A stretch of 64,000 nucleotides of DNA from an uncultured SAR116 cluster alpha proteobacterium (GTDB taxonomy: Bacteria; Pseudomonadota; Alphaproteobacteria; Puniceispirillales; Marisalimonadaceae). The first letter of the stretch is position 1. The number at the start of each line of letters is the position of its first letter. A program made the translations under genes and the position numbers. Below, one piece after another: positions 1 to 64,000 of the stretch. The stretch is taken from contig CACEFQ010000002.1 in the NCBI GenBank assembly GCA_902558885.1, positions 62,001 through 126,000 on the forward strand, written 5' to 3'. A model generated the notes under the pieces. That model made no database searches. It was not told the origin of the DNA and saw only the letters and a program-made list of their open reading frames with translations.

Positions 1-1
1 T

Positions 2-868
2 AAAGATTTTACACCTGGCGGCTCAAGTTCTGGGTCAGCTGCCGCTGTAGCATCTATGATGGCACCAGTTTGTTTTGGCACTCAAACAACTGGGTCGGTA
101 ATAAGACCTGCCGCTTACTGTGGGGTTATTGGATATAAACCATCTTATGGTGATTTTGACAAATCAGGCATTTTACCAAATTCTCCATCAATTGACACTT
201 TAGGATTGATGTCTAGGTCAGTAGAAGATATTGCACTTTTTCGATCAATCCTTCTCGAAGAAGAATTAGTCTCAATAAAAAAAATGGATTTAAGCAAAAT
301 TAAAATTGGATTTGTTAGAACACCACACTGGGACAAAACTGACGATTCTACAAAAGAATCTTTTGAGTATTTTCTTAGCTCGCTCCGTTCAGATAAATTA
401 AATGTAATTGATTTAGAAATTGATAAACTTATTTCAAAATCTGATGCACTTCATTTAGATGTAAGTGGATATGAATTTAAAAGATCAATATCTCATGAAA
501 GATTTAATTATTATGACCAATTAAGTGATCAATTGAGAAATGGTAGGCTTAATGACGGATATCAAATAACTAATAAAAATTATCAGTTAGCTCTAAAAGA
601 CTTGTCAATTTTAAAACATAAAATTGACGCTGTATTTGACGGAACTGATTTAATAATTACACCTAGTGCACCTGGCGAAGCATTAAAAGGATTAGAGTAC
701 ACAGGTTCACCAATATTTAATACAACGTGGTCTCTAAATGGAAATCCATGTATAACCTTACCCTTATTTAAGGGAAAACAGGGTTTACCAATTGGCTGCC
801 AACTGGTTGCCAGATTTGGAAATGACGATCAACTTCTAAATTATGCAAAAACCTTGTTAGAACTTTAA
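2..868 (+). CDS. Amidase signature family protein (5' end outside window)
   Basis: C-terminal 288 residues of an amidase-signature hydrolase; the frame is open to the window edge, so the first ATG at 56 is internal. The Gly/Ser-rich signature GGSSSGS lies at fragment residues 6-12 and the nucleophile motif GTQTTGSVIRP at 26-36 (Ser32). The catalytic Lys of the Ser-cisSer-Lys triad would be in the missing N-terminal part. The family hydrolyses amides such as those of aspartate/glutamate or xenobiotics; the substrate cannot be read here. It converges on dctM with a 4-nt overlap of the 3' ends. Confidence 0.9.
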   Translation, partial: KDFTPGGSSSGSAAAVASMMAPVCFGTQTTGSVIRPAAYCGVIGYKPSYGDFDKSGILPNSPSIDTLGLMSRSVEDIALFRSILLEEELVSIKKMDLSKIKIGFVRTPHWDKTDDSTKESFEYFLSSLRSDKLNVIDLEIDKLISKSDALHLDVSGYEFKRSISHERFNYYDQLSDQLRNGRLNDGYQITNKNYQLALKDLSILKHKIDAVFDGTDLIITPSAPGEALKGLEYTGSPIFNTTWSLNGNPCITLPLFKGKQGLPIGCQLVARFGNDDQLLNYAKTLLEL

Positions 869-2148
869 TTAAAATGAGAAACTACTAATAGTTCTGGAAG
901 TGTGAGTGCTAAAGCTGGGAATAGAAGTACTATAATTAATACAACTGTATCAGATATACAGAAAGGAAATGATCCCTTAATAACTGTGGTAACCGGCAAA
1001 CCAGTTACTCCACTAACAGCAAATAAGTTTAAACCAACAGGTGGGATAACACTTCCTATTTCTATACATAGTGCTGTTAAAATTCCTAAATGAATAGGAT
1101 CCACGCCAAGTGCCAACGCAACAGGAAAATATATAGGAACTGTTAGAACTAGTATTGCAACACCAGTTAAGAACATTGATAAGAATAATAAAGATCCCAT
1201 TAATGCAAAGAGAAAACCAATTCTACTTAAACCTAATTCACCTGCCCACTCTGCTATCATTTGAGGCCAACCCATATTGGCTAAATAAAATTGGAAGATA
1301 CCCACACAACCTAATAAGAAAAACACAACTGCTGTAAGGTTCATTGTCCTAATCGTTGTAGGCATGAGTTCTTTTGAAAAAGTTTTCCTTTTGAAAATTA
1401 ATCCATAAAATAGTGCATAACTAGCAGCTGCAGCACCAGCTTCGGTTGGGGTAAATAAACCACCATATAATCCACCAAGAATAATTACTGGCATAAGCAA
1501 AGCTGGTAATGCTTCTTTAAATGAAAGCCAAACTTCACATAAATCAAATTCACCTCTAGGTAACTTAATAAATAAAGATACACTAACAATAATTACTGCG
1601 TCACTCATTGCCAGCATTAGTCCAGGAATAACACCAGCAAAGAAAAGGTCCACAATAGACATTTCGGTGATCACACCAAATAATATTAATGTGATACTAG
1701 GTGGTATTAAAAGTGCTATTCCTCCTGCCGATGCTATTACACCAGCCGCCATCCACTTAGGATAACCTCTTTTTACAAGTTCTGGATATGCTATGACACT
1801 CATTGCTGCAGCCATTGCTGTAGACGAACCAGAAATAGCACCAAATAGAACTGCAGATAATAGAGTTGCATAGGCAAAACCGCCAGGCACCCAACCAACT
1901 AATGCGTCAGCAAACTTAAATAAACTGGCTACCAAACCAGTTTTTTCCATTAAAAATCCAGCAAAAATAAAAAATGGTATTGCTACTAAGGTATATTTTG
2001 TTAAGAAACTAAAAAAAGCTTCAAATAATGTAGAGTAAGTTAAGAAATCATCAAATAAAACTAGAAGAGCGGTTGCCCCTGCTAAAGCTATTCCAATAGG
2101 TGCTCCAGCAAATAAAAGTGTAAATAAAGATCCCCCAAGAGCCCACAT
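865..2148 (-). CDS. dctM: TRAP transporter large permease DctM
   Basis: Large membrane subunit (427 aa, about 12 hydrophobic segments) of a tripartite ATP-independent periplasmic transporter, which uses the sodium or proton gradient to import carboxylates delivered by the DctP binding protein. Glycine-rich membrane segments typical of the family are visible (e.g. SAGGIALLIPPS, GSVIPPVGLNLF). An AAGGA ribosome site sits 8 nt before the ATG. It is the last gene of dctP-dctQ-dctM and follows dctQ by 25 nt. The transporter lies directly downstream of a CoA-thioester catabolic cluster on the same strand and probably feeds it. Confidence 0.95.
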   Translation of the reverse strand: MWALGGSLFTLLFAGAPIGIALAGATALLVLFDDFLTYSTLFEAFFSFLTKYTLVAIPFFIFAGFLMEKTGLVASLFKFADALVGWVPGGFAYATLLSAVLFGAISGSSTAMAAAMSVIAYPELVKRGYPKWMAAGVIASAGGIALLIPPSITLILFGVITEMSIVDLFFAGVIPGLMLAMSDAVIIVSVSLFIKLPRGEFDLCEVWLSFKEALPALLMPVIILGGLYGGLFTPTEAGAAAASYALFYGLIFKRKTFSKELMPTTIRTMNLTAVVFFLLGCVGIFQFYLANMGWPQMIAEWAGELGLSRIGFLFALMGSLLFLSMFLTGVAILVLTVPIYFPVALALGVDPIHLGILTALCIEIGSVIPPVGLNLFAVSGVTGLPVTTVIKGSFPFCISDTVVLIIVLLFPALALTLPELLVVSHFN

Positions 2149-2173
2149 AATTAAATTCCTTAACTACAAAAAA

Positions 2174-2725
2174 TTAAACATCGGTTGCGGCTTCAACTTC
2201 GGCAGTGAAATGGTCACCTTTAATGTAGCTGTGAATATCTTCTATAAGTTGAAGAAAAGCAACTAAACACATTAAACCCATACCTAAAGCTAATATAAAA
2301 TAAAAAGGCCACATGAAGAAAAACAAACTCTCAGTTCTTTCCCCAATTTTGATAGAATACTCAATTGTTGAATATGCAGTAAAAGTTAATGACCCTGAAA
2401 ATAAAGATACAAAAAAAGATACAAAAATCTTGCAAAAGCCTACCGTCCTGTGAAATCCCTTAGCATTTAAAAGTTGTAAAACAGCACTCATAACTAGATG
2501 ATTTCTATTTATTTGTGTAACACAAATGTAAAAAGCGACTGAAGAAACCATCATATATATGACAGCATCTTGACCCCACTCAAAAACAACACCAAAAACA
2601 TATCTTCTAATAATTTCAGCTAAAGCAAACAGGGTAACAGCTATCATTAAAAAAGCAGAACATCTGCCTAAAATAGAAGTTATTGAGTTTTGAATTTTAT
2701 TTGAAATTTTATAAAAATTGTTCAT
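2174..2725 (-). CDS. dctQ: TRAP transporter small permease DctQ
   Basis: Small membrane subunit, 183 aa with four predicted transmembrane helices, the usual size and topology for DctQ. The segment EIIRRYVFGVVFEWGQD resembles the conserved E-x-x-x-R-Y-x-F region with downstream W. It pairs with DctM in the inner membrane. No clear ribosome site precedes the ATG, and a terminator-like hairpin lies between it and dctP, so it is probably expressed at a lower level than the binding protein. Confidence 0.9.
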   Translation of the reverse strand: MNNFYKISNKIQNSITSILGRCSAFLMIAVTLFALAEIIRRYVFGVVFEWGQDAVIYMMVSSVAFYICVTQINRNHLVMSAVLQLLNAKGFHRTVGFCKIFVSFFVSLFSGSLTFTAYSTIEYSIKIGERTESLFFFMWPFYFILALGMGLMCLVAFLQLIEDIHSYIKGDHFTAEVEAATDV

Positions 2726-2740
2726 GACTTATATCAAAAA

Positions 2741-2768
2741 AAAGGTCTGACAATAAAGCCAGACCTTT
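2741..2768 (-). terminator. Hairpin with T-tract between dctP and dctQ
   Basis: Perfect 9-bp stem (AAAGGTCTG at 2741-2749 with CAGACCTTT at 2760-2768), a 10-nt loop, and a run of T on the minus strand (A-run at 2736-2743 on plus). It sits 8 nt after the dctP stop codon. This is an intrinsic terminator or attenuator; partial read-through would give much more DctP than DctQ/DctM, as is common for binding-protein transporters. Confidence 0.75.
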
Positions 2769-2776
2769 TTCATAAT

Positions 2777-3946
2777 TTATTTTCTTGCTTTCTTTTTATA
2801 AAGGGCAGTTCCTTTACCAAACTTAGCAAAGTCTGCAGCGAAAGCTGAACAGTCAGTTTTTTCTAACTGACTTGAACCCATTGGGTTAGCAGCAACTAGG
2901 GCTTTAGCTTCAGCAGTAAACTGATCAACTAATTTGCCACCAGCAGCATCAACTTTAGTTTTGATCCATTTGTTTGTTGCGCCACCTTCTTTAGCTTGTA
3001 GAACAGAAGCTTCTTTAGGACTCATCACATAAATACCAGGGGCATTTTTGTCTGTAGTTTTATACTTATCAACTAATCTTTTATCATTACAAAAGTTAAT
3101 AGCCTTTTGGTATGGGATAAAATCATTCATGATAATATCTGTTAAAACTGCCTTTTGCTTTTTATCTAATGTAGCCCACCACTTGTTAGATGCGCCAATC
3201 CAATAATAGTCACCTACGATACCGTTAATACCAGCAACTGTGAAATACGGAGCTTGCTCTTTGGTTGCGTTAAAACCACCTAAACTAGTTAGCAAGCCAT
3301 CAATAACTCCTGTTTGAAGTGCAGGTGGCACATCACCAAAAGCCATTGTAGTTGGGTTTGCACCTAATGCTCCTAATAAAGCATTTTCAGCAGGTCCCAT
3401 ACTTCTAACTTTCTTACCAGCAAAGTCGCCAGGAACTAAAAGTCTACTTTTTACAGCACCGGCACCCATATACATACTCAAATGACCTGAACCAAAAATT
3501 GTAATACCATGCTTGTCATTCATAACTTTCTTGATTGCAGCAAATGTCTTTGTTCCATCAAGACCTTGAATAGCACCAGGTGAAGTTAACTTTCCAGCGC
3601 CAACAATAGTATTTGCATAAGGCTCAACACTAGAAGTCTTTCCAAACTGTCCAGTCATCATCTCAAGGTTACCTTTTGTCATAGCTTGTGTGCCTTTAGG
3701 AACATTATAAAGAGACTTCGCCCAATAAATTTGAACCTTACTTCCAGGAATTCTTCTTTCCACTTCCTCAGCAAAACGCATTTCTGCAATAGCTGCAGGA
3801 TGTGGCGGACCTGAATGGTCAGAAGCCCAACGCATCTTGATAGGTTTTACTTTATGTCCGTCAGCTAAAGCTAAATTAGTTCCAGCTGCGAAGGTTAGTG
3901 CAACTGCACCAGCTACACCAACTAATGATAATTTATTTAATTTCAT
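2777..3946 (-). CDS. dctP: TRAP transporter solute-binding protein DctP
   Basis: Periplasmic substrate-binding protein, 389 aa. The N-terminus is a typical signal peptide (basic MKLNK, hydrophobic core, then small residues ending in LALADG). The body follows the DctP fold, with the region GVIDGLLTSLGGF near the ligand site. A strong GGAGG site precedes the ATG by 7 nt. It heads the transporter genes and lies about 110 nt downstream of the CoA-transferase/hydratase/lyase genes. At 389 aa it is longer than the usual 320-340 aa; the ligand cannot be assigned from sequence, though a dicarboxylate fits the context. Confidence 0.93.
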   Translation of the reverse strand: MKLNKLSLVGVAGAVALTFAAGTNLALADGHKVKPIKMRWASDHSGPPHPAAIAEMRFAEEVERRIPGSKVQIYWAKSLYNVPKGTQAMTKGNLEMMTGQFGKTSSVEPYANTIVGAGKLTSPGAIQGLDGTKTFAAIKKVMNDKHGITIFGSGHLSMYMGAGAVKSRLLVPGDFAGKKVRSMGPAENALLGALGANPTTMAFGDVPPALQTGVIDGLLTSLGGFNATKEQAPYFTVAGINGIVGDYYWIGASNKWWATLDKKQKAVLTDIIMNDFIPYQKAINFCNDKRLVDKYKTTDKNAPGIYVMSPKEASVLQAKEGGATNKWIKTKVDAAGGKLVDQFTAEAKALVAANPMGSSQLEKTDCSAFAADFAKFGKGTALYKKKARK

Positions 3947-4054
3947 TAAATTTCCTCCAAATATTTAGAATCACAAACTATAACGTAATTCTTTTAAGGT
4001 AAACCTTTAATTGTAATAAATCCTATAAATTAGTTAATATGTTATGTAATTCAG

Positions 4055-5260
4055 TCAAATTATGCCTTTATGTCTAAAACTGCTTATTTGTTCAACAGTA
4101 AAACCAATCTCTTTAAGGACATTATCTGTGTCTTCACCTAGCTCTGGAGCAGTTTTATCTTGAAAATCGCTGTCTGAGACATGGACAGGTGTTTTCAATA
4201 AACTAATGTCAATCCCCCTCTTTGTTTTTAATTTTTGGATATTTTTTCTATCTTTTAAAAATGGATTTTCTAAAGACTCTTTTAAATTTAAAATAGGGGC
4301 AGCGGGGACAATACCACCAAATTCATCTAGCCATTCTGAAGTATTTTTTTTATTTAATTCTTCATCAATAATTTTAGTTATTTCATCTCTATGTTTTTGC
4401 CTAGATGAAAAGTCAGCAAACTTTGAATTTTGAATAAGATCTTCCCTTCCTAGTTTTTTACATAGAACAGGCCAAAAACTTTCCTTGTTACACATTAAGT
4501 AAATCCAACCATCTTTAGTTTTATACAATTGACAAGGAACTAAAATTGGATGAGCTGATCTATCTAATCTCTCACTTTTAAAATCAGTATTAAGTGTCCA
4601 AGCCGCCATATAGCTTTGATTAAACATAGCTGTATCAAATAAATTTACATCTACATCTCTTCCAACACCAGTTGACCTTGCAGACAATATAGCACTTACA
4701 AGTCCAAATGACATTGTCAGTCCAGACATATAATCTACAATTGACAGGCCAAATCTTGCTGGAGGTCCATTAGGTTCCCCAGTGAGTGAAAAATAACCGG
4801 CTTCAGCTTGCATTAGATAATCATATCCTGGCCAATTTTTTCTTGGCCCCTCTCTTCCGTATGCAGAACAATGTGCTGAAACAATTGATTTATTATATTG
4901 TTTAAGCTGATCATAAGTAATTCCAAGTTTTTCTGGAACATCTCCTCTTAAATTGTTCGCGACTGCGTCAGCATTCTCAACTAATTTGTGAAAAATTTTT
5001 TTTCCATCGTCTGACAATATATCTAAAGTTATACTCTTTTTATTTCTATTAAGAGCTTGAAAAAAAACACTGGAAGCAGAATTTCTATCTTCACCATCGA
5101 TAAAATAAGGACCAATTGCTCTTAAATAATCACCACTTGTACCTGCTGGTTCAACTTTAATTACCTCTGCTCCTAAATCAGCTAAATATTGAGTTCCAAA
5201 TGGACCCGCTCCATATTGTTCAAAAGCAATTACTTTGACTCCTGATAAAGGTAAATCCAT
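4055..5260 (-). CDS. Class III (CaiB/BaiF) acyl-CoA transferase
   Basis: 401-aa member of the family III CoA-transferases, which move CoA between carboxylic acids through an aspartyl-CoA anhydride intermediate. N-terminal motif LSGVKVIAFEQYGAGPFG and the motif GYDYLMQA carry the expected features, with Asp147 the predicted nucleophile. The length fits formyl-CoA, succinyl-CoA:malate or mesaconyl-CoA transferases. It is 11 nt downstream of the MaoC gene in a block that also holds a second CoA-transferase, so it may activate the imported acid or shuttle CoA between carboxyl groups. Confidence 0.93.
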   Translation of the reverse strand: MDLPLSGVKVIAFEQYGAGPFGTQYLADLGAEVIKVEPAGTSGDYLRAIGPYFIDGEDRNSASSVFFQALNRNKKSITLDILSDDGKKIFHKLVENADAVANNLRGDVPEKLGITYDQLKQYNKSIVSAHCSAYGREGPRKNWPGYDYLMQAEAGYFSLTGEPNGPPARFGLSIVDYMSGLTMSFGLVSAILSARSTGVGRDVDVNLFDTAMFNQSYMAAWTLNTDFKSERLDRSAHPILVPCQLYKTKDGWIYLMCNKESFWPVLCKKLGREDLIQNSKFADFSSRQKHRDEITKIIDEELNKKNTSEWLDEFGGIVPAAPILNLKESLENPFLKDRKNIQKLKTKRGIDISLLKTPVHVSDSDFQDKTAPELGEDTDNVLKEIGFTVEQISSFRHKGII

Positions 5261-5271
5261 GGTATTATACT

Positions 5272-5811
5272 CTAATTAGCTGCTTCATTTATAATTTCGT
5301 CAACCACACTATGTCCACGTTTGGCCACCAGGAAAGATCTTACCATATCCATTACAATAATTTTGTCTTGATTTTTACCAATGTGTCTCACCTTCACAAT
5401 ACCTTGTGTGGGTCTTGATTTCGATTCTCTTTTGTCTAAAACTTCAGTTTCAGAGTATAATGTATCACCAATAAACACAGGTGCAGGTATTTTTATTTCT
5501 TCCCATCCCAAATTAGCTATTGCTTTTTGGCTAGTGCCGCTAACACACATCCCTGTTACAAGGGCTAGAGTAAAAGCAGAATTAACCAAATATTTTCCAA
5601 ACTCAGATTTAGAGGCATAATTTGCATCAAAGTGAATTGGGTGAGTGTTCATTGTTAAATTTGTAAACCAGATGTTATCAGCCTCACTTACCGTTCTTCC
5701 AGGCCAATGCTCATAAACATCTCCCACTTTAAAATCTTCAAAATACCTACCTGGATCTTCTCTATACCTCTGGGGTCCTATTTTTTTAATTCCATAAGAA
5801 TTTTCATCCAT
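5272..5811 (-). CDS. MaoC-type enoyl-CoA hydratase/dehydratase
   Basis: 179-aa single hot-dog domain protein of the MaoC family, which adds or removes water on enoyl-CoA thioesters. The segment SEADNIWFTNLTMNTHPIHFD (residues about 43-63) is the hydratase signature, with the usual GDxNP replaced by MNTHP, as in a MaoC subfamily with Asn at the usual Asp position. It starts directly after the stop of the lyase gene (adjacent nucleotides). In this cluster it could hydrate mesaconyl- or itaconyl-CoA or dehydrate a hydroxyacyl-CoA; mesaconyl-C1-CoA hydratases are longer two-domain proteins. Confidence 0.88.
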   Translation of the reverse strand: MDENSYGIKKIGPQRYREDPGRYFEDFKVGDVYEHWPGRTVSEADNIWFTNLTMNTHPIHFDANYASKSEFGKYLVNSAFTLALVTGMCVSGTSQKAIANLGWEEIKIPAPVFIGDTLYSETEVLDKRESKSRPTQGIVKVRHIGKNQDKIIVMDMVRSFLVAKRGHSVVDEIINEAAN

Positions 5812-6624
5812 TTAATCCTCCCTTGATATAATCAGTCTTGCAACCGCTAGCACGGGTGCATCAACCATTTTACCTTGATATTTAAAAGCACCAGAACCTG
5901 CTATTTTTGATTCTTGTAAAACACCTTTTGCCCATTCCAGTTCTTTTGTAGTAGGTCTGTAAGCATCATGAATAGGTTTAATTTGATCTGGATGAATAGC
6001 AAAACGTCCCTTGAAACCCATAGTTTTGACGTGCAATGTCTCTTCTCTACATCCGTCAGGATCCCTGAAATCTAACCAGACACCGTCAAGAGCAAGGGTG
6101 TTGTATAAGGCGGCTGCATTAATTATTTTACCCCTTCCATATGCTAAACTAGCTTTACCCATATCACCACCGGTTGATGCACAATAGTCTGCTGACCCAA
6201 ATCCAATACCAGAAAACTCAATATTTGAACAATCCCAACTTTCAATTGTTGCGATGCCCCGCGGCGTTTCCACTTGAGGTAAAATGAATATATTAGTTCC
6301 AAGATCCTTTAAAAAAGTTCTGCATTCATCAGCAGACTCTATTTTAGGAATGGCAATTGAGTAAGGAAGAGAAGGTAAAGACCTTAACATTGTTATATCA
6401 TGTTGATATTCTTCAGTATCCAAAGCATTAATGCGCAATAAAAGCTTATCTGCTTGACCGTCATAATTTCTATTTGCTAGATCAGCAAAATTAGATCTTC
6501 CAATAGCTTTATTTTCATGCGCTAAACCATCTTCTAAATCGAAAATAACTTTATCAGCACCAGATCCTATAGCCTTTGGTAACCTCTCAATTTTATCCGT
6601 TGGTAAAAATAAAATACTTCTCAA
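5812..6624 (-). CDS. CitE/HpcH-family CoA ester lyase
   Basis: 270-aa TIM-barrel lyase of the citrate lyase beta/malyl-CoA/citramalyl-CoA lyase family, cleaving a beta-hydroxyacyl-CoA such as citramalyl-CoA to acetyl-CoA and pyruvate. Visible family residues: start RSILFLP, VIFDLEDGLA, LLLRINALDT, QVETPRG and GSADYCAS (metal-binding Glu and Asp), then GRFAIHPDQI and the C-terminal GKMVDAPVL. I place the start at a TTG (6622-6624) because AAGGAG lies 6 nt upstream and the family N-terminus begins exactly there; an ATG further upstream would overlap the preceding gene and add a poorly conserved Lys-rich tail. Confidence 0.9.
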   Translation of the reverse strand: MRSILFLPTDKIERLPKAIGSGADKVIFDLEDGLAHENKAIGRSNFADLANRNYDGQADKLLLRINALDTEEYQHDITMLRSLPSLPYSIAIPKIESADECRTFLKDLGTNIFILPQVETPRGIATIESWDCSNIEFSGIGFGSADYCASTGGDMGKASLAYGRGKIINAAALYNTLALDGVWLDFRDPDGCREETLHVKTMGFKGRFAIHPDQIKPIHDAYRPTTKELEWAKGVLQESKIAGSGAFKYQGKMVDAPVLAVARLIISRED

Positions 6625-6636
6625 ATCTATCTCCTT
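6625..6636 (-). promoter_or_regulatory. Ribosome binding site deciding a TTG start
   Basis: On the minus strand AAGGAG (6631-6636) is followed by the 6-nt spacer ATAGAT and TTG at 6622-6624. The perfect match and ideal spacing argue that the CitE-like lyase starts at this TTG rather than at the upstream ATG at 6681, leaving a 16-nt gap to the preceding CoA-transferase. Confidence 0.75.
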
Positions 6637-6640
6637 TTTT

Positions 6641-7795
6641 TTAAGAACTAAATTCAGCTCTAATTTTTTTTCCATGTTCATCTAATTCAGGCATTTTATT
6701 CACTTCTGGTATAAAATTGTCATGGATTGCCCCTGGACCTAATACTTTTACATTGCCGTTTTTAGTTTCAATTTCTAAAAAATTGTTTTGAGGATGGTTT
6801 TTTAGTTGTTCCATGTCAGAAATTCTTCCATAAGCAACGCTTGCTTCTTCAAGTTTTTTAATTAATTCCTCACGTTCAAAAGTAATAAATTTATCTTGAA
6901 TAATTTTTTCTGTTAATTTTCTATTGGCGACACGATCTGAGTTAGTTTTAAAGCGAGTGTCATTAACCATAGTTTCGTCATCTAATACAATTTTACATAA
7001 TTTCACCCATTCTCTATCATTTTGTATAGCAATTAAAATAGTCAAATTATCCTTACAATTATATGCGCCATAGGGAACGATTATTGGATGGGTCATGCCG
7101 TTTCTTTTAGGGATTTTTTTATTATAAACATAACCTAGATAGAAAGGGTTCATCCAATCTGCGAGCGAATTAAACATAGAGACTGATATGTGTCTACCTT
7201 TTCCACTAATACTTCTCTTGATAAGTGCTTGCAAAATTGCCTGATAAGCTGTCATTCCTGCAGATATATCACAGACTGATGGGCCAACCTTTGCTCTTCC
7301 ATCAACCCCATCTTTATCTGGAAGACCAGTTATATCAATAACACCAGTTTCAGCTTGAATTAACATATCGTAAGCTTTTTGGTTTTTATATGGGCCTTCG
7401 TCTCCAAACCCAGAAATAGAACATGTAATTAAAGATGGATATTTTTTTCTCAATTCATCAAAATTTAAACCAAGACGATCAAATGCACCTGGTGCTAAAT
7501 TTTGAATTAAAATATCAGATTTTGAAATAATTTTCTCAAAAATTTTTAAATCTTCACTGTTTTTAAGATCCAAAGCAACTGACTCTTTTCCTCTATTCAA
7601 CCAGACAAAATAAGCACTATTTCCAAGTGCGTTGCTATCATAGTTTCTGGCGAAATCACCTTCAGGTCTTTCAACTTTTATAACTCTGGCACCTGCATCT
7701 GCCAGTCTACACGATGTGTAAGGGGCTGCCACAGCTTGCTCAACTGTTACGACTAATAAACCCTCTAAATCCTTTCCGGAATTTTGTCTTTCCAT
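6641..7795 (-). CDS. Class III (CaiB/BaiF) acyl-CoA transferase
   Basis: Second family III CoA-transferase of the block, 384 aa. N-terminal LEGLLVVTVEQAVAAPYTS, then NLAPGAFDRLGL and AYDMLIQAETG with Asp143 as predicted catalytic aspartate. Its ATG shares one base with the stop of the upstream MmgE/PrpD gene (TAATG), so the two are translationally coupled. It could activate the acid with succinyl-CoA, or be the intramolecular mesaconyl-CoA C1-C4 type; sequence alone does not separate these options. Confidence 0.92.
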   Translation of the reverse strand: MERQNSGKDLEGLLVVTVEQAVAAPYTSCRLADAGARVIKVERPEGDFARNYDSNALGNSAYFVWLNRGKESVALDLKNSEDLKIFEKIISKSDILIQNLAPGAFDRLGLNFDELRKKYPSLITCSISGFGDEGPYKNQKAYDMLIQAETGVIDITGLPDKDGVDGRAKVGPSVCDISAGMTAYQAILQALIKRSISGKGRHISVSMFNSLADWMNPFYLGYVYNKKIPKRNGMTHPIIVPYGAYNCKDNLTILIAIQNDREWVKLCKIVLDDETMVNDTRFKTNSDRVANRKLTEKIIQDKFITFEREELIKKLEEASVAYGRISDMEQLKNHPQNNFLEIETKNGNVKVLGPGAIHDNFIPEVNKMPELDEHGKKIRAEFSS

Positions 7796-9114
7796 TAGCT
7801 AACCAAACAATCTACTAAAGAGGCAACTTTACTTTCAGATGATGCGTTTAACATTTTAGAAATTTCATGAGATTTATTTTTTGATAGCAATGAGGCAGAT
7901 TTGTTAACAATTTTATTTTCCAAAATATTTTGATCAATCTTGTCTGATAAATCATGTTTATTTTTTATATCTCTAGTTCCATCTTTAATAGAAATTAAAG
8001 ACTGAGTATTAGTTAATTTATCATTAGGTATAACCGTTACCTTATCCCTAACATTATTTATTTTTTCATCAAAACAAATATCATCGTTGTACGTCCCTAA
8101 GTCGGCTGTGTCTTTGCCATAAATTGACATGGCTGCTGTTAATTTATAAGAAAATTTTGATTCCAAACCAGTTTTAGGTTCTTGAATATTACACACTTTG
8201 AGCCAAGAAGGATTAGTTTCAATTGCAATCTCTTCAATTGATTCAGGATTAAAGTTGTTTTCTTGTTTTAATTCCTCAAGTGCTTCTAGGAAAGAATGTA
8301 GACCATGACAACAGGCATGAAATTTATACTTAATTTCAGGAAACAGGAAGTCTGTTCCTAAGTTTTCTACAGCTCTTGTAGGAGTTTTTTTATCCCAACC
8401 ATGAGTTTGAAAAAAACCTTGATCACACTCAATACCATCTTCTCTAGACACAAACCCAAGTTTAGATAATTTGGCAGCCTCAATACCATTTGATGCAGCC
8501 ATTCCTGCGTGATACGGTTTACCCATAGTACCAAATTGGGATTTAATTCCAGATGCTCTCGTTGAAACCAAACCAAGCGCATTTATTGTCTGGTCTTCGC
8601 TCAAATTTAGTAATTTTGATGCAACAATTGTCGCACCAAATGATCCACTTGTAGCAGTTTGATGGAACCCTGCATTATAATGAGAATAGCCTAAGATATG
8701 ACCAATTCTAGTAGAGACTTCAACTCCAGACATATAAGCAAGTAATAAATCTTCTATAGATAATTCTAATTCTTCGCCTAAGGCTAAAGCAGTAGGTAAT
8801 GCACTTGAGGTTGGATGGCCAACAAAAAGAAAGTGAGTGTCATCATAATCTAATGCATGACCTGTAGCTCCATTAGCTAAAGCCGCACCTCTTGATGAAA
8901 CGTTGTATCCAGTTGAAATCACTCGTGCTTGATTAACGCCATTTTCTTCTTTAACCATTTCAGAAACTATTTTCGAAACCGGTTCTTGTTTTGCTGCATA
9001 GGCCACTCCACACCAGTCTAGTATAGACATCTTAGCAAAAAACTTCATTTCATCATTAAAACTGTCTAGTGTACTATTAAATCCATAACTACCAAATAAT
9101 TTTGTAATCGACAT
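7795..9114 (-). CDS. MmgE/PrpD family dehydratase or decarboxylase
   Basis: 439-aa member of the family that includes 2-methylcitrate dehydratase and cis-aconitate decarboxylase. Family motifs: NGATGHALDYDDTH (residues about 80-93), GKPYHAGMAASNG and the His/Cys region KFHACCHGLHSF. Length is slightly below the 450-490 aa usual for characterised members. It lies between the FAS1-like hydratase gene and the CoA-transferase in the same operon. Genes for CoA transfer, hydration and C-C cleavage beside it fit either decarboxylation to itaconate or dehydration of a tricarboxylate; the exact reaction is not readable. Confidence 0.88.
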   Translation of the reverse strand: MSITKLFGSYGFNSTLDSFNDEMKFFAKMSILDWCGVAYAAKQEPVSKIVSEMVKEENGVNQARVISTGYNVSSRGAALANGATGHALDYDDTHFLFVGHPTSSALPTALALGEELELSIEDLLLAYMSGVEVSTRIGHILGYSHYNAGFHQTATSGSFGATIVASKLLNLSEDQTINALGLVSTRASGIKSQFGTMGKPYHAGMAASNGIEAAKLSKLGFVSREDGIECDQGFFQTHGWDKKTPTRAVENLGTDFLFPEIKYKFHACCHGLHSFLEALEELKQENNFNPESIEEIAIETNPSWLKVCNIQEPKTGLESKFSYKLTAAMSIYGKDTADLGTYNDDICFDEKINNVRDKVTVIPNDKLTNTQSLISIKDGTRDIKNKHDLSDKIDQNILENKIVNKSASLLSKNKSHEISKMLNASSESKVASLVDCLVS

Positions 9115-9134
9115 AATCTATCCTTTCCCTAAAA

Positions 9135-9992
9135 CTATTCAAAATGTGCTTCAGCTTGCATGGTCATTCCTGAACCCTTTACGGCACCCCAACAACTAAC
9201 GCTTCCATCAATGTTTTCCTTTGCGCCAATTATATAATCACTATTTGCAAAAACAGGGGCCATAACTTTATGCCTAAATGATGTTACAGTCTTGCCTTTA
9301 AGCTTTTCAGCTGCCCTTAATAAAAAAGTAGCTTGCAAGGGACCATGAACAATTAAATCAGGATAGTTCTCTTCATTTTTAGTATATGGATAGTCATAAT
9401 GTATTCTATGACCTACAAAACCAATCGCTGAATAACGGAACAATATTGTTGGATGCATAAAAATAGTTTCTGTATAGTCTGCATCTTCAGGTATTTTGTC
9501 TGATACACCAGAACCACCACCTGCTTTAGTTACATCTCTATAAACAATATTATGAAGTTCATGCAATCTTACCTCTTCATTAACTAAAAATTCATACTCT
9601 GCAGTAACAAAACAAAGCTGTCCTGTCCTACCTTCCTTTAGTTTTATGTCAGCTACCTTAGATTTTTTTATTACTTTATCACCTACTCTTAAAGGTTTTA
9701 TTACTTTGATCTGACTCCCTGCCCACATTCTTCTTGGAAGTGGGACTGGAGGCAAAAAATCACCTCTAGCTGGATGAGAATCCACACCAAGTTCGTCATT
9801 TTTTTTTAAGTCCCAACCTAACATCCAATGCAAACCAGAGGTTGCATCCTCCCCAATTTTGGGATCGCCTGGATCAATATTTAATGTTGCTCTGTACCTC
9901 TGTTCAACAATTGGTGTAAGATAATCTGTTACTGTCTCTATATTACCTAACCATTTATTTAAATGATTAATATCAAGCGCTTCATTTTCCAT
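9135..9992 (-). CDS. FAS1-like/MaoC-fold hydratase, mesaconyl-C4-CoA hydratase-like
   Basis: 285-aa double hot-dog protein with an N-terminal FAS1-type dehydratase region (LPPVPLPRRMWAGSQI) and a C-terminal part containing IVHGPLQATFLLRAAE. This architecture and size match mesaconyl-C4-CoA hydratase (Meh) of the 3-hydroxypropionate bicycle, and also itaconyl-CoA hydratase and HTD2-like proteins. It is the first gene of the minus-strand block and is 20 nt upstream of the MmgE/PrpD gene. The presence of a CitE-like lyase supports a role making citramalyl-CoA, but this is inference. Confidence 0.82.
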   Translation of the reverse strand: MENEALDINHLNKWLGNIETVTDYLTPIVEQRYRATLNIDPGDPKIGEDATSGLHWMLGWDLKKNDELGVDSHPARGDFLPPVPLPRRMWAGSQIKVIKPLRVGDKVIKKSKVADIKLKEGRTGQLCFVTAEYEFLVNEEVRLHELHNIVYRDVTKAGGGSGVSDKIPEDADYTETIFMHPTILFRYSAIGFVGHRIHYDYPYTKNEENYPDLIVHGPLQATFLLRAAEKLKGKTVTSFRHKVMAPVFANSDYIIGAKENIDGSVSCWGAVKGSGMTMQAEAHFE

Positions 9993-10089
9993 TTGCCGAA
10001 CCTTTATTTTTAAGAATATTTGAAACTATTAAATATAAAAATTATGTTAATATCAATTAATAAAATATTTATGTAGTAGGAACTTTGAA

Positions 10090-10434
10090 ATGCCTTCTTT
10101 AATTTTACATATAGATGAAACCTTAGAAAATGTTTTTGAAATTTCTGCAGTTAAAGCAATAGAAAAAAGCATAATAGATATTATTCAAGAAGAGTTAGAG
10201 GCTGAAAAAAATAACTGTCAAATTATATGGGTTAAGAGTAAAATAATTTGCTCAAATTATAAAATATTTGGTGAATTGAAGTTTAGAGATAAAGAGGCTA
10301 GAAATATTGGCAAAAGAGATAAATGTTTAAAAAGAATTGGTAAAATTTTACAAAATAAATTTAATGTTTTTATAAGACTTAGGGCATTCTCAATTCAAGA
10401 TGCATCAATAACTGCACTAGATCTTGTAAATTAA
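10090..10434 (+). CDS. Small tautomerase-superfamily-like protein
   Basis: 114-aa protein starting MPSLIL, so Pro would be N-terminal after Met removal, as in tautomerases. The stretch VKSKIICSNYKIFGE and the overall length resemble 5-carboxymethyl-2-hydroxymuconate isomerase (about 125 aa), in which the N-terminal Pro is the catalytic base. Similarity is weak and the usual Arg residues are not clear. It is divergent from the catabolic block and 37 nt upstream of a crotonase on the same strand. Treat as a tentative tautomerase. Confidence 0.5.
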   Translation: MPSLILHIDETLENVFEISAVKAIEKSIIDIIQEELEAEKNNCQIIWVKSKIICSNYKIFGELKFRDKEARNIGKRDKCLKRIGKILQNKFNVFIRLRAFSIQDASITALDLVN

Positions 10435-10471
10435 AATTGTATTTCAAGTGATAAAAATAGAAGGATCAGTA

Positions 10472-11263
10472 ATGAGTGAAAATATTGTATTAACAAGCGT
10501 AAATGAAAGAGGAATTGCTGAAGTTATTTTAAACCGTCCAGAAAGAAATAATGCATATAACGGAGATATGATTATTGAATTAATCAAAAGCTTTGAATCT
10601 TTATATAAAAATAATTCTGTAAGAATAGTGCTCATTAAAGGCAATGGAAAACATTTTCAAGCAGGAGCTGACTTACAATGGCTTAAAGAAATTGGTAAAC
10701 TTAGTCAAAAAGAAAATATAGAGGTTTCAAGAAAAACAGCTTCAGCGATACAAGGTCTTACAAAGTTCCCTAAGCCAACAATAGCTTTGATCCATGGAGG
10801 ATGCTTTGGAGGTGGAACTGGAATTGCCGCAGCAGCTGATATAGTAATAGCTAGTGAAGACGCTATTTTTTCTATTTCTGAAGCTAGATGGGGTGTAATG
10901 GCAGGAATAATAATACCTCATTTAAACGCCAGTATTGGGGTAAGAAACGTTAGGAGATATGCTCTTACATGTGAACGATTTAGTGCTAGTCAGGCCAAGG
11001 AAATGGGTTTAGTTCACCAAGTTTGTAAAACGGGTGAGCTTGAAAATGCTGTTCAACCCGTTATTGAGGACTTGTTAATGTGCGCCCCAGATGCATTGGA
11101 AGCTACAAAAAGAAGAACTTTAATTGAAAGTGGTTTAATGTTATCCGATGAAAAATTTGACGAACTTGTTTTTGAACACTCTCAAAAAAGGATGACTGAT
11201 GAAGCAAAAGAGGGTCTAAATAGTTTTCTTGAGAAAAGAACTGCATCTTGGTATCAAAATTAA
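10472..11263 (+). CDS. Enoyl-CoA hydratase/isomerase (methylglutaconyl-CoA hydratase-like)
   Basis: 263-aa crotonase. The motif FQAGADLQWLKEI resembles the GADLxWM motif of 3-methylglutaconyl-CoA hydratases, and HGGCFGGGTGIAAAADI forms the oxyanion-hole region; FSISEARWGVMAG carries the catalytic Glu region. AAGGA sits 6 nt before the ATG at 10472, which I prefer to the upstream GTG at 10448. It is co-directional with a fumarase-superfamily lyase and a thioesterase (gaps 18 and 4 nt). A role in branched-chain or related acyl-CoA degradation is likely; the substrate is uncertain. Confidence 0.88.
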   Translation: MSENIVLTSVNERGIAEVILNRPERNNAYNGDMIIELIKSFESLYKNNSVRIVLIKGNGKHFQAGADLQWLKEIGKLSQKENIEVSRKTASAIQGLTKFPKPTIALIHGGCFGGGTGIAAAADIVIASEDAIFSISEARWGVMAGIIIPHLNASIGVRNVRRYALTCERFSASQAKEMGLVHQVCKTGELENAVQPVIEDLLMCAPDALEATKRRTLIESGLMLSDEKFDELVFEHSQKRMTDEAKEGLNSFLEKRTASWYQN

Positions 11264-11281
11264 AATTATAGGAAATATAAA

Positions 11282-12637
11282 ATGCCTGCTTTAGTAACAA
11301 ATTCAAAAATATGGGGAGAAATGTTTGGCACTAAAGAAATGCATTTCTTATTTTCTGATGAGGGTACTACACAGTTATATTTAGATGTAGAAGCGGCTTT
11401 AGCAAGATCACAGTCAAAGTTGAATATTATACCAAAAGAAGCTGGGGAAAAAATAACCCAAGCAGCAAAAGTTGATATAATTGATTGGGAGAAACTTGAA
11501 AAAAGGACATCTATAGTTGGATATCCAATCCTTCCACTGGTAGAACAACTAAGTGAAAAAGTTGAAGACAACTTTGGACAATTTTGTCATTGGGGCGCTA
11601 CAACACAAGATATTATGGACACAGCAGATGTCCTTCAAATTAGAAAGGGTCTTGAATTATTATCTAAAGACCTAAAGTCAATTTCAGATGCTTTAGAAAA
11701 AATTGTTGAGCATCATATTAAGACACCTATGGCTGCTAGAACACATTTGCAACATGCTTTACCTATATCGTTTGGTTACAAGGTATCTACTTGGTTATCT
11801 GGAATAGATAGGCATCACAAAAGACTAGAAGAAATAAAGAAACGTATTTTCAATGTTTCATTTTTTGGAGCAGCAGGAACACTTGCTTCTTTAGGAGAAC
11901 ATGATGGTCTTAAGACACAGTCAACTCTTGCAAAAGAATTGGATCTGAATGTACCTGACGTTAGTTGGCATTCTATTAGAGATAATTTTTGTGAAGTAAC
12001 CGGATGGCTTGCAATGGTCGCCGCATCACTTGGTAAAATAGCTTATGATGTGATGTTAATGATGCAAACAGAAACACAAGAAGTGGCTGAACCATATCTT
12101 CACGGACGGGGCTCTTCTTCAACAATGCCTCAAAAAAGAAATCCTATTTCTTCTGAAATAATGCTGGCTTGTTCAAAACTACTAAGAGAACATCATTCTT
12201 CTATGCTAGATGCTATGGTCCTTGATCATGAAAGAGCCACAGGTCAATGGCATGTAGAATGGCATGCAATACCTAACGCCTTTTTGATTGCTTCTTCATC
12301 TTTCAACGCAGCTAAATATCTTTTAGAAGGTTTAGAAGTTTCACCTGAAAAAATGAAAGAAAATATTTATAAAACCAATGGGTTAATTGTTGCAGAGTCT
12401 GTTATGATGGCCCTTGCACCCAAGATGGGAAGACAAGTTGCACACGATTTAGTTTATGACTGTTGTAGACAGTCAATAAAAAACAACATTTCATTCATAA
12501 ATACGTTATTAAAAAACAAAAAAATTTCTAACTTTTTTAATGAGCAAGATTTGTTAAAAATTATAGATCCATCTAATTACTTAGGAGCAGCTCCTACTAT
12601 GGCACAGAGACTTTTAGATAAAAGAAAGTTACCCTAA
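11282..12637 (+). CDS. Fumarase/aspartase superfamily lyase, PcaB/adenylosuccinate lyase-like
   Basis: 451-aa lyase with the superfamily signature GSSSTMPQKRNPI (residues about 279-291), the serine-loop that abstracts a proton, plus ARTHLQHALPISFG and HWGATTQDIMDTAD regions. These look most like 3-carboxy-cis,cis-muconate cycloisomerase (PcaB) and related non-purine lyases. PcaB would act after the protocatechuate 3,4-dioxygenase encoded at 27688-28996, but this gene sits with a crotonase and thioesterase, so another C4-dicarboxylate-forming elimination is equally possible. Confidence 0.82.
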   Translation: MPALVTNSKIWGEMFGTKEMHFLFSDEGTTQLYLDVEAALARSQSKLNIIPKEAGEKITQAAKVDIIDWEKLEKRTSIVGYPILPLVEQLSEKVEDNFGQFCHWGATTQDIMDTADVLQIRKGLELLSKDLKSISDALEKIVEHHIKTPMAARTHLQHALPISFGYKVSTWLSGIDRHHKRLEEIKKRIFNVSFFGAAGTLASLGEHDGLKTQSTLAKELDLNVPDVSWHSIRDNFCEVTGWLAMVAASLGKIAYDVMLMMQTETQEVAEPYLHGRGSSSTMPQKRNPISSEIMLACSKLLREHHSSMLDAMVLDHERATGQWHVEWHAIPNAFLIASSSFNAAKYLLEGLEVSPEKMKENIYKTNGLIVAESVMMALAPKMGRQVAHDLVYDCCRQSIKNNISFINTLLKNKKISNFFNEQDLLKIIDPSNYLGAAPTMAQRLLDKRKLP

Positions 12638-12641
12638 TATA

Positions 12642-13058
12642 ATGCAACAATTGATGACAAAAGAAAGCCTTGATAAATTTTTAAATAAAGAATTTCCTCA
12701 AGTAAGCAAAAACTTCAAAATATTAAATGTAAGTGATCAGTCTTTTTCAATGCTAATGTATATTACTGAGGAACATTTGAGACCAGGGGCAACAGTTTCA
12801 GGCCCTACAATGTTTTTATTAGCAGATGTAACTTTTTATTTAGCAACTTTAAGTATTATAGGACCTAAAAGTCTTACTGTTACAACTAATTGTTCAATAA
12901 ATTTTTTAAGAAAACCGAACGAGAAAAACTTGACTAGTAAAGCCAGAATTTTAAAATTAGGAAAAACTTTAAGTGTAGGCGATGTTTTAATTTATTCAGA
13001 AGATATTAAAGAGCCTGTTGCCCAAGCTTCACTTACTTATTCTATTCCACAAAAATAA
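12642..13058 (+). CDS. PaaI-type hot-dog thioesterase
   Basis: 138-aa hot-dog fold protein. The segment GATVSGPTMFLLADVTFYLA matches the PaaI-like active-site region (helix start with Gly and a downstream Asp), and the strand TTNCSINFLRKP is typical. It would hydrolyse an acyl-CoA produced by the neighbouring enzymes. It starts 4 nt after the lyase stop; an alternative ATG at 12654 is possible since no good ribosome site marks either. The 3' end converges on fghA with only 2 nt between them. Confidence 0.8.
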   Translation: MQQLMTKESLDKFLNKEFPQVSKNFKILNVSDQSFSMLMYITEEHLRPGATVSGPTMFLLADVTFYLATLSIIGPKSLTVTTNCSINFLRKPNEKNLTSKARILKLGKTLSVGDVLIYSEDIKEPVAQASLTYSIPQK

Positions 13059-13060
13059 TT

Positions 13061-13888
13061 TTAGATTCTCTCTCTGTGCCAATTTAAATGATCTGCCATA
13101 AAGGTTGAAATAAAATAATATGAATGATCGTAATTTGGTTGCATTCTAAGTTTTAAATTAATATTTGTGTTTTTACATGCATCCTCTAATAGCCATGGCC
13201 TTAGCCCCTCTTCTAAAAAGCTATCGACATCTCCTTGGTCAACTAGAATTTCAGGGAAATAATAGCCATTTTTAACTAGAGCTACGCTATCATATTTTTG
13301 CCAATTACTTTGGTCTAAACCAATATATTTTTTAAAGGCCTCACTAGACCAACTGGCTGACGATGGTTCGACAATTGGAGCAAATGCTGAACAACTTTTA
13401 AACTTCTTTGGATTTCTCAAAGCCATTACAATAGCTCCATGTCCACCCATTGAATGACCAAAAATACTTTGTCTAGACATATCAAAATCAAAATGATTTT
13501 CAATAACACTTGGAAGGTCATCAATTATATAACTATACATATTATAGTTTTTGTCATAAGGCGATTCTGTTGCATCTAAATAAAAACCAGCCCCACTACC
13601 AAATTGCCAATTATCTTTTTCGTCGGGAACAGACTCTCCTCTAGGACTAGTGTCAGGACAAATAATCACCATTCCTAATTCAGCAGCCTTTTTTCTGTAC
13701 TCACCTTTTTCCATTACGTTTAAGTGACTACAAGTTAAACCAGATAAGTACCACAAGACTGGAGGATTTTTTATCTTTGGGGGGATGAAAACTGCAAAAA
13801 TCATTTCACAATTATTAACTGCAGACTGATGACTGCAGACTAATTGTTTGCCCTCAAATGAATATGCTTCAGATATATTTTTCATCAA
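13061..13888 (-). CDS. fghA: S-formylglutathione hydrolase
   Basis: 275-aa alpha/beta hydrolase (esterase D family) that splits S-formylglutathione to formate and glutathione. The nucleophile elbow [10 protein letters not shown], the [12 protein letters not shown] oxyanion segment, the Asp region [10 protein letters not shown] and the His in NYDHSYYF are all present, so the triad is complete. Its start overlaps the end of the dehydrogenase gene by 4 nt (ATGA), forming a two-gene formaldehyde-detoxification operon that also provides formate from methyl-group oxidation. Confidence 0.96.
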
Positions 13889-14994
13889 AAAACCACAACT
13901 GATCTTATTGATTCACCTGCATGCATCAAATCAAAACCTTTGTTAATATCTTCTAATTTTAAGTTATGAGTAATCATTGGATCAATATCAATTTTTCCTT
14001 GAAGATACCATTCCACAATTTTAGGAACGTCGGTTCTTCCCCTTGCTCCTCCAAAGGCAGTGCCTTTCCAGCTCCTACCCGTAACTAACTGGAAAGGTCT
14101 AGTTTTAATTTCTTGTCCCGCTCCAGCGACACCAATTATTATGCTCTCTCCCCAACCTTTATGAGCACATTCTAAAGCTTGTCTCATTACGTTGACATTT
14201 CCAATACATTCAAAAGAGTAGTCTGCACCACCACCTGTAAGATCAACCAAGTAATTGACCAAGTCACCTTCTATCTCTGATGGATTTACGAAATGTGTCA
14301 TACCAAACTTTTTACCCCAAGACTCCTTTTTGTTATTCATGTCAACACCAACTATCATATTTGCTCCTATCATTCTCAAACCTTGAATGACGTTAAGCCC
14401 AATTCCGCCTAATCCAAAAACCACTGCGTTACAACCTGCAGTTGCCTTTGCTGTATTGATAACAGCTCCAATACCTGTAGTTACACCGCAACCAATATAA
14501 CAAATTTTATCAAAAGGAGCTTTTTTGTTTACTTTAGCAAGAGCAATTTCAGGAACTACAGTGTAATTTGAAAAGGTAGATGTTCCCATATAATGCAATA
14601 TTGGTTTTCCATTAATAGAAAATCTACTTGTTCCATCTGGCATTACACCCTTACCTTGAGTAACTCTTATTGCCTGACATAAATTAGTCTTTGGATGCAA
14701 ACAATACTCACACTCTCTGCATTCCGGTGTGTAAAGAGGAATTACATGATCACCTTCCTTAAGCGATTTTACACCATTACCAACTTCCCTAACTACACCT
14801 GCCCCTTCGTGCCCCAAGATTGCTGGGAAAAGTCCTTCAGGATCATCACCAGAAAGTGTAAATTCATCAGTATGACATATACCTGTTGCTTTAATTTCTA
14901 CTAAAACTTCTCCAGAACGAGGCCCTTCTAGATCCACATCCATAATTTCAAGCGGTTTTCCTGCTTCGACAGCAACTGCAGCTCTGGTTTTCAT
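13885..14994 (-). CDS. frmA: S-(hydroxymethyl)glutathione dehydrogenase / class III alcohol dehydrogenase
   Basis: 369-aa zinc-dependent dehydrogenase oxidising S-hydroxymethylglutathione with NAD. Visible: catalytic zinc site [12 protein letters not shown] and GHEGAGVV, structural zinc cysteines [15 protein letters not shown], and the nucleotide site [13 protein letters not shown] followed by GVDMN. The length is the standard 368-373 aa. Translationally coupled to fghA. Upstream (14995-15116) is a divergent promoter region shared with the crotonase gene. Confidence 0.97.
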
Positions 14995-15116
14995 TGTGCT
15001 CCCCCAAACAATAATTTTCTAAAATGTAAATTTTATTATGATTTAATATCCATGACTTGCAAGATTTTTTAGTATATAAATTATTCTTTAAAGATTTAAA
15101 TATTAGGAGCATCTCT

Positions 15117-15926
15117 ATGAGTTTTGTTGAAACTGAAATTAATGGTCAAATAATTACTATCAGATTAAATCGTCCAGAAAGATTAAATGCTTTAAGCTCA
15201 GTTATAAGAAAAGGTATGGCAGAAGCGTTCAATAGATTTCATGAGGATAAAGATCTAGAAGTAGCAATTTTGACAGGAACTGGAAGAGGGTTTTGTGCAG
15301 GCGAAGATATGAAAGAGTCTATTGACAGAGGCATCCCAGGATCCCCAAAAGAATTCGTAGAAGAAAATTTAGTTGACCCATTTCAGACAGGCACTCTCCA
15401 AAAACCAGTCATAGCAGCAGTAAATGGGTATGCAATGGGTGGTGGATTTATGTTAGTTGAGAGAACAGATCTTAGGATTGCTGTAAAAGAAGCAATTTTT
15501 GAAATGTCAGAAGCAAAAAGATGGCTTCTTGGCGGTTATAACCATGGACATTATGGCAATCTCCCACATCCGGTTGCAACTGAAATGGCTTTCGGATATA
15601 GAATTTCTGCTGAAAGGATGCATCAAGTTGGTTTCATTAATCGTTTAGTGGAAGCTAAAGATCTTATGAGTGAAGCTCATTCAATGGCAGAACATCTTCT
15701 ATCACTCCCTCCTGCTGCAAGAGTAAACACACTTTATATGATGAAGCATATGGCACCAAAAATCAGTCCTAATATTGCAGACCTTGCTGAAAAATTACAT
15801 CTTCATGGCGATACTGAAGATAGAATGGAAAGTAGAAGAGCCTTTGCTGAAAAAAGAAAACCAAACTTCAAAGGTTGGCTTAAACCAGAAGATAGATATA
15901 ATATGCCAAAATTAGAGGAAAATTAG
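15117..15926 (+). CDS. Enoyl-CoA hydratase/isomerase
   Basis: 269-aa crotonase. The oxyanion-hole motif GFCAGEDMKES and VNGYAMGGGFMLVERTD region are clear, and FEMSEAKRWLLGG carries the probable catalytic Glu. I use the ATG at 15117 because AGGAG lies 7 nt upstream; an upstream ATG at 15057 would add 20 non-conserved residues. It is followed after 8 nt by a class III CoA-transferase, a pairing like carnitine CaiD/CaiB, but the substrate is unknown. Confidence 0.9.
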   Translation: MSFVETEINGQIITIRLNRPERLNALSSVIRKGMAEAFNRFHEDKDLEVAILTGTGRGFCAGEDMKESIDRGIPGSPKEFVEENLVDPFQTGTLQKPVIAAVNGYAMGGGFMLVERTDLRIAVKEAIFEMSEAKRWLLGGYNHGHYGNLPHPVATEMAFGYRISAERMHQVGFINRLVEAKDLMSEAHSMAEHLLSLPPAARVNTLYMMKHMAPKISPNIADLAEKLHLHGDTEDRMESRRAFAEKRKPNFKGWLKPEDRYNMPKLEEN

Positions 15927-15934
15927 AGGTCAAA

Positions 15935-17146
15935 ATGAGTGAAATAAATGGAGCTCTTTCTGGGTTAAAAATAGTTGCATGTTCAACAGCACAAGCTGGA
16001 ACTGTCCCCTACATGTTAATGGCAGACCTTGGAGCTGAAGTAATTAAAATTGAAACACCAGGTAAAGGTGATAACAACCGTAACTCTGGTTTTTTAGAAG
16101 GAGAGATTGGATCATTTTTTGAGACAAATAACAGAGGAGTTAAAAGTTTAACTCTCAATCTTAAGTCAGAAAATGGGCAAAAAATACTTCACAGTTTAAT
16201 AAAAGATGCCGATGTGTTTGGTCAAAATTTTAGACCAGGCGTTGCTGAAAAACTTAATTTTGATTATGAAACTCTTAGTAAAATTAATCCTAAAATAGTT
16301 TACGCTTCTGTTTCTGCTTATGGACCCGATGCCCCAGATGGACATTTACCAGGAACCGACGCTGTGGGACAAGCTTTAAGTGGAATAGCTGAAGCATATT
16401 CAATTCCAGGAAATAATTTAAGAACTGGGGTAGCCTCAGTTGCAGATGAAAGCTGTGCAATACTAACTTTTGGAGGAATTTTAGCTGCATATATAAATGC
16501 TCAAAAAACAGGAAAAGGTCAAAAGTTAGAAACTTCTTTAGTTGGGAGTGCTTTTAGACTTCTTGGTTGGACTATGACTACAGCAATGTGGAGTAACAGG
16601 CCACCAATTACTGGTGCTAGAATTAATGGAACGAGAGAAAGGCCAGGTATTGCAGCATGTTTTAACGATATTAATGGTAAACCTTTTGCACTTCAACTTG
16701 ACCCAGATGACTGGCAAGAAGCAATGAAAGCACTTAACTTTTTTCATATTCTTACAGAAAATGGTCTTATTGACCTTGGTTTAGCATTTGAATCTGAAAT
16801 AAAGAAAACTGAAATTTTAGATAAACTTGCTGAATTATTCTCAACCGATACCAGAGATAATTGGATATCAGTCTTGAGAAAAGCTGATATGATATCTACC
16901 CACGTTAATACAATGCTTGAAGCATCAAATGACCCAAATATAAAAGAAAACAATTATGTAACCGAGGTATGGTACCCAGAACTAAACAAGAATATGAAAG
17001 TGCACGGCACTCCTTGGAAGTTTTCCAAAACACCTGCGAACATAAAAAGAGCGCCTAAACTCGGCGAACACAATACTGAGATATTGTCTGGATTAGGTTA
17101 TACAAAAGATGAAATTGAAAATTTTAAGGACGACAAGGTTATTTAA
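15935..17146 (+). CDS. Class III (CaiB/BaiF) acyl-CoA transferase
   Basis: Third CoA-transferase of the window, 403 aa. LSGLKIVACSTAQAGTVPY at the N-terminus and the GTDAVGQALSG motif, in which Asp142 aligns with the catalytic aspartate. It forms a two-gene unit with the upstream crotonase, suggesting activation of an acid followed by hydration of its enoyl-CoA. Its 3' end overlaps the convergent hexapeptide gene by 8 nt. Confidence 0.92.
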   Translation: MSEINGALSGLKIVACSTAQAGTVPYMLMADLGAEVIKIETPGKGDNNRNSGFLEGEIGSFFETNNRGVKSLTLNLKSENGQKILHSLIKDADVFGQNFRPGVAEKLNFDYETLSKINPKIVYASVSAYGPDAPDGHLPGTDAVGQALSGIAEAYSIPGNNLRTGVASVADESCAILTFGGILAAYINAQKTGKGQKLETSLVGSAFRLLGWTMTTAMWSNRPPITGARINGTRERPGIAACFNDINGKPFALQLDPDDWQEAMKALNFFHILTENGLIDLGLAFESEIKKTEILDKLAELFSTDTRDNWISVLRKADMISTHVNTMLEASNDPNIKENNYVTEVWYPELNKNMKVHGTPWKFSKTPANIKRAPKLGEHNTEILSGLGYTKDEIENFKDDKVI

Positions 17147-17675
17147 TTTCTTTCATTTCTTCTGCAAATTTTTTAAAGTTTGCTACGTAATGCTTTGAAG
17201 ATCTTGTCATATTATCAATCATTTCTTGACTTAATTCTCTTACAGCTTTTGCTGGTGATCCAACAATTAACCAACCATCAGGAAATTCTTTATTTTCAGT
17301 TACAAGGGCACCAGCACCTACAAGGCAATTGTTACCTATTTTAGCATTATTGAGAATGGTAGCACCCATTCCAACTAAAGAATTATTACCTATTGTACAA
17401 CCGTGTATGATTGCATTATGTCCAATTGTACAATTATTACCAATGGTAACAGGACAATCTGGATCAACGTGAATTATAGTGTTTTCTTGTATATTTGTTT
17501 CTTCACCAATCTTAATAACATCATTATCACCTCTTAAAACTGATCCAAACCATATACCAACATCTTTCCCTAAAATAACGTTTCCTATAACATGTGCATC
17601 TGGCGCAACCCAATACTGGTTATTTTCGGGTAATTGAGGTTTTTTTTCACCTAAACTATAAATTGGCATTTGCAC
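17139..17675 (-). CDS. Gamma-carbonic anhydrase-like hexapeptide-repeat protein
   Basis: 178-aa left-handed beta-helix protein with hexapeptide repeats (e.g. IGNNCTIGHNAIIHGCTIGN) and the typical start GDVGIWFGSVLRGD-like segment (here DVGIWFGSVLRGDND). Metal-site histidines are present in IIHVD and GHNAIIHG. Family members include gamma-carbonic anhydrases, YrdA and PaaY thioesterase; close relatives often lie beside acyl-CoA genes. Activity cannot be decided from the sequence. Confidence 0.88.
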   Translation of the reverse strand: MQMPIYSLGEKKPQLPENNQYWVAPDAHVIGNVILGKDVGIWFGSVLRGDNDVIKIGEETNIQENTIIHVDPDCPVTIGNNCTIGHNAIIHGCTIGNNSLVGMGATILNNAKIGNNCLVGAGALVTENKEFPDGWLIVGSPAKAVRELSQEMIDNMTRSSKHYVANFKKFAEEMKEIK

Positions 17676-17763
17676 TCCTTTATAATAAGTTAACGTTGGG
17701 ATTATATCTTATATAATTTTTTTTTTTTGTTAATATTTTATTAAAAAAACTAAAAGGTTCTTT

Positions 17764-18858
17764 ATGCTTTATAGAGATAATATGATTACAAAAATTGCTA
17801 TTTATAGACTAGATGTTCCTCTAATAAAACCATATAAATTATCCTATAACACTTTTAACTCTTTCGAGCCATTATTGATTCATATTGTAGATGATCAAGG
17901 AAATGAAGGATGGGGTGAACAGCATATATCACCAGGCTCAAGCAGTGAAACTAGAGAAGGCGGATGGACATTTACCAGAGTTATATCAAAATTAATTTTA
18001 AATAAAAACTTATACGAAGCAAAAGAAATCATTTTATCTCATTCTTCTATTAGTATTGTTGCTTCAAGTGCAATCTACACTGCTATCGAGATGCTAGAAA
18101 AAAATGATGTTTTAAATAATAAGAGCTCATTAAAACTAAAATTATTAACTTCATTTAACGCAGAGGAAGAAACTGAAATTAAAGATGAATTGGACAAAGT
18201 AACTGAACAAGGATTTACAACAATTAAAATTAAGGTTGGAAAGGACGTTAATGCTGATATTAAAAAAATAAATAACATCCAAACTTATTTAAATGGGAGG
18301 GCTACCCTGAGAATAGATGCTAATAGGGGCTACACAAAACAAGACGGTTGTAAATTTGTTCAAGGATTAAAACCTGATTTCATAGAATTGTTTGAACAGC
18401 CTTGTGATGCTAATGATTGGGATGCAAATGCTGCTGTGGCTGAACTATCAAACATCCCTATAATGTTGGACGAACCTATTTGTAGTATTAAGGACATTGA
18501 AAAAGCTTCTAAAATAAAAGGAGTAGGATTATGCAAACTAAAATTAAAAAGATTCTTATCTATTACAAAATTAATTGAAGCTATAAAATTTGCACATAAA
18601 TTAGGATTAAAAATTGTACTTGGTGACGGACTTGGTACTGAGATTAATTGTTGGATGGAAGCTAGAATTGCTAACAACCTAATTGATAATGCCGGTGAAT
18701 ATAACGGTTTTTTAAAAATTGATCCAAAAGCTAGAATTTTGTCAAATCCCCTAAAATTTAAGAATGGTTTTCTATTGATATCGGAAAATTGGAAACTTGA
18801 AATTGACAGGGATAAGTTAGAAAAATACAGTATTTGTAAAGAAGACATTTATAAATAA
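17764..18858 (+). CDS. Enolase-superfamily (mandelate racemase/muconate lactonizing) enzyme
   Basis: 364-aa enzyme with N-terminal capping domain and a TIM barrel. The KxK acid/base motif is seen in TTIKIKVGKD, the metal ligands in LRIDANRGY, ELFEQPC and MLDEPIC, and the second catalytic Lys in LCKLKLKRF. This arrangement is of the MLE subgroup (cycloisomerases, o-succinylbenzoate synthases, dipeptide epimerases). AAAAGG lies 6 nt before the ATG at 17764. It is first in a co-directional set with a dioxygenase, a TctCBA transporter and an MmgE/PrpD protein. Confidence 0.88.
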   Translation: MLYRDNMITKIAIYRLDVPLIKPYKLSYNTFNSFEPLLIHIVDDQGNEGWGEQHISPGSSSETREGGWTFTRVISKLILNKNLYEAKEIILSHSSISIVASSAIYTAIEMLEKNDVLNNKSSLKLKLLTSFNAEEETEIKDELDKVTEQGFTTIKIKVGKDVNADIKKINNIQTYLNGRATLRIDANRGYTKQDGCKFVQGLKPDFIELFEQPCDANDWDANAAVAELSNIPIMLDEPICSIKDIEKASKIKGVGLCKLKLKRFLSITKLIEAIKFAHKLGLKIVLGDGLGTEINCWMEARIANNLIDNAGEYNGFLKIDPKARILSNPLKFKNGFLLISENWKLEIDRDKLEKYSICKEDIYK

Positions 18859-18879
18859 ATTAAATAGGAAAAATATGTA

Positions 18880-19734
18880 ATGAAATTAATTCATAGTGTA
18901 AAAAGCTTGGGTGGCGAAATTATAGATTTGGACATAAGTAATAGACTAACTCAAGATCAAATTAATTTCATAAATGAGTCTTGGGATGAAAGACTTGTAT
19001 TAGTATTTAAAAAACAAAATTTAGATGATCATAAACTAATTAATTTTAGTAAATATTTTGGTAAACTTGACCCTCCCGGCCCTAATCCATATGGTGTAAC
19101 ATTTTTACCTGAATTTCCTGAAATTAATGTGATTTCAAATGTAAAAAATGAACAAGGCACCCCTATAGGCAATTTAGGAGATGGTGAAGCAGTTTGGCAT
19201 GCAGATATGACATACCAAGAACTACCTCCAAAGGCTGGGATTTTATATGCTCTCGAAGTACCTGAAAATCAAGGTAACACCCACTTTGCAAATATGGCTC
19301 TAGCATATAGTGAATTACCAAACAGACTTAAAGAAAAAATAAATGGCAAAATCTTGATACATGATTCTGCTCATAATAGTGCTGGAATGCTAAGAAAAGG
19401 GTATGAAGAAGTAGAGAATCCATCTGACACCCCAGGAGCAAGACATCCAATCGTAATCAGAGATAAAAATACTAATAAGAAACTACTTTTTCTTGGACGA
19501 AGACCACACGCATATATAATTGGTTTAGAGCTAGAAGAAAGTGAAGATTTATTGAATGAAATTTGGGAACATGCAACACAAGATAAATTTACTTGGACCC
19601 AAAAATGGGAAAAAGGGGATTTGTTAATGTGGAAAAATTTAAATGTACTTCACAAAAGAGATGCTTTTGATCCTAATACAAGAAGAGTAATGCACCGCAC
19701 TCAAATAAAAGGAGAAATGAAAATTACAGCGTAA
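18880..19734 (+). CDS. TauD/TfdA-family Fe(II)/2-oxoglutarate dioxygenase
   Basis: 284-aa non-haem iron dioxygenase. The iron triad is visible: His107 and Asp109 in VWHADMTY and the distal His258 in NVLHKRDAF, with Arg273 in MHRTQIKG the likely 2-oxoglutarate ligand. Such enzymes hydroxylate small acids, ethers or sulfonates next to a carboxylate or sulfonate, releasing succinate and CO2. It is 21 nt downstream of the enolase-superfamily gene and precedes the tripartite transporter by 84 nt. Confidence 0.92.
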   Translation: MKLIHSVKSLGGEIIDLDISNRLTQDQINFINESWDERLVLVFKKQNLDDHKLINFSKYFGKLDPPGPNPYGVTFLPEFPEINVISNVKNEQGTPIGNLGDGEAVWHADMTYQELPPKAGILYALEVPENQGNTHFANMALAYSELPNRLKEKINGKILIHDSAHNSAGMLRKGYEEVENPSDTPGARHPIVIRDKNTNKKLLFLGRRPHAYIIGLELEESEDLLNEIWEHATQDKFTWTQKWEKGDLLMWKNLNVLHKRDAFDPNTRRVMHRTQIKGEMKITA

Positions 19735-19818
19735 TTATAATAAAATCTTAAAGAGTCATGTTGATTTATTTAAAAATCAGTAGCAGAATAATAAATGTTA
19801 TGAAATCGGGAGGGAAAT

Positions 19819-20814
19819 ATGACACAACTTGGAAATTCTTTTAGAAGAAGTATTGTAAAGGCTAGTTTAGGTGTTGTCGCCATTGCAGGAATTAGTACCG
19901 TTGGTTTGGTTTCTATTGCTAGTGCTGACAAATATCCTAGTAAGCCAATAGAATTAGTTATTCATGCAAAATATGGTGGTGGAACAGACACAACTGCAAG
20001 AATGGTATCTATTAGAACAAGAAGAAATTTAAAAACGGATATATCTATTGTAGCTAAAAGAGGTGGTTCAGGAGCAAAAGCTCAAAACTATGTTTTAACA
20101 AAGCCAGCCGACGGTTACACAATAATGGCATTAACACAGTCTCATCTTTATACAATGGCTAGAGGTAAATCTAACATGAAGATCGATGACATTGTAGGAG
20201 TTGCAAGAGCAATGGATGACCCTACCTTCATTACTGTGTCAGGAAAGGGAAAATTTAATACTTTAGAAGAGCTTGTAGCTGCTTCTAAAAAGGGACCATT
20301 AAACTGGGGAGTTGCTCAAATTGGAGGCACTGAACATATAGGATTAGCTCAGTTCGCAAAAGAAGCTGGAATTAAGTTTAAAGTGGTACCATTCGGTTCA
20401 GGTGCTCAAATGGTACAAGCGTTAATGGCAGGTAAAATAGATGCTACCTTACCAAATGTGAGTGAAGCTGCTAACCAAGTTGCAGATGGAAGCTTTAAAG
20501 CTCTGGCAGTTATGGCTGAAGACAGGCTTAAAGATTATCCAAATGTTCCTACCACTTATGAAAAAGGGATTAAGGCAAAATGTTCAACAACTAGGGGTTA
20601 TGCTGTATTGGCTTCTACTCCAAAGCCAATTATAGATCAAATATCAAAAGCTATGGTTAAAGCAATGAAACACGATGTTTTTGCTAGTTATCTTGCTGGA
20701 GCTGGACTAACAGTTGAAAGTAGTGTTGCCGGAACTAAAGTTTGGGATAAACAACTGAAAGCTGAATACAAAGTTGCAGCATCTGCTCTTAAAGAACTTG
20801 GATTAATAAAATAA
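19819..20814 (+). CDS. tctC: Tripartite tricarboxylate transporter solute-binding protein TctC
   Basis: 331-aa periplasmic binding protein of the TTT (Bug) family. A signal peptide is present (basic NSFRRSIVKAS, hydrophobic core, then SIASADKYPSKPIEL). The family start of the mature part 'YPSKPIELV..AxGGGTD' is clear. A strong GGGAGGG ribosome site precedes the ATG. Ligands of this family are mostly carboxylates; specificity is not predictable. Confidence 0.95.
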   Translation: MTQLGNSFRRSIVKASLGVVAIAGISTVGLVSIASADKYPSKPIELVIHAKYGGGTDTTARMVSIRTRRNLKTDISIVAKRGGSGAKAQNYVLTKPADGYTIMALTQSHLYTMARGKSNMKIDDIVGVARAMDDPTFITVSGKGKFNTLEELVAASKKGPLNWGVAQIGGTEHIGLAQFAKEAGIKFKVVPFGSGAQMVQALMAGKIDATLPNVSEAANQVADGSFKALAVMAEDRLKDYPNVPTTYEKGIKAKCSTTRGYAVLASTPKPIIDQISKAMVKAMKHDVFASYLAGAGLTVESSVAGTKVWDKQLKAEYKVAASALKELGLIK

Positions 20815-20839
20815 TATTTTAATCAAAGGTCTTTAAAAA

Positions 20840-21358
20840 ATGAAAGATAATAAAAATGCACCCAAAGGCTTGGGTGCATTATTAAATAAAAGTGATACTT
20901 TAATTGCAATTTTTTTAACTTTAATAATTGCATTTTTGTGGTTTGAAACTACAAAATTTGAAAAAGTTCCTGACTTATTTTCAAATAATATTCCCCCTGA
21001 AATGTTTCCGCAGATATTACTCATTATAATTTTAGGGATGGTTTTAATAATACCCTTTGAGCATCTTTTCTTAAAGAAAAATGGAAAGGATATTGATTCT
21101 TCCAGAAAAAAACCAGTAGAAATTTCAACCATTGGAACCATGATAATTTTATCAACTATAATAGCTTCCTCACAAATTTTAGGAGCTGCTCTTACAATAA
21201 TAGCAGTAAGTATCTCTTTACCAATTTACTGGGGTGAAAGAAGATTAAAAGTATTAATATCATATATTATTGGGTTCCCATTATTTGTAATAGTTTTATT
21301 CAATGTAATTCTTGGTGTTCATTTTGAACCTGGGCTATTAGATCTTATAAAGAATTAG
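20840..21358 (+). CDS. tctB: Tripartite tricarboxylate transporter small subunit TctB
   Basis: 172-aa protein with four predicted membrane helices, typical of TctB (e.g. DTLIAIFLTLIIAFLWFETT). It lies 25 nt after tctC and 13 nt before tctA. It forms the membrane complex with TctA and accepts substrate from TctC. A basic, Ala/Pro-containing N-terminus of about 20 residues precedes the first helix. Confidence 0.9.
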   Translation: MKDNKNAPKGLGALLNKSDTLIAIFLTLIIAFLWFETTKFEKVPDLFSNNIPPEMFPQILLIIILGMVLIIPFEHLFLKKNGKDIDSSRKKPVEISTIGTMIILSTIIASSQILGAALTIIAVSISLPIYWGERRLKVLISYIIGFPLFVIVLFNVILGVHFEPGLLDLIKN

Positions 21359-21371
21359 AAAGGGTAAAAGT

Positions 21372-22844
21372 GTGGAAGACATAATAAAAGGTATTGGTTT
21401 ATTATTAGAATTTCAGAATATTCTTTTAATTCTATCAGGTGTTTTAATAGGTGTTTTAGTTGGAGCCCTACCAGGCTTAAGTTCTCCTATGGCAATTGCA
21501 CTTCTAATCCCTTTTACAATTTCTTTAGATCCAGTTGCTGCAATAGCTATGATGGCTGCTCTTTACTGTGCTGGAACTTTTGGAGGCTCTATTACTGCAA
21601 TATTAATAAATGCTCCAGGTGCTCCTCCAGCCGTTGCAACTGCTTTGGATGGATATCCAATGGCAAAAAATGGTGAACCAGGAAGAGCTCTTGGTTTGGC
21701 CGCCGTATCTAGTGTTTTTGGTGGAATTTTTAGTTTAATAATTTTTATATTTGCGGCTCCTCTTTTAGCAAAGCTAGCGTTGGAATTTGGACCAGCAGAG
21801 TATTTTGGACTTGCTGTATTTGCTCTTTCGATGCTTGCCTCAATGAGTGGAAAATCGTCTTTAAGAAACCTCATTTCAGGTCTTGTTGGAGTGTTAATTG
21901 GTACTATTGGAATTCACTTAACTACAGGCGTAGAAAGGTTTACGTTTGATATACCTGATCTTGAAGAAGGTATACATTTTGTTCCTGTTCTTATTGGGCT
22001 ATTTGCAGTCAGTGAGCTTTTTAAACAATCTGAAAAATTGAATGCGGTAGTTGAGAGAATACAGGCAAAAGCTTTGAGGTTACCCTCGTTATTTGAATTG
22101 AAGAAACTAAAATACACAATACTTAGGTCTTCAGGAATTGGAACGTTTATAGGAATACTTCCTGCCGAAGGTTCTACTGTAGCAGCTATCATCGGTTATA
22201 ATGAAGCGAGAAGATGGTCTAAAGACAAAGATAAATTTGGTAAAGGTTCTCCTGAGGGCATAGTTGGACCAGAGGCTGCGAATAATGCAGCAGCTGGTGG
22301 TGCTATGGTTCCTACGCTTGCTCTAGGGATACCTGGAAGTGGTTCAACAGCTCTTATATTAGCGGCATTAATTATGCATGGATTTAGACCCGGCCCTTAC
22401 TTAATTAGTGAAACACCAGAATTCGTGTATGCAATTTTTGGAGCAATGTTAATAGCTAATCTAGGATTTTTATTTATCGGCTTAGTTGGTGCAAAATTCT
22501 TTTCCTTAGTTGCTTTCATACCAAAGAAACTTCTTTGGCCAGCTGTTTTTATATTTTCTATGATCGGCTCTTATTCTTTTGCATCGTCAATGTTTGATGT
22601 ATGGGTAATGTTAGCTGCTGGACTAGTAGGTTATTTTATGGACAGACATGGGTTCTCAGCAGCTCCACTTGTTATGGGATTAATTCTTGGAAAATTAGTT
22701 GAAGAAAGCTTTTCTCAATCTATGATTATTCATGATAACAATTTCTTTGCATTATTAGAAAGTCCAGTTGTCTTATTATTTTTTGTTCTTACATTCTTGA
22801 GTTTATCATCTCCTTTTTGGACAAGATATTTCTCAAAGAAATAA
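21372..22844 (+). CDS. tctA: Tripartite tricarboxylate transporter large permease TctA
   Basis: 490-aa membrane protein with about 12 helices. Conserved TctA motifs are seen: GALPGLSSPMAIALLIPFT, AGTFGGSITAILINAPGAP and NNAAAGGAMVPTLALGIPGS. It starts with GTG following an AAAGGG site. It completes the TctCBA importer, which is placed between catabolic genes and an MmgE/PrpD gene. Confidence 0.95.
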   Translation: MEDIIKGIGLLLEFQNILLILSGVLIGVLVGALPGLSSPMAIALLIPFTISLDPVAAIAMMAALYCAGTFGGSITAILINAPGAPPAVATALDGYPMAKNGEPGRALGLAAVSSVFGGIFSLIIFIFAAPLLAKLALEFGPAEYFGLAVFALSMLASMSGKSSLRNLISGLVGVLIGTIGIHLTTGVERFTFDIPDLEEGIHFVPVLIGLFAVSELFKQSEKLNAVVERIQAKALRLPSLFELKKLKYTILRSSGIGTFIGILPAEGSTVAAIIGYNEARRWSKDKDKFGKGSPEGIVGPEAANNAAAGGAMVPTLALGIPGSGSTALILAALIMHGFRPGPYLISETPEFVYAIFGAMLIANLGFLFIGLVGAKFFSLVAFIPKKLLWPAVFIFSMIGSYSFASSMFDVWVMLAAGLVGYFMDRHGFSAAPLVMGLILGKLVEESFSQSMIIHDNNFFALLESPVVLLFFVLTFLSLSSPFWTRYFSKK

Positions 22845-22863
22845 TTTTTTTAGTTGAAGTAAA

Positions 22864-24243
22864 ATGAATAAAATTGAAATTTCTCTGGCTGAAAAATTTT
22901 CAGAGTGGGTTCATAAACTTAAATTAAATGACATACCTGAAGAAGTCGTGAATAAATTACAACTCGTTGTAATGGACTCTTTTGGACTTATGACGTCAGC
23001 TAGAGATGAGCAATACATAAAAAGTCTTATCAATGCACTTCAAGAAACTGGAGATTGCACATTAGTTGGACACAATACAAAGGTGAACCCATTCAACGCA
23101 GCTATAATTAATGGCACAGCCATTCATGGTGAAGATTTTGATGATACTTTTGAAGGAACACCTGTACATGTAGGTTCAGTAATGGTTCCCGCAATGTTAT
23201 CTTCGGCTCAAGCTAAAAATTTAGATGGAAAAAAATTTTTAAAAGGATTAGTCGTAGGGTCAGAACTGATTTGTAGATTAGCTTTGGTTGCGCCTACAGC
23301 AGTTCATAGACAAGGTTTTCATCCAACAGCAATTTTTGGAGCTTTTGGTTCATCAATAGGTGTTTCGTCTTTGCTTGGAAATTCTATAAATGAAATGAGT
23401 TCAGGATTAGGTATTGTTGGAAGTATGGCATCTGGAATCATAGAGTATCTAGCTGAAGGCACATCTACAAAACGTCTTCACCCAGGATGGGCTGCTGGAT
23501 GCGGATGGCAATCTGCTAATTTTGCTAAATCTGGATTTTTAGGACCAAGAACTGTATTTGAAGGTCAACACGGTGTATTTAATAGTTTTGCTAAAAATAA
23601 TATTGAACCAGATTTTTCACATATAATTTCAGATTTAGGAAACAGATGGGAAACAAAAAATCTTGCTTTAAAACCTTATGCTTGCGGAACTATGGCACAA
23701 CCTTTTATTGATTGTGCTATTAAACTAAAAGGTAAAATTGATAACTTTGAAAAAATAGATAAAATAGTTGCTAGTGTTGGTGAAGGAACCGTCCACAGAT
23801 TATGGGAACCATTAGAGGAAAAACAAAATCCATCGACTCCTTATGGTGCAAAATTTTCTGTCCCATATTGTATATCAATAGGATTAATCACAGGTTCAGC
23901 AGGATTAAATGAGTTCACTAATAAATCTTTAAAAAATCCAGATGTAATGAAATTGGCTTCTAAAGTAAATTATGAGATTAATCCAAAAGATGAGTATCCA
24001 AGAAATTATACTGGTAAAATAAAAGTAATTATGAAAGATGGAACAGTTTATTCTTCGTCACAAGAATGTTTAAGAGGTGGTAAACGTGACCCTCTAAGTA
24101 CAGACGAAGTAAGAAAAAAATTTGAAGCTAATTTAAAATTTGCAAATGTAAAATCTAGTGAAATTGAAAAACTATATAATTTTGTTAAAAATATTTTTAA
24201 ATCGAAAGATCTAAACGAAATAAATGAGATTAACTTTAATTAA
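22864..24243 (+). CDS. MmgE/PrpD family protein
   Basis: 459-aa second family member, only distantly similar to that at 7795-9114. Motifs: NGTAIHGEDFDDTFEG (family DD motif), ACGWQSANFAKSGF region and AYACGTMAQPF-like LKPYACGTMAQPFID. In PrpD, 2-methylcitrate is dehydrated; other members decarboxylate cis-aconitate or act on unknown acids. It is 19 nt downstream of tctA and probably acts on the imported compound or a derivative. The 3' end overlaps the convergent membrane hydrolase by 8 nt. Confidence 0.87.
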   Translation: MNKIEISLAEKFSEWVHKLKLNDIPEEVVNKLQLVVMDSFGLMTSARDEQYIKSLINALQETGDCTLVGHNTKVNPFNAAIINGTAIHGEDFDDTFEGTPVHVGSVMVPAMLSSAQAKNLDGKKFLKGLVVGSELICRLALVAPTAVHRQGFHPTAIFGAFGSSIGVSSLLGNSINEMSSGLGIVGSMASGIIEYLAEGTSTKRLHPGWAAGCGWQSANFAKSGFLGPRTVFEGQHGVFNSFAKNNIEPDFSHIISDLGNRWETKNLALKPYACGTMAQPFIDCAIKLKGKIDNFEKIDKIVASVGEGTVHRLWEPLEEKQNPSTPYGAKFSVPYCISIGLITGSAGLNEFTNKSLKNPDVMKLASKVNYEINPKDEYPRNYTGKIKVIMKDGTVYSSSQECLRGGKRDPLSTDEVRKKFEANLKFANVKSSEIEKLYNFVKNIFKSKDLNEINEINFN

Positions 24244-25249
24244 TAAAACCCTTACAATTTTTTCCTAAAAGCAAATCAAAAAATCTCGTCCATTTTTCAA
24301 TATAATTGCTTCTGTTTACAACCCAATCAACATGACTAGAGTTATTTTTATCTAAATTTATCCTTATTCCCCACAAACCATCAACCTCATTAGGAACTGC
24401 AGAGTACCTAACATCTGTTATTATATTTTTGTCAATCACTTTTCCTAGATAACCTTGAGAGAACCAATCAAATCTTTTTATATCTTTATATTGTTGACTT
24501 GATATATCAAGCTCAGGGAAGTCATTGGGAAGATAAAGTTTTTTAATTTTCGTTCCTTGACAGTACTCTGACTTAGAAAACAACCTTACTGCATCAACAT
24601 AGTAAAAACCATCATCTTCATAAATAGTTTTCCATAAAAATAAATTTCCTAAACTTGGTTTAGCCGTAAGATCTTTACTTTCATGCCCCCTTAAATTTGC
24701 AATAGATTTTCCAACAAATTGAGCACGATTTTCTTGATAAGCACCAAAGGTTAAATAAACTAAAATATAAACTATGCCAAACGAGGTTATATATTTATTT
24801 TTCATTATAATTGCAAAAATTATAGCTAGTATTACTGGTATAGTTAGAAAAAGATCAACAACTGATATATAATTCCAAGAAATTCTTTCATCAGTAAATG
24901 GCCATAAAAGCTGAGTTCCATAACTTGTACAAGCATCTAACAGGCCATGCGTGGCAAAACCAATAAAACTAAAAAAGTAAGTTTCACCCCAACTTAAATA
25001 CTTTTTGAAAAGTAGTCTTGAAAAGAAAGTTACAATTAAAGCACCTATTGGTATGAAAATTAAGGAATGTGTAAATTGTCTATGATATTCTAATTTTAAT
25101 AAAGGATCTGAAGCAGATCTAATGAAAATATCTAGATCAGGAGCTAAACCTGCAAAACAACCAACTATTGACCCAACTAGAATTTTTTTCTTATTTGAAA
25201 TTGTTTGAGCAAATATTGCACCAAATACACCTTGAGTAACAGGATCCAT
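24236..25249 (-). CDS. YdjM/YbcI-type membrane-bound metal-dependent hydrolase
   Basis: 337-aa membrane protein starting MDPVTQGVFGAIFAQ. The conserved acidic/His elements APDLDIF and YHRQFTHSL, and HGLLDACTSYGTQLLWP, mark the LexA-binding/YdjM family of predicted inner-membrane metal hydrolases. Four to five hydrophobic segments are followed by a roughly 160-residue soluble C-terminal part. I choose the ATG at 25249 rather than the TTG at 25261 since the family begins MDPxTQG. Function of the family is poorly known. Confidence 0.85.
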   Translation of the reverse strand: MDPVTQGVFGAIFAQTISNKKKILVGSIVGCFAGLAPDLDIFIRSASDPLLKLEYHRQFTHSLIFIPIGALIVTFFSRLLFKKYLSWGETYFFSFIGFATHGLLDACTSYGTQLLWPFTDERISWNYISVVDLFLTIPVILAIIFAIIMKNKYITSFGIVYILVYLTFGAYQENRAQFVGKSIANLRGHESKDLTAKPSLGNLFLWKTIYEDDGFYYVDAVRLFSKSEYCQGTKIKKLYLPNDFPELDISSQQYKDIKRFDWFSQGYLGKVIDKNIITDVRYSAVPNEVDGLWGIRINLDKNNSSHVDWVVNRSNYIEKWTRFFDLLLGKNCKGFIN

Positions 25250-25353
25250 AATACAAACCAAATTTATTAAAGAAGTTATCTATACACTAAGTTTTCTTGA
25301 CTGTTTACATTTTTTTCTTTTAACATATTCAATGAATTACAAAAGACTTTTTA

Positions 25354-26970
25354 ATGAATCAAATTAATTTAAATAACAACGAATATGACGCGATAATTGT
25401 AGGTGCAGGTTTTTCAGGATTATATCAGTTGATATGTCTGAGAGATCAACTCAGTATGAATTGCCTTGTCATAGAAACAGGAGATGATGTTGGTGGTACA
25501 TGGTACTGGAATCGTTATCCTGGTGCACGTTGTGACACTGAAAGTCACGCATACTCATATTACTTTTCAGACGAATTACTAAAAGAATGGACATGGTCTG
25601 AGCGATATCCAGGTCATGCTGAGATTAGAAGATATATGAATTTTGTTGCTGACAAATTTGATCTTAAAAAAGATATTTTATTCAACCATAAAGTAACAAG
25701 TGCTCAATATAATGAAGATAAAATTTGTTGGAAAATTACAACTAACAATAAAATAAATTTTAGGTCTAAATTTTTAATTACAGCAGTTGGATGTTTGTCA
25801 AATGCAAATATTCCCAAAATTAAAGGATTAGAAAATTTTAAAGGTAAATATTACCATACAGGAAATTGGCCAAAAAATGACGTATCATTTGTTGGTAAAA
25901 AAGTTGGTCAAATTGGAACTGGTTCTACTGGAATACAAGCAGTACCAGTCATAGCTGAAGAAGCTAAGCATTTAACAGTTTTCCAAAGAACGGCAAATTA
26001 TAGTGTACCTGCGAGGAATAAACCTTTAACTGAAAATTTCAAAATCCATGTTAAAGAGAGATTTAAGTATTACAGAGAATTACTTAAAAAGACACCTAAT
26101 GGACACCCTTTTGAAATATCAGATCGTCTTGTTGCTGATGTTCATGAACAAGAAATGCAAGAGATTTACGAAAAAGCATGGGAAAAAGGAGGTTTACAGT
26201 TCAGGGGATCATTTAGTGATTTGGTTACTAACGTTGAAGCTAATAAAACAGCCTCAGATTTTATAAAAAATAAAATTAATGAAACTGTTTCAAATAAAAA
26301 ATTTGCATCAATCTTATCAGATATTGATCACCCATATGCAGGTAAACGCCCACCAATAGATACTAATTATTTTGAAACCTATAATAGAGATAACATTGAT
26401 CTTGTTGATCTAAGAAGCAATCCTATTACACATATAAATGAAAAAGGAATCGAAACTGAAAAAGAACATTTTGATTTAGATATTATTGTTTTTGCTACAG
26501 GTTATGATGCGATGACCGGACCACTTCTAAATATGAATATCATTGGAAAAAATAATTTAAAACTGCAGGAAGCTTGGGAAGAAGGGCCAAAAACATTTTT
26601 GGGTCTTCAAGTGCCAGGTTTTCCTAATATGTTTACAATAACAGGCCCAGGTAGTCCATCAGTTCTAACAAACATGCCTATAGCAATTGAGCAACATGTT
26701 GAATGGATTAGGGATTGTATAGATTTCATGAATAAAAAAGAGTATTCCACAATTGAGGCTGATGCTAAGTCAGCAGAAGAATGGGGAAATGAAGTCAACA
26801 CAGTTGCAAATAAAACTTTATTACCTACCGTAAAACATTCATGGTATCTAGGTGCAAACATTCCTGGTAAACCACAAATTTTTATGCCTTATGCTGGTGG
26901 ATTACCTAGATATAGAAAGGTGTGTGAAAACATTAAAAATAATAATTATAAGGAATTTAGTTTAGATTGA
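25354..26970 (+). CDS. Flavin-containing (Baeyer-Villiger type) monooxygenase
   Basis: 538-aa two-dinucleotide-binding flavoprotein. FAD site GAGFSGLYQ at about residues 17-25; the Baeyer-Villiger fingerprint FxGxxxHxxxWP is matched by FKGKYYHTGNWP (about residues 163-174); the NADPH site follows as GQIGTGSTGIQ. Length and motifs fit cyclohexanone/phenylacetone monooxygenases, which insert oxygen next to a ketone. It stands alone on the plus strand; its 3' end nearly touches the convergent cNMP-binding gene (3-nt gap). Confidence 0.93.
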   Translation: MNQINLNNNEYDAIIVGAGFSGLYQLICLRDQLSMNCLVIETGDDVGGTWYWNRYPGARCDTESHAYSYYFSDELLKEWTWSERYPGHAEIRRYMNFVADKFDLKKDILFNHKVTSAQYNEDKICWKITTNNKINFRSKFLITAVGCLSNANIPKIKGLENFKGKYYHTGNWPKNDVSFVGKKVGQIGTGSTGIQAVPVIAEEAKHLTVFQRTANYSVPARNKPLTENFKIHVKERFKYYRELLKKTPNGHPFEISDRLVADVHEQEMQEIYEKAWEKGGLQFRGSFSDLVTNVEANKTASDFIKNKINETVSNKKFASILSDIDHPYAGKRPPIDTNYFETYNRDNIDLVDLRSNPITHINEKGIETEKEHFDLDIIVFATGYDAMTGPLLNMNIIGKNNLKLQEAWEEGPKTFLGLQVPGFPNMFTITGPGSPSVLTNMPIAIEQHVEWIRDCIDFMNKKEYSTIEADAKSAEEWGNEVNTVANKTLLPTVKHSWYLGANIPGKPQIFMPYAGGLPRYRKVCENIKNNNYKEFSLD

Positions 26971-26973
26971 TAA

Positions 26974-27453
26974 TTAATCATCTACTGAGTTTTTAATCTC
27001 ATTGATTTTAGTCCTGATTTTTTTCATTCTTTCTTCAACGACATTTAGCTTAGGTGGATTCTTTGAATCAAACTGATCTAAAAGGTTAGAGATTTCATTA
27101 GCTAACTCGTTACTTTGTTTATTTGAGTCTAAAAGTCTTAACTGTGTCTTTCTTATTAATGCGCCCAAAATCACGTTAGATTTAATCATTTTTGTAAAAT
27201 AAGATTTAGGTATTTTTTTAGTAACTAATTTTTGAGCACATACCTTAGCAGTTACTGTTCTTGGGACATTGAGTAAAATTGAACTCTCTCCAAATATTTC
27301 TCCCATACCTAGTCTATTTAGCTTAAAACCATCTTTGGTTTCAATATTGACGTATCCTTCCAAAATTAAATACGCTTCATTTGGAGCGCTTCCAGCTTCA
27401 TAAATTATTTCACCAGGCTCCCAAATTATTGACTTGCCATTATCTTGCATCAA
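26974..27453 (-). CDS. Cyclic nucleotide-binding domain protein without HTH
   Basis: 159-aa protein with a single CRP-type cNMP-binding domain: IIYEAGSAPNEAYLILEGYV, RLGMGEIFGESSILLNVPRTVTA (phosphate-binding cassette with G-E-S and P-R-T). After residue 125 there is a Lys/Glu-rich helical tail instead of a DNA-binding domain. The window also encodes a class III cyclase at 56216-57406, a possible source of ligand. Last gene of a co-directional set with pcaGH and pobA. Confidence 0.85.
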   Translation of the reverse strand: MMQDNGKSIIWEPGEIIYEAGSAPNEAYLILEGYVNIETKDGFKLNRLGMGEIFGESSILLNVPRTVTAKVCAQKLVTKKIPKSYFTKMIKSNVILGALIRKTQLRLLDSNKQSNELANEISNLLDQFDSKNPPKLNVVEERMKKIRTKINEIKNSVDD

Positions 27454-27482
27454 ATATTCCTTAAAATATTATAATTCAGTTA

Positions 27483-27644
27483 TTACCCGGGTATAGCAAG
27501 GGGCTCCATCCAAAAGATATAACCATAAAAAATTAAATAACAATAAAATAAACAATAAGCCCACCATGGTTTTGGTTTAAATGATTTAGTCCTTTCTTCA
27601 ATTTCTTCTAATTCCTCTTTATAATTTTTATAATAATTCATCAT
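27483..27644 (-). CDS. Small single-pass membrane protein (53 aa)
   Basis: Unannotated short ORF starting MMNYYKNYKEELEEIEERT, with an acidic/basic N-terminal helix followed by one hydrophobic segment (WWAYCLFYCYLIFYGYIFW) and ending EPLAIPG. It fits snugly between pcaG (43 nt upstream) and the cNMP-binding gene (29 nt downstream) on the same strand. The amphipathic-then-membrane layout resembles other small inner-membrane proteins. I do not recognise the family. Confidence 0.55.
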   Translation of the reverse strand: MMNYYKNYKEELEEIEERTKSFKPKPWWAYCLFYCYLIFYGYIFWMEPLAIPG

Positions 27645-27687
27645 AAAATTAGATCTGCCCAATTAACTTCTCCACATTAAATTAGAT

Positions 27688-28296
27688 TTATATATCAAAA
27701 AAAACTGTTTCTTTCTCACCTTGTAAAAATACATCAAAAATATAGACATTTTTTTGAATCTTTTTTGCTACCAGGCTGTCAAGATTTCCTTTATTTTTTT
27801 TTATTATAGATAAAATAGGATCTTTTATCAAATCTTCACCTTCAAAGTATATTCTAGTATTTAAAGTCATATTAAGCCCTCTTGATGAAATTGATAAACA
27901 AATATGTGGGCTTTGATTTTTTCCTTCAAGATTTTGAACTCGTCCTGGTTTGAGTGTAAATAACTTAAATTTTTTTGTAAAATTATCTGGTATAAATCGT
28001 GCAAACCCATTATCTTCAATAAATTGGCCATTTTCATCACATTGCCAAGTTTCTAACATCACATCGTCTAATGCAACACCATTACCATCAAAGACTGAAC
28101 CTTCGACAGTTATAATTTCCGTTTTATTTTTGTTTTTAAATGGTATCTCCCCCAAATCACTTTTATGTAAATTATTTATTTTTATTTTATTAGGCATGCA
28201 ACCTATATGAAGAAATGGACCAGCTGTTTGAGAGGGAGTTTCATCAAGAAGTTTTTTAGAGTTTTTCAATTTAGAGTCCCTCTTGTCTATTTTCAA
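27688..28296 (-). CDS. pcaG: Protocatechuate 3,4-dioxygenase alpha subunit
   Basis: 202-aa intradiol dioxygenase subunit, the standard size for PcaG. The start ETPSQTAGPFLHIGCMP is the characteristic alpha-subunit sequence, followed by EGSVFDGNGVALDDVMLETWQ. It combines with PcaH to cleave protocatechuate to 3-carboxy-cis,cis-muconate. Its start overlaps pcaH by 26 nt. The alpha chain lacks the iron ligands, which are in PcaH. Confidence 0.95.
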   Translation of the reverse strand: MKIDKRDSKLKNSKKLLDETPSQTAGPFLHIGCMPNKIKINNLHKSDLGEIPFKNKNKTEIITVEGSVFDGNGVALDDVMLETWQCDENGQFIEDNGFARFIPDNFTKKFKLFTLKPGRVQNLEGKNQSPHICLSISSRGLNMTLNTRIYFEGEDLIKDPILSIIKKNKGNLDSLVAKKIQKNVYIFDVFLQGEKETVFFDI

Positions 28297-28996
28297 AGTA
28301 TGTTTGTTTTACTCCTCTTAACACAATATCAAATTTGTAAGCTAATATGTTTTGAGTGTTTGATCTCGAAGTATCTAATTTTCCAACTAAACTCTTTTTT
28401 GCTTTCTCATCTGAAATAGAATTTACAATTGGACATAGGTTTATAAGTGGATCACCTTCAAAATACATTTGTGTAATTAACCTTTGTCCAAAACTTTCCC
28501 CAAATATTGAAAAATGAATATGCATCGGTCTCCATTCTATCCCACGATTTGGATAAGGGTACGGTCCAGGTTGAATAGTTAAAAATTCGTAGGAGCCATC
28601 TGATGAAGTTAAAGAACGCCCGCAACCAGCAAAATTAGGATCAATTGGTGCAGTATTTTTATCGTTCTGATGTAAATATTTTCCAGCAGCATTAGCTTGC
28701 CAAATTTCTATTAACGCACCTTTGATTGGTTTAGAAAATTGATCAGAAATAGTTCCATGAACAATAATTTTATGACCAAGCGGAGACATTTTGTTTTTGG
28801 AAAAATTTAATGTTAGGTCATTATCTAACTTACCTATAATTTTTTTATTAAATACTGGCCCGAAAATCTCTGAGTTATTAGATGGTATTGAAATTTTTTT
28901 ATTCTTAGGAGCTCTGAAAATACTAGATTTATAATCAGGAAAATCTATTTCTGGTTGTTTTTTATAATTTCTTTTTATTAATGATTTAACATTCAT
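28271..28996 (-). CDS. pcaH: Protocatechuate 3,4-dioxygenase beta subunit
   Basis: 241-aa catalytic subunit. IEIWQANAAGKYLH and IDPNFAGCGRSLTSSDGSYEF are family motifs; iron ligands are visible as Tyr in PGPYPYPN and two His in WRPMHIHFSIFG, while one further Tyr is in GKYLH. It is preceded by pobA, giving a 4-hydroxybenzoate to carboxymuconate route. Downstream ring-pathway genes pcaB, pcaC and pcaD are not adjacent. Confidence 0.96.
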   Translation of the reverse strand: MNVKSLIKRNYKKQPEIDFPDYKSSIFRAPKNKKISIPSNNSEIFGPVFNKKIIGKLDNDLTLNFSKNKMSPLGHKIIVHGTISDQFSKPIKGALIEIWQANAAGKYLHQNDKNTAPIDPNFAGCGRSLTSSDGSYEFLTIQPGPYPYPNRGIEWRPMHIHFSIFGESFGQRLITQMYFEGDPLINLCPIVNSISDEKAKKSLVGKLDTSRSNTQNILAYKFDIVLRGVKQTYFENRQEGL

Positions 28997-29034
28997 GCTT
29001 TTACCTAAGTTTTGAGAAATGTATTTTATTAATT

Positions 29035-30204
29035 TTAGTAAGGTAAACCGACATAATTTTCTGCTAAAACTCTCTGGGATGCAACAGAATTTTCTAAATA
29101 CTCTATTTCAGAATCTTGAATTCTTTGATCAAAAGAAGATTGATCAGGAAATTTATGAAAAGTTGTAGTCATCCACCAACTAAACCTAATAGCTTTCCAA
29201 ACTCTAGAAAGGGCATTATTTGAATACATTTTTAAATCATCATTTCTTTGAAATTTATAATAATTTTTAAGAGCATTGTGCAAATAGTATACATCTGAAA
29301 CTGCTAAGTTTAATCCTTTCGCTCCAGTAGGGGGTACAATATGTGCAGCATCTCCTACTAAAAATAATTTTTCCCAACTCATTGGCTCACAAACAAAAGA
29401 CCTAAGTGGTGCTATAGATTTTTCAATGGAGCTTCCAGTTATAATTGTATCTGATGCTTCTGTTGGAAGCCTCTTTTTTAGTTCATCCCAAAATTTTTTA
29501 TCTGACCAATTCGCTATTTTTTCATCTAACGAAGTCTGTATATAATATCTACTTAAATTTTTGTTTCTCATTGACGCCAAGGCAAAACCATTACCATGAT
29601 TTGCATATATTAATTCATCACTTACAGGCGGTGTTTCTGATAAAATCCCCAACCATCCAAAAGGATAATTTCTTTCAAAAGTTTTAATTATTGATTTTGG
29701 TATAATGCTTCTACTTATTCCATGAAATCCATCGCATCCTGCGACCCAATCACACATAATTTTTTTCTCTACACCATTTTTTTTAAATGTTACAAATGGT
29801 TTATCCGTTCCAATGGCTTGAGGCAAAACATCTTTTGCATTGTTAATTATATTACCATTTTCTTTTTTAATTATTCTATATAAATCTTTTGTTACTTCAG
29901 TTTGTCCATAAACTGTTACATGTTTATTAGTTAATTGTTTTAAATTAATTCTAAATCCATAATTTTTGAATGAAAGCTGTATACCATCATGATTAAAGCC
30001 TTCTTTTTTAAGCCTATCTGAAACACCTGCTTTTTCAAGCATTTCAATTGTACCAGTTTCCAAAACACCAGCCCTAATTCTGCCTGTGACATGTTCTTCA
30101 GATTGTTTTTCAACAACTAAATTATCAATCCCATCGATTGATAAAAGTCTTGATAAAAGCAAACCTGATGGACCGCCTCCAACTATAACAACATTTGTCC
30201 TCAT
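29035..30204 (-). CDS. pobA: 4-Hydroxybenzoate 3-monooxygenase
   Basis: 389-aa group A flavoprotein hydroxylase converting 4-hydroxybenzoate to protocatechuate with NAD(P)H and O2. Visible: FAD Rossmann motif VGGGPSGLLLSRLL, GRIRAGVLETGT, the DG motif WVAGCDGFHG and the second FAD motif LVGDAAHIVPPTGAKGLN. Length matches PobA (about 390-394 aa). It is 38 nt upstream of pcaH. Confidence 0.95.
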   Translation of the reverse strand: MRTNVVIVGGGPSGLLLSRLLSIDGIDNLVVEKQSEEHVTGRIRAGVLETGTIEMLEKAGVSDRLKKEGFNHDGIQLSFKNYGFRINLKQLTNKHVTVYGQTEVTKDLYRIIKKENGNIINNAKDVLPQAIGTDKPFVTFKKNGVEKKIMCDWVAGCDGFHGISRSIIPKSIIKTFERNYPFGWLGILSETPPVSDELIYANHGNGFALASMRNKNLSRYYIQTSLDEKIANWSDKKFWDELKKRLPTEASDTIITGSSIEKSIAPLRSFVCEPMSWEKLFLVGDAAHIVPPTGAKGLNLAVSDVYYLHNALKNYYKFQRNDDLKMYSNNALSRVWKAIRFSWWMTTTFHKFPDQSSFDQRIQDSEIEYLENSVASQRVLAENYVGLPY

Positions 30205-30227
30205 TAAAATTAGCCCTTAGTAAATTA

Positions 30228-30614
30228 TTATTTCAGATAAATTACTAACAATGATATACATCCAATTATCTGCAGAAAATTTATAAAAACTGATAACTTA
30301 TGTAATTTGTTAAATTTGTTTTCATTATTCAAATCTTTAGCTTTATTAATCATTGGCATTAAAACCTGTCTTGAAAAAACAAATCCACTAATAATAAGCA
30401 AAAAAATTAATATTGAGTATTTATTTTCATAATATATAGAAAGAATAAGACCTATTAAGGTCAAAACAAAACCAAATAGATAGTACTTAGGAAAAAAAAT
30501 TCTTAGAAATTTAGATGATTGTTTCTCGTCTAACACTTTAAAAACTGAAGTTGCTACTACTAAAGGAAAAAATATCATGAAACTTAACATAGCCGCAGCT
30601 ACCAATATTAACAA
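30228..30614 (-). CDS. DUF4149/TMEM205-like membrane protein
   Basis: 128-aa protein with four predicted membrane helices and the family-like segment FFPLVVATSVFKVLDEKQS followed by FLRIFFPKYYLFG. The start is a TTG at 30612-30614, supported by AAGGAG 6 nt upstream. It precedes pobA by 23 nt on the same strand. Family function is unknown; no catalytic motif is visible. Confidence 0.7.
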   Translation of the reverse strand: MLILVAAAMLSFMIFFPLVVATSVFKVLDEKQSSKFLRIFFPKYYLFGFVLTLIGLILSIYYENKYSILIFLLIISGFVFSRQVLMPMINKAKDLNNENKFNKLHKLSVFINFLQIIGCISLLVIYLK

Positions 30615-30710
30615 TTTTAACTCCTTACCAAATAAATAATTTTATTTTTTGAAATCAATTATTATTATAAAGTATAATACGTTTTAATAAAGTTTCCATG
30701 AGTAATTAGA

Positions 30711-31250
30711 ATGAAAAAAAATATAAACCCTTATTCTGTAGATACATTAATTTCAGAAAAAGAGATAAAAAAAAGAATTATTGAATTAGGTAAAGAGGTA
30801 AACCTTTTTTACAAAAATACAGATAAACTATTAGTTGTTGGATTATTAAGAGGTTCTTTTGTATTTATTGCAGATTTAGTTAGAGAGCTAAAAATACCAG
30901 TTGAGGTTGATTTTATGACTGCCTCCAGCTATGGAAACTCAATGCAATCTTCAAATAATATTCGAATATTAACAGATTTAAATACAGATATTAAAAACTT
31001 AGATGTATTATTAGTAGAAGATATTATTGATACTGGTCATACGCTAAACCAAGTCATAAAGTTACTTAAGAGTAGAAAGCCAAAAAGTTTAGAAGTTTGC
31101 TGCCTATTGAATAAGTTTTCACGCAGGGAAACTGATATTGAGAGCAAATGGGTTGGTTTTGATATTCCAGATGAATTTGTAGTTGGTTATGGGATTGATT
31201 ATGCTCAAGATAACAGACATTTACCATTCATTGGTAAAGTAGTTCAATAA
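30711..31250 (+). CDS. hpt: Hypoxanthine phosphoribosyltransferase
   Basis: 179-aa purine salvage enzyme making IMP/GMP from hypoxanthine/guanine and PRPP. The PRPP-binding motif VLLVEDIIDTGHTL and flexible-loop region MTASSYGNSM are present, and VGYGIDYAQDNRHLPFIG is the conserved C-terminal segment. Standard length. Divergent from the DUF4149 gene. Confidence 0.95.
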   Translation: MKKNINPYSVDTLISEKEIKKRIIELGKEVNLFYKNTDKLLVVGLLRGSFVFIADLVRELKIPVEVDFMTASSYGNSMQSSNNIRILTDLNTDIKNLDVLLVEDIIDTGHTLNQVIKLLKSRKPKSLEVCCLLNKFSRRETDIESKWVGFDIPDEFVVGYGIDYAQDNRHLPFIGKVVQ

Positions 31251-31256
31251 AAAGTT

Positions 31257-31319
31257 GGGAATAGCTCTAATTATTTACCTTATTTAGGATAATCGTGGAG
31301 ATTTCAAAAAGCTATTCCC
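31257..31319. other. Long inverted repeat between convergent genes
   Basis: Perfect 10-bp arms GGGAATAGCT (31257-31266) and AGCTATTCCC (31310-31319) enclose 43 nt, within which ATTAT..CC and GG..ATAAT can form an inner stem. It lies in the 109-nt gap after hpt and the convergent gene at 31360. No T-tract follows, so it is not a standard intrinsic terminator. It could be a structured 3' UTR or small RNA. Confidence 0.45.
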
Positions 31320-31359
31320 TTCATATTGGTTTCTGCAAATAACATGCCATAATTCAATA

Positions 31360-31683
31360 TTATTCTACCTTGTTAAAATCATTAAGATCTAATTTTGGTG
31401 AATACTCAACTTCACATTCACCCTCAGTAAATGAAACCGTCCCTCCCATTTCTTTTATATCCTGCCAAAATTGGTTAGTCCAAGCAGCTCTTGTTTTATT
31501 TACATACTCTTTATTTTTAAAAAGGTGGAATATTTCTATTGAGTTCTCTGTAACATTTGTAAAGGCTCTTATTATCATTTCTCCATCTTGAAACATATCA
31601 GTACTTTTACTCTTAAGAGCATTAATTATAGCTTCTTTTGCTAATTTATTTTGAAATTTAATAGATCTTGTAACCGCCCACAT
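31360..31683 (-). CDS. Hypothetical protein, possibly dimeric alpha/beta-barrel fold
   Basis: 107-aa soluble protein starting MWAVTRSIKFQNKLAKEAI, with AGGAG 7 nt before the ATG. The alternating strand/helix pattern and size resemble antibiotic-biosynthesis-monooxygenase-like (dimeric alpha/beta barrel) proteins, but I see no diagnostic residue. It is 33 nt downstream of the zinc dehydrogenase gene in the same direction, hence perhaps read from its end. I do not assign a function. Confidence 0.55.
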   Translation of the reverse strand: MWAVTRSIKFQNKLAKEAIINALKSKSTDMFQDGEMIIRAFTNVTENSIEIFHLFKNKEYVNKTRAAWTNQFWQDIKEMGGTVSFTEGECEVEYSPKLDLNDFNKVE

Positions 31684-31716
31684 TTTTTTCTCCTAAAGAA
31701 TTGTAATTAAATTGAA

Positions 31717-32856
31717 TTAACTCCATGGCTTAATGACAATTTTTATGGCATCATCTATTCTTTCTCTTGCATATTTTAAAGCAATAGGAAGATCAGCTAA
31801 ATTAAAACTATGAGTATGAACTAATTTAGCATCAAATCGTTTTTCTTTCATAAATTGCATAGCTCTATGAGTAGCACTTTTGCCTTCACCTCTTATTCCA
31901 AACATGTAAATATTATTAATAACCATATGTGGAATATTTATTTCAACTGGTTTATGAGGGAATGCAGCTAGGCATATTTTTCCTCCTCTATTAGTCATCA
32001 TAATTGCATCATTCAAGGCTTTTTTTGTTCCTGCACACTCAATTACATAGTCAGCACCTTTTTCTCCTACAATGCTTTTTACACTTTGAACAATGTCTTT
32101 TTCATTTTTTACATTCAGGGTATAATCTGCTCCCAGCTTTTTACCAATTTCTAATCTACTATCTCTTGTACCAATTAATGTCACTGGCCCTGCACCTAAA
32201 GCTTTAGCAACAGCAACACCTAATAAACCAATGGGGCCAGGGCCAATTACAACCAAACTTTCTCCAGCGACTAACCCACCTAATTCTGTGAGGCCATACA
32301 TTGTTGTTCCTGCTGTAACAACCAAAGTTGCTTCTTCATCAGTCATACTGTCTGGAACTTTTATAAGTGTGTTTATATTATTTACAGCATATTGTTTGAA
32401 ACCACCATCTGTTGTAAAACCATTTGCTCTGTGGCCTTTATTAACATTTCCATAATTTAGACCATAATTATGACATGAGGTATACATTCCCATCCTACAT
32501 CTTTTGCACTGACCACAACCAGCATGTATTTCTACAGTTACCCTGTCACCAATTTCAAATTCATCTACCGATGGACCTAATGCTACAACAGTTCCCATGT
32601 ACTCATGTCCAGGTGTAAAGTTTTTATTAAATGGCAAACCGCCCTCTATTAATGCTGGTGGACCATGACTAATAACATCGAGATCTGTCGCGCAGATTGC
32701 CACCGCATCAATTTTAATAAGTACTTCTGCTTTACCTGGCATAACAATAGGCTTATCAATTAAAGACAGTTCGTCAGGGTTTCCTAAAACCCATGCTTTC
32801 ATTGTTTCTGGTATTGAATGTTTAACTGAAGTCTTTCCGTTAAATTCAATTGACAT
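31717..32856 (-). CDS. Zinc-dependent alcohol/polyol dehydrogenase (MDR family)
   Basis: 379-aa medium-chain dehydrogenase. Catalytic-zinc residues in VAICATDLDVI and PGHEYMGTVV, structural-zinc cysteines in CGQCKRCRMGMYTSC, and cofactor motif VIGPGPIGLLGVAVAK. I start at ATG 32856, where AGAGGT sits 6 nt upstream and the sequence begins MSIEFNGKT; upstream ATG/TTG codons add a non-conserved tail. The substrate may be a sugar alcohol or threonine-like compound. Confidence 0.88.
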   Translation of the reverse strand: MSIEFNGKTSVKHSIPETMKAWVLGNPDELSLIDKPIVMPGKAEVLIKIDAVAICATDLDVISHGPPALIEGGLPFNKNFTPGHEYMGTVVALGPSVDEFEIGDRVTVEIHAGCGQCKRCRMGMYTSCHNYGLNYGNVNKGHRANGFTTDGGFKQYAVNNINTLIKVPDSMTDEEATLVVTAGTTMYGLTELGGLVAGESLVVIGPGPIGLLGVAVAKALGAGPVTLIGTRDSRLEIGKKLGADYTLNVKNEKDIVQSVKSIVGEKGADYVIECAGTKKALNDAIMMTNRGGKICLAAFPHKPVEINIPHMVINNIYMFGIRGEGKSATHRAMQFMKEKRFDAKLVHTHSFNLADLPIALKYARERIDDAIKIVIKPWS

Positions 32857-32920
32857 AATCAAACCTCTTGTAGACATTAATGAATCCATTAAATACAAGA
32901 TTTGTCAAAAAGTTTATAAA

Positions 32921-33793
32921 TTAAATGTTGTGTTTAATTTTATATTCACGCCATGTTGTAAAAAGTCCTGATCCAATAACTACCAATGCACCCACAATAA
33001 TCATTAGATCTATACTTTCAGAAAAAATTGTTACACCAATAATCGATCCAAATACTAATTGAAGATAAGAAAAAGGTTGTACAACCGAAGCTTCTGCCAC
33101 TTGTAATGTTTTTACCATCATAAAATGAGAACCTGCACTTAATACACACATTAAAAGAAGCCATAAATAATCTTCTCTTAATATATCATCCCATATAAAA
33201 AGACTTATTAAACTCATTGTTACTGTGCCACCAATACCCGTCCAAAAAAAACTTGTTATTGCTGTATCAGATCTGGAAACATATCTAGTTAAAATAAGAT
33301 AAACAGCAAACATTATAGCTCCAACTATTGCAAAGATAGATCCTTCTGTAATTACATTTGTATTTGGTCTTAAAATTATTATTACGCCAATGAAACCTGT
33401 AAAAATTGCCATCCACCTCCTCCAGCCAAATCTTTCACCAAGAAACGGAACTGATAAACCTGCAACTATCAATGGGTAACATGCAATAATTGCATGTGTT
33501 TCAACTAAACCTAACAAAGTGAATGTATAAACAACTAAGCAATTATTTAGAGAAAGAATTACACCTCTAGAGAATTGAATATAAGGTTGCTTTGTATTTA
33601 AAATATCTGATACACGATTTTTTATAAATACACATGTGATCATCATTACAAATGCTATAAACCAGTAACGCATTGTAACAAGCGTGAAAACATTATTTTT
33701 TTCAGCTAAATATCTAGAAACTCCATCCATGCTTGAAAACATAAACGTTGTAATAACCATAAGGGTAATCCCATAAAGAACATTATTTTGCAT
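32921..33793 (-). CDS. EamA/DMT-family transporter
   Basis: 290-aa membrane protein with about ten helices in two EamA repeats (e.g. IACYPLIVAGLSVPFLGERFGWRRW and VVQPFSYLQLVFGSIIG). The family exports metabolites or amino acids, sometimes imports S-adenosylmethionine or riboflavin. I use the ATG at 33793: the longer frame to 33868 would run through the terminator hairpin at 33857-33882 and add a Cys/Tyr-rich tail. Confidence 0.88.
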   Translation of the reverse strand: MQNNVLYGITLMVITTFMFSSMDGVSRYLAEKNNVFTLVTMRYWFIAFVMMITCVFIKNRVSDILNTKQPYIQFSRGVILSLNNCLVVYTFTLLGLVETHAIIACYPLIVAGLSVPFLGERFGWRRWMAIFTGFIGVIIILRPNTNVITEGSIFAIVGAIMFAVYLILTRYVSRSDTAITSFFWTGIGGTVTMSLISLFIWDDILREDYLWLLLMCVLSAGSHFMMVKTLQVAEASVVQPFSYLQLVFGSIIGVTIFSESIDLMIIVGALVVIGSGLFTTWREYKIKHNI

Positions 33794-33856
33794 AAATAAC
33801 TCGATATAAAAATCAAGATTACTGTATATTGTTAATAAAGATTTATAACAACAAAA

Positions 33857-33882
33857 AAATAGAGGCACATAGGCCTCTATTT
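33857..33882 (-). terminator. Intrinsic terminator after the DapA-like gene
   Basis: Perfect 10-bp stem AAATAGAGGC (33857-33866) / GCCTCTATTT (33873-33882) with 6-nt loop, followed on the minus strand by seven T (A-run 33853-33859). It closes the csaA/DapA-like unit. Confidence 0.85.
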
Positions 33883-33942
33883 AAATAAGGAGGAATATAA
33901 TAATTACTTTGTAACCTATTAAACGACTAAATAAAAAAAAGT

Positions 33943-34866
33943 TTAGTTATTTGTTAAATGGTTTTGCAATTTCAACACTTTACTTGTATGTAAACTAGCT
34001 TCTTCTAACTGAAATTGGTCGAAATTCTTAATTGGTTCTCGACAGATACTAGTACTAAAAATTCCTTCTTCAACTCTTAACATCTTTGAAAATTTAATTG
34101 ATATATCTATGTGTTGATGAGTAAAAGATAAAATTGGTAAAATTTGAGAAAATAATCTTCTAGAGTCTTCTATTTTATTTTCTAAATATAAATTATAGAT
34201 TTTGTTATAGATAACCTCCATAGTTGAAGGAATTAGGGCATGCACCCCCCTATTCAAAGCTTCAATCATACCCATAATTGCCCATCCACCACTTAGATGT
34301 AACTGATTGTTAGTAATATTGAAAACTCTTGTATATTTTGGACCTGAATTAAGAACTTCAATTTTCAAACTTTTAAATTTTCTTACGTTTTTATTTAATA
34401 AAATTATATCTTCATCACTCATTCCATAACCTGTCCATGATAAATCTTGTATCATAAGATTATCAGGCCCAACTGCAGCGATTTCATCAAAGCATTGTAC
34501 TAATTCATCACCAAAAATATTTTCAGGTGCTTGACATAGTATCCAATCAGCTCCTAATTCCTTTGCATTTTTGGATAATGCAATTCTTTCAATTTGATTT
34601 TTAGCAGTACAACTTATAATGATTGGAATTCTATTGTTGTTATAAATTACACACTCACTTAATAGAATGTTTTTTTCATCAAAAGATAGACTTCCATTTT
34701 CTCCTGCAACAGCACCCACAAGCATACCAGCACATCCAGTTGCTACAGTATGATCAATCAATTTCCTTAAGCTAACTATATCAATTTCATTTTTTTCATT
34801 AAAGGGTGTGTGCAAACTAGGAATAATTCCTAGCATTTCAGAAATATTTTTTTTTTCTCTAGCCAA
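33943..34866 (-). CDS. DapA-family (dihydrodipicolinate synthase-like) aldolase/lyase
   Basis: 307-aa TIM-barrel protein. The N-terminal IPSLHTPFNEKNEID and GCAGMLVGAVAGENGSLS follow the DapA pattern (active-site Thr/Tyr region less clear), and LKIEVLNSGP holds the probable Schiff-base Lys. Such proteins cleave or condense pyruvate-derived acids; many are not true DapA. It overlaps csaA by 8 nt, and a terminator lies 60 nt downstream. Confidence 0.82.
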   Translation of the reverse strand: MAREKKNISEMLGIIPSLHTPFNEKNEIDIVSLRKLIDHTVATGCAGMLVGAVAGENGSLSFDEKNILLSECVIYNNNRIPIIISCTAKNQIERIALSKNAKELGADWILCQAPENIFGDELVQCFDEIAAVGPDNLMIQDLSWTGYGMSDEDIILLNKNVRKFKSLKIEVLNSGPKYTRVFNITNNQLHLSGGWAIMGMIEALNRGVHALIPSTMEVIYNKIYNLYLENKIEDSRRLFSQILPILSFTHQHIDISIKFSKMLRVEEGIFSTSICREPIKNFDQFQLEEASLHTSKVLKLQNHLTNN

Positions 34867-35206
34867 TTAATGTACCATTTTCGAGTTTAATATCTGGACG
34901 AAGCAAATGAACATCTTCACCTGAGATTGCGCCAAGTATAAGTACTTCAGAAGTAAAACCTGCAATTTTTTTTGAAGGCAAATTGCAAACAGCTACAACT
35001 TGTCTATTTATTAATTCTTGTAATGAATAATTAGTAATCTGAGCTGAAGTTTGTTTTACCCCAATGGTTTTCCCAAAATCAATTTTTAAAATATATGCAG
35101 GTTTTTTTGCTTTTACGTTCTGGGTGGCTTCTAAAATTGTTCCTAAAACAAGATTTAACTTTGTAAAGTCATTGATAGAGATTTGATCTTTATTCATTTT
35201 ATCCAT
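34859..35206 (-). CDS. csaA: CsaA-like tRNA-binding domain protein
   Basis: 115-aa homodimeric OB-fold protein (tRNA-binding domain as in MetRS C-termini). NLVLGTILEA, KPAYILKIDFGKTIGVKQTS and VVAVCNLPSKKIAGFTSEVL are the family motifs. CsaA is described as a chaperone that helps secretion. It overlaps the following DapA-like gene by 8 nt, though no functional link is evident. Confidence 0.9.
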   Translation of the reverse strand: MDKMNKDQISINDFTKLNLVLGTILEATQNVKAKKPAYILKIDFGKTIGVKQTSAQITNYSLQELINRQVVAVCNLPSKKIAGFTSEVLILGAISGEDVHLLRPDIKLENGTLIG

Positions 35207-35238
35207 AATTTTTATTTTAATAGACTTATCTTTTTAAT

Positions 35239-35607
35239 TTAATTTTTTTGATTATTATTTCCAATACATTTTAAAATTTTATTTTTTGTAAATATTTCAT
35301 TATAATTGTCATTAATGGATCTTAAATTAGCATTGTATGCTAATGATTTATCTTTAATTATAAATACATAATTTAGTATTGGATTTTCTTCTGCCGAAAC
35401 CTTACTAATGGCCATTAATGCAATTTCAGAATTCTCTACTATTTTATATTCTAACGGTTCACCGTTTTGATCTTCATATTTTACAGACTCACCATCTATA
35501 GTCATTTTAGACAAATATCCATGTTTTTTATCTATGCATGAGTATTCAAGAGCATAACTACTATGTGAGGCGAATAGTAAAAAAAGTATATAATAAAAAA
35601 TTTTCAT
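35239..35607 (-). CDS. Small secreted hypothetical protein
   Basis: 122-aa protein with an N-terminal signal peptide (MKIFYYILFLLFASHSSYALE) and a soluble part with two Cys (SCIDKKHG and LKCIGNN). The start at 35607 is favoured over 35619 by the signal peptide layout and a GGA 7 nt upstream. Probably periplasmic. I do not recognise the family. Confidence 0.5.
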   Translation of the reverse strand: MKIFYYILFLLFASHSSYALEYSCIDKKHGYLSKMTIDGESVKYEDQNGEPLEYKIVENSEIALMAISKVSAEENPILNYVFIIKDKSLAYNANLRSINDNYNEIFTKNKILKCIGNNNQKN

Positions 35608-35708
35608 TAGATTTTCCATATTGAAACTGTATTAGTACAAAATATTTTAAATTTTTAAAAAATATCCTATTATATTTTCTAGGTAAATTTAAAAAAAAAT
35701 TAAAAAAA

Positions 35709-35882
35709 ATGAATAGGAAAAATTTATTATTATTTGTCTTTTGGGGATTGGCTTTTATAGTAATTACCTGGTCACTACCTTTTTTAGCTAGAGAAAATCA
35801 ATTTTTTAATAATATTTTATCCTACTGTATATCAATTATAAAATGACAAACTTCTATAAAAATGTAAAAAGATTTGTTTTAA
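35709..35882 (+). CDS. Small membrane protein upstream of SCO1 (57 aa)
   Basis: Short ORF MNRKNLLLFVFWGLAFIV with one clear membrane segment, then a basic tail ending KNVKRFV. It stops 20 nt before the SCO1 gene on the same strand, a place where small cytochrome-oxidase assembly proteins may occur. A good ribosome site is missing (nearest AGG is over 20 nt upstream), so it may not be real. Confidence 0.35.
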
Positions 35883-35902
35883 AATTATAGAACTGATTTC
35901 TA

Positions 35903-36511
35903 ATGAATTTAGCAAGAAAAAAATTAATTTTACTTTCATCAATAATTATTTCTTTCGTTATTATTTTAGTTTTGACTTTTCTTTTTGCAGAATATCTTTC
36001 ACGTAAAAATGCTCCAGAAAAATTATCAGAAATAATCAGTAAAGTTAATTTAATTGACCATAATGGACAACCTTTTAAAAGTGCTACCCTAAAAAACAAA
36101 CCCTCTTTATTATTTTTTGGGTTCACTAATTGCCCAGAGATTTGCCCTACAACACTCGCCGATTTATCAGAAATTACAAAAGAAATTACATTAAACGATG
36201 ATTCAATAAATATAATTTTTGTAACTTTAGACCCCAAAAGAGACGACAAAGAACATCTTAAAGATTATATTCAATATTTTCATGGGAATATTATTGGTGT
36301 AACAGGTAATAAAATTGAAATAAAAAAATTTGCAGATAATTGGGGAGTATTTTATGAAACTGTCAAAACCAAAAATAATAATTACACTCTTAACCATACG
36401 GCAACAGTATTCATGATAGATAAATTAGGTAATTTTAGAGGAACAATATCCTGGGGTGAAAATGAATCTTCTATAATTCAAAAAATTAATAATTTAAGAA
36501 AACTTAATTAA
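35903..36511 (+). CDS. senC: SCO1/SenC family copper chaperone
   Basis: 202-aa membrane-anchored thioredoxin-like protein with an N-terminal helix (LLSSIIISFVIILVLTFLF). The copper site is visible as FTNCPEICPTTL (CxxxC) and a distal His in LNHTATVFMID. It delivers copper to the CuA site of cytochrome oxidase or maintains its thiols. No other oxidase genes lie nearby. Convergent overlap of 8 nt with modA. Confidence 0.93.
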   Translation: MNLARKKLILLSSIIISFVIILVLTFLFAEYLSRKNAPEKLSEIISKVNLIDHNGQPFKSATLKNKPSLLFFGFTNCPEICPTTLADLSEITKEITLNDDSINIIFVTLDPKRDDKEHLKDYIQYFHGNIIGVTGNKIEIKKFADNWGVFYETVKTKNNNYTLNHTATVFMIDKLGNFRGTISWGENESSIIQKINNLRKLN

Positions 36512-37283
36512 CAATATATCCTAAACTAATCAATTTATCCCTTACCTTCTTTGAAGATAAAAATTTTAAAAATATTTTTGCCTCTGGTTTTTGTTCTCCA
36601 TATTTTAGTAAAATCGCATCTTGATTTATAGGCGAGTACAAATCCTGAGGTATGTCCCACACTTTCCCTTTTTTATTTTTAATAATAAAATCAGATTTCG
36701 CTATAAAACCTATATCTGAATTACCATAATAATTCATTAGAAAAACTTGGTTGATATTTTTACTTAATATAATTTTTTTTTCTAATCTATTAAAAACTTT
36801 GAGCGATTTCAAAACTTCCTTAGCAGCCATGCCATAGGGTACATATTTTGGATTTCCTATCCCAATATATTTAATTTTTTCTGATAAAATTATATTTGGA
36901 AATGTAAAATCAAAAAGATCTTTGTTTGTACTAAACAAAAGTAACTTTCCAGTTACGTAAGTAAATCTTGTTCCTTTGACGCCTTTAGCTGTATTTTCGA
37001 GTTTTTTTGGAAGGTCTTGATTAGCTGAAAGAAAAATATCTAATGGTGCCCCGTTTATTATCTGAGAATATAAACTTCCACTTGAACCACTTGATATATA
37101 AATTTTAGTCTTATTTTCATTCTCAAAATTTTGTTTTATAACATTCATAGGCATTAAAAAGTTTGAAGCTACACCTATACGAATCTCTTTAGCATGAGAA
37201 TATTTGTAAAGAAAAATTACTAAACAAATCAAAATATATAAAACAGTAATGAATGTCTTTATTGTTTTAAGTACTAAATACAT
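36504..37283 (-). CDS. modA: Molybdate-type ABC transporter binding protein ModA
   Basis: 259-aa periplasmic binding protein with an N-terminal hydrophobic segment ending YSHAKEIRIGVASNF. ISSGSSGSLYSQIINGAPLDIFLSA is the anion-binding ModA signature (Ser residues, Asp-Ile-Phe-x-Ser). ModB and ModC are not found nearby. The next gene upstream encodes a 71-aa two-helix protein, 4 nt away, and a MOSC protein follows that, giving a molybdenum-linked neighbourhood. Confidence 0.88.
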   Translation of the reverse strand: MYLVLKTIKTFITVLYILICLVIFLYKYSHAKEIRIGVASNFLMPMNVIKQNFENENKTKIYISSGSSGSLYSQIINGAPLDIFLSANQDLPKKLENTAKGVKGTRFTYVTGKLLLFSTNKDLFDFTFPNIILSEKIKYIGIGNPKYVPYGMAAKEVLKSLKVFNRLEKKIILSKNINQVFLMNYYGNSDIGFIAKSDFIIKNKKGKVWDIPQDLYSPINQDAILLKYGEQKPEAKIFLKFLSSKKVRDKLISLGYIVN

Positions 37284-37287
37284 TAGT

Positions 37288-37503
37288 TTAATTAAATAGT
37301 GATACTACAGAGTAAATGATAAATATTAGTATTGATAATGACAAAATAAAAATTATTAAAATTGTTTGAACATAATCTTTAATTAATACATTAATAAACT
37401 GTTTTGTTTCTTCCAATCCAAAGAATAGCAAGCAAAACAAAAGTGAAATTGGAAATGTTATGAAAAATAGGGTTGAATAAAACCAAAACTTAAAGAATCC
37501 CAT
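37288..37503 (-). CDS. Small two-helix membrane protein (71 aa)
   Basis: 71-aa protein with two hydrophobic segments (FWFYSTLFFITFPISLLFCLLFF and TILIIFILSLSILIFIIYSVV) joined by GLEETKQFINVLIKDYV. It ends 4 nt before modA and is probably cotranscribed with it. It is far too small to be the permease ModB. Family not recognised. Confidence 0.5.
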   Translation of the reverse strand: MGFFKFWFYSTLFFITFPISLLFCLLFFGLEETKQFINVLIKDYVQTILIIFILSLSILIFIIYSVVSLFN

Positions 37504-37563
37504 TTCTTTAAATTTATTTTTTTTTTGCGTTGAACTGATTTTCTACCTCATAAAAAATATGAA

Positions 37564-38343
37564 TTAATTTAAAGATAACTTGTCATTAACTGAGACAACT
37601 CCATTTTTTTTAACTTTTGCATAAACTCCCAAATCTAAGTGACCAAAATGAGAGTTAATTTCATTCGGTATGTTGATGTCCCTAAGAGCATTTTCTGGAT
37701 TAACATTAGTTGCCGCACATCTTTGTGTTCTTTTAAAAACTTCTAAAATACTATCTCCAATTTCAATTTTCTTACCAACCCAATCAAATTCCTTCCAAGG
37801 ATCAATATTGTCAATCAATAAATTCGCTCTAAATCTAGAAGGATCAATGTTTTTTCCTATTTTTTTTTCAAAATCAAAAATTGTGTTTAGGTTAATTATA
37901 GAAATAGCCTTTTCTGGAAGGTCTGAAAATGAATGTCTAGGATTTTTATCATTTTCATATTTTGTTCCTTGAACTAATTTTGGCTTGTTATTGCTACCTA
38001 AATTTAAGTATTTTTGAAAAAAAACTTCAACTTTGTTAATATTGATTTCATTAACGAGCATTTCGTCTAGAACTGTTTTCTTATCAACTTTAATAATTAG
38101 TCTCTTTGATTTACTATTAAACTCTGTACTTAATTTAGCTAGCTTTTCTTCTTTAACTAAAGCTAGAAAATTTGTTTTTCTTAAATACACTGGATTTTTT
38201 TCATCAAATGAAACGTGTGATCTAGCAAATGCATATTCACGGTCTCCAGACAGAACTTGATCTTTTTCTAATAAAATTTGGTTTAAATTTTCACCAGAAA
38301 GACCTTTTATCGGATATCTAAAAATTTTTTTTAGTATGGCCAT
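37564..38343 (-). CDS. MOSC domain protein (molybdenum cofactor sulfurase C-terminal family)
   Basis: 259-aa protein with an N-terminal beta-barrel (FRYPIKGLSGENLNQ) and C-terminal MOSC domain. SRFRANLLID and the cysteine in RCAATNVNPEN are the MOSC hallmarks. Homologues (YcbX, mARC) act on molybdenum cofactor or reduce N-hydroxylated compounds. Upstream of the small membrane gene and modA on the same strand. Confidence 0.88.
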   Translation of the reverse strand: MAILKKIFRYPIKGLSGENLNQILLEKDQVLSGDREYAFARSHVSFDEKNPVYLRKTNFLALVKEEKLAKLSTEFNSKSKRLIIKVDKKTVLDEMLVNEININKVEVFFQKYLNLGSNNKPKLVQGTKYENDKNPRHSFSDLPEKAISIINLNTIFDFEKKIGKNIDPSRFRANLLIDNIDPWKEFDWVGKKIEIGDSILEVFKRTQRCAATNVNPENALRDINIPNEINSHFGHLDLGVYAKVKKNGVVSVNDKLSLN

Positions 38344-38440
38344 GTTTTATATTTTTAATTAATCTATCGAATTATTAAATCGTAGATTATATTTAATAAA
38401 ATGTAGATTTTTAGCTGAATAATACATCTTTTTTATATTA

Positions 38441-38863
38441 CTAAGACGCAGTTTCAAACAAAACCTCAGGGTTTGACATTGTTTTAATTTCAAGAACATT
38501 TCCATTAGGATCTTCAACAAAAAATGTTTCTTGTTCAAACTTGGAACCTATAAACCTTCTATAAGGCTTATCAAAATAATCTATATCACTTGCTTCAATT
38601 CTTTTTTTAACTCCCTCAAAATCATTTTCTTCTAGGTGAACTCCAAAGTGAGGGACACAAACGTCACCCATATCAACATCATGTCTTTCTCTAAATTGCT
38701 TTGACTTAGTTTCATGTAATGTTAATTCATTTCCCCAAAAATTAATATCAATCCAACGACCCTCCTCCTGATTTCCTGTTTTGCACCCTAATATGTCACA
38801 ATAAAATTTTAGAGCTGTTTTAATATTCCCAGCGGGTATAGCTAAATGAAAACAATTAGTCAT
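38441..38863 (-). CDS. VOC (glyoxalase/dioxygenase) superfamily protein
   Basis: 140-aa protein with two betaalphabetabetabeta modules. NCFHLAIPAGNIKTALKFYCDILG begins it; probable metal ligands are His7-region, His in PHFGVHLEENDF and Glu in GNVLEIK. Similar proteins lie in glyoxalase and extradiol dioxygenase families. It stands alone, with about 100 nt of AT-rich non-coding sequence on each side in which I see nothing. Confidence 0.85.
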   Translation of the reverse strand: MTNCFHLAIPAGNIKTALKFYCDILGCKTGNQEEGRWIDINFWGNELTLHETKSKQFRERHDVDMGDVCVPHFGVHLEENDFEGVKKRIEASDIDYFDKPYRRFIGSKFEQETFFVEDPNGNVLEIKTMSNPEVLFETAS

Positions 38864-38975
38864 GAATATATCTCCTAATATAAATTTTAGTTTCTAAATA
38901 CTAGATTGATTAATTTATAGAAGTAATAATAAAAATCTTAAATTATATTATTTTATAAGTATAAATAAGTCAAAA

Positions 38976-39413
38976 TTAACTAATGGATTTTAAAAGATCT
39001 TTTAGTAGTTTTTTTGACTTTCCGTAAACCTTAACTTTTTTAATTTTGTCTAAATTACTTTTATCGTTCCCAACAACAACAAGACCTATCATACCCATAG
39101 CTTTATGCGGTGTGCATTGATATAAATAAATACCTGGTTTTGTAAATTTGAATTTAGCATCTTTACTGATTTTGGATTTATATTTAGAAACACCAGCTGG
39201 CATTCCTATAAATTCAACATTATGACCTTTATCTATAGATTTCCAGGTTATTTCGTCATTAACTTTAATTGAAATAAGTTTTTCAGAATAAACCATTCTC
39301 TCTTTTCCAAGTTTATTTAGCATCTCAATAGTATAATTATCTGCATTGGCAATATTTGAGATTAATAAGAATGAAAGTACTGTTGAAACAGAAACTAATT
39401 TAGCTATAAACAT
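38976..39413 (-). CDS. Pseudoazurin-like blue copper protein
   Basis: 145-aa secreted cupredoxin. Signal peptide MFIAKLVSVSTVLSFLLISN, start supported by AAGGA 7 nt upstream. Type 1 copper ligands appear as His in KGHNVEF, Cys and His in YQCTPHKAMGM, and Met at the end of that motif. Acts as periplasmic electron carrier. Not next to its usual partner, a nitrite reductase, but other copper proteins occur in the window. Confidence 0.9.
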   Translation of the reverse strand: MFIAKLVSVSTVLSFLLISNIANADNYTIEMLNKLGKERMVYSEKLISIKVNDEITWKSIDKGHNVEFIGMPAGVSKYKSKISKDAKFKFTKPGIYLYQCTPHKAMGMIGLVVVGNDKSNLDKIKKVKVYGKSKKLLKDLLKSIS

Positions 39414-39535
39414 ATTTTTTTCCTTGAAATTAAATAACATATATAAGTATTGAGATCTTAAATTTAAACCCATATTATGACAAATATCGAATTAAATAAT
39501 ACATGATATTTAAACATATAATTATTGAGAAAAAT

Positions 39536-40351
39536 ATGGAAGAAATCCAATTCATAGAAAAAGGTAAATCTAAAAATTGTTTACTACTTATTCACGGTTT
39601 TTGCAGTGGTCCTGAAGATTGGGAAGATCAAATAAAATTTTTTTGTGCTAACTTTACCGTCTTAGCACCTACCCTAAGGGGACACGATGGAAACAACTAC
39701 AAAAACAGACCAATGAGTATTGAACAATTATCTAATGATTGTATAAAAATCCTTAATACAAAGTCATTCAATAGAGTAGTAATAGTTGGTCATAGTATGG
39801 GAACTAGGTTAGCTATAGATATTGCAAGTAAAATTAAAAATGTTGCCGGATTAATTTTAGTTGATGGTAGTAGATTTTGTGATTATGAAAAATATTTTGA
39901 AGTACTTAGTAATTTTGAAAACTCATTGAAGCAGAATAATTATCAATCCATATTGAAGAATATGTTTTCATCTATGTTTTTTTCTGAAACCTACCAAAAA
40001 GACAGAGATAGAATCATAAAAAGAGCAATAAATATCCCAGAGATATACTCCTTACCACTCAGAAGAAATACAATTTGGTACGACAGCCATTGTGTTGAAA
40101 ATAATTTAAAAAGCTTAAAATTACCTATACTTGTCATACAAAGTACTAAAGTTAATTCTAAAAACACACGATGTATGATTAATAAAGATGATGATATTTA
40201 TTATGTTAATTTTATAAATAGCTTTAATAAAAATAATGACATAGTTTTGTTAGAAAATACTGGTCATTATGTAACAATTGAAAAACCTCAATGGATAAAT
40301 AAAACAATTTTAAGTTGGCTAAAAAAATTAAAACTTCATTTCAGAAAGTAG
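39536..40351 (+). CDS. Alpha/beta hydrolase
   Basis: 271-aa hydrolase. LLLIHGFCSGPEDW is the oxyanion HG motif, VGHSMGTRLAID the nucleophile elbow and TGHYVTIEKP holds the catalytic His. The substrate is unknown; related enzymes include 3-oxoadipate enol-lactonase-like and ring-cleavage hydrolases. I start at 39536 (MEEIQF); an ATG at 39503 is an alternative. It overlaps the convergent DUF4387 gene by 24 nt. Confidence 0.85.
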   Translation: MEEIQFIEKGKSKNCLLLIHGFCSGPEDWEDQIKFFCANFTVLAPTLRGHDGNNYKNRPMSIEQLSNDCIKILNTKSFNRVVIVGHSMGTRLAIDIASKIKNVAGLILVDGSRFCDYEKYFEVLSNFENSLKQNNYQSILKNMFSSMFFSETYQKDRDRIIKRAINIPEIYSLPLRRNTIWYDSHCVENNLKSLKLPILVIQSTKVNSKNTRCMINKDDDIYYVNFINSFNKNNDIVLLENTGHYVTIEKPQWINKTILSWLKKLKLHFRK

Positions 40352-40627
40352 AACGGCCAGTTGAGCCCCATGCATATCTCTATCAAAAATATCTCCTTGT
40401 ATTATCTTCCTAGGAAAAGAAAATTTAATTACATTTAAATCATCAATCTCAAATCTCTTTAGATGTTGTTCACTTATCATAAGTAAATTTATTATTTCCA
40501 AATTTGTTAACTTACAACAAACTTCTTTGTATATCTTTTTATTACCACAAAAAATATCAATAGTAATCCAAAAAGGTCCTGCATTCTTAGATCTGATTTT
40601 TCTAACTTTTTCACCAAGAGTTGACAA
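40328..40627 (-). CDS. DUF4387 protein
   Basis: 99-aa protein of the DUF4387 family: start LGEKVRKIRSKNAGPFWITIDIF and an RDMHGAQLAVLLSEM-like end are typical. This small domain usually accompanies AtuA/DUF1446 or CaiB genes, as it does here (1 nt after the AtuA stop). It is probably a partner subunit in acyclic-terpene or similar acid metabolism. Confidence 0.85.
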   Translation of the reverse strand: MSTLGEKVRKIRSKNAGPFWITIDIFCGNKKIYKEVCCKLTNLEIINLLMISEQHLKRFEIDDLNVIKFSFPRKIIQGDIFDRDMHGAQLAVLLSEMKF

Positions 40628-40628
40628 A

Positions 40629-41984
40629 TTATACCTCTGTTATTTTAATTTGAAATGCATCCATTGGATTATCCAGTTCTAAAATATGGTTTAATGCAAA
40701 CTCATAAACACACCCTCTATCTGAATGAACTGGAGAAAATGGAAATGCAAATGTTGGAAGTTCTTCATTAGAGGAAAGTGGAAAATGTAATAAAAATGGA
40801 TTTATTAATTTTGCTATTTCGGTAGAAATTTGATTTTTTGATGTGATCAAACACAAAACACCAACTTCAACAGGACTTCTTATATTATTTTCTAACTCTC
40901 CCAAAGTTGAGTTAAGGCCTATGTGTCTAAATTCCAGTGAATATTCAGAAGTGTCTATAGCCATTCTTTCATTAATTTCCCTTTTTAAAAATTTTGATAA
41001 CTTATCTGTCCATTTTTTTACATTTTCCACATAATTTTTGTCTCTTAATAAAACTAATAAAGAAGATTGATATCCTGCAATCTTAGCTCCTTCTAACTTA
41101 ACACTATATTGTTTTGACGAATGCCATTTTGCACCCTCAACTCGAACCTTTTTTTTATCAATATTATAATAATTTGAATAAGTTACATCAATATATCCTC
41201 CTGGTTCATGTAAAATATAAGGATCGGCATTTTCATAAAGCATATGGGCAGCAACAGTTTCAGAAGTACAGAACGCATTTTTAGACATTGGCTCGACAGT
41301 AAATCCAGTTTTATCAAACTCTACCATTACAACGCCCGATGTGGGATTTGTTGAACATAGCGCACCACACTCAGCAACTTTAGCTCCATGCCAGGAAGAA
41401 CCAGGATTAGCTCCTTTCATTAATGGTAAAGCTGAAATAATTGCAGTATCAGTTGTTCTGCCAGCTAGAATGATTTCAGCCCCTGTATTTATACATTCTT
41501 GTATTTGTTCAGCACCTGCAAGCGCAACGATATTTTTCATTTCATTAATCAATTGATTATTAAGCATAGGGGCAGGGTTTAAAGGAAATATCTTATTTAA
41601 TTGAAAATTTTTTTTAATATAGTTTTTTTCTTGTTGGCAATATAATTTCGCAATTTTTAGGTTTTGATTTAATTCTTCAGCTAATTCAATGGTAATATTT
41701 TCCATCCAGTCAACCATCCCATTAGTTCCACACGTACCACAGGAACCAATTACAAGTGGTACATTAGCTTTTTCTCTTGCTATCATAAGACTTTTCCATT
41801 CTGCTTTTATAGCAGCACGTGAATACTTTGATTTTCCTGAACCTAAAGAATATGGACCGCTATCTGTAGAGCCTCCATCAATACTAATAATGTCGGGATT
41901 ATTTTTAACACCATAGTTAAGAGCTTCTAAATCAAAGCCAAGACCAAGAACTCCTGCAGGAACTAATACTTTAATAGGAATCAT
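40629..41984 (-). CDS. AtuA/DUF1446 family protein
   Basis: 451-aa protein of the acyclic terpene utilisation A family. The start IKVLVPAGVLGLGF and the segment DIISIDGGSTDSGPYSLGSG are typical, followed by RTTDTAIISALPLM. In Pseudomonas the family belongs to citronellol/geraniol catabolism, with an unknown reaction. Coupled to DUF4387; no other atu genes are nearby. Confidence 0.88.
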   Translation of the reverse strand: MIPIKVLVPAGVLGLGFDLEALNYGVKNNPDIISIDGGSTDSGPYSLGSGKSKYSRAAIKAEWKSLMIAREKANVPLVIGSCGTCGTNGMVDWMENITIELAEELNQNLKIAKLYCQQEKNYIKKNFQLNKIFPLNPAPMLNNQLINEMKNIVALAGAEQIQECINTGAEIILAGRTTDTAIISALPLMKGANPGSSWHGAKVAECGALCSTNPTSGVVMVEFDKTGFTVEPMSKNAFCTSETVAAHMLYENADPYILHEPGGYIDVTYSNYYNIDKKKVRVEGAKWHSSKQYSVKLEGAKIAGYQSSLLVLLRDKNYVENVKKWTDKLSKFLKREINERMAIDTSEYSLEFRHIGLNSTLGELENNIRSPVEVGVLCLITSKNQISTEIAKLINPFLLHFPLSSNEELPTFAFPFSPVHSDRGCVYEFALNHILELDNPMDAFQIKITEV

Positions 41985-42041
41985 TGTATAACTTTAGTCA
42001 CAGTTAACTTTTCATGGAACTTACATTTATTTATTATTAAT

Positions 42042-42977
42042 CTAATTAATACAATACATCCAATTTTTTTCATTAACAACTTCGCCTATAAATAAAAAGG
42101 GTTTATTTCCAGTTTTTTTGGCATAATCTATTAAATCCGCGCTTTTATCTGATTTGATAGTTGATCTATGATTCTGAGATATTCCTTTTGATCCAACCAC
42201 TAATACAAATTGAGAAGATAAATCTACAAGTACACTTCTTGGTTGTTTGGGGACCATTATCTTATTGTATTTATATCCCCATGAATTCAAACAATAAATA
42301 GAAGTATCAATATGTTTAGCCTTAACTTTAATTAAGCATTGTTGGAAAATATTTTTATCTAAACCTTCTAAACTACGAATGGGATAATTAAAATTGATAT
42401 CTTCTTTAGAGAGAAAATTTTTCCATTTATCAATCTGATTATCCGATGGAATAATAATAATAGTGTTAAAGTGTAATTTTGATTTAACTAAAATCCTTAG
42501 TTTTATTTCTGAATTAAATTTTTGATTGTCTAAAACTTTAGTAGAAACATTTTGAGGATTAAGTTTTTGTTTATGCAATTTTATAATTTTATTTATGTCA
42601 TTCCTTTGAGATAAAGGAGTTACAACTTTGTTTTTAAAAAGTTTAACAAACTTTTTACCTCCCTTTTCTTTTCCATAATATTTGTAATACTGATAATCTA
42701 AAACACTTAGTTGATATAATGAATCAAAAGATGGGGGCGCTAATTCTCTGATTTCCATTATATTATTGTTAGAACCAATTGAATGCCATTTTGAAAGAGT
42801 CCCATTTGACATTCCAAGCTTTTGAGCTAACTCAACTTGTCTATTTTCTAACTGATTCAAAGCATTTGTTATAGCATCTGCCATCTCAAATATACTATTT
42901 TTGACTTTGTTCTTGGCTAAATTAATTTTTATAACATGATCATCAAGTGACATTATGTTTGGAATTTGTGTTTTCAT
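42042..42977 (-). CDS. HTH protein with degenerate MT-A70-like domain
   Basis: 311 aa. A helix-turn-helix is seen at residues about 43-68 (NRQVELAQKLGMSNGTLSKW), like ParB/Cro-type domains. The C-terminal half (about 165-311) follows the layout of MT-A70 adenine methyltransferases: a strand at 171-181 aligned with the catalytic DPPW motif but reading IIIIPSDN, then WGYKYNKIMVPK (233-244) and FVLVVGSKG (257-265), and a final KPFLFIGEVVNEKNW. Loss of DPPW suggests no methylation activity. It is followed by a MazG-like gene upstream on the same strand (43 nt). Possibly a phage-derived regulator; this fold assignment is by eye. Confidence 0.6.
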   Translation of the reverse strand: MKTQIPNIMSLDDHVIKINLAKNKVKNSIFEMADAITNALNQLENRQVELAQKLGMSNGTLSKWHSIGSNNNIMEIRELAPPSFDSLYQLSVLDYQYYKYYGKEKGGKKFVKLFKNKVVTPLSQRNDINKIIKLHKQKLNPQNVSTKVLDNQKFNSEIKLRILVKSKLHFNTIIIIPSDNQIDKWKNFLSKEDINFNYPIRSLEGLDKNIFQQCLIKVKAKHIDTSIYCLNSWGYKYNKIMVPKQPRSVLVDLSSQFVLVVGSKGISQNHRSTIKSDKSADLIDYAKKTGNKPFLFIGEVVNEKNWMYCIN

Positions 42978-43020
42978 TTTTTAGATTTAATTTTACTTTT
43001 AGAGTTAAATAAATGTTTTA

Positions 43021-43389
43021 CTAAAATTTTTTACCACCTTCTTGAAGGCGGTTTGTAAGTTTATGATCTGCTCGAGACTTATTATACTCTAATTTTTCAT
43101 AAATTGTTTCACCTAAATTAAAACTCCTTGATTCAGCTAGATCAAATATCCGAATGACAGCATCAGCCAGTTCAACTTCCATCATTGATTTGTGTTTTAA
43201 ATGGTTGTCCATTAATCCTTTTCTTGCACCTTCCATAGCTTCACTTATTTCAGAATGAATTAGACACAACAATTCTCCTACGTTTCTATCTTTTTTTTTA
43301 CCTTCAGCATCATGCCACCAACCACCCTTTACAGCTGCTTCATGACAATCTTTTACACAGCCATTAATACCTATAATATTTTTATTCAT
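43021..43389 (-). CDS. MazG-like nucleotide pyrophosphohydrolase
   Basis: 122-aa all-alpha NTP pyrophosphatase-like protein. The metal-binding acidic motif is visible as LIHSEISEAMEGARKG and EVELADAVIRIFDLAE (ExxE...ExxD). Such single-domain MazG proteins are common in phages and in house-cleaning or stringent-response roles. It lies upstream of the HTH/MT-A70-like gene, 43 nt apart. Confidence 0.85.
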   Translation of the reverse strand: MNKNIIGINGCVKDCHEAAVKGGWWHDAEGKKKDRNVGELLCLIHSEISEAMEGARKGLMDNHLKHKSMMEVELADAVIRIFDLAESRSFNLGETIYEKLEYNKSRADHKLTNRLQEGGKKF

Positions 43390-43415
43390 TAATTAATCCT
43401 TCAAGTAATTAAATG

Positions 43416-43724
43416 TTAAATATTGGACATAATTAAAAAACTTGCCATACCTATTGATATTGTAGCAAGAACATTATTCCAAATTATTGAAACAATTATT
43501 GCTATTAAGGCAGCATATAATTTTAAATTTTCGATTAAGAAAAAATTCTTATTTTCAATAATTGATAGGTCATTAACAATAATGGGAGTTAAAACTGCTA
43601 AAGGAATATATTTAAATGAATGTTTCACTGATAATGGTAAGTCACTTGAAATTATACCTGAAAGAGGAATAAATCTAATCAAAAAAGTAATGAAGCCACA
43701 TAAAATAATTAATGACCAAATCAT
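43416..43724 (-). CDS. azlD: AzlD-family branched-chain amino acid transport subunit
   Basis: 102-aa membrane protein with three to four helices. The N-terminal WSLIILCGFITFLIRFIPL and FKYIPLAVLTPIIV follow AzlD. It pairs with AzlC to export branched-chain amino acids. Overlaps azlC by 4 nt. Confidence 0.85.
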   Translation of the reverse strand: MIWSLIILCGFITFLIRFIPLSGIISSDLPLSVKHSFKYIPLAVLTPIIVNDLSIIENKNFFLIENLKLYAALIAIIVSIIWNNVLATISIGMASFLIMSNI

Positions 43725-44410
43725 ATTTTTTTATCCCATCTACTCGAAGCCATTCCTGCTAAGATACCAGTAAGGCCTGACAAAATTATCCAGAAATTTA
43801 TATCTAAGCTTTTAAAAATGAGTGCTGTGATTCCCGACGAAATAACTGTGATAAGAGTTGATTTTGATTTAATCATTGGAATAATAATAGCTATAAAAGT
43901 AAGTGGAATGATAAATTGCAAATCTAAGAATTCCGGTAGATCATTACCTAACCAGACGCCAAATAATGTAGAAATTTGCCAAGATACAAATAATGTTATG
44001 CCAGAACCTAAAAGATGATAATGAAGTATAGAATTATCTGAATGGTTTATGAATTTTCTAATCGATACAGCATAAGCTTCATCAGTAAGTAAATAAGCAA
44101 GCATCACTCGCCAACTTAAAGACAATTTATTTAAGTATTCAACCATTGAAATACTATATAATAAATGCCGTGAATTTATTGCTCCTACAGTTGTGACTAT
44201 AACTCCATATGGAGTAGAATTTGATAGAAGTTGAACAAATGCTATCTGACTAGCCCCACCAAAAATAATTGAAGACATAAGAAGGGCTTGCAAGAAAGTT
44301 AAACCACTTTCAATAGCCATAACTCCATATATAATTCCAAAGGGAAAAACACCTAACTGTAAGGGTAACTCTTGAAGAACACCTTGTTTAAATATTTGCC
44401 ACTTTTTCAT
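43721..44410 (-). CDS. azlC: AzlC-family branched-chain amino acid exporter
   Basis: 229-aa membrane protein of about six helices. FPFGIIYGVMAIESGLTFLQ and SIIFGGASQIAFVQL are the typical AzlC segments, followed by INSRHLLYS. Length is standard. Divergent from nth with a 90-nt AT-rich spacer. Confidence 0.9.
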   Translation of the reverse strand: MKKWQIFKQGVLQELPLQLGVFPFGIIYGVMAIESGLTFLQALLMSSIIFGGASQIAFVQLLSNSTPYGVIVTTVGAINSRHLLYSISMVEYLNKLSLSWRVMLAYLLTDEAYAVSIRKFINHSDNSILHYHLLGSGITLFVSWQISTLFGVWLGNDLPEFLDLQFIIPLTFIAIIIPMIKSKSTLITVISSGITALIFKSLDINFWIILSGLTGILAGMASSRWDKKI

Positions 44411-44499
44411 AATATATATTATAAACTTTTTATGATTACTAAAGCTAATACATATAATTATAAAACTAAAAATTATAAACCAAAAATTGAGAATAGAAT

Positions 44500-45153
44500 T
44501 TGTTAAAATCTGAACGAACTAAATTTATAATGGATTTTTTAGAACAGACTTATCCAAACACGCCAGTTCCACTTAACAACAAAAATGTTTTTGAACTATT
44601 GGTCGCTGTATTGCTTAGTGCACAGTGTACAGATGAACGTGTAAATAAAGTAACACCCTCATTGTTCAAAATTGCTGATAATCCTTTTGATATGGAAAAA
44701 ATCCCTGTTGAAAAAATTTATGAAATTATTAGACCCTGTGGGCTTGCACCTCAAAAATCTAAAGCAATTTCTAATCTTTCTAAAATTCTTGTTAATAAAT
44801 TTGATGGGATGGTTCCCAAGGATATAAATGAATTAGAAAAATTACCTGGTGTTGGGCACAAAACAGCAAGTGTTGTAGTTTCTCAAGGGTTTGGCATGCC
44901 TGCTTTTCCAGTAGACACACATATTCACAGACTTGCACAAAGATGGGGTTTAACTAACGGGAAAAATGTTAAAACGACTGAGAATGATTTGAAACGTTTA
45001 TTTCCAAAGGAAAAGTGGAATAAACTTCATCTACAAATAATATTTTATGGTCGTGAATTTTGTTCTGCTTGGGCTTGTGACGGTACCGTTTGTAAAATAT
45101 GTACTACTTGTTACCCAAAAAGAAAAAAGGCTGTCAAAACTAAGAAAAGTTAA
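44500..45153 (+). CDS. nth: Endonuclease III
   Basis: 217-aa bifunctional DNA glycosylase/AP lyase for oxidised pyrimidines. The helix-hairpin-helix LPGVGHKTASVV contains the catalytic Lys and FPVDTHIHRLAQRWG the catalytic Asp. The C-terminal iron-sulfur loop is unusual: five Cys spaced C-x4-C-x4-C-x2-C-x2-C instead of C-x6-C-x2-C-x5-C. A TTG start at 44500 aligns best with known N-termini; the ATG at 44530 is the alternative. Confidence 0.92.
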   Translation: MLKSERTKFIMDFLEQTYPNTPVPLNNKNVFELLVAVLLSAQCTDERVNKVTPSLFKIADNPFDMEKIPVEKIYEIIRPCGLAPQKSKAISNLSKILVNKFDGMVPKDINELEKLPGVGHKTASVVVSQGFGMPAFPVDTHIHRLAQRWGLTNGKNVKTTENDLKRLFPKEKWNKLHLQIIFYGREFCSAWACDGTVCKICTTCYPKRKKAVKTKKS

Positions 45154-45156
45154 ACA

Positions 45157-45387
45157 CTATATAAGTTGAAGTTGATTGTTTCTTTTTTTTGATGTTTTTG
45201 TTCTTGTCCTACTTCCTAATTTACACCAATGTCTTTTGTTCGAAAAAGACTGTTTCCAATATTCATTTTCTACGACATATATTGGTAAAATTGGTTTTAG
45301 AGTTTTTGAAGCTTCAAATAAAGGTTTGTGATCCGTTGTTCTTAAGTATCTTTTAAACCATACTATTTGTATTTCAGATTTTTGCAT
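45157..45387 (-). pseudogene. Truncated photolyase/cryptochrome remnant
   Basis: 76-codon frame whose first about 55 residues match a photolyase N-terminus (IQIVWFKRYLRTTDHKPL, then LPIYVVENEYW). Full proteins are 450-520 aa; here the frame loses similarity after NKRHW and ends 4 nt from the nth stop, so about 85 percent of the gene, including the FAD domain, is gone. It overlaps the TIGR03643 gene by 14 nt, as in intact loci. Confidence 0.8.
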
Positions 45388-45580
45388 GTTTAGCTTTACG
45401 GCCGTAGACTCTCTCTCTCCAAACTTGGAAACTACTTTTTTTTAAATTTGATCTCATAATTTTTATAACTTCTTTTTCACTTAGGTTTGTTTGAAATTTT
45501 ATAGAGTTAAAACTTGTTTTGTCACACCAAGCCATTTCGATAATATTGTTGATATCATAATCTTTGTTATTTATCTTCAT
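45374..45580 (-). CDS. TIGR03643 family small protein
   Basis: 68-aa protein; NIIEMAWCDKTSFNSIKFQ followed by LSEKEVIKIMRSNLKKSSF and a basic RERVYGRKAKHAK end match the TIGR03643 family, a small helical protein usually next to photolyase/cryptochrome genes. The ATG overlaps the DUF2256 stop (ATGA). It remains intact though its photolyase partner is broken. Confidence 0.85.
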   Translation of the reverse strand: MKINNKDYDINNIIEMAWCDKTSFNSIKFQTNLSEKEVIKIMRSNLKKSSFQVWRERVYGRKAKHAKI

Positions 45581-45720
45581 TTTGTTTTGATCCTATTTCT
45601 TCTACATTTTTCGCTACAATACTTGACTTCGTCCCAAACCTTTTGCCATTTTTTTCTCCATGTAAACGGTCTTTCGCAAATGAGACAAATTTTTGAAGGT
45701 AAATTCTCTTTTTTTATCAT
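45577..45720 (-). CDS. DUF2256 small zinc-ribbon-like protein
   Basis: 47-aa protein with Cys pairs ICLICERPF and YCSEKCRRNR around WRKKWQKVWDEVK, the DUF2256 pattern. Such genes sit next to photolyases and TIGR03643. It starts 10 nt after the thioesterase stop and is coupled to TIGR03643 by a 4-nt overlap. Too short for usual ORF cutoffs, but the Cys motifs make it convincing. Confidence 0.85.
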   Translation of the reverse strand: MIKKENLPSKICLICERPFTWRKKWQKVWDEVKYCSEKCRRNRIKTK

Positions 45721-45729
45721 GTTAGGTAA

Positions 45730-46161
45730 CTATTTATTTTGGTCTATTTCTGATGTTTTTACTAAAATTGCCGTATGCAAACCTGAGGCAGCCACCTTGC
45801 CAGAAGGAGAAAATAATCTTCCTTCTATTGAAACTATTAGCTTCCCTAATTTAATTATTTTAGCAGTACCAAGTACTTTGCCTTTATATAATGGTCGATG
45901 AAATGTAGTATGAATATCAGTTGAGCTTGGTAAATATTTATCTTTTGTAAAAATATTTACACTTATTGAAGTTATCTCATCTATCGCACTCGTAATCATA
46001 CCTCCTTGAACAGTTTTAAAAGGATTTAAGCATTGTTTTGAAAATTCAAGTTCAAATTTATATATATCGTTTTCTAAATTTAAAAATTTTGTTTTTAATA
46101 ACTTATGTGTACCACCTGAATTAGCTCTTTTTAATGATTTTTCTAAATTTTTATCTTCCAC
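45730..46161 (-). CDS. PaaI-like hot-dog thioesterase
   Basis: 143-aa hot-dog protein; FKTVQGGMITSAIDEITSISV is the PaaI active-site helix region with Gly-Gly and Asp, and THTTFHRPLYKG-like strand follows. I start at a GTG (46159-46161) preceded by AAAGGA at 7 nt; a longer frame would add a hydrophobic non-conserved head. Substrate unknown. Confidence 0.8.
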   Translation of the reverse strand: MEDKNLEKSLKRANSGGTHKLLKTKFLNLENDIYKFELEFSKQCLNPFKTVQGGMITSAIDEITSISVNIFTKDKYLPSSTDIHTTFHRPLYKGKVLGTAKIIKLGKLIVSIEGRLFSPSGKVAASGLHTAILVKTSEIDQNK

Positions 46162-46249
46162 GTAAATTTCCTTTGTTATAAACTTTATATAAGTATTGAA
46201 AATTATAAAAAAAGTAGATGTCATAAATATATAATGTGGAGGAGTTTTT

Positions 46250-46540
46250 ATGCCTAAAGGTTATTTTTTAAGCGCCCACCGTTCACCAGCGAATCCTGAG
46301 AAAAGACAAGCATATCTTGATCTTGCTGGCCCTGCTATTTTGAGAGGTAATGGTAAAATATTAGCTAGTACTAATGAAGTAGAAGCCCATGAAAATGGAG
46401 TATCTGAACAAACTGTTCTAGTTGAATTTGAGAGTTTAGAAAAAGCAAAAGATTTTTATTATGGTTCTGATTATCAGCTAGCTTTGAAAGCGCTGGATGG
46501 TGGTGCAGACAGAGATATTAGAATTTTTGAAGGCAAATAA
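46250..46540 (+). CDS. DUF1330 family protein
   Basis: 96-aa dimeric alpha/beta-barrel protein. KGYFLSAHRSPANPEKRQAYL and VLVEFESLEKAKDFYYGSDYQ are DUF1330-like. GGAGG lies 8 nt before the ATG. No enzymatic role is established for the family. Confidence 0.85.
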   Translation: MPKGYFLSAHRSPANPEKRQAYLDLAGPAILRGNGKILASTNEVEAHENGVSEQTVLVEFESLEKAKDFYYGSDYQLALKALDGGADRDIRIFEGK

Positions 46541-46561
46541 TTCTAAGAAAATTTAAAGTAA

Positions 46562-47458
46562 CTACTTTTGATTTGTCATTCTATCGTAAGTCTTAAATAA
46601 AGATTGGTTTCCATTTTTCCCTTCATTGTGAGCCCTTGATTCTAAATAAAGTGTTTGGACAAGAGATAAACCTGGCAACGGAACTCCACTCTCAAAGGCT
46701 GCCTCACTAGCTAATCTTAAATCTTTTAATTGCAAATCTATTCTAAATCCAGCTTGATCATTTTTATCTATTACATGATTCCCTAAATTCTCTAACATCC
46801 AAGAATTGGCAGATCCTCCCATTAAGGTTTCCCTTAAAAGTTTTAAATTACCTCCTTTTGATTTACAAAGAGCAAAAGCTTCACACATAGCTTGTATATG
46901 AGAACCAACCATTATTTGATTACACATTTTGAAGATTTGACCCATACCAGATTTTCCAGCATAAATTATATTTTTCCCAAAACAATTAAGAATATTTAAG
47001 GATTTTTTAAAGATGTCTTTTTTTCCACCTACCATTATTGATAAATTTGCATTCTGAGCACCTTTGACGCCGCCACTAACTGGTGCATCAAGAAAATCGA
47101 CCTGTATTTTTTGTAAAGTTTTACTAATTTCAATTGCTGATTTTGATGAAATTGTACTCATATCAATCACAATTGTCCCAGGTTTAAGGTATGAGTTTAT
47201 ACCAGTACGGTCGTTGAATACATTTTCAACATCATTTGTGTCTGGCAAAATTGAAATTATAAAATTACTATTTGCAATACCCCTTAAATTATTAACAGAC
47301 TTTATTTTGTCTTTTTCTAACTTTTTAGTAATCTTAGGATTAATGTCATATACCTTTATTTCATATCCTTGCTTTATCAAGTTCTTCAACATTGGCAAAC
47401 CCATATTACCCGCGCCAACAAAGCCTATAGATTGAGAAGTTTTATTATTAGTCTTCAT
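46562..47458 (-). CDS. 3-Hydroxyisobutyrate dehydrogenase-like beta-hydroxyacid dehydrogenase
   Basis: 298-aa NAD(P) enzyme. IGFVGAGNMGLPM is the nucleotide site, VSGGVKGAQNANLSIM the substrate loop, and GQIFKMCNQI carries the catalytic Lys. The family includes tartronate semialdehyde and 3-hydroxyisobutyrate dehydrogenases. Stands alone with a convergent DUF1330 gene 21 nt away. Confidence 0.9.
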   Translation of the reverse strand: MKTNNKTSQSIGFVGAGNMGLPMLKNLIKQGYEIKVYDINPKITKKLEKDKIKSVNNLRGIANSNFIISILPDTNDVENVFNDRTGINSYLKPGTIVIDMSTISSKSAIEISKTLQKIQVDFLDAPVSGGVKGAQNANLSIMVGGKKDIFKKSLNILNCFGKNIIYAGKSGMGQIFKMCNQIMVGSHIQAMCEAFALCKSKGGNLKLLRETLMGGSANSWMLENLGNHVIDKNDQAGFRIDLQLKDLRLASEAAFESGVPLPGLSLVQTLYLESRAHNEGKNGNQSLFKTYDRMTNQK

Positions 47459-47599
47459 TTTTTTTCTTTCAGAATTTCAAATGGAAAATTTTAATATAAA
47501 CTATAAATATTTTTAACTTATAGTGAATACAAAAATTTATTCCCAATATAATATATTAAATTTTAATCGATTCTTTGAACTAAAGTAAATTAAAAACGT

Positions 47600-47643
47600 A
47601 ACTTTTTAATTATCTTTTTATAAAAATTATTAGCTAAAAAGTT
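47600..47643. promoter_or_regulatory. Inverted repeat upstream of MarR-like gene
   Basis: Perfect 9-bp arms AACTTTTTA (47600-47608) and TAAAAAGTT (47635-47643), about 49 nt before the ATG of the winged-helix regulator. It may be an autoregulatory operator, although the AT-rich arms are weak evidence. Confidence 0.3.
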
Positions 47644-47691
47644 GAAATTTTAATCTGAAACAATATCATATATACTTATGGGGGATATTGT

Positions 47692-47988
47692 ATGCACAAA
47701 AGCGCTCTGTCCTTAGCAAAATTGTGGTATCTATTAAGAGTCCAAGAAAAAAAATTAGGACTAGATAAGTTATCTTTAACTGAGCGTGATATATTTTTAT
47801 GTATTTTATTTCTTCAAGAGAAAAATAAATTAATAAGCCTCGAAAATATTACTAAAAATTGTAAACATCCTAGAGCAACATTATTCAGATGCTTAAAAAA
47901 ACTACGTTCAGAGAAAATAATTCAAGTAAAAAAAGATACTACAGATACAAGAAAATCATTCATATATATATCATCTAAATATCTATAA
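47692..47988 (+). CDS. MarR-like winged-helix regulator
   Basis: 98-aa protein: LSLTERDIFLCILFLQEKN, then HPRATLFRCLKKLRSEKIIQVKKD (recognition helix and wing) as in MarR-type regulators. Small, single domain. GGGGGA is placed about 6 nt before the ATG. The target genes are unknown; it is divergent from the dehydrogenase gene with 233 nt between. Confidence 0.8.
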   Translation: MHKSALSLAKLWYLLRVQEKKLGLDKLSLTERDIFLCILFLQEKNKLISLENITKNCKHPRATLFRCLKKLRSEKIIQVKKDTTDTRKSFIYISSKYL

Positions 47989-48019
47989 TTATTATCTTGA
48001 TGATCGATTAAGTTATTTA

Positions 48020-48478
48020 TTAAATTTTTAGGTCAAGTCTAGGTTTCCAAAATGGACGGAATAATTCAATTTTTGGGCAACGGTTCATAACAACTTTTAA
48101 ACCTGCATTTTCAGCAAGACGAGCAGCTTCATAATTGATAACACCAATTTGTCCCCACAAAACTTTGGCACCAATCTCAATTGCTTCTTCAGCTATACTA
48201 AATAAGTCTTCTGATCTTCTAAATACTTCAACCATATCCACTGGGCGATTAATTTCTTTTAAATTTGGGAATACTTCCAAACCTCTAATTTCTTTTAATC
48301 CAGGTTTTGGGTTTACTGGTATCATATCATAGCCAGTTTCATGTAATACTCTTAGAACCCCATAGCTAAACTTTGTTTTATCAGGACTAGCTCCAACCAT
48401 TGCAATAGTCTTTACAGAACTTAAAATATCTTGAAGGTAATTGTCTTGATATGGTTCATTATGGTTCATATTAGTCAT
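48020..48478 (-). CDS. CoA-binding domain protein (YccU-like)
   Basis: 152-aa Rossmann-fold protein; IAMVGASPDKTKFSYGVL and YDMIPVNPKPGLKEI are the CoA-binding motifs of the succinyl-CoA synthetase alpha family. No catalytic domain is present. Start at 48478 overlaps the ferredoxin stop by 8 nt. Downstream of the methanethiol oxidase and ferredoxin genes. Confidence 0.85.
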   Translation of the reverse strand: MTNMNHNEPYQDNYLQDILSSVKTIAMVGASPDKTKFSYGVLRVLHETGYDMIPVNPKPGLKEIRGLEVFPNLKEINRPVDMVEVFRRSEDLFSIAEEAIEIGAKVLWGQIGVINYEAARLAENAGLKVVMNRCPKIELFRPFWKPRLDLKI

Positions 48479-48839
48479 TTTTAATTTCTCTAATAGTTGC
48501 AATATCAGCTTTTAATTCATGTGGAGCTAACGGATCAATAAATGGATTCCTATATAGTTTATCGTGACTTTCTACACCTATGTCAAAAGTACAATCTGTT
48601 TTAGCTCTTGCCACACATAATATTACATAACCATCGTTAATTTGCCTATTGTTAAGTGCTACTTGAGATTCTTGATCAACTTTACCCTTAATTAATTTGG
48701 CAGCACACGTAATACACCCTCCGTATTGACAACCATAAGGTAAATCAAGACCAAGTAAACGTAATTCTAATAATAACGGTTTGTTACCTTTAACCTCATA
48801 TGTTGCATTATTACGATTTGCTATTGTAATTTTTTTCAT
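48471..48839 (-). CDS. Plant-type 2Fe-2S ferredoxin
   Basis: 122-aa ferredoxin with cluster cysteines in LPYGCQYGGCITCAAKL and the fourth in YVILCVARAK. A tail of about 40 residues follows the core. The ATG at 48839 overlaps the SBP56 stop by 4 nt (ATGA), so the two are translationally coupled; this points to it as electron partner of the oxidase operon. Confidence 0.9.
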   Translation of the reverse strand: MKKITIANRNNATYEVKGNKPLLLELRLLGLDLPYGCQYGGCITCAAKLIKGKVDQESQVALNNRQINDGYVILCVARAKTDCTFDIGVESHDKLYRNPFIDPLAPHELKADIATIREIKND

Positions 48840-50191
48840 AACCAAATATCACTTGTGCAATCACCCCCAGGGTAACGACTTTCGTGACAACGACTTGGGC
48901 CATTAGGTTCATTGCCAAAGTTTACAACAAAATCTTCATTAATTTTCATACCACCATTTTTCACATCGCAGTCGATCATTAGCATTACGCCACCTTTGGT
49001 TCTAATTTCTGGATAAAATTGATTATCCCAAGTTGAAAAAAGTGATGTAGTTACATACATACGTTTCCCATCTAAAGATAATTGGTACATCTGTGGACCT
49101 CCGGCAACTTTGACACCATTTACTATTGGAGCTTTACCTAAAAGACCCCCCATCCAAACTTGACCTGTTAAAACTGGATTGTGTGGGTCACTAATATTAT
49201 ATTGTCGCATATCACCATGAAGCCAATTATTTATATAAAGATATTTATCATCCATAGATACTAAAAGAGCTGACATAACTCCTGGAATAGGAATAGGCCA
49301 ATCTGGATGAGGTTCATTATCGATGTCTATAATTTTTTCCCATTCCCAGTTATCATTTTTGGTTTTCCAAAAATGTATTACGTTTGCACTTAAGGCTGCA
49401 CCACAAAACCCATGGCTACTATTTGGATTGTGTAAAAACTTTACTTCTAAAGGAATTAGTCCATCTTCACCTAAATACATCGTTTGAATTGGCCTTTTCT
49501 TCTCAAAATCCCAAATATGCAACCTTCTTCCATATTTAAGATGACCAACTTCTTCAAGATCAAAGCCTGGCATAAAAGTGTTTGGTGCAGCCCATTCTGA
49601 GCTAACCATTACATTGTGACGTGGTTGATACCAAAAATCATAACTAAAAGGAATATCTCCCATCGAGTTTTCCCAACGCCCTAAAATTTCAAAGTCTTTG
49701 TTAAGATGTAAGTAACCTCCTGGAGCTTCACCTTTAGCGTCTCCAAGGAAAGAAATAATTATCTCTGATCCCAAGCAATGAACAGTATGAGGTCCTGATA
49801 AATTAGTTTTAGTTTTAATTTCGGTCCCTTGGATAATTTTATGAATTTTAGGTTTTTTTGGATTTGTTGCAGTATCAACAACATAAATATTATTTGATCT
49901 AACGCCTGGAACAAGGAGATATCTTCTACTCATACTTTGATCGTCATGACAAGATGAACAAGCATTCCAACCCATATGATGTAGTTCATCTCCTATTCCT
50001 GGCATTTCTAATCTATGTATTACTTTTGAGTAACTTTCACTTTTTGGATCAACATCAACTGTTGCTAAGTAATCAGGTTTTTGAATACCAGTGCCAGTAT
50101 AAATAGCTATGGTGTAGAGTAACTTTTCACTGGGTGCTCTAATTGCTTCAGAAGGACTTGCATACCCTGGACCGCAACATAATCCTTCCAT
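48836..50191 (-). CDS. mtoX: Selenium-binding protein SBP56 / methanethiol oxidase
   Basis: 451-aa beta-propeller protein starting MEGLCCGPGYASPSEAIRAP, the SBP56 signature with its vicinal cysteines. Family members include bacterial copper-dependent methanethiol oxidase (MtoX), which turns methanethiol into formaldehyde, sulfide and peroxide. HCLGSEIIISFLGDAKGEAPGGY and other His-rich segments are typical. Followed by ferredoxin with 4-nt overlap. No signal peptide is seen, unlike some periplasmic MtoX. Confidence 0.88.
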   Translation of the reverse strand: MEGLCCGPGYASPSEAIRAPSEKLLYTIAIYTGTGIQKPDYLATVDVDPKSESYSKVIHRLEMPGIGDELHHMGWNACSSCHDDQSMSRRYLLVPGVRSNNIYVVDTATNPKKPKIHKIIQGTEIKTKTNLSGPHTVHCLGSEIIISFLGDAKGEAPGGYLHLNKDFEILGRWENSMGDIPFSYDFWYQPRHNVMVSSEWAAPNTFMPGFDLEEVGHLKYGRRLHIWDFEKKRPIQTMYLGEDGLIPLEVKFLHNPNSSHGFCGAALSANVIHFWKTKNDNWEWEKIIDIDNEPHPDWPIPIPGVMSALLVSMDDKYLYINNWLHGDMRQYNISDPHNPVLTGQVWMGGLLGKAPIVNGVKVAGGPQMYQLSLDGKRMYVTTSLFSTWDNQFYPEIRTKGGVMLMIDCDVKNGGMKINEDFVVNFGNEPNGPSRCHESRYPGGDCTSDIWL

Positions 50192-50262
50192 AAAAATCTC
50201 CTAATAATATTAAATGATATAAGAAAACTACAACAAATTCACCCTAAGGTAAAAGTTAATTT

Positions 50263-51168
50263 TTAAGCTAGATTATCAATATAATCTTTAATCCCTCTTT
50301 CTATTGAATATTTAGGTTCCCACTGAATTTCATTCTTAATTTTCTTCAAACTAAAAAGTTTCCTTTCACTCACAGAGTTATGATTTGAAAAGTTCACTTG
50401 CAAATTTCCTATGTGTTGACTGACTTCATTAACTATTTTGTGATATGAGGGAAAATCTGGTCCAGAAACATTATAATCATAAAAATGTTCTTTTTGATGA
50501 AATAAACATTTTTCTATACATGAGACTACATCATCTACATAAACATACGGCCAACAAAAATCGCTTTTAAATGGTAATGTAATTTCTTTATTATTAATTC
50601 CTGAATTTATAATGTCATTGATAAAACAGCTGGTTGATCTTCTATGACCATAGATAGTTGATAATCTTAAAGATATTATATCCATCTCATAGTTTTCATA
50701 ATACTTTTTTAATAACAAATCACATGAAGCCTTTGTTGCCCCATACAGATTTTCTGGAGCAAAACGATAATCTTCAGTGGTATTACTTTCAGAAAGTTCA
50801 CCATATGCTGAAATAGAAGAGCAAAAGATAAATCTATTAATTTTTTTAGAAATTCTGGCAGCTTCAATTAAATTCATAGTAAAAAAGATATTATTTTTGA
50901 TAATTAAATTTGGCTTTTCATTTGCTAACATTGGACCAGAAATACCACCAGTATGAATAATTTTTGTGATATCATATTTTTTTAAAATGCTTGCAAAATC
51001 ATCAACACTCTTTAATGAAATTGATATATGTTTGTACTTTTCTACATTTTCTAAGTTGATAACAGGATCAAGACCAATAATTAGATTACTCTTTTTTAAA
51101 AGTTTTGTAACTAAGGGAGAACCAACCAACCCTGACGAACCTGTAATAAGTATGTTGTCTAAATTCAT
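50263..51168 (-). CDS. NAD-dependent epimerase/dehydratase
   Basis: 301-aa extended SDR. ITGSSGLVGSPLV is the NAD motif and YGATKASCDLLL is the catalytic YxxxK; STAYGE-like SSISAYGE precedes it. Likely acts on nucleotide sugars. Standard length; single gene, divergent from the GST gene. Confidence 0.9.
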   Translation of the reverse strand: MNLDNILITGSSGLVGSPLVTKLLKKSNLIIGLDPVINLENVEKYKHISISLKSVDDFASILKKYDITKIIHTGGISGPMLANEKPNLIIKNNIFFTMNLIEAARISKKINRFIFCSSISAYGELSESNTTEDYRFAPENLYGATKASCDLLLKKYYENYEMDIISLRLSTIYGHRRSTSCFINDIINSGINNKEITLPFKSDFCWPYVYVDDVVSCIEKCLFHQKEHFYDYNVSGPDFPSYHKIVNEVSQHIGNLQVNFSNHNSVSERKLFSLKKIKNEIQWEPKYSIERGIKDYIDNLA

Positions 51169-51272
51169 TATTTTTCTCTACATTTCCAAATTAATTCTTA
51201 TTATTTAATAATAAAAGACAAAAAAAACTTTTTTTTAAACTAAATAGTTAATCATTTTTATTGGAGGTTTAG

Positions 51273-51878
51273 ATGAAATTATATTTTGCTCCAAACTCAC
51301 GAGCAGTTAGAATAGCATGGCTGCTCGAAGAGCTTGGCATTACCTACGAAATAGAAAAATATACAGTTGGGGATAAAGCTCTTAGAACACCAGAATATTT
51401 CAAATTACATCCAATGGGTAGAGTTCCTGTACTGGAAGACAAAGGTATTACAATATATGAGTCTGGAGCTATTCTTGAATATTTGCTAGCTAAATATGAT
51501 ACTGGAAATTTTCATCCAAATAAGGATGATGAAACATTTCCTTACTACCTTCAATGGCTTCATTATGCTGAAGGATCAATTATGCCACAAGTTAATACCA
51601 TAGTTGTGGAGACCATTTTACTACCTCCTGAACGAAAGAACGAAGTTAACGTTGCTAGAGCTTTTAAACTCTTAAATGTTGCCCTTATAAACGTAAATAA
51701 TAATTTAGAAAATAAAGACTTTTTAACTGGTAAATTTTCTGGTGCTGATATAATGACAGGTCATGCATGTATAGGCGCAAAAAGAGTTGGGGCTGACATT
51801 TCAAATATGAGCAATATAAGTAATTATATTGAACGTTTAATGTCCAGACCTGCACTACAAAAAGCTATGAAAATTTAA
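51273..51878 (+). CDS. Glutathione S-transferase family protein
   Basis: 201-aa GST: thioredoxin-like N-terminal domain (MKLYFAPNSRAVRIAWLLEEL, then GRVPVLEDKGITIYESGAI with the Glu-Ser glutathione site) and an all-helical C-terminal domain. GGAGG at 6-8 nt upstream of the ATG. Substrate unknown. Confidence 0.9.
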   Translation: MKLYFAPNSRAVRIAWLLEELGITYEIEKYTVGDKALRTPEYFKLHPMGRVPVLEDKGITIYESGAILEYLLAKYDTGNFHPNKDDETFPYYLQWLHYAEGSIMPQVNTIVVETILLPPERKNEVNVARAFKLLNVALINVNNNLENKDFLTGKFSGADIMTGHACIGAKRVGADISNMSNISNYIERLMSRPALQKAMKI

Positions 51879-51901
51879 ATCATATAAACTAATTTATAAT
51901 A

Positions 51902-52159
51902 TCAAGTTTTAGTTAACTGATAAACCTCATGCGATAAACCAAGTGATTGTTCCATTTGTTTAAATTCATCAGATGACATGAATTGTCCGATCATTTCAGG
52001 ATTAAAAACCTCTGTACTTATCATTGCAGTGTTATCATCAACTTTGCCTACAATTGTATTTCTCATCATTTGAGACTGAACTTCAGCATCTGAGTCAAAC
52101 TTTTTTTTCCAATCATCATAAGTCGTATTTTTTATCTTTACGATTATGAGAGTATTCAT
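51902..52159 (-). CDS. Hypothetical protein, alpha/beta-barrel-like (85 aa)
   Basis: 85-aa protein starting MNTLIIVKIKNTTYDDWKKKFDSDAE. Pattern of strands and helices resembles the ABM/DUF3764 type. Directly downstream of a similar small protein (25 nt), so the two may be a pair of related stand-alone barrel domains. Function not known. Confidence 0.6.
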   Translation of the reverse strand: MNTLIIVKIKNTTYDDWKKKFDSDAEVQSQMMRNTIVGKVDDNTAMISTEVFNPEMIGQFMSSDEFKQMEQSLGLSHEVYQLTKT

Positions 52160-52184
52160 AAATCAATCTCCAAATTCTATATTC

Positions 52185-52466
52185 TCAGCCTGTAACGTCC
52201 ATTACATTTGACATCTCTTTAATATTGTTATCAAACATTGCAGCCATGTCTCCTAAAGTATCCAAAATTGCTTGAGGTGAGTTAGCTTTCCACCAACAAT
52301 ACATAACCATGTCATTTTTTTCATTATTCCAATTCATTTGAAAATTGGCATTTTCATTTTTCATGTTTTTTCTTATGTCGTCAGCAGTCATACTTTTCAT
52401 AATTTCAAAATATTGTTCTCTAAACTCCTGTGATTTAAAAGTATGTTCGACCATATAATCTTTCAT
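52185..52466 (-). CDS. Hypothetical protein, ABM-like (93 aa)
   Basis: 93-aa protein starting MKDYMVEHTFKSQEFREQYF with GGAGGA 4-6 nt upstream of the ATG at 52466. Contains VMYCWWKANSPQAI and a helical end. Resembles DUF3303/DUF4242-type small barrels. I would not assign a function. Confidence 0.6.
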   Translation of the reverse strand: MKDYMVEHTFKSQEFREQYFEIMKSMTADDIRKNMKNENANFQMNWNNEKNDMVMYCWWKANSPQAILDTLGDMAAMFDNNIKEMSNVMDVTG

Positions 52467-52610
52467 ATTCTCCTCCAAAAAAATAAATAATATTAAAACT
52501 AAATCATTTATTTTGAAGTAATTAAAATTTAATCTCAAAAAATTTTCATAATGTATAAATTTTAAGCAAAAAACTTTTACAGAAAATTTTAAGAAATTAT
52601 TATTTTTTAC

Positions 52611-52641
52611 TTTACCTTCCTCTAAGGGAAGGGTTTATTTA
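52611..52641 (+). promoter_or_regulatory. CueR-like operator/promoter of the copper operon
   Basis: ACCTTCC (52614-52620), 6 nt TCTAAG, GGAAGGGT (52627-52634) form the dyad seen in CueR-regulated copA promoters (CCTTCC-N-GGAAGG). It falls in a 19-bp spacer between TTTACC (52611-52616, -35) and TATTTA (52636-52641, -10), the elongated spacing used by MerR-family activators. It precedes a DUF4396/cytochrome c/multicopper oxidase set. Assignment by pattern; no cueR gene lies in the window. Confidence 0.65.
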
Positions 52642-52657
52642 CTGTCTTGGAGTTCAA

Positions 52658-53101
52658 ATGTTAATTCAAAACGTTATACAAATTAATTGGCTGTGCCAAC
52701 ACACATGGATACAATCATCCAAAAATACTTTATGGTGTTTGCTAGGATGTTGCATTGGAGATTTTGGTACAATAGCGTATTTTCAATTTATGGAAATAGA
52801 TTGGCCGGTTGTATTAATTATGTCTTTGGCAATTATTAATGGAATTTTAACATCTATAGCCCTTGAGACTTTCATACTTTCTAAACAAATGTCAATTAAA
52901 TTGGCTTTCAAAACCGCAATTGGAATGTCTTTAGTTTCGATGATCTCTATGGAACTTGCTATGAATTTAACTGATGTTGCTCTTACAGGTGGAGCAATTT
53001 TAACTTGGTGGGTAATTCCTTTTATGTTGTTTGCTGGATTTATTACACCTCTTCCATATAATTATTGGCGACTGAAGGTTTTAGGCAAAGCATGTCATTA
53101 A
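52658..53101 (+). CDS. DUF4396 membrane protein
   Basis: 147-aa protein with four predicted membrane helices; WCLLGCCIGDFGTIAYF and IGMSLVSMISMELAMNLTD are typical of DUF4396. Cys and Met residues in the helices could bind copper. GGAG lies 5-6 nt before the ATG. First gene of the copper operon; overlaps the cytochrome c gene by 10 nt. Confidence 0.85.
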   Translation: MLIQNVIQINWLCQHTWIQSSKNTLWCLLGCCIGDFGTIAYFQFMEIDWPVVLIMSLAIINGILTSIALETFILSKQMSIKLAFKTAIGMSLVSMISMELAMNLTDVALTGGAILTWWVIPFMLFAGFITPLPYNYWRLKVLGKACH

Positions 53102-53592
53102 AAGTTTCAAGTTCAATTATAACTAAATCAATATTTTTTATTTTTGTAGTATCTATAACTTTGATATTTGGCTTTATATATTATCCATTAAACAAAAGTG
53201 TTGAAGCTTCTGTAAGCCTTAAACCTAAAAACCAAGAAATAATTTCATTAGGTAAAATTGTTTACGATAAAAATTGTGCATCATGTCATGGAGTTAATTT
53301 AGAAGGCCAAAAAGATTGGATGTCAAGATTACCAGATGGATTAATGCCAGCCCCACCTCATAATGAATCAGGTCATACATGGCATCATAGTGATAAATAT
53401 TTATTCATGATAACCAAGTACGGAATTGAGGACATTATTGGCCAGAAATATCCAAACAACATGCCTGCTTATAAAGATATTTTGACAGATAAAGAAGTTA
53501 TCGCTGTTTTGTCTTACATAAAAAGTACATGGCCAAATAAAGTAAAGAAGATACACGATCAAATTAATGATCGTGAAAATAAAAAATATTGA
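53092..53592 (+). CDS. Membrane-anchored class I cytochrome c
   Basis: 166-aa protein with N-terminal signal anchor (KSIFFIFVVSITLIFGFIYY) and haem motif CASCHG (residues about 61-66); the axial Met is probably in NNMPAYKD. It follows DUF4396 with a 10-nt overlap and precedes a multicopper oxidase, perhaps feeding or draining electrons from it. Start at 53092 chosen over a TTG at 53065. Confidence 0.9.
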   Translation: MSLKVSSSIITKSIFFIFVVSITLIFGFIYYPLNKSVEASVSLKPKNQEIISLGKIVYDKNCASCHGVNLEGQKDWMSRLPDGLMPAPPHNESGHTWHHSDKYLFMITKYGIEDIIGQKYPNNMPAYKDILTDKEVIAVLSYIKSTWPNKVKKIHDQINDRENKKY

Positions 53593-53627
53593 AACACATA
53601 TATTTAAAATATTAATGGATATTAAAA

Positions 53628-55007
53628 ATGCTATCTCGTCGTAAATTTCTAAATCTATCTATGGCATCACTTGCTTTAACAACTTTACCAAGTAAAATTC
53701 AGTCTAAACCGTTGATACGTAATTATAGAATTACAGCTGAAATCACCCCTCATTTATTTGATGAAAAAGGTATGTCGAACAATCTATGGTTATATGATAA
53801 ACAAACACCTGGACCACTTTTAAAGGCCAAACAAAATGAAATAATTCGTATTGAATTTGTTAATTATCTTGATGAGGCAACAACTATCCACTGGCATGGT
53901 ATTAAAAATATTAATAAGATGGATGGTGTCCCATATTTAACACAAAATCCAGTTCAACCTGGAGAAACATTTATATATGAATTTCCATTAAAAGACGCTG
54001 GTACATTTTGGTATCATGCACATTTTGATACTTGGAAACAAATTGCAAAAGGTCTATATGGCCCATTAATTGTAACAAACGAGATTGATCAAAAAATAGA
54101 CGATGACATTGTTATTTTAGCAGACGACTGGAGACTTAATAAAAATTATCAAATAGACGAAAAATCATTTGGATCATTACATGATTGGTCACATGCTGGA
54201 AGAATAGGTAATTGGTTTACAGTAAATGGGGAAAAATCCCCTGAGTATTCAATAACGAAAAATGGGTTTACAAGAATAAGATTTATTAATGCCTCTAATG
54301 CTAGAATATTGTCATTTGGTTCAAGTTTGGAAAAAATGAAAATTATTGCAATAGATGGAATGTTAGTAAAACCATTTATGGAAGATAAATTTAAACTTGC
54401 CCCTGGTCAAAGAATAGATATGCTAGTTCAAACTAACAACCTATCTACAATTGATTTTTTTGAAATTAGTGGAAAGCAAAAACTTAGCGCCTTTAAATTA
54501 AATATTGATAAATCAAATAACGCTCCAAAAAAATATATAGATTTTGAACCTTTACAAGAAATACCTTTGCATAATAAACCAAAAAAATTATTCATTCATA
54601 TGCAGGGTGGAGCAATGGGCAATCTTGCAAAAGCAAAATTTGAAGGCGTTGAAAAAAATTTTCGTAATCTCGCAATGGAAGATAAAAAGTTCTGGGCATT
54701 TAATAAAGAAGTAGGTCATTATGATCATCAATTAGCTTCTGTAAGAAAAGATCAGGTGATTAATATAGAAGTTTGGAATGATACACGATGGCCACATAGT
54801 ATGCATTTACACGGGAATCATTTTTATGTTCAATCTAAAGAATTTGAAAATGTTAAATCACCTATTCTAAGAGATACTTATCTGATGCAACCAGGAGAAA
54901 AATCAAAATTTGTTTATATAGCTGATAACCCAGGTAAATGGCTTTTTCATTGTCATATGTTAGAACATGCAGCTTCTGGTATGATAGGTTATATAGAAGT
55001 TATATAG
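53628..55007 (+). CDS. Multicopper oxidase with TAT signal
   Basis: 459-aa enzyme with a twin-arginine signal (MLSRRKFLNLSMASLALTT). The copper motifs are complete: TIHWHGIKN, TFWYHAHFD, HSMHLHGNHF and WLFHCHMLEHAASGM (Cys and Met of the type 1 site). Folds exported in the cytoplasm via TAT. It likely oxidises Cu(I) or phenols, in a CueO/CopA manner. 35 nt after the cytochrome c gene. Confidence 0.94.
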   Translation: MLSRRKFLNLSMASLALTTLPSKIQSKPLIRNYRITAEITPHLFDEKGMSNNLWLYDKQTPGPLLKAKQNEIIRIEFVNYLDEATTIHWHGIKNINKMDGVPYLTQNPVQPGETFIYEFPLKDAGTFWYHAHFDTWKQIAKGLYGPLIVTNEIDQKIDDDIVILADDWRLNKNYQIDEKSFGSLHDWSHAGRIGNWFTVNGEKSPEYSITKNGFTRIRFINASNARILSFGSSLEKMKIIAIDGMLVKPFMEDKFKLAPGQRIDMLVQTNNLSTIDFFEISGKQKLSAFKLNIDKSNNAPKKYIDFEPLQEIPLHNKPKKLFIHMQGGAMGNLAKAKFEGVEKNFRNLAMEDKKFWAFNKEVGHYDHQLASVRKDQVINIEVWNDTRWPHSMHLHGNHFYVQSKEFENVKSPILRDTYLMQPGEKSKFVYIADNPGKWLFHCHMLEHAASGMIGYIEVI

Positions 55008-55209
55008 TTGTTTTCTAAATAAATTAAATCACTCACTAATCTAATTGACCGTCTGCTCTACCTCCTGCAACAATTGAACTCTATCATTGAGACCAAAATC
55101 TAGAGAAACCATTTATCATATCTACATCAACAAAATGTATTGTTTGAATATAACAAAAAATAGAACAAACTATATAAAGATTAATTTGGTTTAAACAGTA
55201 TTATAACTA
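55008..55209. other. Intergenic region, possible coding remnant
   Basis: 202 nt between convergent genes. On the minus strand a 23-codon frame (MVSLDFGLND...) and another ending GGRADGQLD overlap out of phase near 55040-55115, the pattern of a decayed gene, but neither matches a family I can name. No hairpin with T-tract was found for the MCO end. Confidence 0.25.
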
Positions 55210-56055
55210 TTACTTATCTCTTATGAACTCTAAAATTAGATTATAGTCTTTTAATAAAATTTGAATTGTATTTTCATCTTCAAATTTTAATAAATTATGA
55301 AAATTAATTTGGTTAATTTTTCTTAAGAATAAAAAAGAACTTGTTTTAAATGTTAGAGATCCAAACATTTCTTTTCTTAGATTTATTTCTTCACCAAAAT
55401 TCTTATAACGCTCTTTAAAAGATTTTTTATCATATAAACTAATTTTTATATCATCAGTCTTTACAGTGATTACATTTTCTTGTTTATCAATTTTAATGTT
55501 GTCAGTTATTTTATTTATCTTCTTTAAGATCGATAAAGGGTTGCTATCTATTGCTGTTATTTCAGCTATTTCAGATACATTATTTTTATGTGATTTATAC
55601 TCTGGTATCCATACTAGATTTGGTGTTAAGTGATTACAAAAGTAAACTCTTCCAGCTTTGAAAATATTATCTTTTATTGAAACTGTTTCAAATTTAGCCT
55701 CTCTTTCAATTCCATTTATCTCAACTGGGCGGCTAAAATAACGAGGAGGAAAATTGGATAACCTCATGTTTATGAGATGTTGATAAGTTTTTTTTATATT
55801 ATCACTTTTGAAAACTAAACCATTAATTCCTACTTCAGCTTTTTTTAATTCTAGGCGCGTAATTGCTTTGCCTTTTGGTGTTCCAATTAATTCTAAATAG
55901 TCATTTGTGAAAACCATTGAATGATTTATTGAGCCAAGAGAATGATAACCTCTTGGAGTTAATCTGAATCCTAATTCAGAAAATAATTTATAAGCTTCAT
56001 CCATATTTTCTTTAACATTAATCGCAATATGATCTAAATTTAGATTATCTAACAT
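55210..56055 (-). CDS. VOC superfamily protein with glyoxalase-like domain
   Basis: 281-aa protein. LDHIAINVKENMDEAYKLFSELGF and an internal LVFKSDNIKKTYQHLI repeat resemble Glyoxalase_3-like (PF13468) proteins. The first domain carries His in NLDHIAI; the C-terminal part is divergent and has no clear metal ligand. Function not known. Confidence 0.75.
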   Translation of the reverse strand: MLDNLNLDHIAINVKENMDEAYKLFSELGFRLTPRGYHSLGSINHSMVFTNDYLELIGTPKGKAITRLELKKAEVGINGLVFKSDNIKKTYQHLINMRLSNFPPRYFSRPVEINGIEREAKFETVSIKDNIFKAGRVYFCNHLTPNLVWIPEYKSHKNNVSEIAEITAIDSNPLSILKKINKITDNIKIDKQENVITVKTDDIKISLYDKKSFKERYKNFGEEINLRKEMFGSLTFKTSSFLFLRKINQINFHNLLKFEDENTIQILLKDYNLILEFIRDK

Positions 56056-56215
56056 GATTTTTTTCTATCCTTTAAACCAGTCATAAACTAAGCTTTGAAC
56101 GTGACCTCAAGATTAAGAATTTAACATACTTTTCTTATTTTTGTTGGCATAAAAAGTTTTCATTCACTGTTATAAGTGTGCTTAAATCAACTTTTTCAAA
56201 ATAATTGAGATATTA

Positions 56216-57406
56216 ATGATATTTAAAAACAACCAACTATCTTCCAGATTTAAGCAAGTTTTTCACAATACTGGATTTGGAATTATGATTGTCGACAAGA
56301 ACCGAAACCTTATTGAAGTAAATTCAAAATTTTGTGAAATGTTAGGATATACAAAAGAAGAACTTATTGGACAAAATGCAGAGATTTTACATTTGTCAAA
56401 TAAAACTTATAAAGAATTTGGTGAAAAGGCATTTAATCAAGTTAGAAACAAAAAACCTGTAAATTTAGATTGGCCTTTTAGAAAAAAAAATAGAGAAAAA
56501 ATTTATTTTCGTATAGCAGGTGATCCAGTAGCAGATAAAGACGAAGTTTTGTGGACGGTTGTTGATATTACAGAGAGAGTAAAAGCAAAGGATAAAATTG
56601 AGCAACTGGCGTCAAAACTCTCTAAATATTTGTCACCACAAGTATATCAATCAATTTTTTCTGGAAAAAAAAATGTAAAAATAGAGGCTTCAAGGAAAAA
56701 ACTTACAGTATTTTTTTCTGATATTAAAGGATTTACTGAAATTACTGACAGACTAGAACCTGAAGCGCTAAGTATACTACTGAATAGTTATCTTAATGAA
56801 ATGTCTCAAATAGCTCTTAAATATGGAGGAACTATTGACAAGTTTGTGGGTGACGCAATTTTAATTTTTTTTGGTGACCCTGAGACAAAAGGTGAAAGTG
56901 ACGATGCTAAGTCATGTGTTTTAATGGCTTTAGAAATGCAGAAACGCATGACTTATTTGAGAGGTTTATGGCAAGATCAGGGTATAACAAATACTTTAGA
57001 AATTAGGATTGGAATTAATACTGGTTATTGTAATGTTGGAAATTTTGGCTCTAAAAACAGACTTGACTATACAATTATAGGTGGAGAAGTAAATTTAGCT
57101 AGTCGTCTTGAATCAAATGCAATGACTGGCCAAATCCTAATATCTCAAGAAACTTATGCTTTAATAAAAAATGATATTGTTTGCAAGAAAAAAGACGAGA
57201 TTAAAGTAAAAGGCATAGCACATAAAATTCAAACTTATCAGGTGGTGGCTCCTTATAGTCAAGTAGCTCAAAAAAGAAAATTATTAAATAAAAAGTTCGA
57301 TGGTTTCAATTTAAATATTGATTTAAATATTTCTAAAAAAAGTAAAGTAATTGGCTCATTAGAAAGTGTTTTAGAAAAATTAAAAAAAACTGGTGAGAGA
57401 AAATAA
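56216..57406 (+). CDS. PAS domain - class III adenylyl cyclase
   Basis: 396-aa protein: N-terminal PAS (residues about 15-125; GFGIMIVDKNRNLIEVN, FCEMLGYTKEELIG), then a helical linker and a class III cyclase domain (about 160-345). Metal Asp in FFSDIKGFTEI and GDAILIFFGD, substrate-specific Lys in DKFVGDAI and Asp in RLDYTIIGG, transition-state Asn/Arg in VNLASRLES. Lys/Asp pair indicates ATP. PAS could sense redox or ligand. Probable source of cAMP for CRP-like proteins. Confidence 0.92.
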   Translation: MIFKNNQLSSRFKQVFHNTGFGIMIVDKNRNLIEVNSKFCEMLGYTKEELIGQNAEILHLSNKTYKEFGEKAFNQVRNKKPVNLDWPFRKKNREKIYFRIAGDPVADKDEVLWTVVDITERVKAKDKIEQLASKLSKYLSPQVYQSIFSGKKNVKIEASRKKLTVFFSDIKGFTEITDRLEPEALSILLNSYLNEMSQIALKYGGTIDKFVGDAILIFFGDPETKGESDDAKSCVLMALEMQKRMTYLRGLWQDQGITNTLEIRIGINTGYCNVGNFGSKNRLDYTIIGGEVNLASRLESNAMTGQILISQETYALIKNDIVCKKKDEIKVKGIAHKIQTYQVVAPYSQVAQKRKLLNKKFDGFNLNIDLNISKKSKVIGSLESVLEKLKKTGERK

Positions 57407-57440
57407 CATTAATGATTTCAAGGAAATATATTTTTTCCAC

Positions 57441-57457
57441 AAGTGTATGAAACACTT
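57441..57457 (+). other. Short inverted repeat downstream of the cyclase
   Basis: AAGTGT (57441-57446) / ACACTT (57452-57457) with 5-nt loop, followed by a T-rich stretch (CTTTTTGG). Perhaps a weak terminator for the cyclase gene; the T-run is interrupted and the stem short. Confidence 0.25.
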
Positions 57458-57525
57458 CCAATACTTTTTGGTTTAGATGTACATAAAAATAAATCTAATT
57501 AAAATATTTGTTATTTTGGGAATAG

Positions 57526-58482
57526 CTAATATGTTTTTGTTATGTTGCGTATTTTTTTACTTTGTTCAAAGACTTGATTTTTTTCAAATTCGTATTCACT
57601 ATTATATTCGAAATCTTCAATAAGTAGTAGACCATTACCTGTAGTTACTATAATTTCACCAGAATTTAGAATATGCAATATTCTTCCGCAGTTTCCTGTA
57701 TTTTGAGTTTGTAAGTCAAGAACCTTTGCTCTTTTAATAAGCAATACTTTTCCATTCAATTTTGACCAAGCATTTGGAAAAGGTTGGCTTAATGCTCTTA
57801 TCAACCTTGAAATAGTTCTGGCTGGAAGCTTCCAATCAATCTCTCCATCTTCAGGCGATCTTTGAGGAAGATAAGTTGCACCATCATTGGACTGTCTTTT
57901 ACCACTAATTCTGGATGGAGATTTAGCATAAATATTAAAAAATTCTGATAATTTAAATGCACACTTCAAGTATAGACTTTGTGCTGTTTCATCATCACTA
58001 ATTACTAAACAAGACTTATCAATAATGTTTCCAGCATCTATACCCTCATTTATTAACATTGTGTATAAAAAGAAATCCGTTTCGTTGTTTATAATTGCCC
58101 AATTTACAACTGCTCGCCCTCTGCATCTAGGAGGTAAAAATGGACCACCATGCCAGCCAATAAAATCAGTATCTGTTAATTTTAATAGCTTTTCTGGAAT
58201 TAATCTTGACCATCCAATAACAAATATAATATCAAATTTTTCGTTAAAAAAATAACTCTTCAATTCGTCTTTTTTAAGTGAGTAGTCATCAATTTCTAAA
58301 TATTTTATTTTATTTTTTTCTGCAAATTTTTGGAGATTGACATATTCAGATATTTTAGAACCTATTGTATATTCTAGAGAAATCAAACTATTAATTTCTA
58401 TACCATTCTCTAGTAAACATTCTGCAACTATTTTTGTTATTTCTTGATGCCCAAGTAGTGCTATCTTTTTCATAACATCCAC
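57526..58482 (-). CDS. Formyltransferase-family protein (Fmt/sugar N-formyltransferase-like)
   Basis: 318-aa protein with formyl-transferase N domain and C-terminal Fmt_C-like part. The active-site strand reads IGWHGGPFLPPRCRGRA, with His conserved and Gly where Fmt has Asn; GIDAGNII carries the catalytic Asp. The Gly-x-His form is found in a subfamily of uncharacterised formyltransferases. It overlaps the deacetylase-like gene by 13 nt, suggesting one pathway on a carbohydrate. Not the housekeeping fmt. Confidence 0.85.
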   Translation of the reverse strand: MDVMKKIALLGHQEITKIVAECLLENGIEINSLISLEYTIGSKISEYVNLQKFAEKNKIKYLEIDDYSLKKDELKSYFFNEKFDIIFVIGWSRLIPEKLLKLTDTDFIGWHGGPFLPPRCRGRAVVNWAIINNETDFFLYTMLINEGIDAGNIIDKSCLVISDDETAQSLYLKCAFKLSEFFNIYAKSPSRISGKRQSNDGATYLPQRSPEDGEIDWKLPARTISRLIRALSQPFPNAWSKLNGKVLLIKRAKVLDLQTQNTGNCGRILHILNSGEIIVTTGNGLLLIEDFEYNSEYEFEKNQVFEQSKKIRNITKTY

Positions 58483-59261
58483 TCTCTAAATTCTTTATTC
58501 AATGTTTTTAAACTTTTAATTTCAATCAAGCCTTCTTTTTTCTTTTTAACTAAATCTATTAATATATTTCTAGTTCCGTATTCAGAAGAATTTATGAATT
58601 TAGAAGCAACATTTTCTTTAATATCTTGTAACTTGGTTTTTACATTTTTGAAACTGTTTCTATGTGCCATATTTAAGGTATTTAAATAAATATCCAGAGG
58701 ATGAAAATCAAAAATTTTTAATCCCTTTGTTTCCCAATTAATAAATGGTTCATTCAATTTGTCCTTAACATTTAAAAAAATACCATCTTCCCAAAAGTAT
58801 GGAGCCATTATCATATCAATATCACTGTGATATGTTGGCAAAATATTTTTTCCATTAAATAATAAACATGAGCTATCTAATTTGGTCCCCTGTTTTGATA
58901 ATTCAACAAGATCTGGATATCCAAATTTTAAGACATGAAACCTACATGTAGTAAAATCAATATCCAATTTTTTTTGAAATTCTATCACCTCTTTTATATC
59001 TTTACCTTGATCGCTACCTTCTTGAATATTTGGGTGTATTCCGTTTGGAAATACTTTTGATATTAATTTACAACTTGGAGAGTTATGAGTGTGCATAAAT
59101 GAAACATCTAAACCTGAAACTAAATTCGCGACTAAATCCAACATATAATCTGGTGCCCAATCAATATCAAAACTTAAAAAAATAGTATCCTTATTTGAAT
59201 AATTACAATTTTCATTAAGAAACTCTAACTGACTTGAGTTAAAATTTTCTTTCCTCAACAT
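58470..59261 (-). CDS. Polysaccharide deacetylase-like protein
   Basis: 263-aa protein; IFLSFDIDWAPDYML is the family Asp motif and VSFMHTHNSPS holds the His metal ligands, while GLKIFDFHPLDIYLN is a C-terminal metal-binding His segment. Similar to NodB-like deacetylases that act on cell-surface sugars. Coupled to the formyltransferase gene, with which it may modify the same sugar amine. Confidence 0.8.
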   Translation of the reverse strand: MLRKENFNSSQLEFLNENCNYSNKDTIFLSFDIDWAPDYMLDLVANLVSGLDVSFMHTHNSPSCKLISKVFPNGIHPNIQEGSDQGKDIKEVIEFQKKLDIDFTTCRFHVLKFGYPDLVELSKQGTKLDSSCLLFNGKNILPTYHSDIDMIMAPYFWEDGIFLNVKDKLNEPFINWETKGLKIFDFHPLDIYLNTLNMAHRNSFKNVKTKLQDIKENVASKFINSSEYGTRNILIDLVKKKKEGLIEIKSLKTLNKEFREWML

Positions 59262-59406
59262 AATAACTCACCTTATTTGAAAAATATTATTTTTCTATTG
59301 TTGTAAATGACGGTATTAGAACCTTCCAGATTTCAAAATAACTTATATATATTATATTTACCATTATTAAAATCTTTACTATACCAAATGATAATCTAAC
59401 TTGAAA

Positions 59407-59414
59407 TTAATCAC
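59407..59414 (+). repeat. TTAATCAC direct repeat, copy 1
   Basis: First of four identical octamers on the plus strand. It lies 90 nt on the CCA side of the tRNA fragment, whereas the other three lie on the opposite side. Confidence 0.5.
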
Positions 59415-59503
59415 TCGAAACTATTAATAGATTTAAAACGCAAAAAAAACTAAAAACCGAAATCTTTGAATATCATTTAAATCAATAATTTTATCGAATA
59501 AGT

Positions 59504-59553
59504 TGGTTGTGAGGATAGGATTTGAACCTAAGATCTTCAGATTATGAGCCTGA
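59504..59553 (-). repeat. 3' fragment of tRNA-Met (CAT) with CCA; candidate att core
   Basis: On the minus strand: anticodon arm TCAGG-CTCATAA-TCTGA (loop anticodon CAT), variable AGATC, T-arm TTAGG-TTCAAAT-CCTAT (one T-T mismatch), CCTCACA acceptor strand, discriminator A and CCA. No matching 5' acceptor (TGTGAGG) or D-arm follows, so the tRNA is incomplete. Such 3' halves are typical duplicates left by integrases that insert into tRNA genes. Confidence 0.7.
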
Positions 59554-59599
59554 CATTTTTGCTCCATTTTTGCCTGTATATATAGGTTTTTGGCTTACA

Positions 59600-59647
59600 T
59601 TAATCACCTTATTAATCACATTTTTTTAAAATAAATTAGTTAATCAC
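59600..59647 (+). repeat. TTAATCAC direct repeats, copies 2-4
   Basis: Exact copies at 59600-59607, 59612-59619 and 59640-59647 (offsets 12 and 28 nt), same orientation as copy 1. Three of them are extended to ATTAATCAC (copies 1, 2 and 3). On the other side of the tRNA fragment from copy 1, they resemble arm-type integrase sites around a core. Confidence 0.55.
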
Positions 59648-59740
59648 TAATGTTTACTCAAAATAAGAAGGGGGTATTAGTATATAACCACGATGAACTT
59701 AAAATTAATTATGATATTTAATTAATTTTAAGGATATGTA

Positions 59741-60163
59741 ATGAATCTTTTTAGCTTGTTAAATAGTAGATCAAAGCCAATTACTATTGGAATAATTGGT
59801 GCCGGTAAATTTGCTACAATGTTTTTTGCTCAAGCACTTAAAATACATTCTATTCATATTGTGGGTGTAGTTGATATACATCCTGAGAATGCTAAATCGA
59901 ATATGGAAATGGTAGGCTGGGACCCATCTGCTTTTGAAACTTCTAATTTATCAGACGCATTTTCATGTGGTAAAACATTTATTTCTGATAATTGGGAAGA
60001 ACTTGTCTCCCATGAGTCAATTGAAATTATTGTTGAATGCACAGGAAACCCAATTGCAGCTATAGAACATTGTCTTTCAGCATTTAAAAATCAAAAAAAT
60101 GTTATTAATGTAACTGTTGAAGCTGATGCATTTTGTGGATTTGCTTTGTCACAAAAAAGCTAA
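59741..60163 (+). CDS. COG4091 homoserine dehydrogenase-like protein, N-terminal part (frameshifted)
   Basis: 140-aa part with an NAD-binding Rossmann motif (GIIGAGKFATMFFAQAL) and the family segment VTVEADAFCGFALSQK. The frame then ends prematurely at 60161-60163. The C-terminal part continues in the next frame at 60117-61073. Removal of one A from the A6 run at 60153-60158 restores FALSQKANDAG and a protein of about 443 aa, matching the family length. Confidence 0.8.
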   Translation: MNLFSLLNSRSKPITIGIIGAGKFATMFFAQALKIHSIHIVGVVDIHPENAKSNMEMVGWDPSAFETSNLSDAFSCGKTFISDNWEELVSHESIEIIVECTGNPIAAIEHCLSAFKNQKNVINVTVEADAFCGFALSQKS

Positions 60164-61073
60164 TGATGCTGGCGTTATATATAGTATGGCATATGGAGAT
60201 CAACCAGCCCTTACATGTGAGCTGGTTGATTGGGCAAGAACGTGTGGATTTAATGTTGTAGCTGCAGGTAGAGGCCATAAATGGCTTAAACATTATCAAA
60301 AATCCACTCCTGATAAAGTTTGGGACCATTGGGGGTTAACCAAAGAACAAGCTGAAAGAGGTCGACTTAATCCTAAAATGTTTAATGCATTTTTAGATGG
60401 TTCTAAACCATCAATTGAGAGCGTGGCTATAGCGAACACAGCAAACTTGTTATCTCCTTCAAATGGATTAATTTTTCCTGCTGGAGGAATAGATGATATC
60501 CCAACTTTAATGAGGCCTATATCCGAAGGTGGTATATTAGAGAACAAAGGTATGGTTGATGTTGTTTCATGCCTGACACCTGATGGAAAACAAATCCCAT
60601 ATGATATTAGAAAAGGTGTATGGGTAGTTTTTGAGGCAGACAGTAAATATTTAAAAAATTGTTTTGAAGAATATAAAGTAGTTACAGATCCTTCTGGCAA
60701 ATATATGTCATTATACAAGAGATGGCATTTGATTGGATTAGAACTTGCAATTTCAATTGCTTCTATTGGTATAAGAAAAGAAGCAACTGGAGCATCAATC
60801 TGTTTTAATGCAGATTGTGTTGCTATAGCTAAACGTAATCTAAAGGCTGGTGAGATTTTAGATGGAGAAGGTGGCTATACCGTTTCTGGTGGAATTAGAC
60901 CAGCGTCAACATCTATAAAAAATAATTACTTGCCTCTTGGCCTTGCTCACAATGTTTCCTTACAAAAACCAATCAATGATGGACAAGTCTTAACTTGGGA
61001 TGATGTGAAGGTAGACTCTAACCTTATTGCACACAAGCTTCGAAAAGAAATGGAATTTAACTTTAGTGAGTAA
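60117..61073 (+). CDS. COG4091 homoserine dehydrogenase-like protein, C-terminal part (SAF domain)
   Basis: Second part of the broken gene; real family sequence begins at about KKANDAGVIYSMAYGDQPAL. The CELVDWARTCGFNVVAAGRG and VWDHWGLT segments, then a SAF-type C-terminal domain (AKRNLKAGEILDGEGGYTV) are seen. The family of oxidoreductases includes Brucella-type and other sugar-acid enzymes such as apiosidic/erythronate dehydrogenases; function open. The GMC gene starts within its stop (8-nt overlap). Confidence 0.82.
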   Translation: MKLMHFVDLLCHKKANDAGVIYSMAYGDQPALTCELVDWARTCGFNVVAAGRGHKWLKHYQKSTPDKVWDHWGLTKEQAERGRLNPKMFNAFLDGSKPSIESVAIANTANLLSPSNGLIFPAGGIDDIPTLMRPISEGGILENKGMVDVVSCLTPDGKQIPYDIRKGVWVVFEADSKYLKNCFEEYKVVTDPSGKYMSLYKRWHLIGLELAISIASIGIRKEATGASICFNADCVAIAKRNLKAGEILDGEGGYTVSGGIRPASTSIKNNYLPLGLAHNVSLQKPINDGQVLTWDDVKVDSNLIAHKLRKEMEFNFSE

Positions 61074-62679
61074 TAGTGGCGATAAATTTGATTATATTAT
61101 TATTGGAGGGGGCAGTTCAGGTTCTATTTTAACTAATAGGTTGAGCTCGAATGGCTCAACTGTGTGTCTTATAGAAGCTGGCCCCAAAGATACTAACCCA
61201 TATATTCATATTCCTGCTGGATATATAAAGAATATTTTTTCAAAAAAGCTTACATGGAATTTTTTTTCAGAACCATCTCCTCATACAAACCTTCGATCAT
61301 TTTCTTTACCACAAGGTCGCGTTCTTGGTGGATCAAGCTCAATAAACGGTCTGAATTACGTTAGAGGACAAAAGTATGATTATGATAATTGGGAAAAATT
61401 AGGGAATATTGGTTGGGGTTATAAAGATATTCTTCCCTATTTTATGAAATCTGAAAATAGAATATCAACTAAAATTTTTGATAATAGAGGAACTAAGGGT
61501 GAGTTACCCATAACTGATCTAGATCTTATTCACCCTCTTTGTGAAGCGTTTTTGAAGGGCACTGACTCATTAGGTATACCTCGAAACGAGGATTATAATA
61601 GTGGTAATCAATATGGCTCCGGATATTTCCAAAGAGCAATATTTAATGGTTTGCGATATAGTTCTTCAAAAGCTTTTTTAAAACCTATTCAAAACAAAAA
61701 AAATGTTCAAATAAAAGTAAACGCACAAGTTACCTCAATTATTCTTAAAAATAACAAAGCTATTGGGGTTAATTATATTTATAAAAATTCAGATAACTTA
61801 GAGGTTTTAAAAGCAAACAAAGAAATAATACTTTGTGCAGGGGCTATTAATACACCCAAAATACTTCAACTGTCAGGAATTGGGCCAGCTTCGTTATTAT
61901 CTGAAAAGGGTATTGAAGTAATAAATGACCTAAAAGGTGTTGGTAATAATTTAAGAGATCATTACGGGGTTAGAATGGTTTCTTACCTCCAAAATATTAA
62001 AACTTTTAATTCTATTGTTCGAGGACCACCACTTTTGTACGAAATATTTAAATGGATTATTAAGAGACCAAGTGTTTTGTCAGTTAGTCCTTCATTAGTT
62101 CATGTTTTTGCTAAATCATCATCGAAACTAAAAATTCCAGATCTTGAATACGTTATGTCACCTGCAAGTTTTAAAGAAGGGACTGTTGGTCTTTTGGATA
62201 AATTTTCTGGAATGACCTTAGGTGTTTGGCAAACAAGACCTAAAAGTAATGGTTATGTTAAAATCAATTCTAAAAACATTCATGAACCACCAATAATAAA
62301 TCCTAATTATTTATCCGATCCCTATGATGTTGATGTATTATTAAAATCTATAAGAATTGGAAGAAATTTTTTGTCAACTTCTCCACTTCAACCTTACTTG
62401 AATGGTCAAGCAAACCCCTCTAATGATTTTCAAACTGATGACGAACTTTTATCATGGGCAAGAAATGAAGGAATTACTGTATACCACATGATAGGAACCG
62501 CAAAGATGGGGCACAAATCTGATAAATTGGCAGTAGTGAATAATAAATTACAAGTTAGAGGTATAGAGTCTTTAAGGATCGCTGATGCCTCAATAATGCC
62601 CACCATGCCTTCTGGCAATACTAATGCCCCCACGATGATGATCGCTGAAAAAGCATCAGACATGATTTTAGGTAAATAG
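61066..62679 (+). CDS. GMC-family FAD oxidoreductase (choline dehydrogenase-like)
   Basis: 537-aa flavoenzyme. FAD motif DYIIIGGGSSGSILTNRLS, first GMC signature GRVLGGSSSINGLNYVRG, second AGAINTPKILQLSGIGP and the C-terminal His-Asn pair in VYHMIGTAKMG and NTNAPTMMI. GTG start at 61066 overlaps the preceding gene (GTGAGTAA). Acts on an alcohol; context with a COG4091 oxidoreductase suggests a sugar or polyol. Confidence 0.93.
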   Translation: MSNSGDKFDYIIIGGGSSGSILTNRLSSNGSTVCLIEAGPKDTNPYIHIPAGYIKNIFSKKLTWNFFSEPSPHTNLRSFSLPQGRVLGGSSSINGLNYVRGQKYDYDNWEKLGNIGWGYKDILPYFMKSENRISTKIFDNRGTKGELPITDLDLIHPLCEAFLKGTDSLGIPRNEDYNSGNQYGSGYFQRAIFNGLRYSSSKAFLKPIQNKKNVQIKVNAQVTSIILKNNKAIGVNYIYKNSDNLEVLKANKEIILCAGAINTPKILQLSGIGPASLLSEKGIEVINDLKGVGNNLRDHYGVRMVSYLQNIKTFNSIVRGPPLLYEIFKWIIKRPSVLSVSPSLVHVFAKSSSKLKIPDLEYVMSPASFKEGTVGLLDKFSGMTLGVWQTRPKSNGYVKINSKNIHEPPIINPNYLSDPYDVDVLLKSIRIGRNFLSTSPLQPYLNGQANPSNDFQTDDELLSWARNEGITVYHMIGTAKMGHKSDKLAVVNNKLQVRGIESLRIADASIMPTMPSGNTNAPTMMIAEKASDMILGK

Positions 62680-62684
62680 TTGCA

Positions 62685-63569
62685 TTAACTAATTAAATGA
62701 TTGAGTAATAATGCTCCTGCTTTACCAATACTGTCATCATTTTTAATTGCAATTTTAATTGATCTTTTAGCCCATTCTTCATCAATCTTAATTATTTTTA
62801 ACTTCGAAGATTTTAAGTAAGGTTTGATAGCACCAGTTGGAAGCACAGAAATTCCTAAACCCGCTTCTACCATTCCTCTGATACCTTCAAAACTAACTGT
62901 TTCTACTTTTTTCTTAATTTTTAAATTTTGTTTCTGAACTTGTTTATCAATCATTGCTTGTAATGAACTCCCTTTTTCTAGACCAACCATTTCAAATTCG
63001 ATAAAATCTTCAATTTTTACAGTTGATTTAGACACTAATGGATGATTATCTGGTATAACTAAAACAAGAGTGTCGTTCTTATAATCAATAATTTTAAGTC
63101 TTTCAGTATTTTCAACATGCTCTGAAAAAACACCTATATCAGATAAACTTTCTTTTACTGATGATATTACTTCACTAGAAGTTTTTTCTTTTAACTTAAT
63201 TTTAATTTTTGGAAAGTTTTTAGAGAAAGTTGCTAAGTCTTCTGGTAAAAATTGTGTAATAGATGATAAGTTAGCAGTAACTCTTACGGTTCCGCTACTT
63301 ACCAAAGAATATTCTTTAATACTTTCATCCATTTTATTTATTGAATTAAAAATTTCTGTACAGTGTTTTTGCATTTCCAATCCAGCGGGTGTTAATTCAA
63401 CACCTGTTTTTCTTCTGTAGAAAAGATTAACACCAACAGATTTTTCCAAATCTAAAATACGTTTGCTTACAGCAGAAACCACAATGTTTTTTTCTTTTGC
63501 GGCTTTTACAAGACTTTTATTTTTAGATGCACATAAAAATAAATCTAAAGTTATTAGGTTATATCTCAT
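62685..63569 (-). CDS. LysR-type transcriptional regulator
   Basis: 294-aa regulator: N-terminal winged HTH (LFLCASKNKSLVKAAKEKNI, VSAVSKRILDLEKSVGVNLF), then a periplasmic-binding-protein-like effector domain with GIRGMVEAGLGISVLPTGAI. Convergent with the GMC gene, 5 nt apart. May regulate the oxidoreductase genes. Confidence 0.93.
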   Translation of the reverse strand: MRYNLITLDLFLCASKNKSLVKAAKEKNIVVSAVSKRILDLEKSVGVNLFYRRKTGVELTPAGLEMQKHCTEIFNSINKMDESIKEYSLVSSGTVRVTANLSSITQFLPEDLATFSKNFPKIKIKLKEKTSSEVISSVKESLSDIGVFSEHVENTERLKIIDYKNDTLVLVIPDNHPLVSKSTVKIEDFIEFEMVGLEKGSSLQAMIDKQVQKQNLKIKKKVETVSFEGIRGMVEAGLGISVLPTGAIKPYLKSSKLKIIKIDEEWAKRSIKIAIKNDDSIGKAGALLLNHLIS

Positions 63570-63631
63570 GAGAGTTTTTCTTTTAATTTAAAGTTTCGAA
63601 AATTTAAAAAACACCAAACTTAAACATTTAA

Positions 63632-64000
63632 TTATAGATATTCATTTACCAATTTATAATCTATCTCATTTCTCTGAAGTGGGTTATTTTCATTTATTTT
63701 GTATTTTATAATTAATTCACTAATTTTTTTCCTATTATATAAAGAGGCACAGTAATAACTTTCAGCATTTAAAAAAACAGCTGAACATAAATAATACAAT
63801 AAAGAAGTTATTTGTCTTGAAGATGCTTCGTAATCATCGTTAATTTCTTGAAAAACAAAATTAAAGACTTCATTGATAGTAGATAATAAAACTTTCTCAT
63901 TCTCTTTTATCGATCTTTCCTGCACCAAATTAATTAAGAAATTTTTTAAAACATGAATATTATCAGCTTTTTTTAATGCTCTTATAGTATCAAGAGATAT
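63632..64000 (-). CDS. Hypothetical protein cut by the window end
   Basis: C-terminal 122 residues visible; the frame is open beyond the window (an in-frame TTG at 63928 is internal). The protein is helical and charged (LINLVQERSIKENEKVLL, then a YYLCSAVFLNAES segment). Not recognised. Confidence 0.55.
   Translation of the reverse strand: MSLDTIRALKKADNIHVLKNFLINLVQERSIKENEKVLLSTINEVFNFVFQEINDDYEASSRQITSLLYYLCSAVFLNAESYYCASLYNRKKISELIIKYKINENNPLQRNEIDYKLVNEYL

What the first reader, a model, noticed from the sequence alone, without database searches (positions are those of the whole stretch)
865..9992. Candidate C5-dicarboxylate (itaconate/mesaconate/citramalate) uptake and CoA-cleavage module
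A minus-strand block joins a TRAP transporter to two class III CoA-transferases, a MaoC hydratase, a FAS1-like hydratase resembling mesaconyl-C4-CoA hydratase, a CitE-like lyase and an MmgE/PrpD protein. The enzyme types match those of itaconate degradation (CoA-transferase, itaconyl-CoA hydratase, citramalyl-CoA lyase) and of the second cycle of the 3-hydroxypropionate bicycle in Chloroflexus (mcl, mch, mct, meh). The added PrpD protein (family of cis-aconitate decarboxylase) and the transporter give a self-contained route from an external or internally made C5 acid to acetyl-CoA and pyruvate. The combination is the best candidate for an undescribed system here.
Basis: partly seen in the sequence, partly recalled or inferred. 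Interest (0 to 1): 0.75.

Follow-up and report, generated by a model that had tools for sequence, protein, structure and literature searches.

The report
Marine itaconate-type acid breakdown cluster
A common ocean bacterium carries one conserved gene cluster that probably takes up and breaks down small branched acids such as itaconate; its core resembles a known pathway, but it merges two normally separate versions of it and has an uptake system of its own.

Summary
The nine genes are real and lie as described. The genome is a SAR116 alphaproteobacterium. The block is kept in 20 of 20 same-genus loci fetched, and continues beyond the window into an amidase, a second MmgE/PrpD protein and an acyl-CoA dehydrogenase in the 19 loci long enough. 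The core (Ich-type hydratase, Ict-clade CoA-transferase, CitE-type lyase, MmgE/PrpD, TRAP) works like the published Pseudomonas itaconate/methylsuccinate cluster, so the system is not undescribed. Differences: it adds a RipB-like MaoC hydratase, a second CoA-transferase and a FadE3-like dehydrogenase related to another, functionally unnamed cluster type; in the loci examined outside the genus the two hydratase types never share a cluster. Neither PrpD scores as methylsuccinate isomerase or groups with cis-aconitate decarboxylase. The type-A methylsuccinyl-CoA dehydrogenase is not in the block, and the TRAP binding protein is not IctP-like. Most likely: import of branched C5 dicarboxylates, CoA transfer, hydration to citramalyl-CoA, cleavage to acetyl-CoA and pyruvate. 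The 3-hydroxypropionate-bicycle and decarboxylase readings are not supported. New variant of a known kind; substrate unproven.

The parts
9135..9992 (-). Ich-type (FAS1-like/MaoC_dehydrat_N) hydratase, first gene of the operon; likely itaconyl-/mesaconyl-C4-CoA hydratase
   Evidence: Pfam FAS1_DH_region; best PDB 8khg/8huc itaconyl-CoA hydratase, 173 and 171 bits; of 31 relatives' surroundings outside the genus, 19 hold a type-A CoA-transferase, 19 a type-A Mcd, 11 a CitE, 10 a PrpD
7795..9114 (-). PrpD1, MmgE/PrpD protein; likely isomerase of a free dicarboxylate (inferred); not cis-aconitate decarboxylase and not in the beta/gamma methylsuccinate isomerase clade
   Evidence: 165 bits against 735-835 for clade members in a profile of that clade; active-site residues
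6641..7795 (-). CaiB1, class III CoA-transferase of the Ict (type A) clade
   Evidence: 21-row clade, 100/100; its orthologue lies beside an Ich paralogue in two related genomes that lack it here
5812..6681 (-). CitE-like lyase, likely (S)-citramalyl-CoA lyase; start codon uncertain (overlaps CaiB1 by 41 bp)
   Evidence: HpcH_HpaI; RipC_Ccl model 162 bits, below its cut-off of 375; PDB 9nzb, 8khl; divergent, weakly placed near type-A lyases
5272..5811 (-). RipB-like MaoC hydratase, second hydratase
   Evidence: RipB_Ich model 232 bits, cut-off 340; 58-65% identical to MaoC proteins of the named plasmid clusters; relatives replace Ich in two clusters, though these two lie outside its 16-row clade
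4055..5260 (-). CaiB2, class III CoA-transferase of the type-B clade
   Evidence: 12-row clade, 100/100
2777..3946 (-). TRAP solute-binding protein, DctP family, substrate unknown
   Evidence: DctP 77 bits; not an IctP orthologue; no match at E<=1e-40 in 396 other proteobacterial genomes, at most four first-look candidates scored per genome
2174..2725 (-). TRAP small permease (DctQ)
865..2148 (-). TRAP large permease (DctM)
   Evidence: TIGR00786 over cut-off
1..868 (+). Amidase (in-window part; gene begins outside, C2:61594), kept between TRAP and PrpD2; its 3' end overlaps the TRAP-M end by 4 bp
   Evidence: PF01425 118 bits; 19 of 20 genus loci, the other contig ending first

Best explanation
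It is a catabolic operon for branched C5 dicarboxylates of the itaconate/mesaconate/methylsuccinate group in SAR116 bacteria. The TRAP system imports an acid (substrate inferred). CaiB1, and probably CaiB2, move CoA from succinyl-CoA onto it. Ich, and probably the RipB-like MaoC, hydrate itaconyl-CoA or mesaconyl-C4-CoA to (S)-citramalyl-CoA. The CitE-like lyase splits that into acetyl-CoA and pyruvate. PrpD1 and PrpD2 interconvert isomers of the free acid; the FadE3-like dehydrogenase desaturates saturated CoA esters; the amidase may release the acid from an amide. Shown here: gene identity, clade membership, conserved co-occurrence. Inferred: every reaction, and above all the substrates of the TRAP, CaiB2, both PrpDs, the dehydrogenase and the amidase.
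For: Ich matches solved itaconyl-CoA hydratase best. CaiB1 lies in a 100/100 clade of 21 CoA-transferases, nearly all from stretches with an Ich or RipB-like MaoC (contents). The lyase's best solved relatives are acyl-CoA lyases; its best NCBIfam model is RipC_Ccl, below cut-off. The block is kept in 20 of 20 genus loci. CaiB1 changed place: in two related genomes it lies next to an Ich paralogue (order HIBADH-Ich2-CaiB1-Gor), while in the window's genome and AG-893-L10 that slot lacks it and it lies in the operon, which ties it to Ich-type hydratases. RipB-like MaoC proteins stand in for Ich in two clusters that hold a type-A dehydrogenase and a type-A CoA-transferase: a Thermus plasmid (with lyase and class I fumarase) and G155 (no lyase seen). 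A Pseudosulfitobacter plasmid pairs a type-A-clade CoA-transferase with type-B MaoC and dehydrogenase. Other SAR116 families carry PrpD1-Ich-CitE-CaiB1 (L085, L087), CaiB-CitE-Ich-Mcd (L086) or Mcd-PrpD1-CaiB1 (L195). In Pseudomonas the same kind of enzyme set degrades itaconate, mesaconate, citramalate and methylsuccinate (PMC9875883, abstract and passages; PMC12290011, abstract, two sections, passages).
Against: RipB_Ich and RipC_Ccl models score below their equivalog cut-offs (232/340, 162/375). The lyase is divergent and weakly placed. The two MaoC stand-ins lie outside the window MaoC's own clade. Neither PrpD is close to the methylsuccinate isomerase clade, and PrpD1 relatives are not always linked: of 16 stretches fetched around them, 5 hold Mcd + CaiB or a fuller type-B-like set, 4 a partial or weak set, 7 none, including three of the closest (L193, L194, L196). 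The type-A methylsuccinyl-CoA dehydrogenase is not in the block: found elsewhere in 5 of 7 genus genomes searched, absent from the window's own 76%-complete assembly and from G013. The SBP is not IctP-like. No biochemical data.
Confidence: 0.6

Rival explanations
1. Two parallel routes share one lyase and one transporter: Ich + CaiB1 + PrpD1 handle itaconate/mesaconate, while MaoC + CaiB2 + FadE3-like dehydrogenase + PrpD2 + amidase handle a different substituted succinate, possibly arriving as an amide.
For: CaiB2, MaoC and the dehydrogenase belong to type-B clades that recur without Ich: of 20 type-B stretches, 19 hold the MaoC, 13 a type-B-like dehydrogenase, 12 a CaiB2-type protein, 8 a PrpD, 6 an amidase, 6 TRAP genes, 1 an Ich (weak superfamily matches counted in). 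MaoC and CaiB2 are kept even where CaiB1 is not in the operon. The window MaoC groups with type-B proteins, apart from the RipB-named one.
Against: Only one lyase gene in the block; MaoC relatives replace Ich in two clusters with type-A genes, and one type-B cluster uses a type-A-clade CoA-transferase (L123), which suggests similar substrates.
Confidence: 0.27
2. A C1/C4 linkage: MaoC acts on mesaconyl-C1-CoA to give beta-methylmalyl-CoA and the lyase yields glyoxylate + propionyl-CoA, so that with Ich the module links acetyl-CoA + pyruvate to glyoxylate + propionyl-CoA, as in the second 3-hydroxypropionate cycle or a citramalate-type anaplerotic cycle.
For: Best solved relative of MaoC is a beta-methylmalyl-CoA dehydratase (8hgn, 122 bits). 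No crotonyl-CoA carboxylase/reductase over cut-off in 11 genomes, and only partial ~300-aa matches to the isocitrate lyase model in the genus, so a glyoxylate source could be useful.
Against: Mesaconyl-CoA isomerase model 71/30 bits against 725, and 2-methylfumaryl-CoA hydratase model 70 against 560; the RipB model scores far higher for MaoC; HpcH_HpaI relatives elsewhere in the genus were not resolved into functions.
Confidence: 0.06
3. Ordinary broad-specificity CaiB/CitE/MaoC genes for an unrelated acid; the itaconate resemblance reflects superfamily similarity only.
For: No enzyme of the block reaches an equivalog cut-off, and the lyase is divergent.
Against: CaiB1 clade and Ich identity; recurrent Ich + CaiB-A + Mcd/CitE/PrpD context in relatives.
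Confidence: 0.07

Closest known systems
Pseudomonas aeruginosa PA0878-PA0886 / Cupriavidus necator itaconate-methylsuccinate cluster (Ich, Mcd, MmgE/PrpD, Ict, Ccl; IctPQM in P. aeruginosa)
   Same: Ich-type hydratase, Ict-clade CoA-transferase, CitE-type lyase, an MmgE/PrpD gene and a TRAP transporter in one block
   Different: No type-A methylsuccinyl-CoA dehydrogenase in the block; PrpDs outside the isomerase clade; extra RipB-like MaoC, second CoA-transferase, FadE3-like dehydrogenase, second PrpD and amidase; TRAP binding protein only distantly related to IctP (28 bits)
RipABC-type itaconate pathway (RipB/RipC models of NCBIfam)
   Same: A single-domain MaoC hydratase and a CitE-like lyase as neighbours; both have RipB/RipC as best NCBIfam models
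   Different: Both below equivalog cut-offs; CoA-transferases are class III CaiB, not the class of RipA (RipA class recalled, not from a call)
Type-B clusters of Azospirillum (L126), Caballeronia (L181), Variovorax (L128), Aminobacter (L127) and unnamed proteobacteria (L170, L172, L173, L174/L175, L176, L177, L178); Pseudosulfitobacter (L123) is a mixed case
   Same: CaiB2-clade CoA-transferase and RipB-like MaoC in all of these but L123, type-B dehydrogenase in all but L173; in some also PrpD, amidase or TRAP
   Different: No Ich in the cluster (one lies about 24 kb from the MaoC of L174); L123 has a type-A-clade CoA-transferase; no functional name was found for them here (searched)
Second cycle of the Chloroflexus 3-hydroxypropionate bicycle
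   Same: CoA-transferase family III, MaoC and FAS1-like hydratases, CitE-type lyase (bicycle enzymes recalled)
   Different: No intramolecular mesaconyl-CoA transferase match; hydratase is single-domain

Membership tests
Pseudomonas-type itaconate/methylsuccinate cluster | Ich-type (FAS1-like) itaconyl-CoA hydratase | tested here: met
   8khg/8huc 173 and 171 bits over residues 13-284
Pseudomonas-type itaconate/methylsuccinate cluster | Class III CoA-transferase of the Ict clade | tested here: met
   CaiB1 inside the 21-row clade of cluster CoA-transferases, 100/100; clade named by cluster context, the assayed Ict itself was not in the tree
Pseudomonas-type itaconate/methylsuccinate cluster | (S)-citramalyl-CoA lyase (Ccl) | tested here: inconclusive
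   Right superfamily and best PDB relatives; RipC_Ccl 162/375 bits; weak tree placement
Pseudomonas-type itaconate/methylsuccinate cluster | MmgE/PrpD of the methylsuccinate isomerase clade | tested here: not met
   PrpD1 165, PrpD2 251 bits; six clade members 735-835 leave-one-out; Asp where the clade has Glu, loop one residue longer; assayed PA0881 itself was not fetched
Pseudomonas-type itaconate/methylsuccinate cluster | Adjacent type-A methylsuccinyl-CoA dehydrogenase (Mcd) | tested here: not met
   Block dehydrogenase is in the type-B clade; type-A Mcd unlinked in 5 of 7 genus genomes
IctPQM transporter | IctP/DctP-like binding pocket | tested here: not met
   28 bits to 9ht3; in the alignment to DctP (9dsy) the Arg is kept but the Asn pair named in PMC12599236 is replaced; a structure model was too poor to use
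RipB / RipC equivalogs | NCBIfam curated cut-offs | tested here: not met
   232/340 and 162/375 bits
cis-Aconitate decarboxylase | closest characterised relatives and clade | tested here: not met
   PrpD1: IRG1 of B. subtilis 149, IDS epimerase 139, CAD 78 bits; tree
3-hydroxypropionate bicycle second cycle | mesaconyl-CoA C1-C4 transferase and mesaconyl-C1-CoA hydratase | tested here: not met
   TIGR04253 71 and 30 of 725 bits; NF041625 70 of 560 bits
3-hydroxypropionate bicycle second cycle | Meh mesaconyl-C4-CoA hydratase orthology | not tested
   no Meh reference sequence was fetched
Any of the above | enzyme activity and substrate | not testable with these tools
   needs purified enzymes and growth tests

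The most novel reading that the evidence does not exclude
The SAR116 block is the meeting point of two independently evolved succinate-derivative pathways. Its second half belongs to a widespread, uncharacterised 'type-B' catabolic system (MmgE/PrpD isomerases, class III CoA-transferase, FadE3-like dehydrogenase, RipB-like hydratase, CitE lyase, transporter, often an amidase) for a substituted succinate that reaches the cell as an amide: a marine carbon source not yet named.
Probability: 0.2. Interest if true: 0.65.

Novelty: new variant of a known kind. Interest (0 to 1): 0.42.

Why it matters
SAR116 is among the most abundant heterotrophs of the surface ocean (PMC8547437, start of abstract in the search listing, and passages), and no held paper names itaconate and SAR116 together. 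A cluster kept across the genus implies a steady supply of branched C5 dicarboxylates or close relatives in seawater. Since the genus matches the isocitrate lyase model only with partial ~300-aa proteins, detoxifying an isocitrate lyase inhibitor is a poor reason to keep it, which favours nutrition (inference). The merged layout and the type-B clusters point to untested functions in the MmgE/PrpD family, most of whose members are uncharacterised (PMC12290011).

Tried and rejected
Rejected: PrpD as cis-aconitate decarboxylase; a bicycle-type module; the block as a plain copy of the Pseudomonas cluster. Led nowhere: a structure model of the TRAP binding protein from 11 SAR116 sequences (mean pLDDT 54.7), not used; the second Ich paralogue (C1:26099-26938) as part of a second full cluster (only a distant CoA-transferase about 7 kb away in its 20-kb surroundings); placing the lyase in type A or B (long branch). 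The PrpD tree joins PrpD1 with two long PDB branches at 93/90; I treat only 'not in the isomerase clade' as settled. L030 shows the operon folded back on itself with a broken CaiB1; I take it for an amplification or assembly chimera. Limits: loci for counts were taken by best hit and contig length, so frequencies outside the genus are not unbiased; the 38 loci and the 20 come largely from the same genomes; gene labels are best BLAST hits (over 50-70 bits where a floor was set) and include superfamily matches; genome searches score at most 4 or 8 first-look candidates per genome. In one search, 'typeB' holds 20 stretches, one of them (L175) next to L174 and without a MaoC. One search also labelled a fragment at the edge of L153 (G191), some 9 kb from an Ich cluster, as 47% identical to the TRAP binding protein; it did not appear at the 60-bit floor and was not followed.
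Full report
Observation. The block 865-9992 holds nine minus-strand genes with the families claimed. In order of transcription: Ich-type hydratase (9135-9992), MmgE/PrpD 'PrpD1' (7795-9114), class III CoA-transferase CaiB1 (6641-7795), CitE-like lyase (5812-6681), MaoC hydratase (5272-5811), CaiB2 (4055-5260), TRAP binding protein (2777-3946), small permease (2174-2725), large permease (865-2148). Gaps are -41 to 108 bp. The nearest named genomes are SAR116 single-cell and metagenome assemblies. The window is part of a 1.65-Mb, 76%-complete assembly.

Extent. Beyond base 1 lie an opposite-strand amidase (C2:61594-62868) and, on the minus strand again, a second MmgE/PrpD gene (C2:60105-61487) followed by an acyl-CoA dehydrogenase (C2:58911-60083). 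Of 36 other same-genus genomes searched, 32 have the Ich gene at 91-99% identity; three more have only the 51-54% paralogue and one has none (those four assemblies are 60-79% complete). From 20 of the 32 I fetched the surroundings: all nine genes in the same order in 20 of 20, and amidase, PrpD2 and dehydrogenase in 19, the twentieth contig ending first. A second view through 38 loci with an Ich match of at least 79% (L009-L046) gives Ich, PrpD1, CitE, MaoC and CaiB2 in 38 of 38, TRAP in 37 and CaiB1 in 36 (one of these, L030, is rearranged with a broken CaiB1).

What the core is. Ich matches itaconyl-CoA hydratase structures (8khg, 8huc) at 173 and 171 bits. CaiB1 lies in a clade (21 rows, 100/100) made of CoA-transferases mostly from stretches with an Ich gene, or with a RipB-like MaoC in its place, often with a methylsuccinyl-CoA-dehydrogenase-like 'Mcd', a CitE lyase or a PrpD. 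The lyase's best solved relatives are acyl-CoA lyases 9nzb and 8khl (129 bits each), but it is divergent, and the RipC_Ccl model gives 162 bits against a cut-off of 375. In Pseudomonas, Ich, Ict and Ccl turn itaconate into acetyl-CoA and pyruvate; the MmgE/PrpD protein is an (S)-(R)-methylsuccinate isomerase and the acyl-CoA dehydrogenase a methylsuccinyl-C4-CoA dehydrogenase (PMC12290011, abstract, introduction, distribution section and passages; PMC9875883, abstract and passages), and a TRAP system imports the acid (PMC12599236, passages and one section). The window block therefore works like a known system.

Where it departs. (a) It contains a second hydratase, a RipB-like MaoC (232 bits, cut-off 340). 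In one sample of 397 proteobacterial genomes, 93 have an Ich match and 12 a MaoC match at E<=1e-45; seven, including the window's own, have both, and in the six others they lie on different contigs or at least 24 kb apart (positions). Among fetched surroundings of up to about 20 kb, 0 of 31 Ich loci outside the genus hold such a MaoC, and 1 of 20 type-B stretches holds an Ich. In one search's 20 type-B stretches: MaoC 19, CitE 16, type-B-like dehydrogenase 13, CaiB2-like 12, PrpD 8, amidase 6, TRAP 6 (weak matches counted in, such as a 31% dehydrogenase and a 26% CoA-transferase). A Pseudosulfitobacter plasmid (L123) mixes type-B MaoC and dehydrogenase with a type-A-clade CoA-transferase. The dehydrogenase's nearest structure is FadE3, 4iv6 (413 bits, next 267). 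(c) Neither PrpD reaches the isomerase clade: a profile of six beta/gamma isomerase-type proteins gives its own members 735-835 bits when left out, PrpD2 251 and PrpD1 165. These six are assigned by cluster context, not by assay: four of the six loci show both Mcd and CaiB beside Ich and PrpD, L120 shows Mcd only, L156 neither. PrpD1 and PrpD2 keep the conserved His and Lys residues but have Asp where that clade has Glu, and a loop one residue longer, so that the Tyr position is uncertain. PrpD1 forms a clade with proteins beside Ich genes in other alphaproteobacteria (L085, L087, L160), and is nearer to IRG1 of B. subtilis and IDS epimerase than to cis-aconitate decarboxylase (149, 139, 78 bits). 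But its relatives are not always linked: of 16 further stretches fetched around PrpD1 relatives, 5 hold Mcd + CaiB (L195) or a type-B-like set (L199, L204, L207, L208), 4 a partial or weak set, and 7 none, among them the 48%-, 42%- and 41%-identical L193, L196 and L194. (d) A type-A Mcd exists elsewhere in 5 of 7 genus genomes, not in the window's assembly or G013, and not in the block. (e) The TRAP binding protein has no match at E<=1e-40 in 396 other genomes, with at most four candidates scored per genome. In the alignment to DctP the ligand-binding Arg is kept, but the two Asn that IctP uses are not (the alignment to IctP itself was not printed, so the mapping goes through DctP and its residue spacing).

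A natural rearrangement. Two divergent SAR116 genomes (L042, L043) lack CaiB1 in the operon. Both carry it (62% identity) beside the second Ich paralogue, in the order HIBADH-Ich2-CaiB1-Gor, a slot where the window's genome and AG-893-L10 have Ich2 directly followed by Gor. CaiB1 thus changed places between two Ich genes, which ties it to Ich-type hydratases. In those two genomes CaiB2 alone stays beside both hydratases.

MaoC as an Ich equivalent. On a Thermus thermophilus plasmid a MaoC of this family sits with a type-A Mcd, a type-A CoA-transferase, a CitE lyase, class I fumarase subunits and a TAXI-type TRAP transporter. In G155 one sits with a type-A CoA-transferase and Mcd, no lyase seen; neither stretch has an Ich. 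Both lie outside the window MaoC's 16-row clade, the G155 one with a RipB-named protein. With that reserve, the simplest reading is that the window MaoC hydrates the same kind of CoA ester: two hydratases for one step, or for the itaconyl and mesaconyl esters. That it serves another substituted succinate is the main rival.

Physiology. No crotonyl-CoA carboxylase/reductase is over cut-off in 11 genomes. Six of 7 genus genomes match the isocitrate lyase model, but only in part (~300-aa proteins, 44-47 bits, over the Pfam cut-off of 26), which I read as the wider PEP-mutase/PrpB superfamily (inference). PMC8547437 reports the glyoxylate shunt only in some SAR116 genera (passage). Class I fumarase, which turns mesaconate into (S)-citramalate (PMC12290011, introduction), is present but unlinked in 6 of 7 genus genomes. 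In two genomes of another SAR116 family a second class I fumarase and succinate-dehydrogenase-like subunits lie a few kb from PrpD1-Ich-CitE-CaiB1, which fits feeding methylsuccinate or mesaconate into the same lyase.

Verdict. Observation confirmed and extended; interpretation partly right. The finding is a new variant of the known itaconate/methylsuccinate pathway, merged with part of a functionally unnamed type-B cluster. Its substrate is inferred. Searches for itaconate with SAR116 (0 papers) and for itaconate degradation with marine and TRAP transporter (0 papers) found nothing in the held library, which lacks most subscription journals; PMC12262181, a SAR116 ecophysiology paper, has no occurrence of itaconate, glyoxylate or TRAP in its main text. 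On checking this report against the calls I mended counts and added the unlinked PrpD1 relatives and the MaoC clade reserve; the odds stand.

Noticed in passing
window 10448-13058 (+): Divergent crotonase / aspartase-fumarase-superfamily (PcaB-like, below cut-offs) / hotdog thioesterase genes; the crotonase and the PcaB-like gene stand beside the cluster in 20 of 20 genus loci.
   Followed up: partly
window 10090-10434 (+): 114-aa ORF between the two operons, found in 20 of 20 genus loci fetched but not seen in L042/L043; no Pfam or NCBIfam match.
   Followed up: partly
window 19819-24243 (+): A third MmgE/PrpD gene follows what looks like a tripartite tricarboxylate transporter set (binding protein 27% to one on an Aminobacter plasmid, the rest by eye); a separate uptake unit.
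   Followed up: no
window 27688-30204 (-): Genes that by eye look like protocatechuate 3,4-dioxygenase subunits and 4-hydroxybenzoate hydroxylase; the PcaB-like protein at 11282-12637 may belong with them (recalled motifs).
   Followed up: no
L170 11205-12797, L174 10144-11553, L178 16484-17854: Type-B clusters carry a second MmgE/PrpD protein that has lost a conserved catalytic His and one Lys (Phe and Leu instead), beside or near an intact one: possibly a degenerate partner subunit.
   Followed up: partly
L087 14686-18865 and L085: Succinate-dehydrogenase-like subunits and a class I fumarase beside PrpD1-Ich-CitE-CaiB1 in another SAR116 family.
   Followed up: partly
L123 16297-19403: The mixed cluster on a Pseudosulfitobacter plasmid is followed by a cobalamin-dependent protein, an acyl-CoA mutase and MeaB, which could extend the acid range.
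   Followed up: no
L030 12199-19977: Operon folded back on itself with a broken CaiB1 in one single-cell assembly; probably an amplification chimera.
   Followed up: partly
L199, L204, L207, L208: Unnamed alphaproteobacterial genomes carry a related cluster with PrpD, two different MaoC proteins, an acyl-CoA dehydrogenase, CaiB and CitE; a third variant of the same logic.
   Followed up: partly
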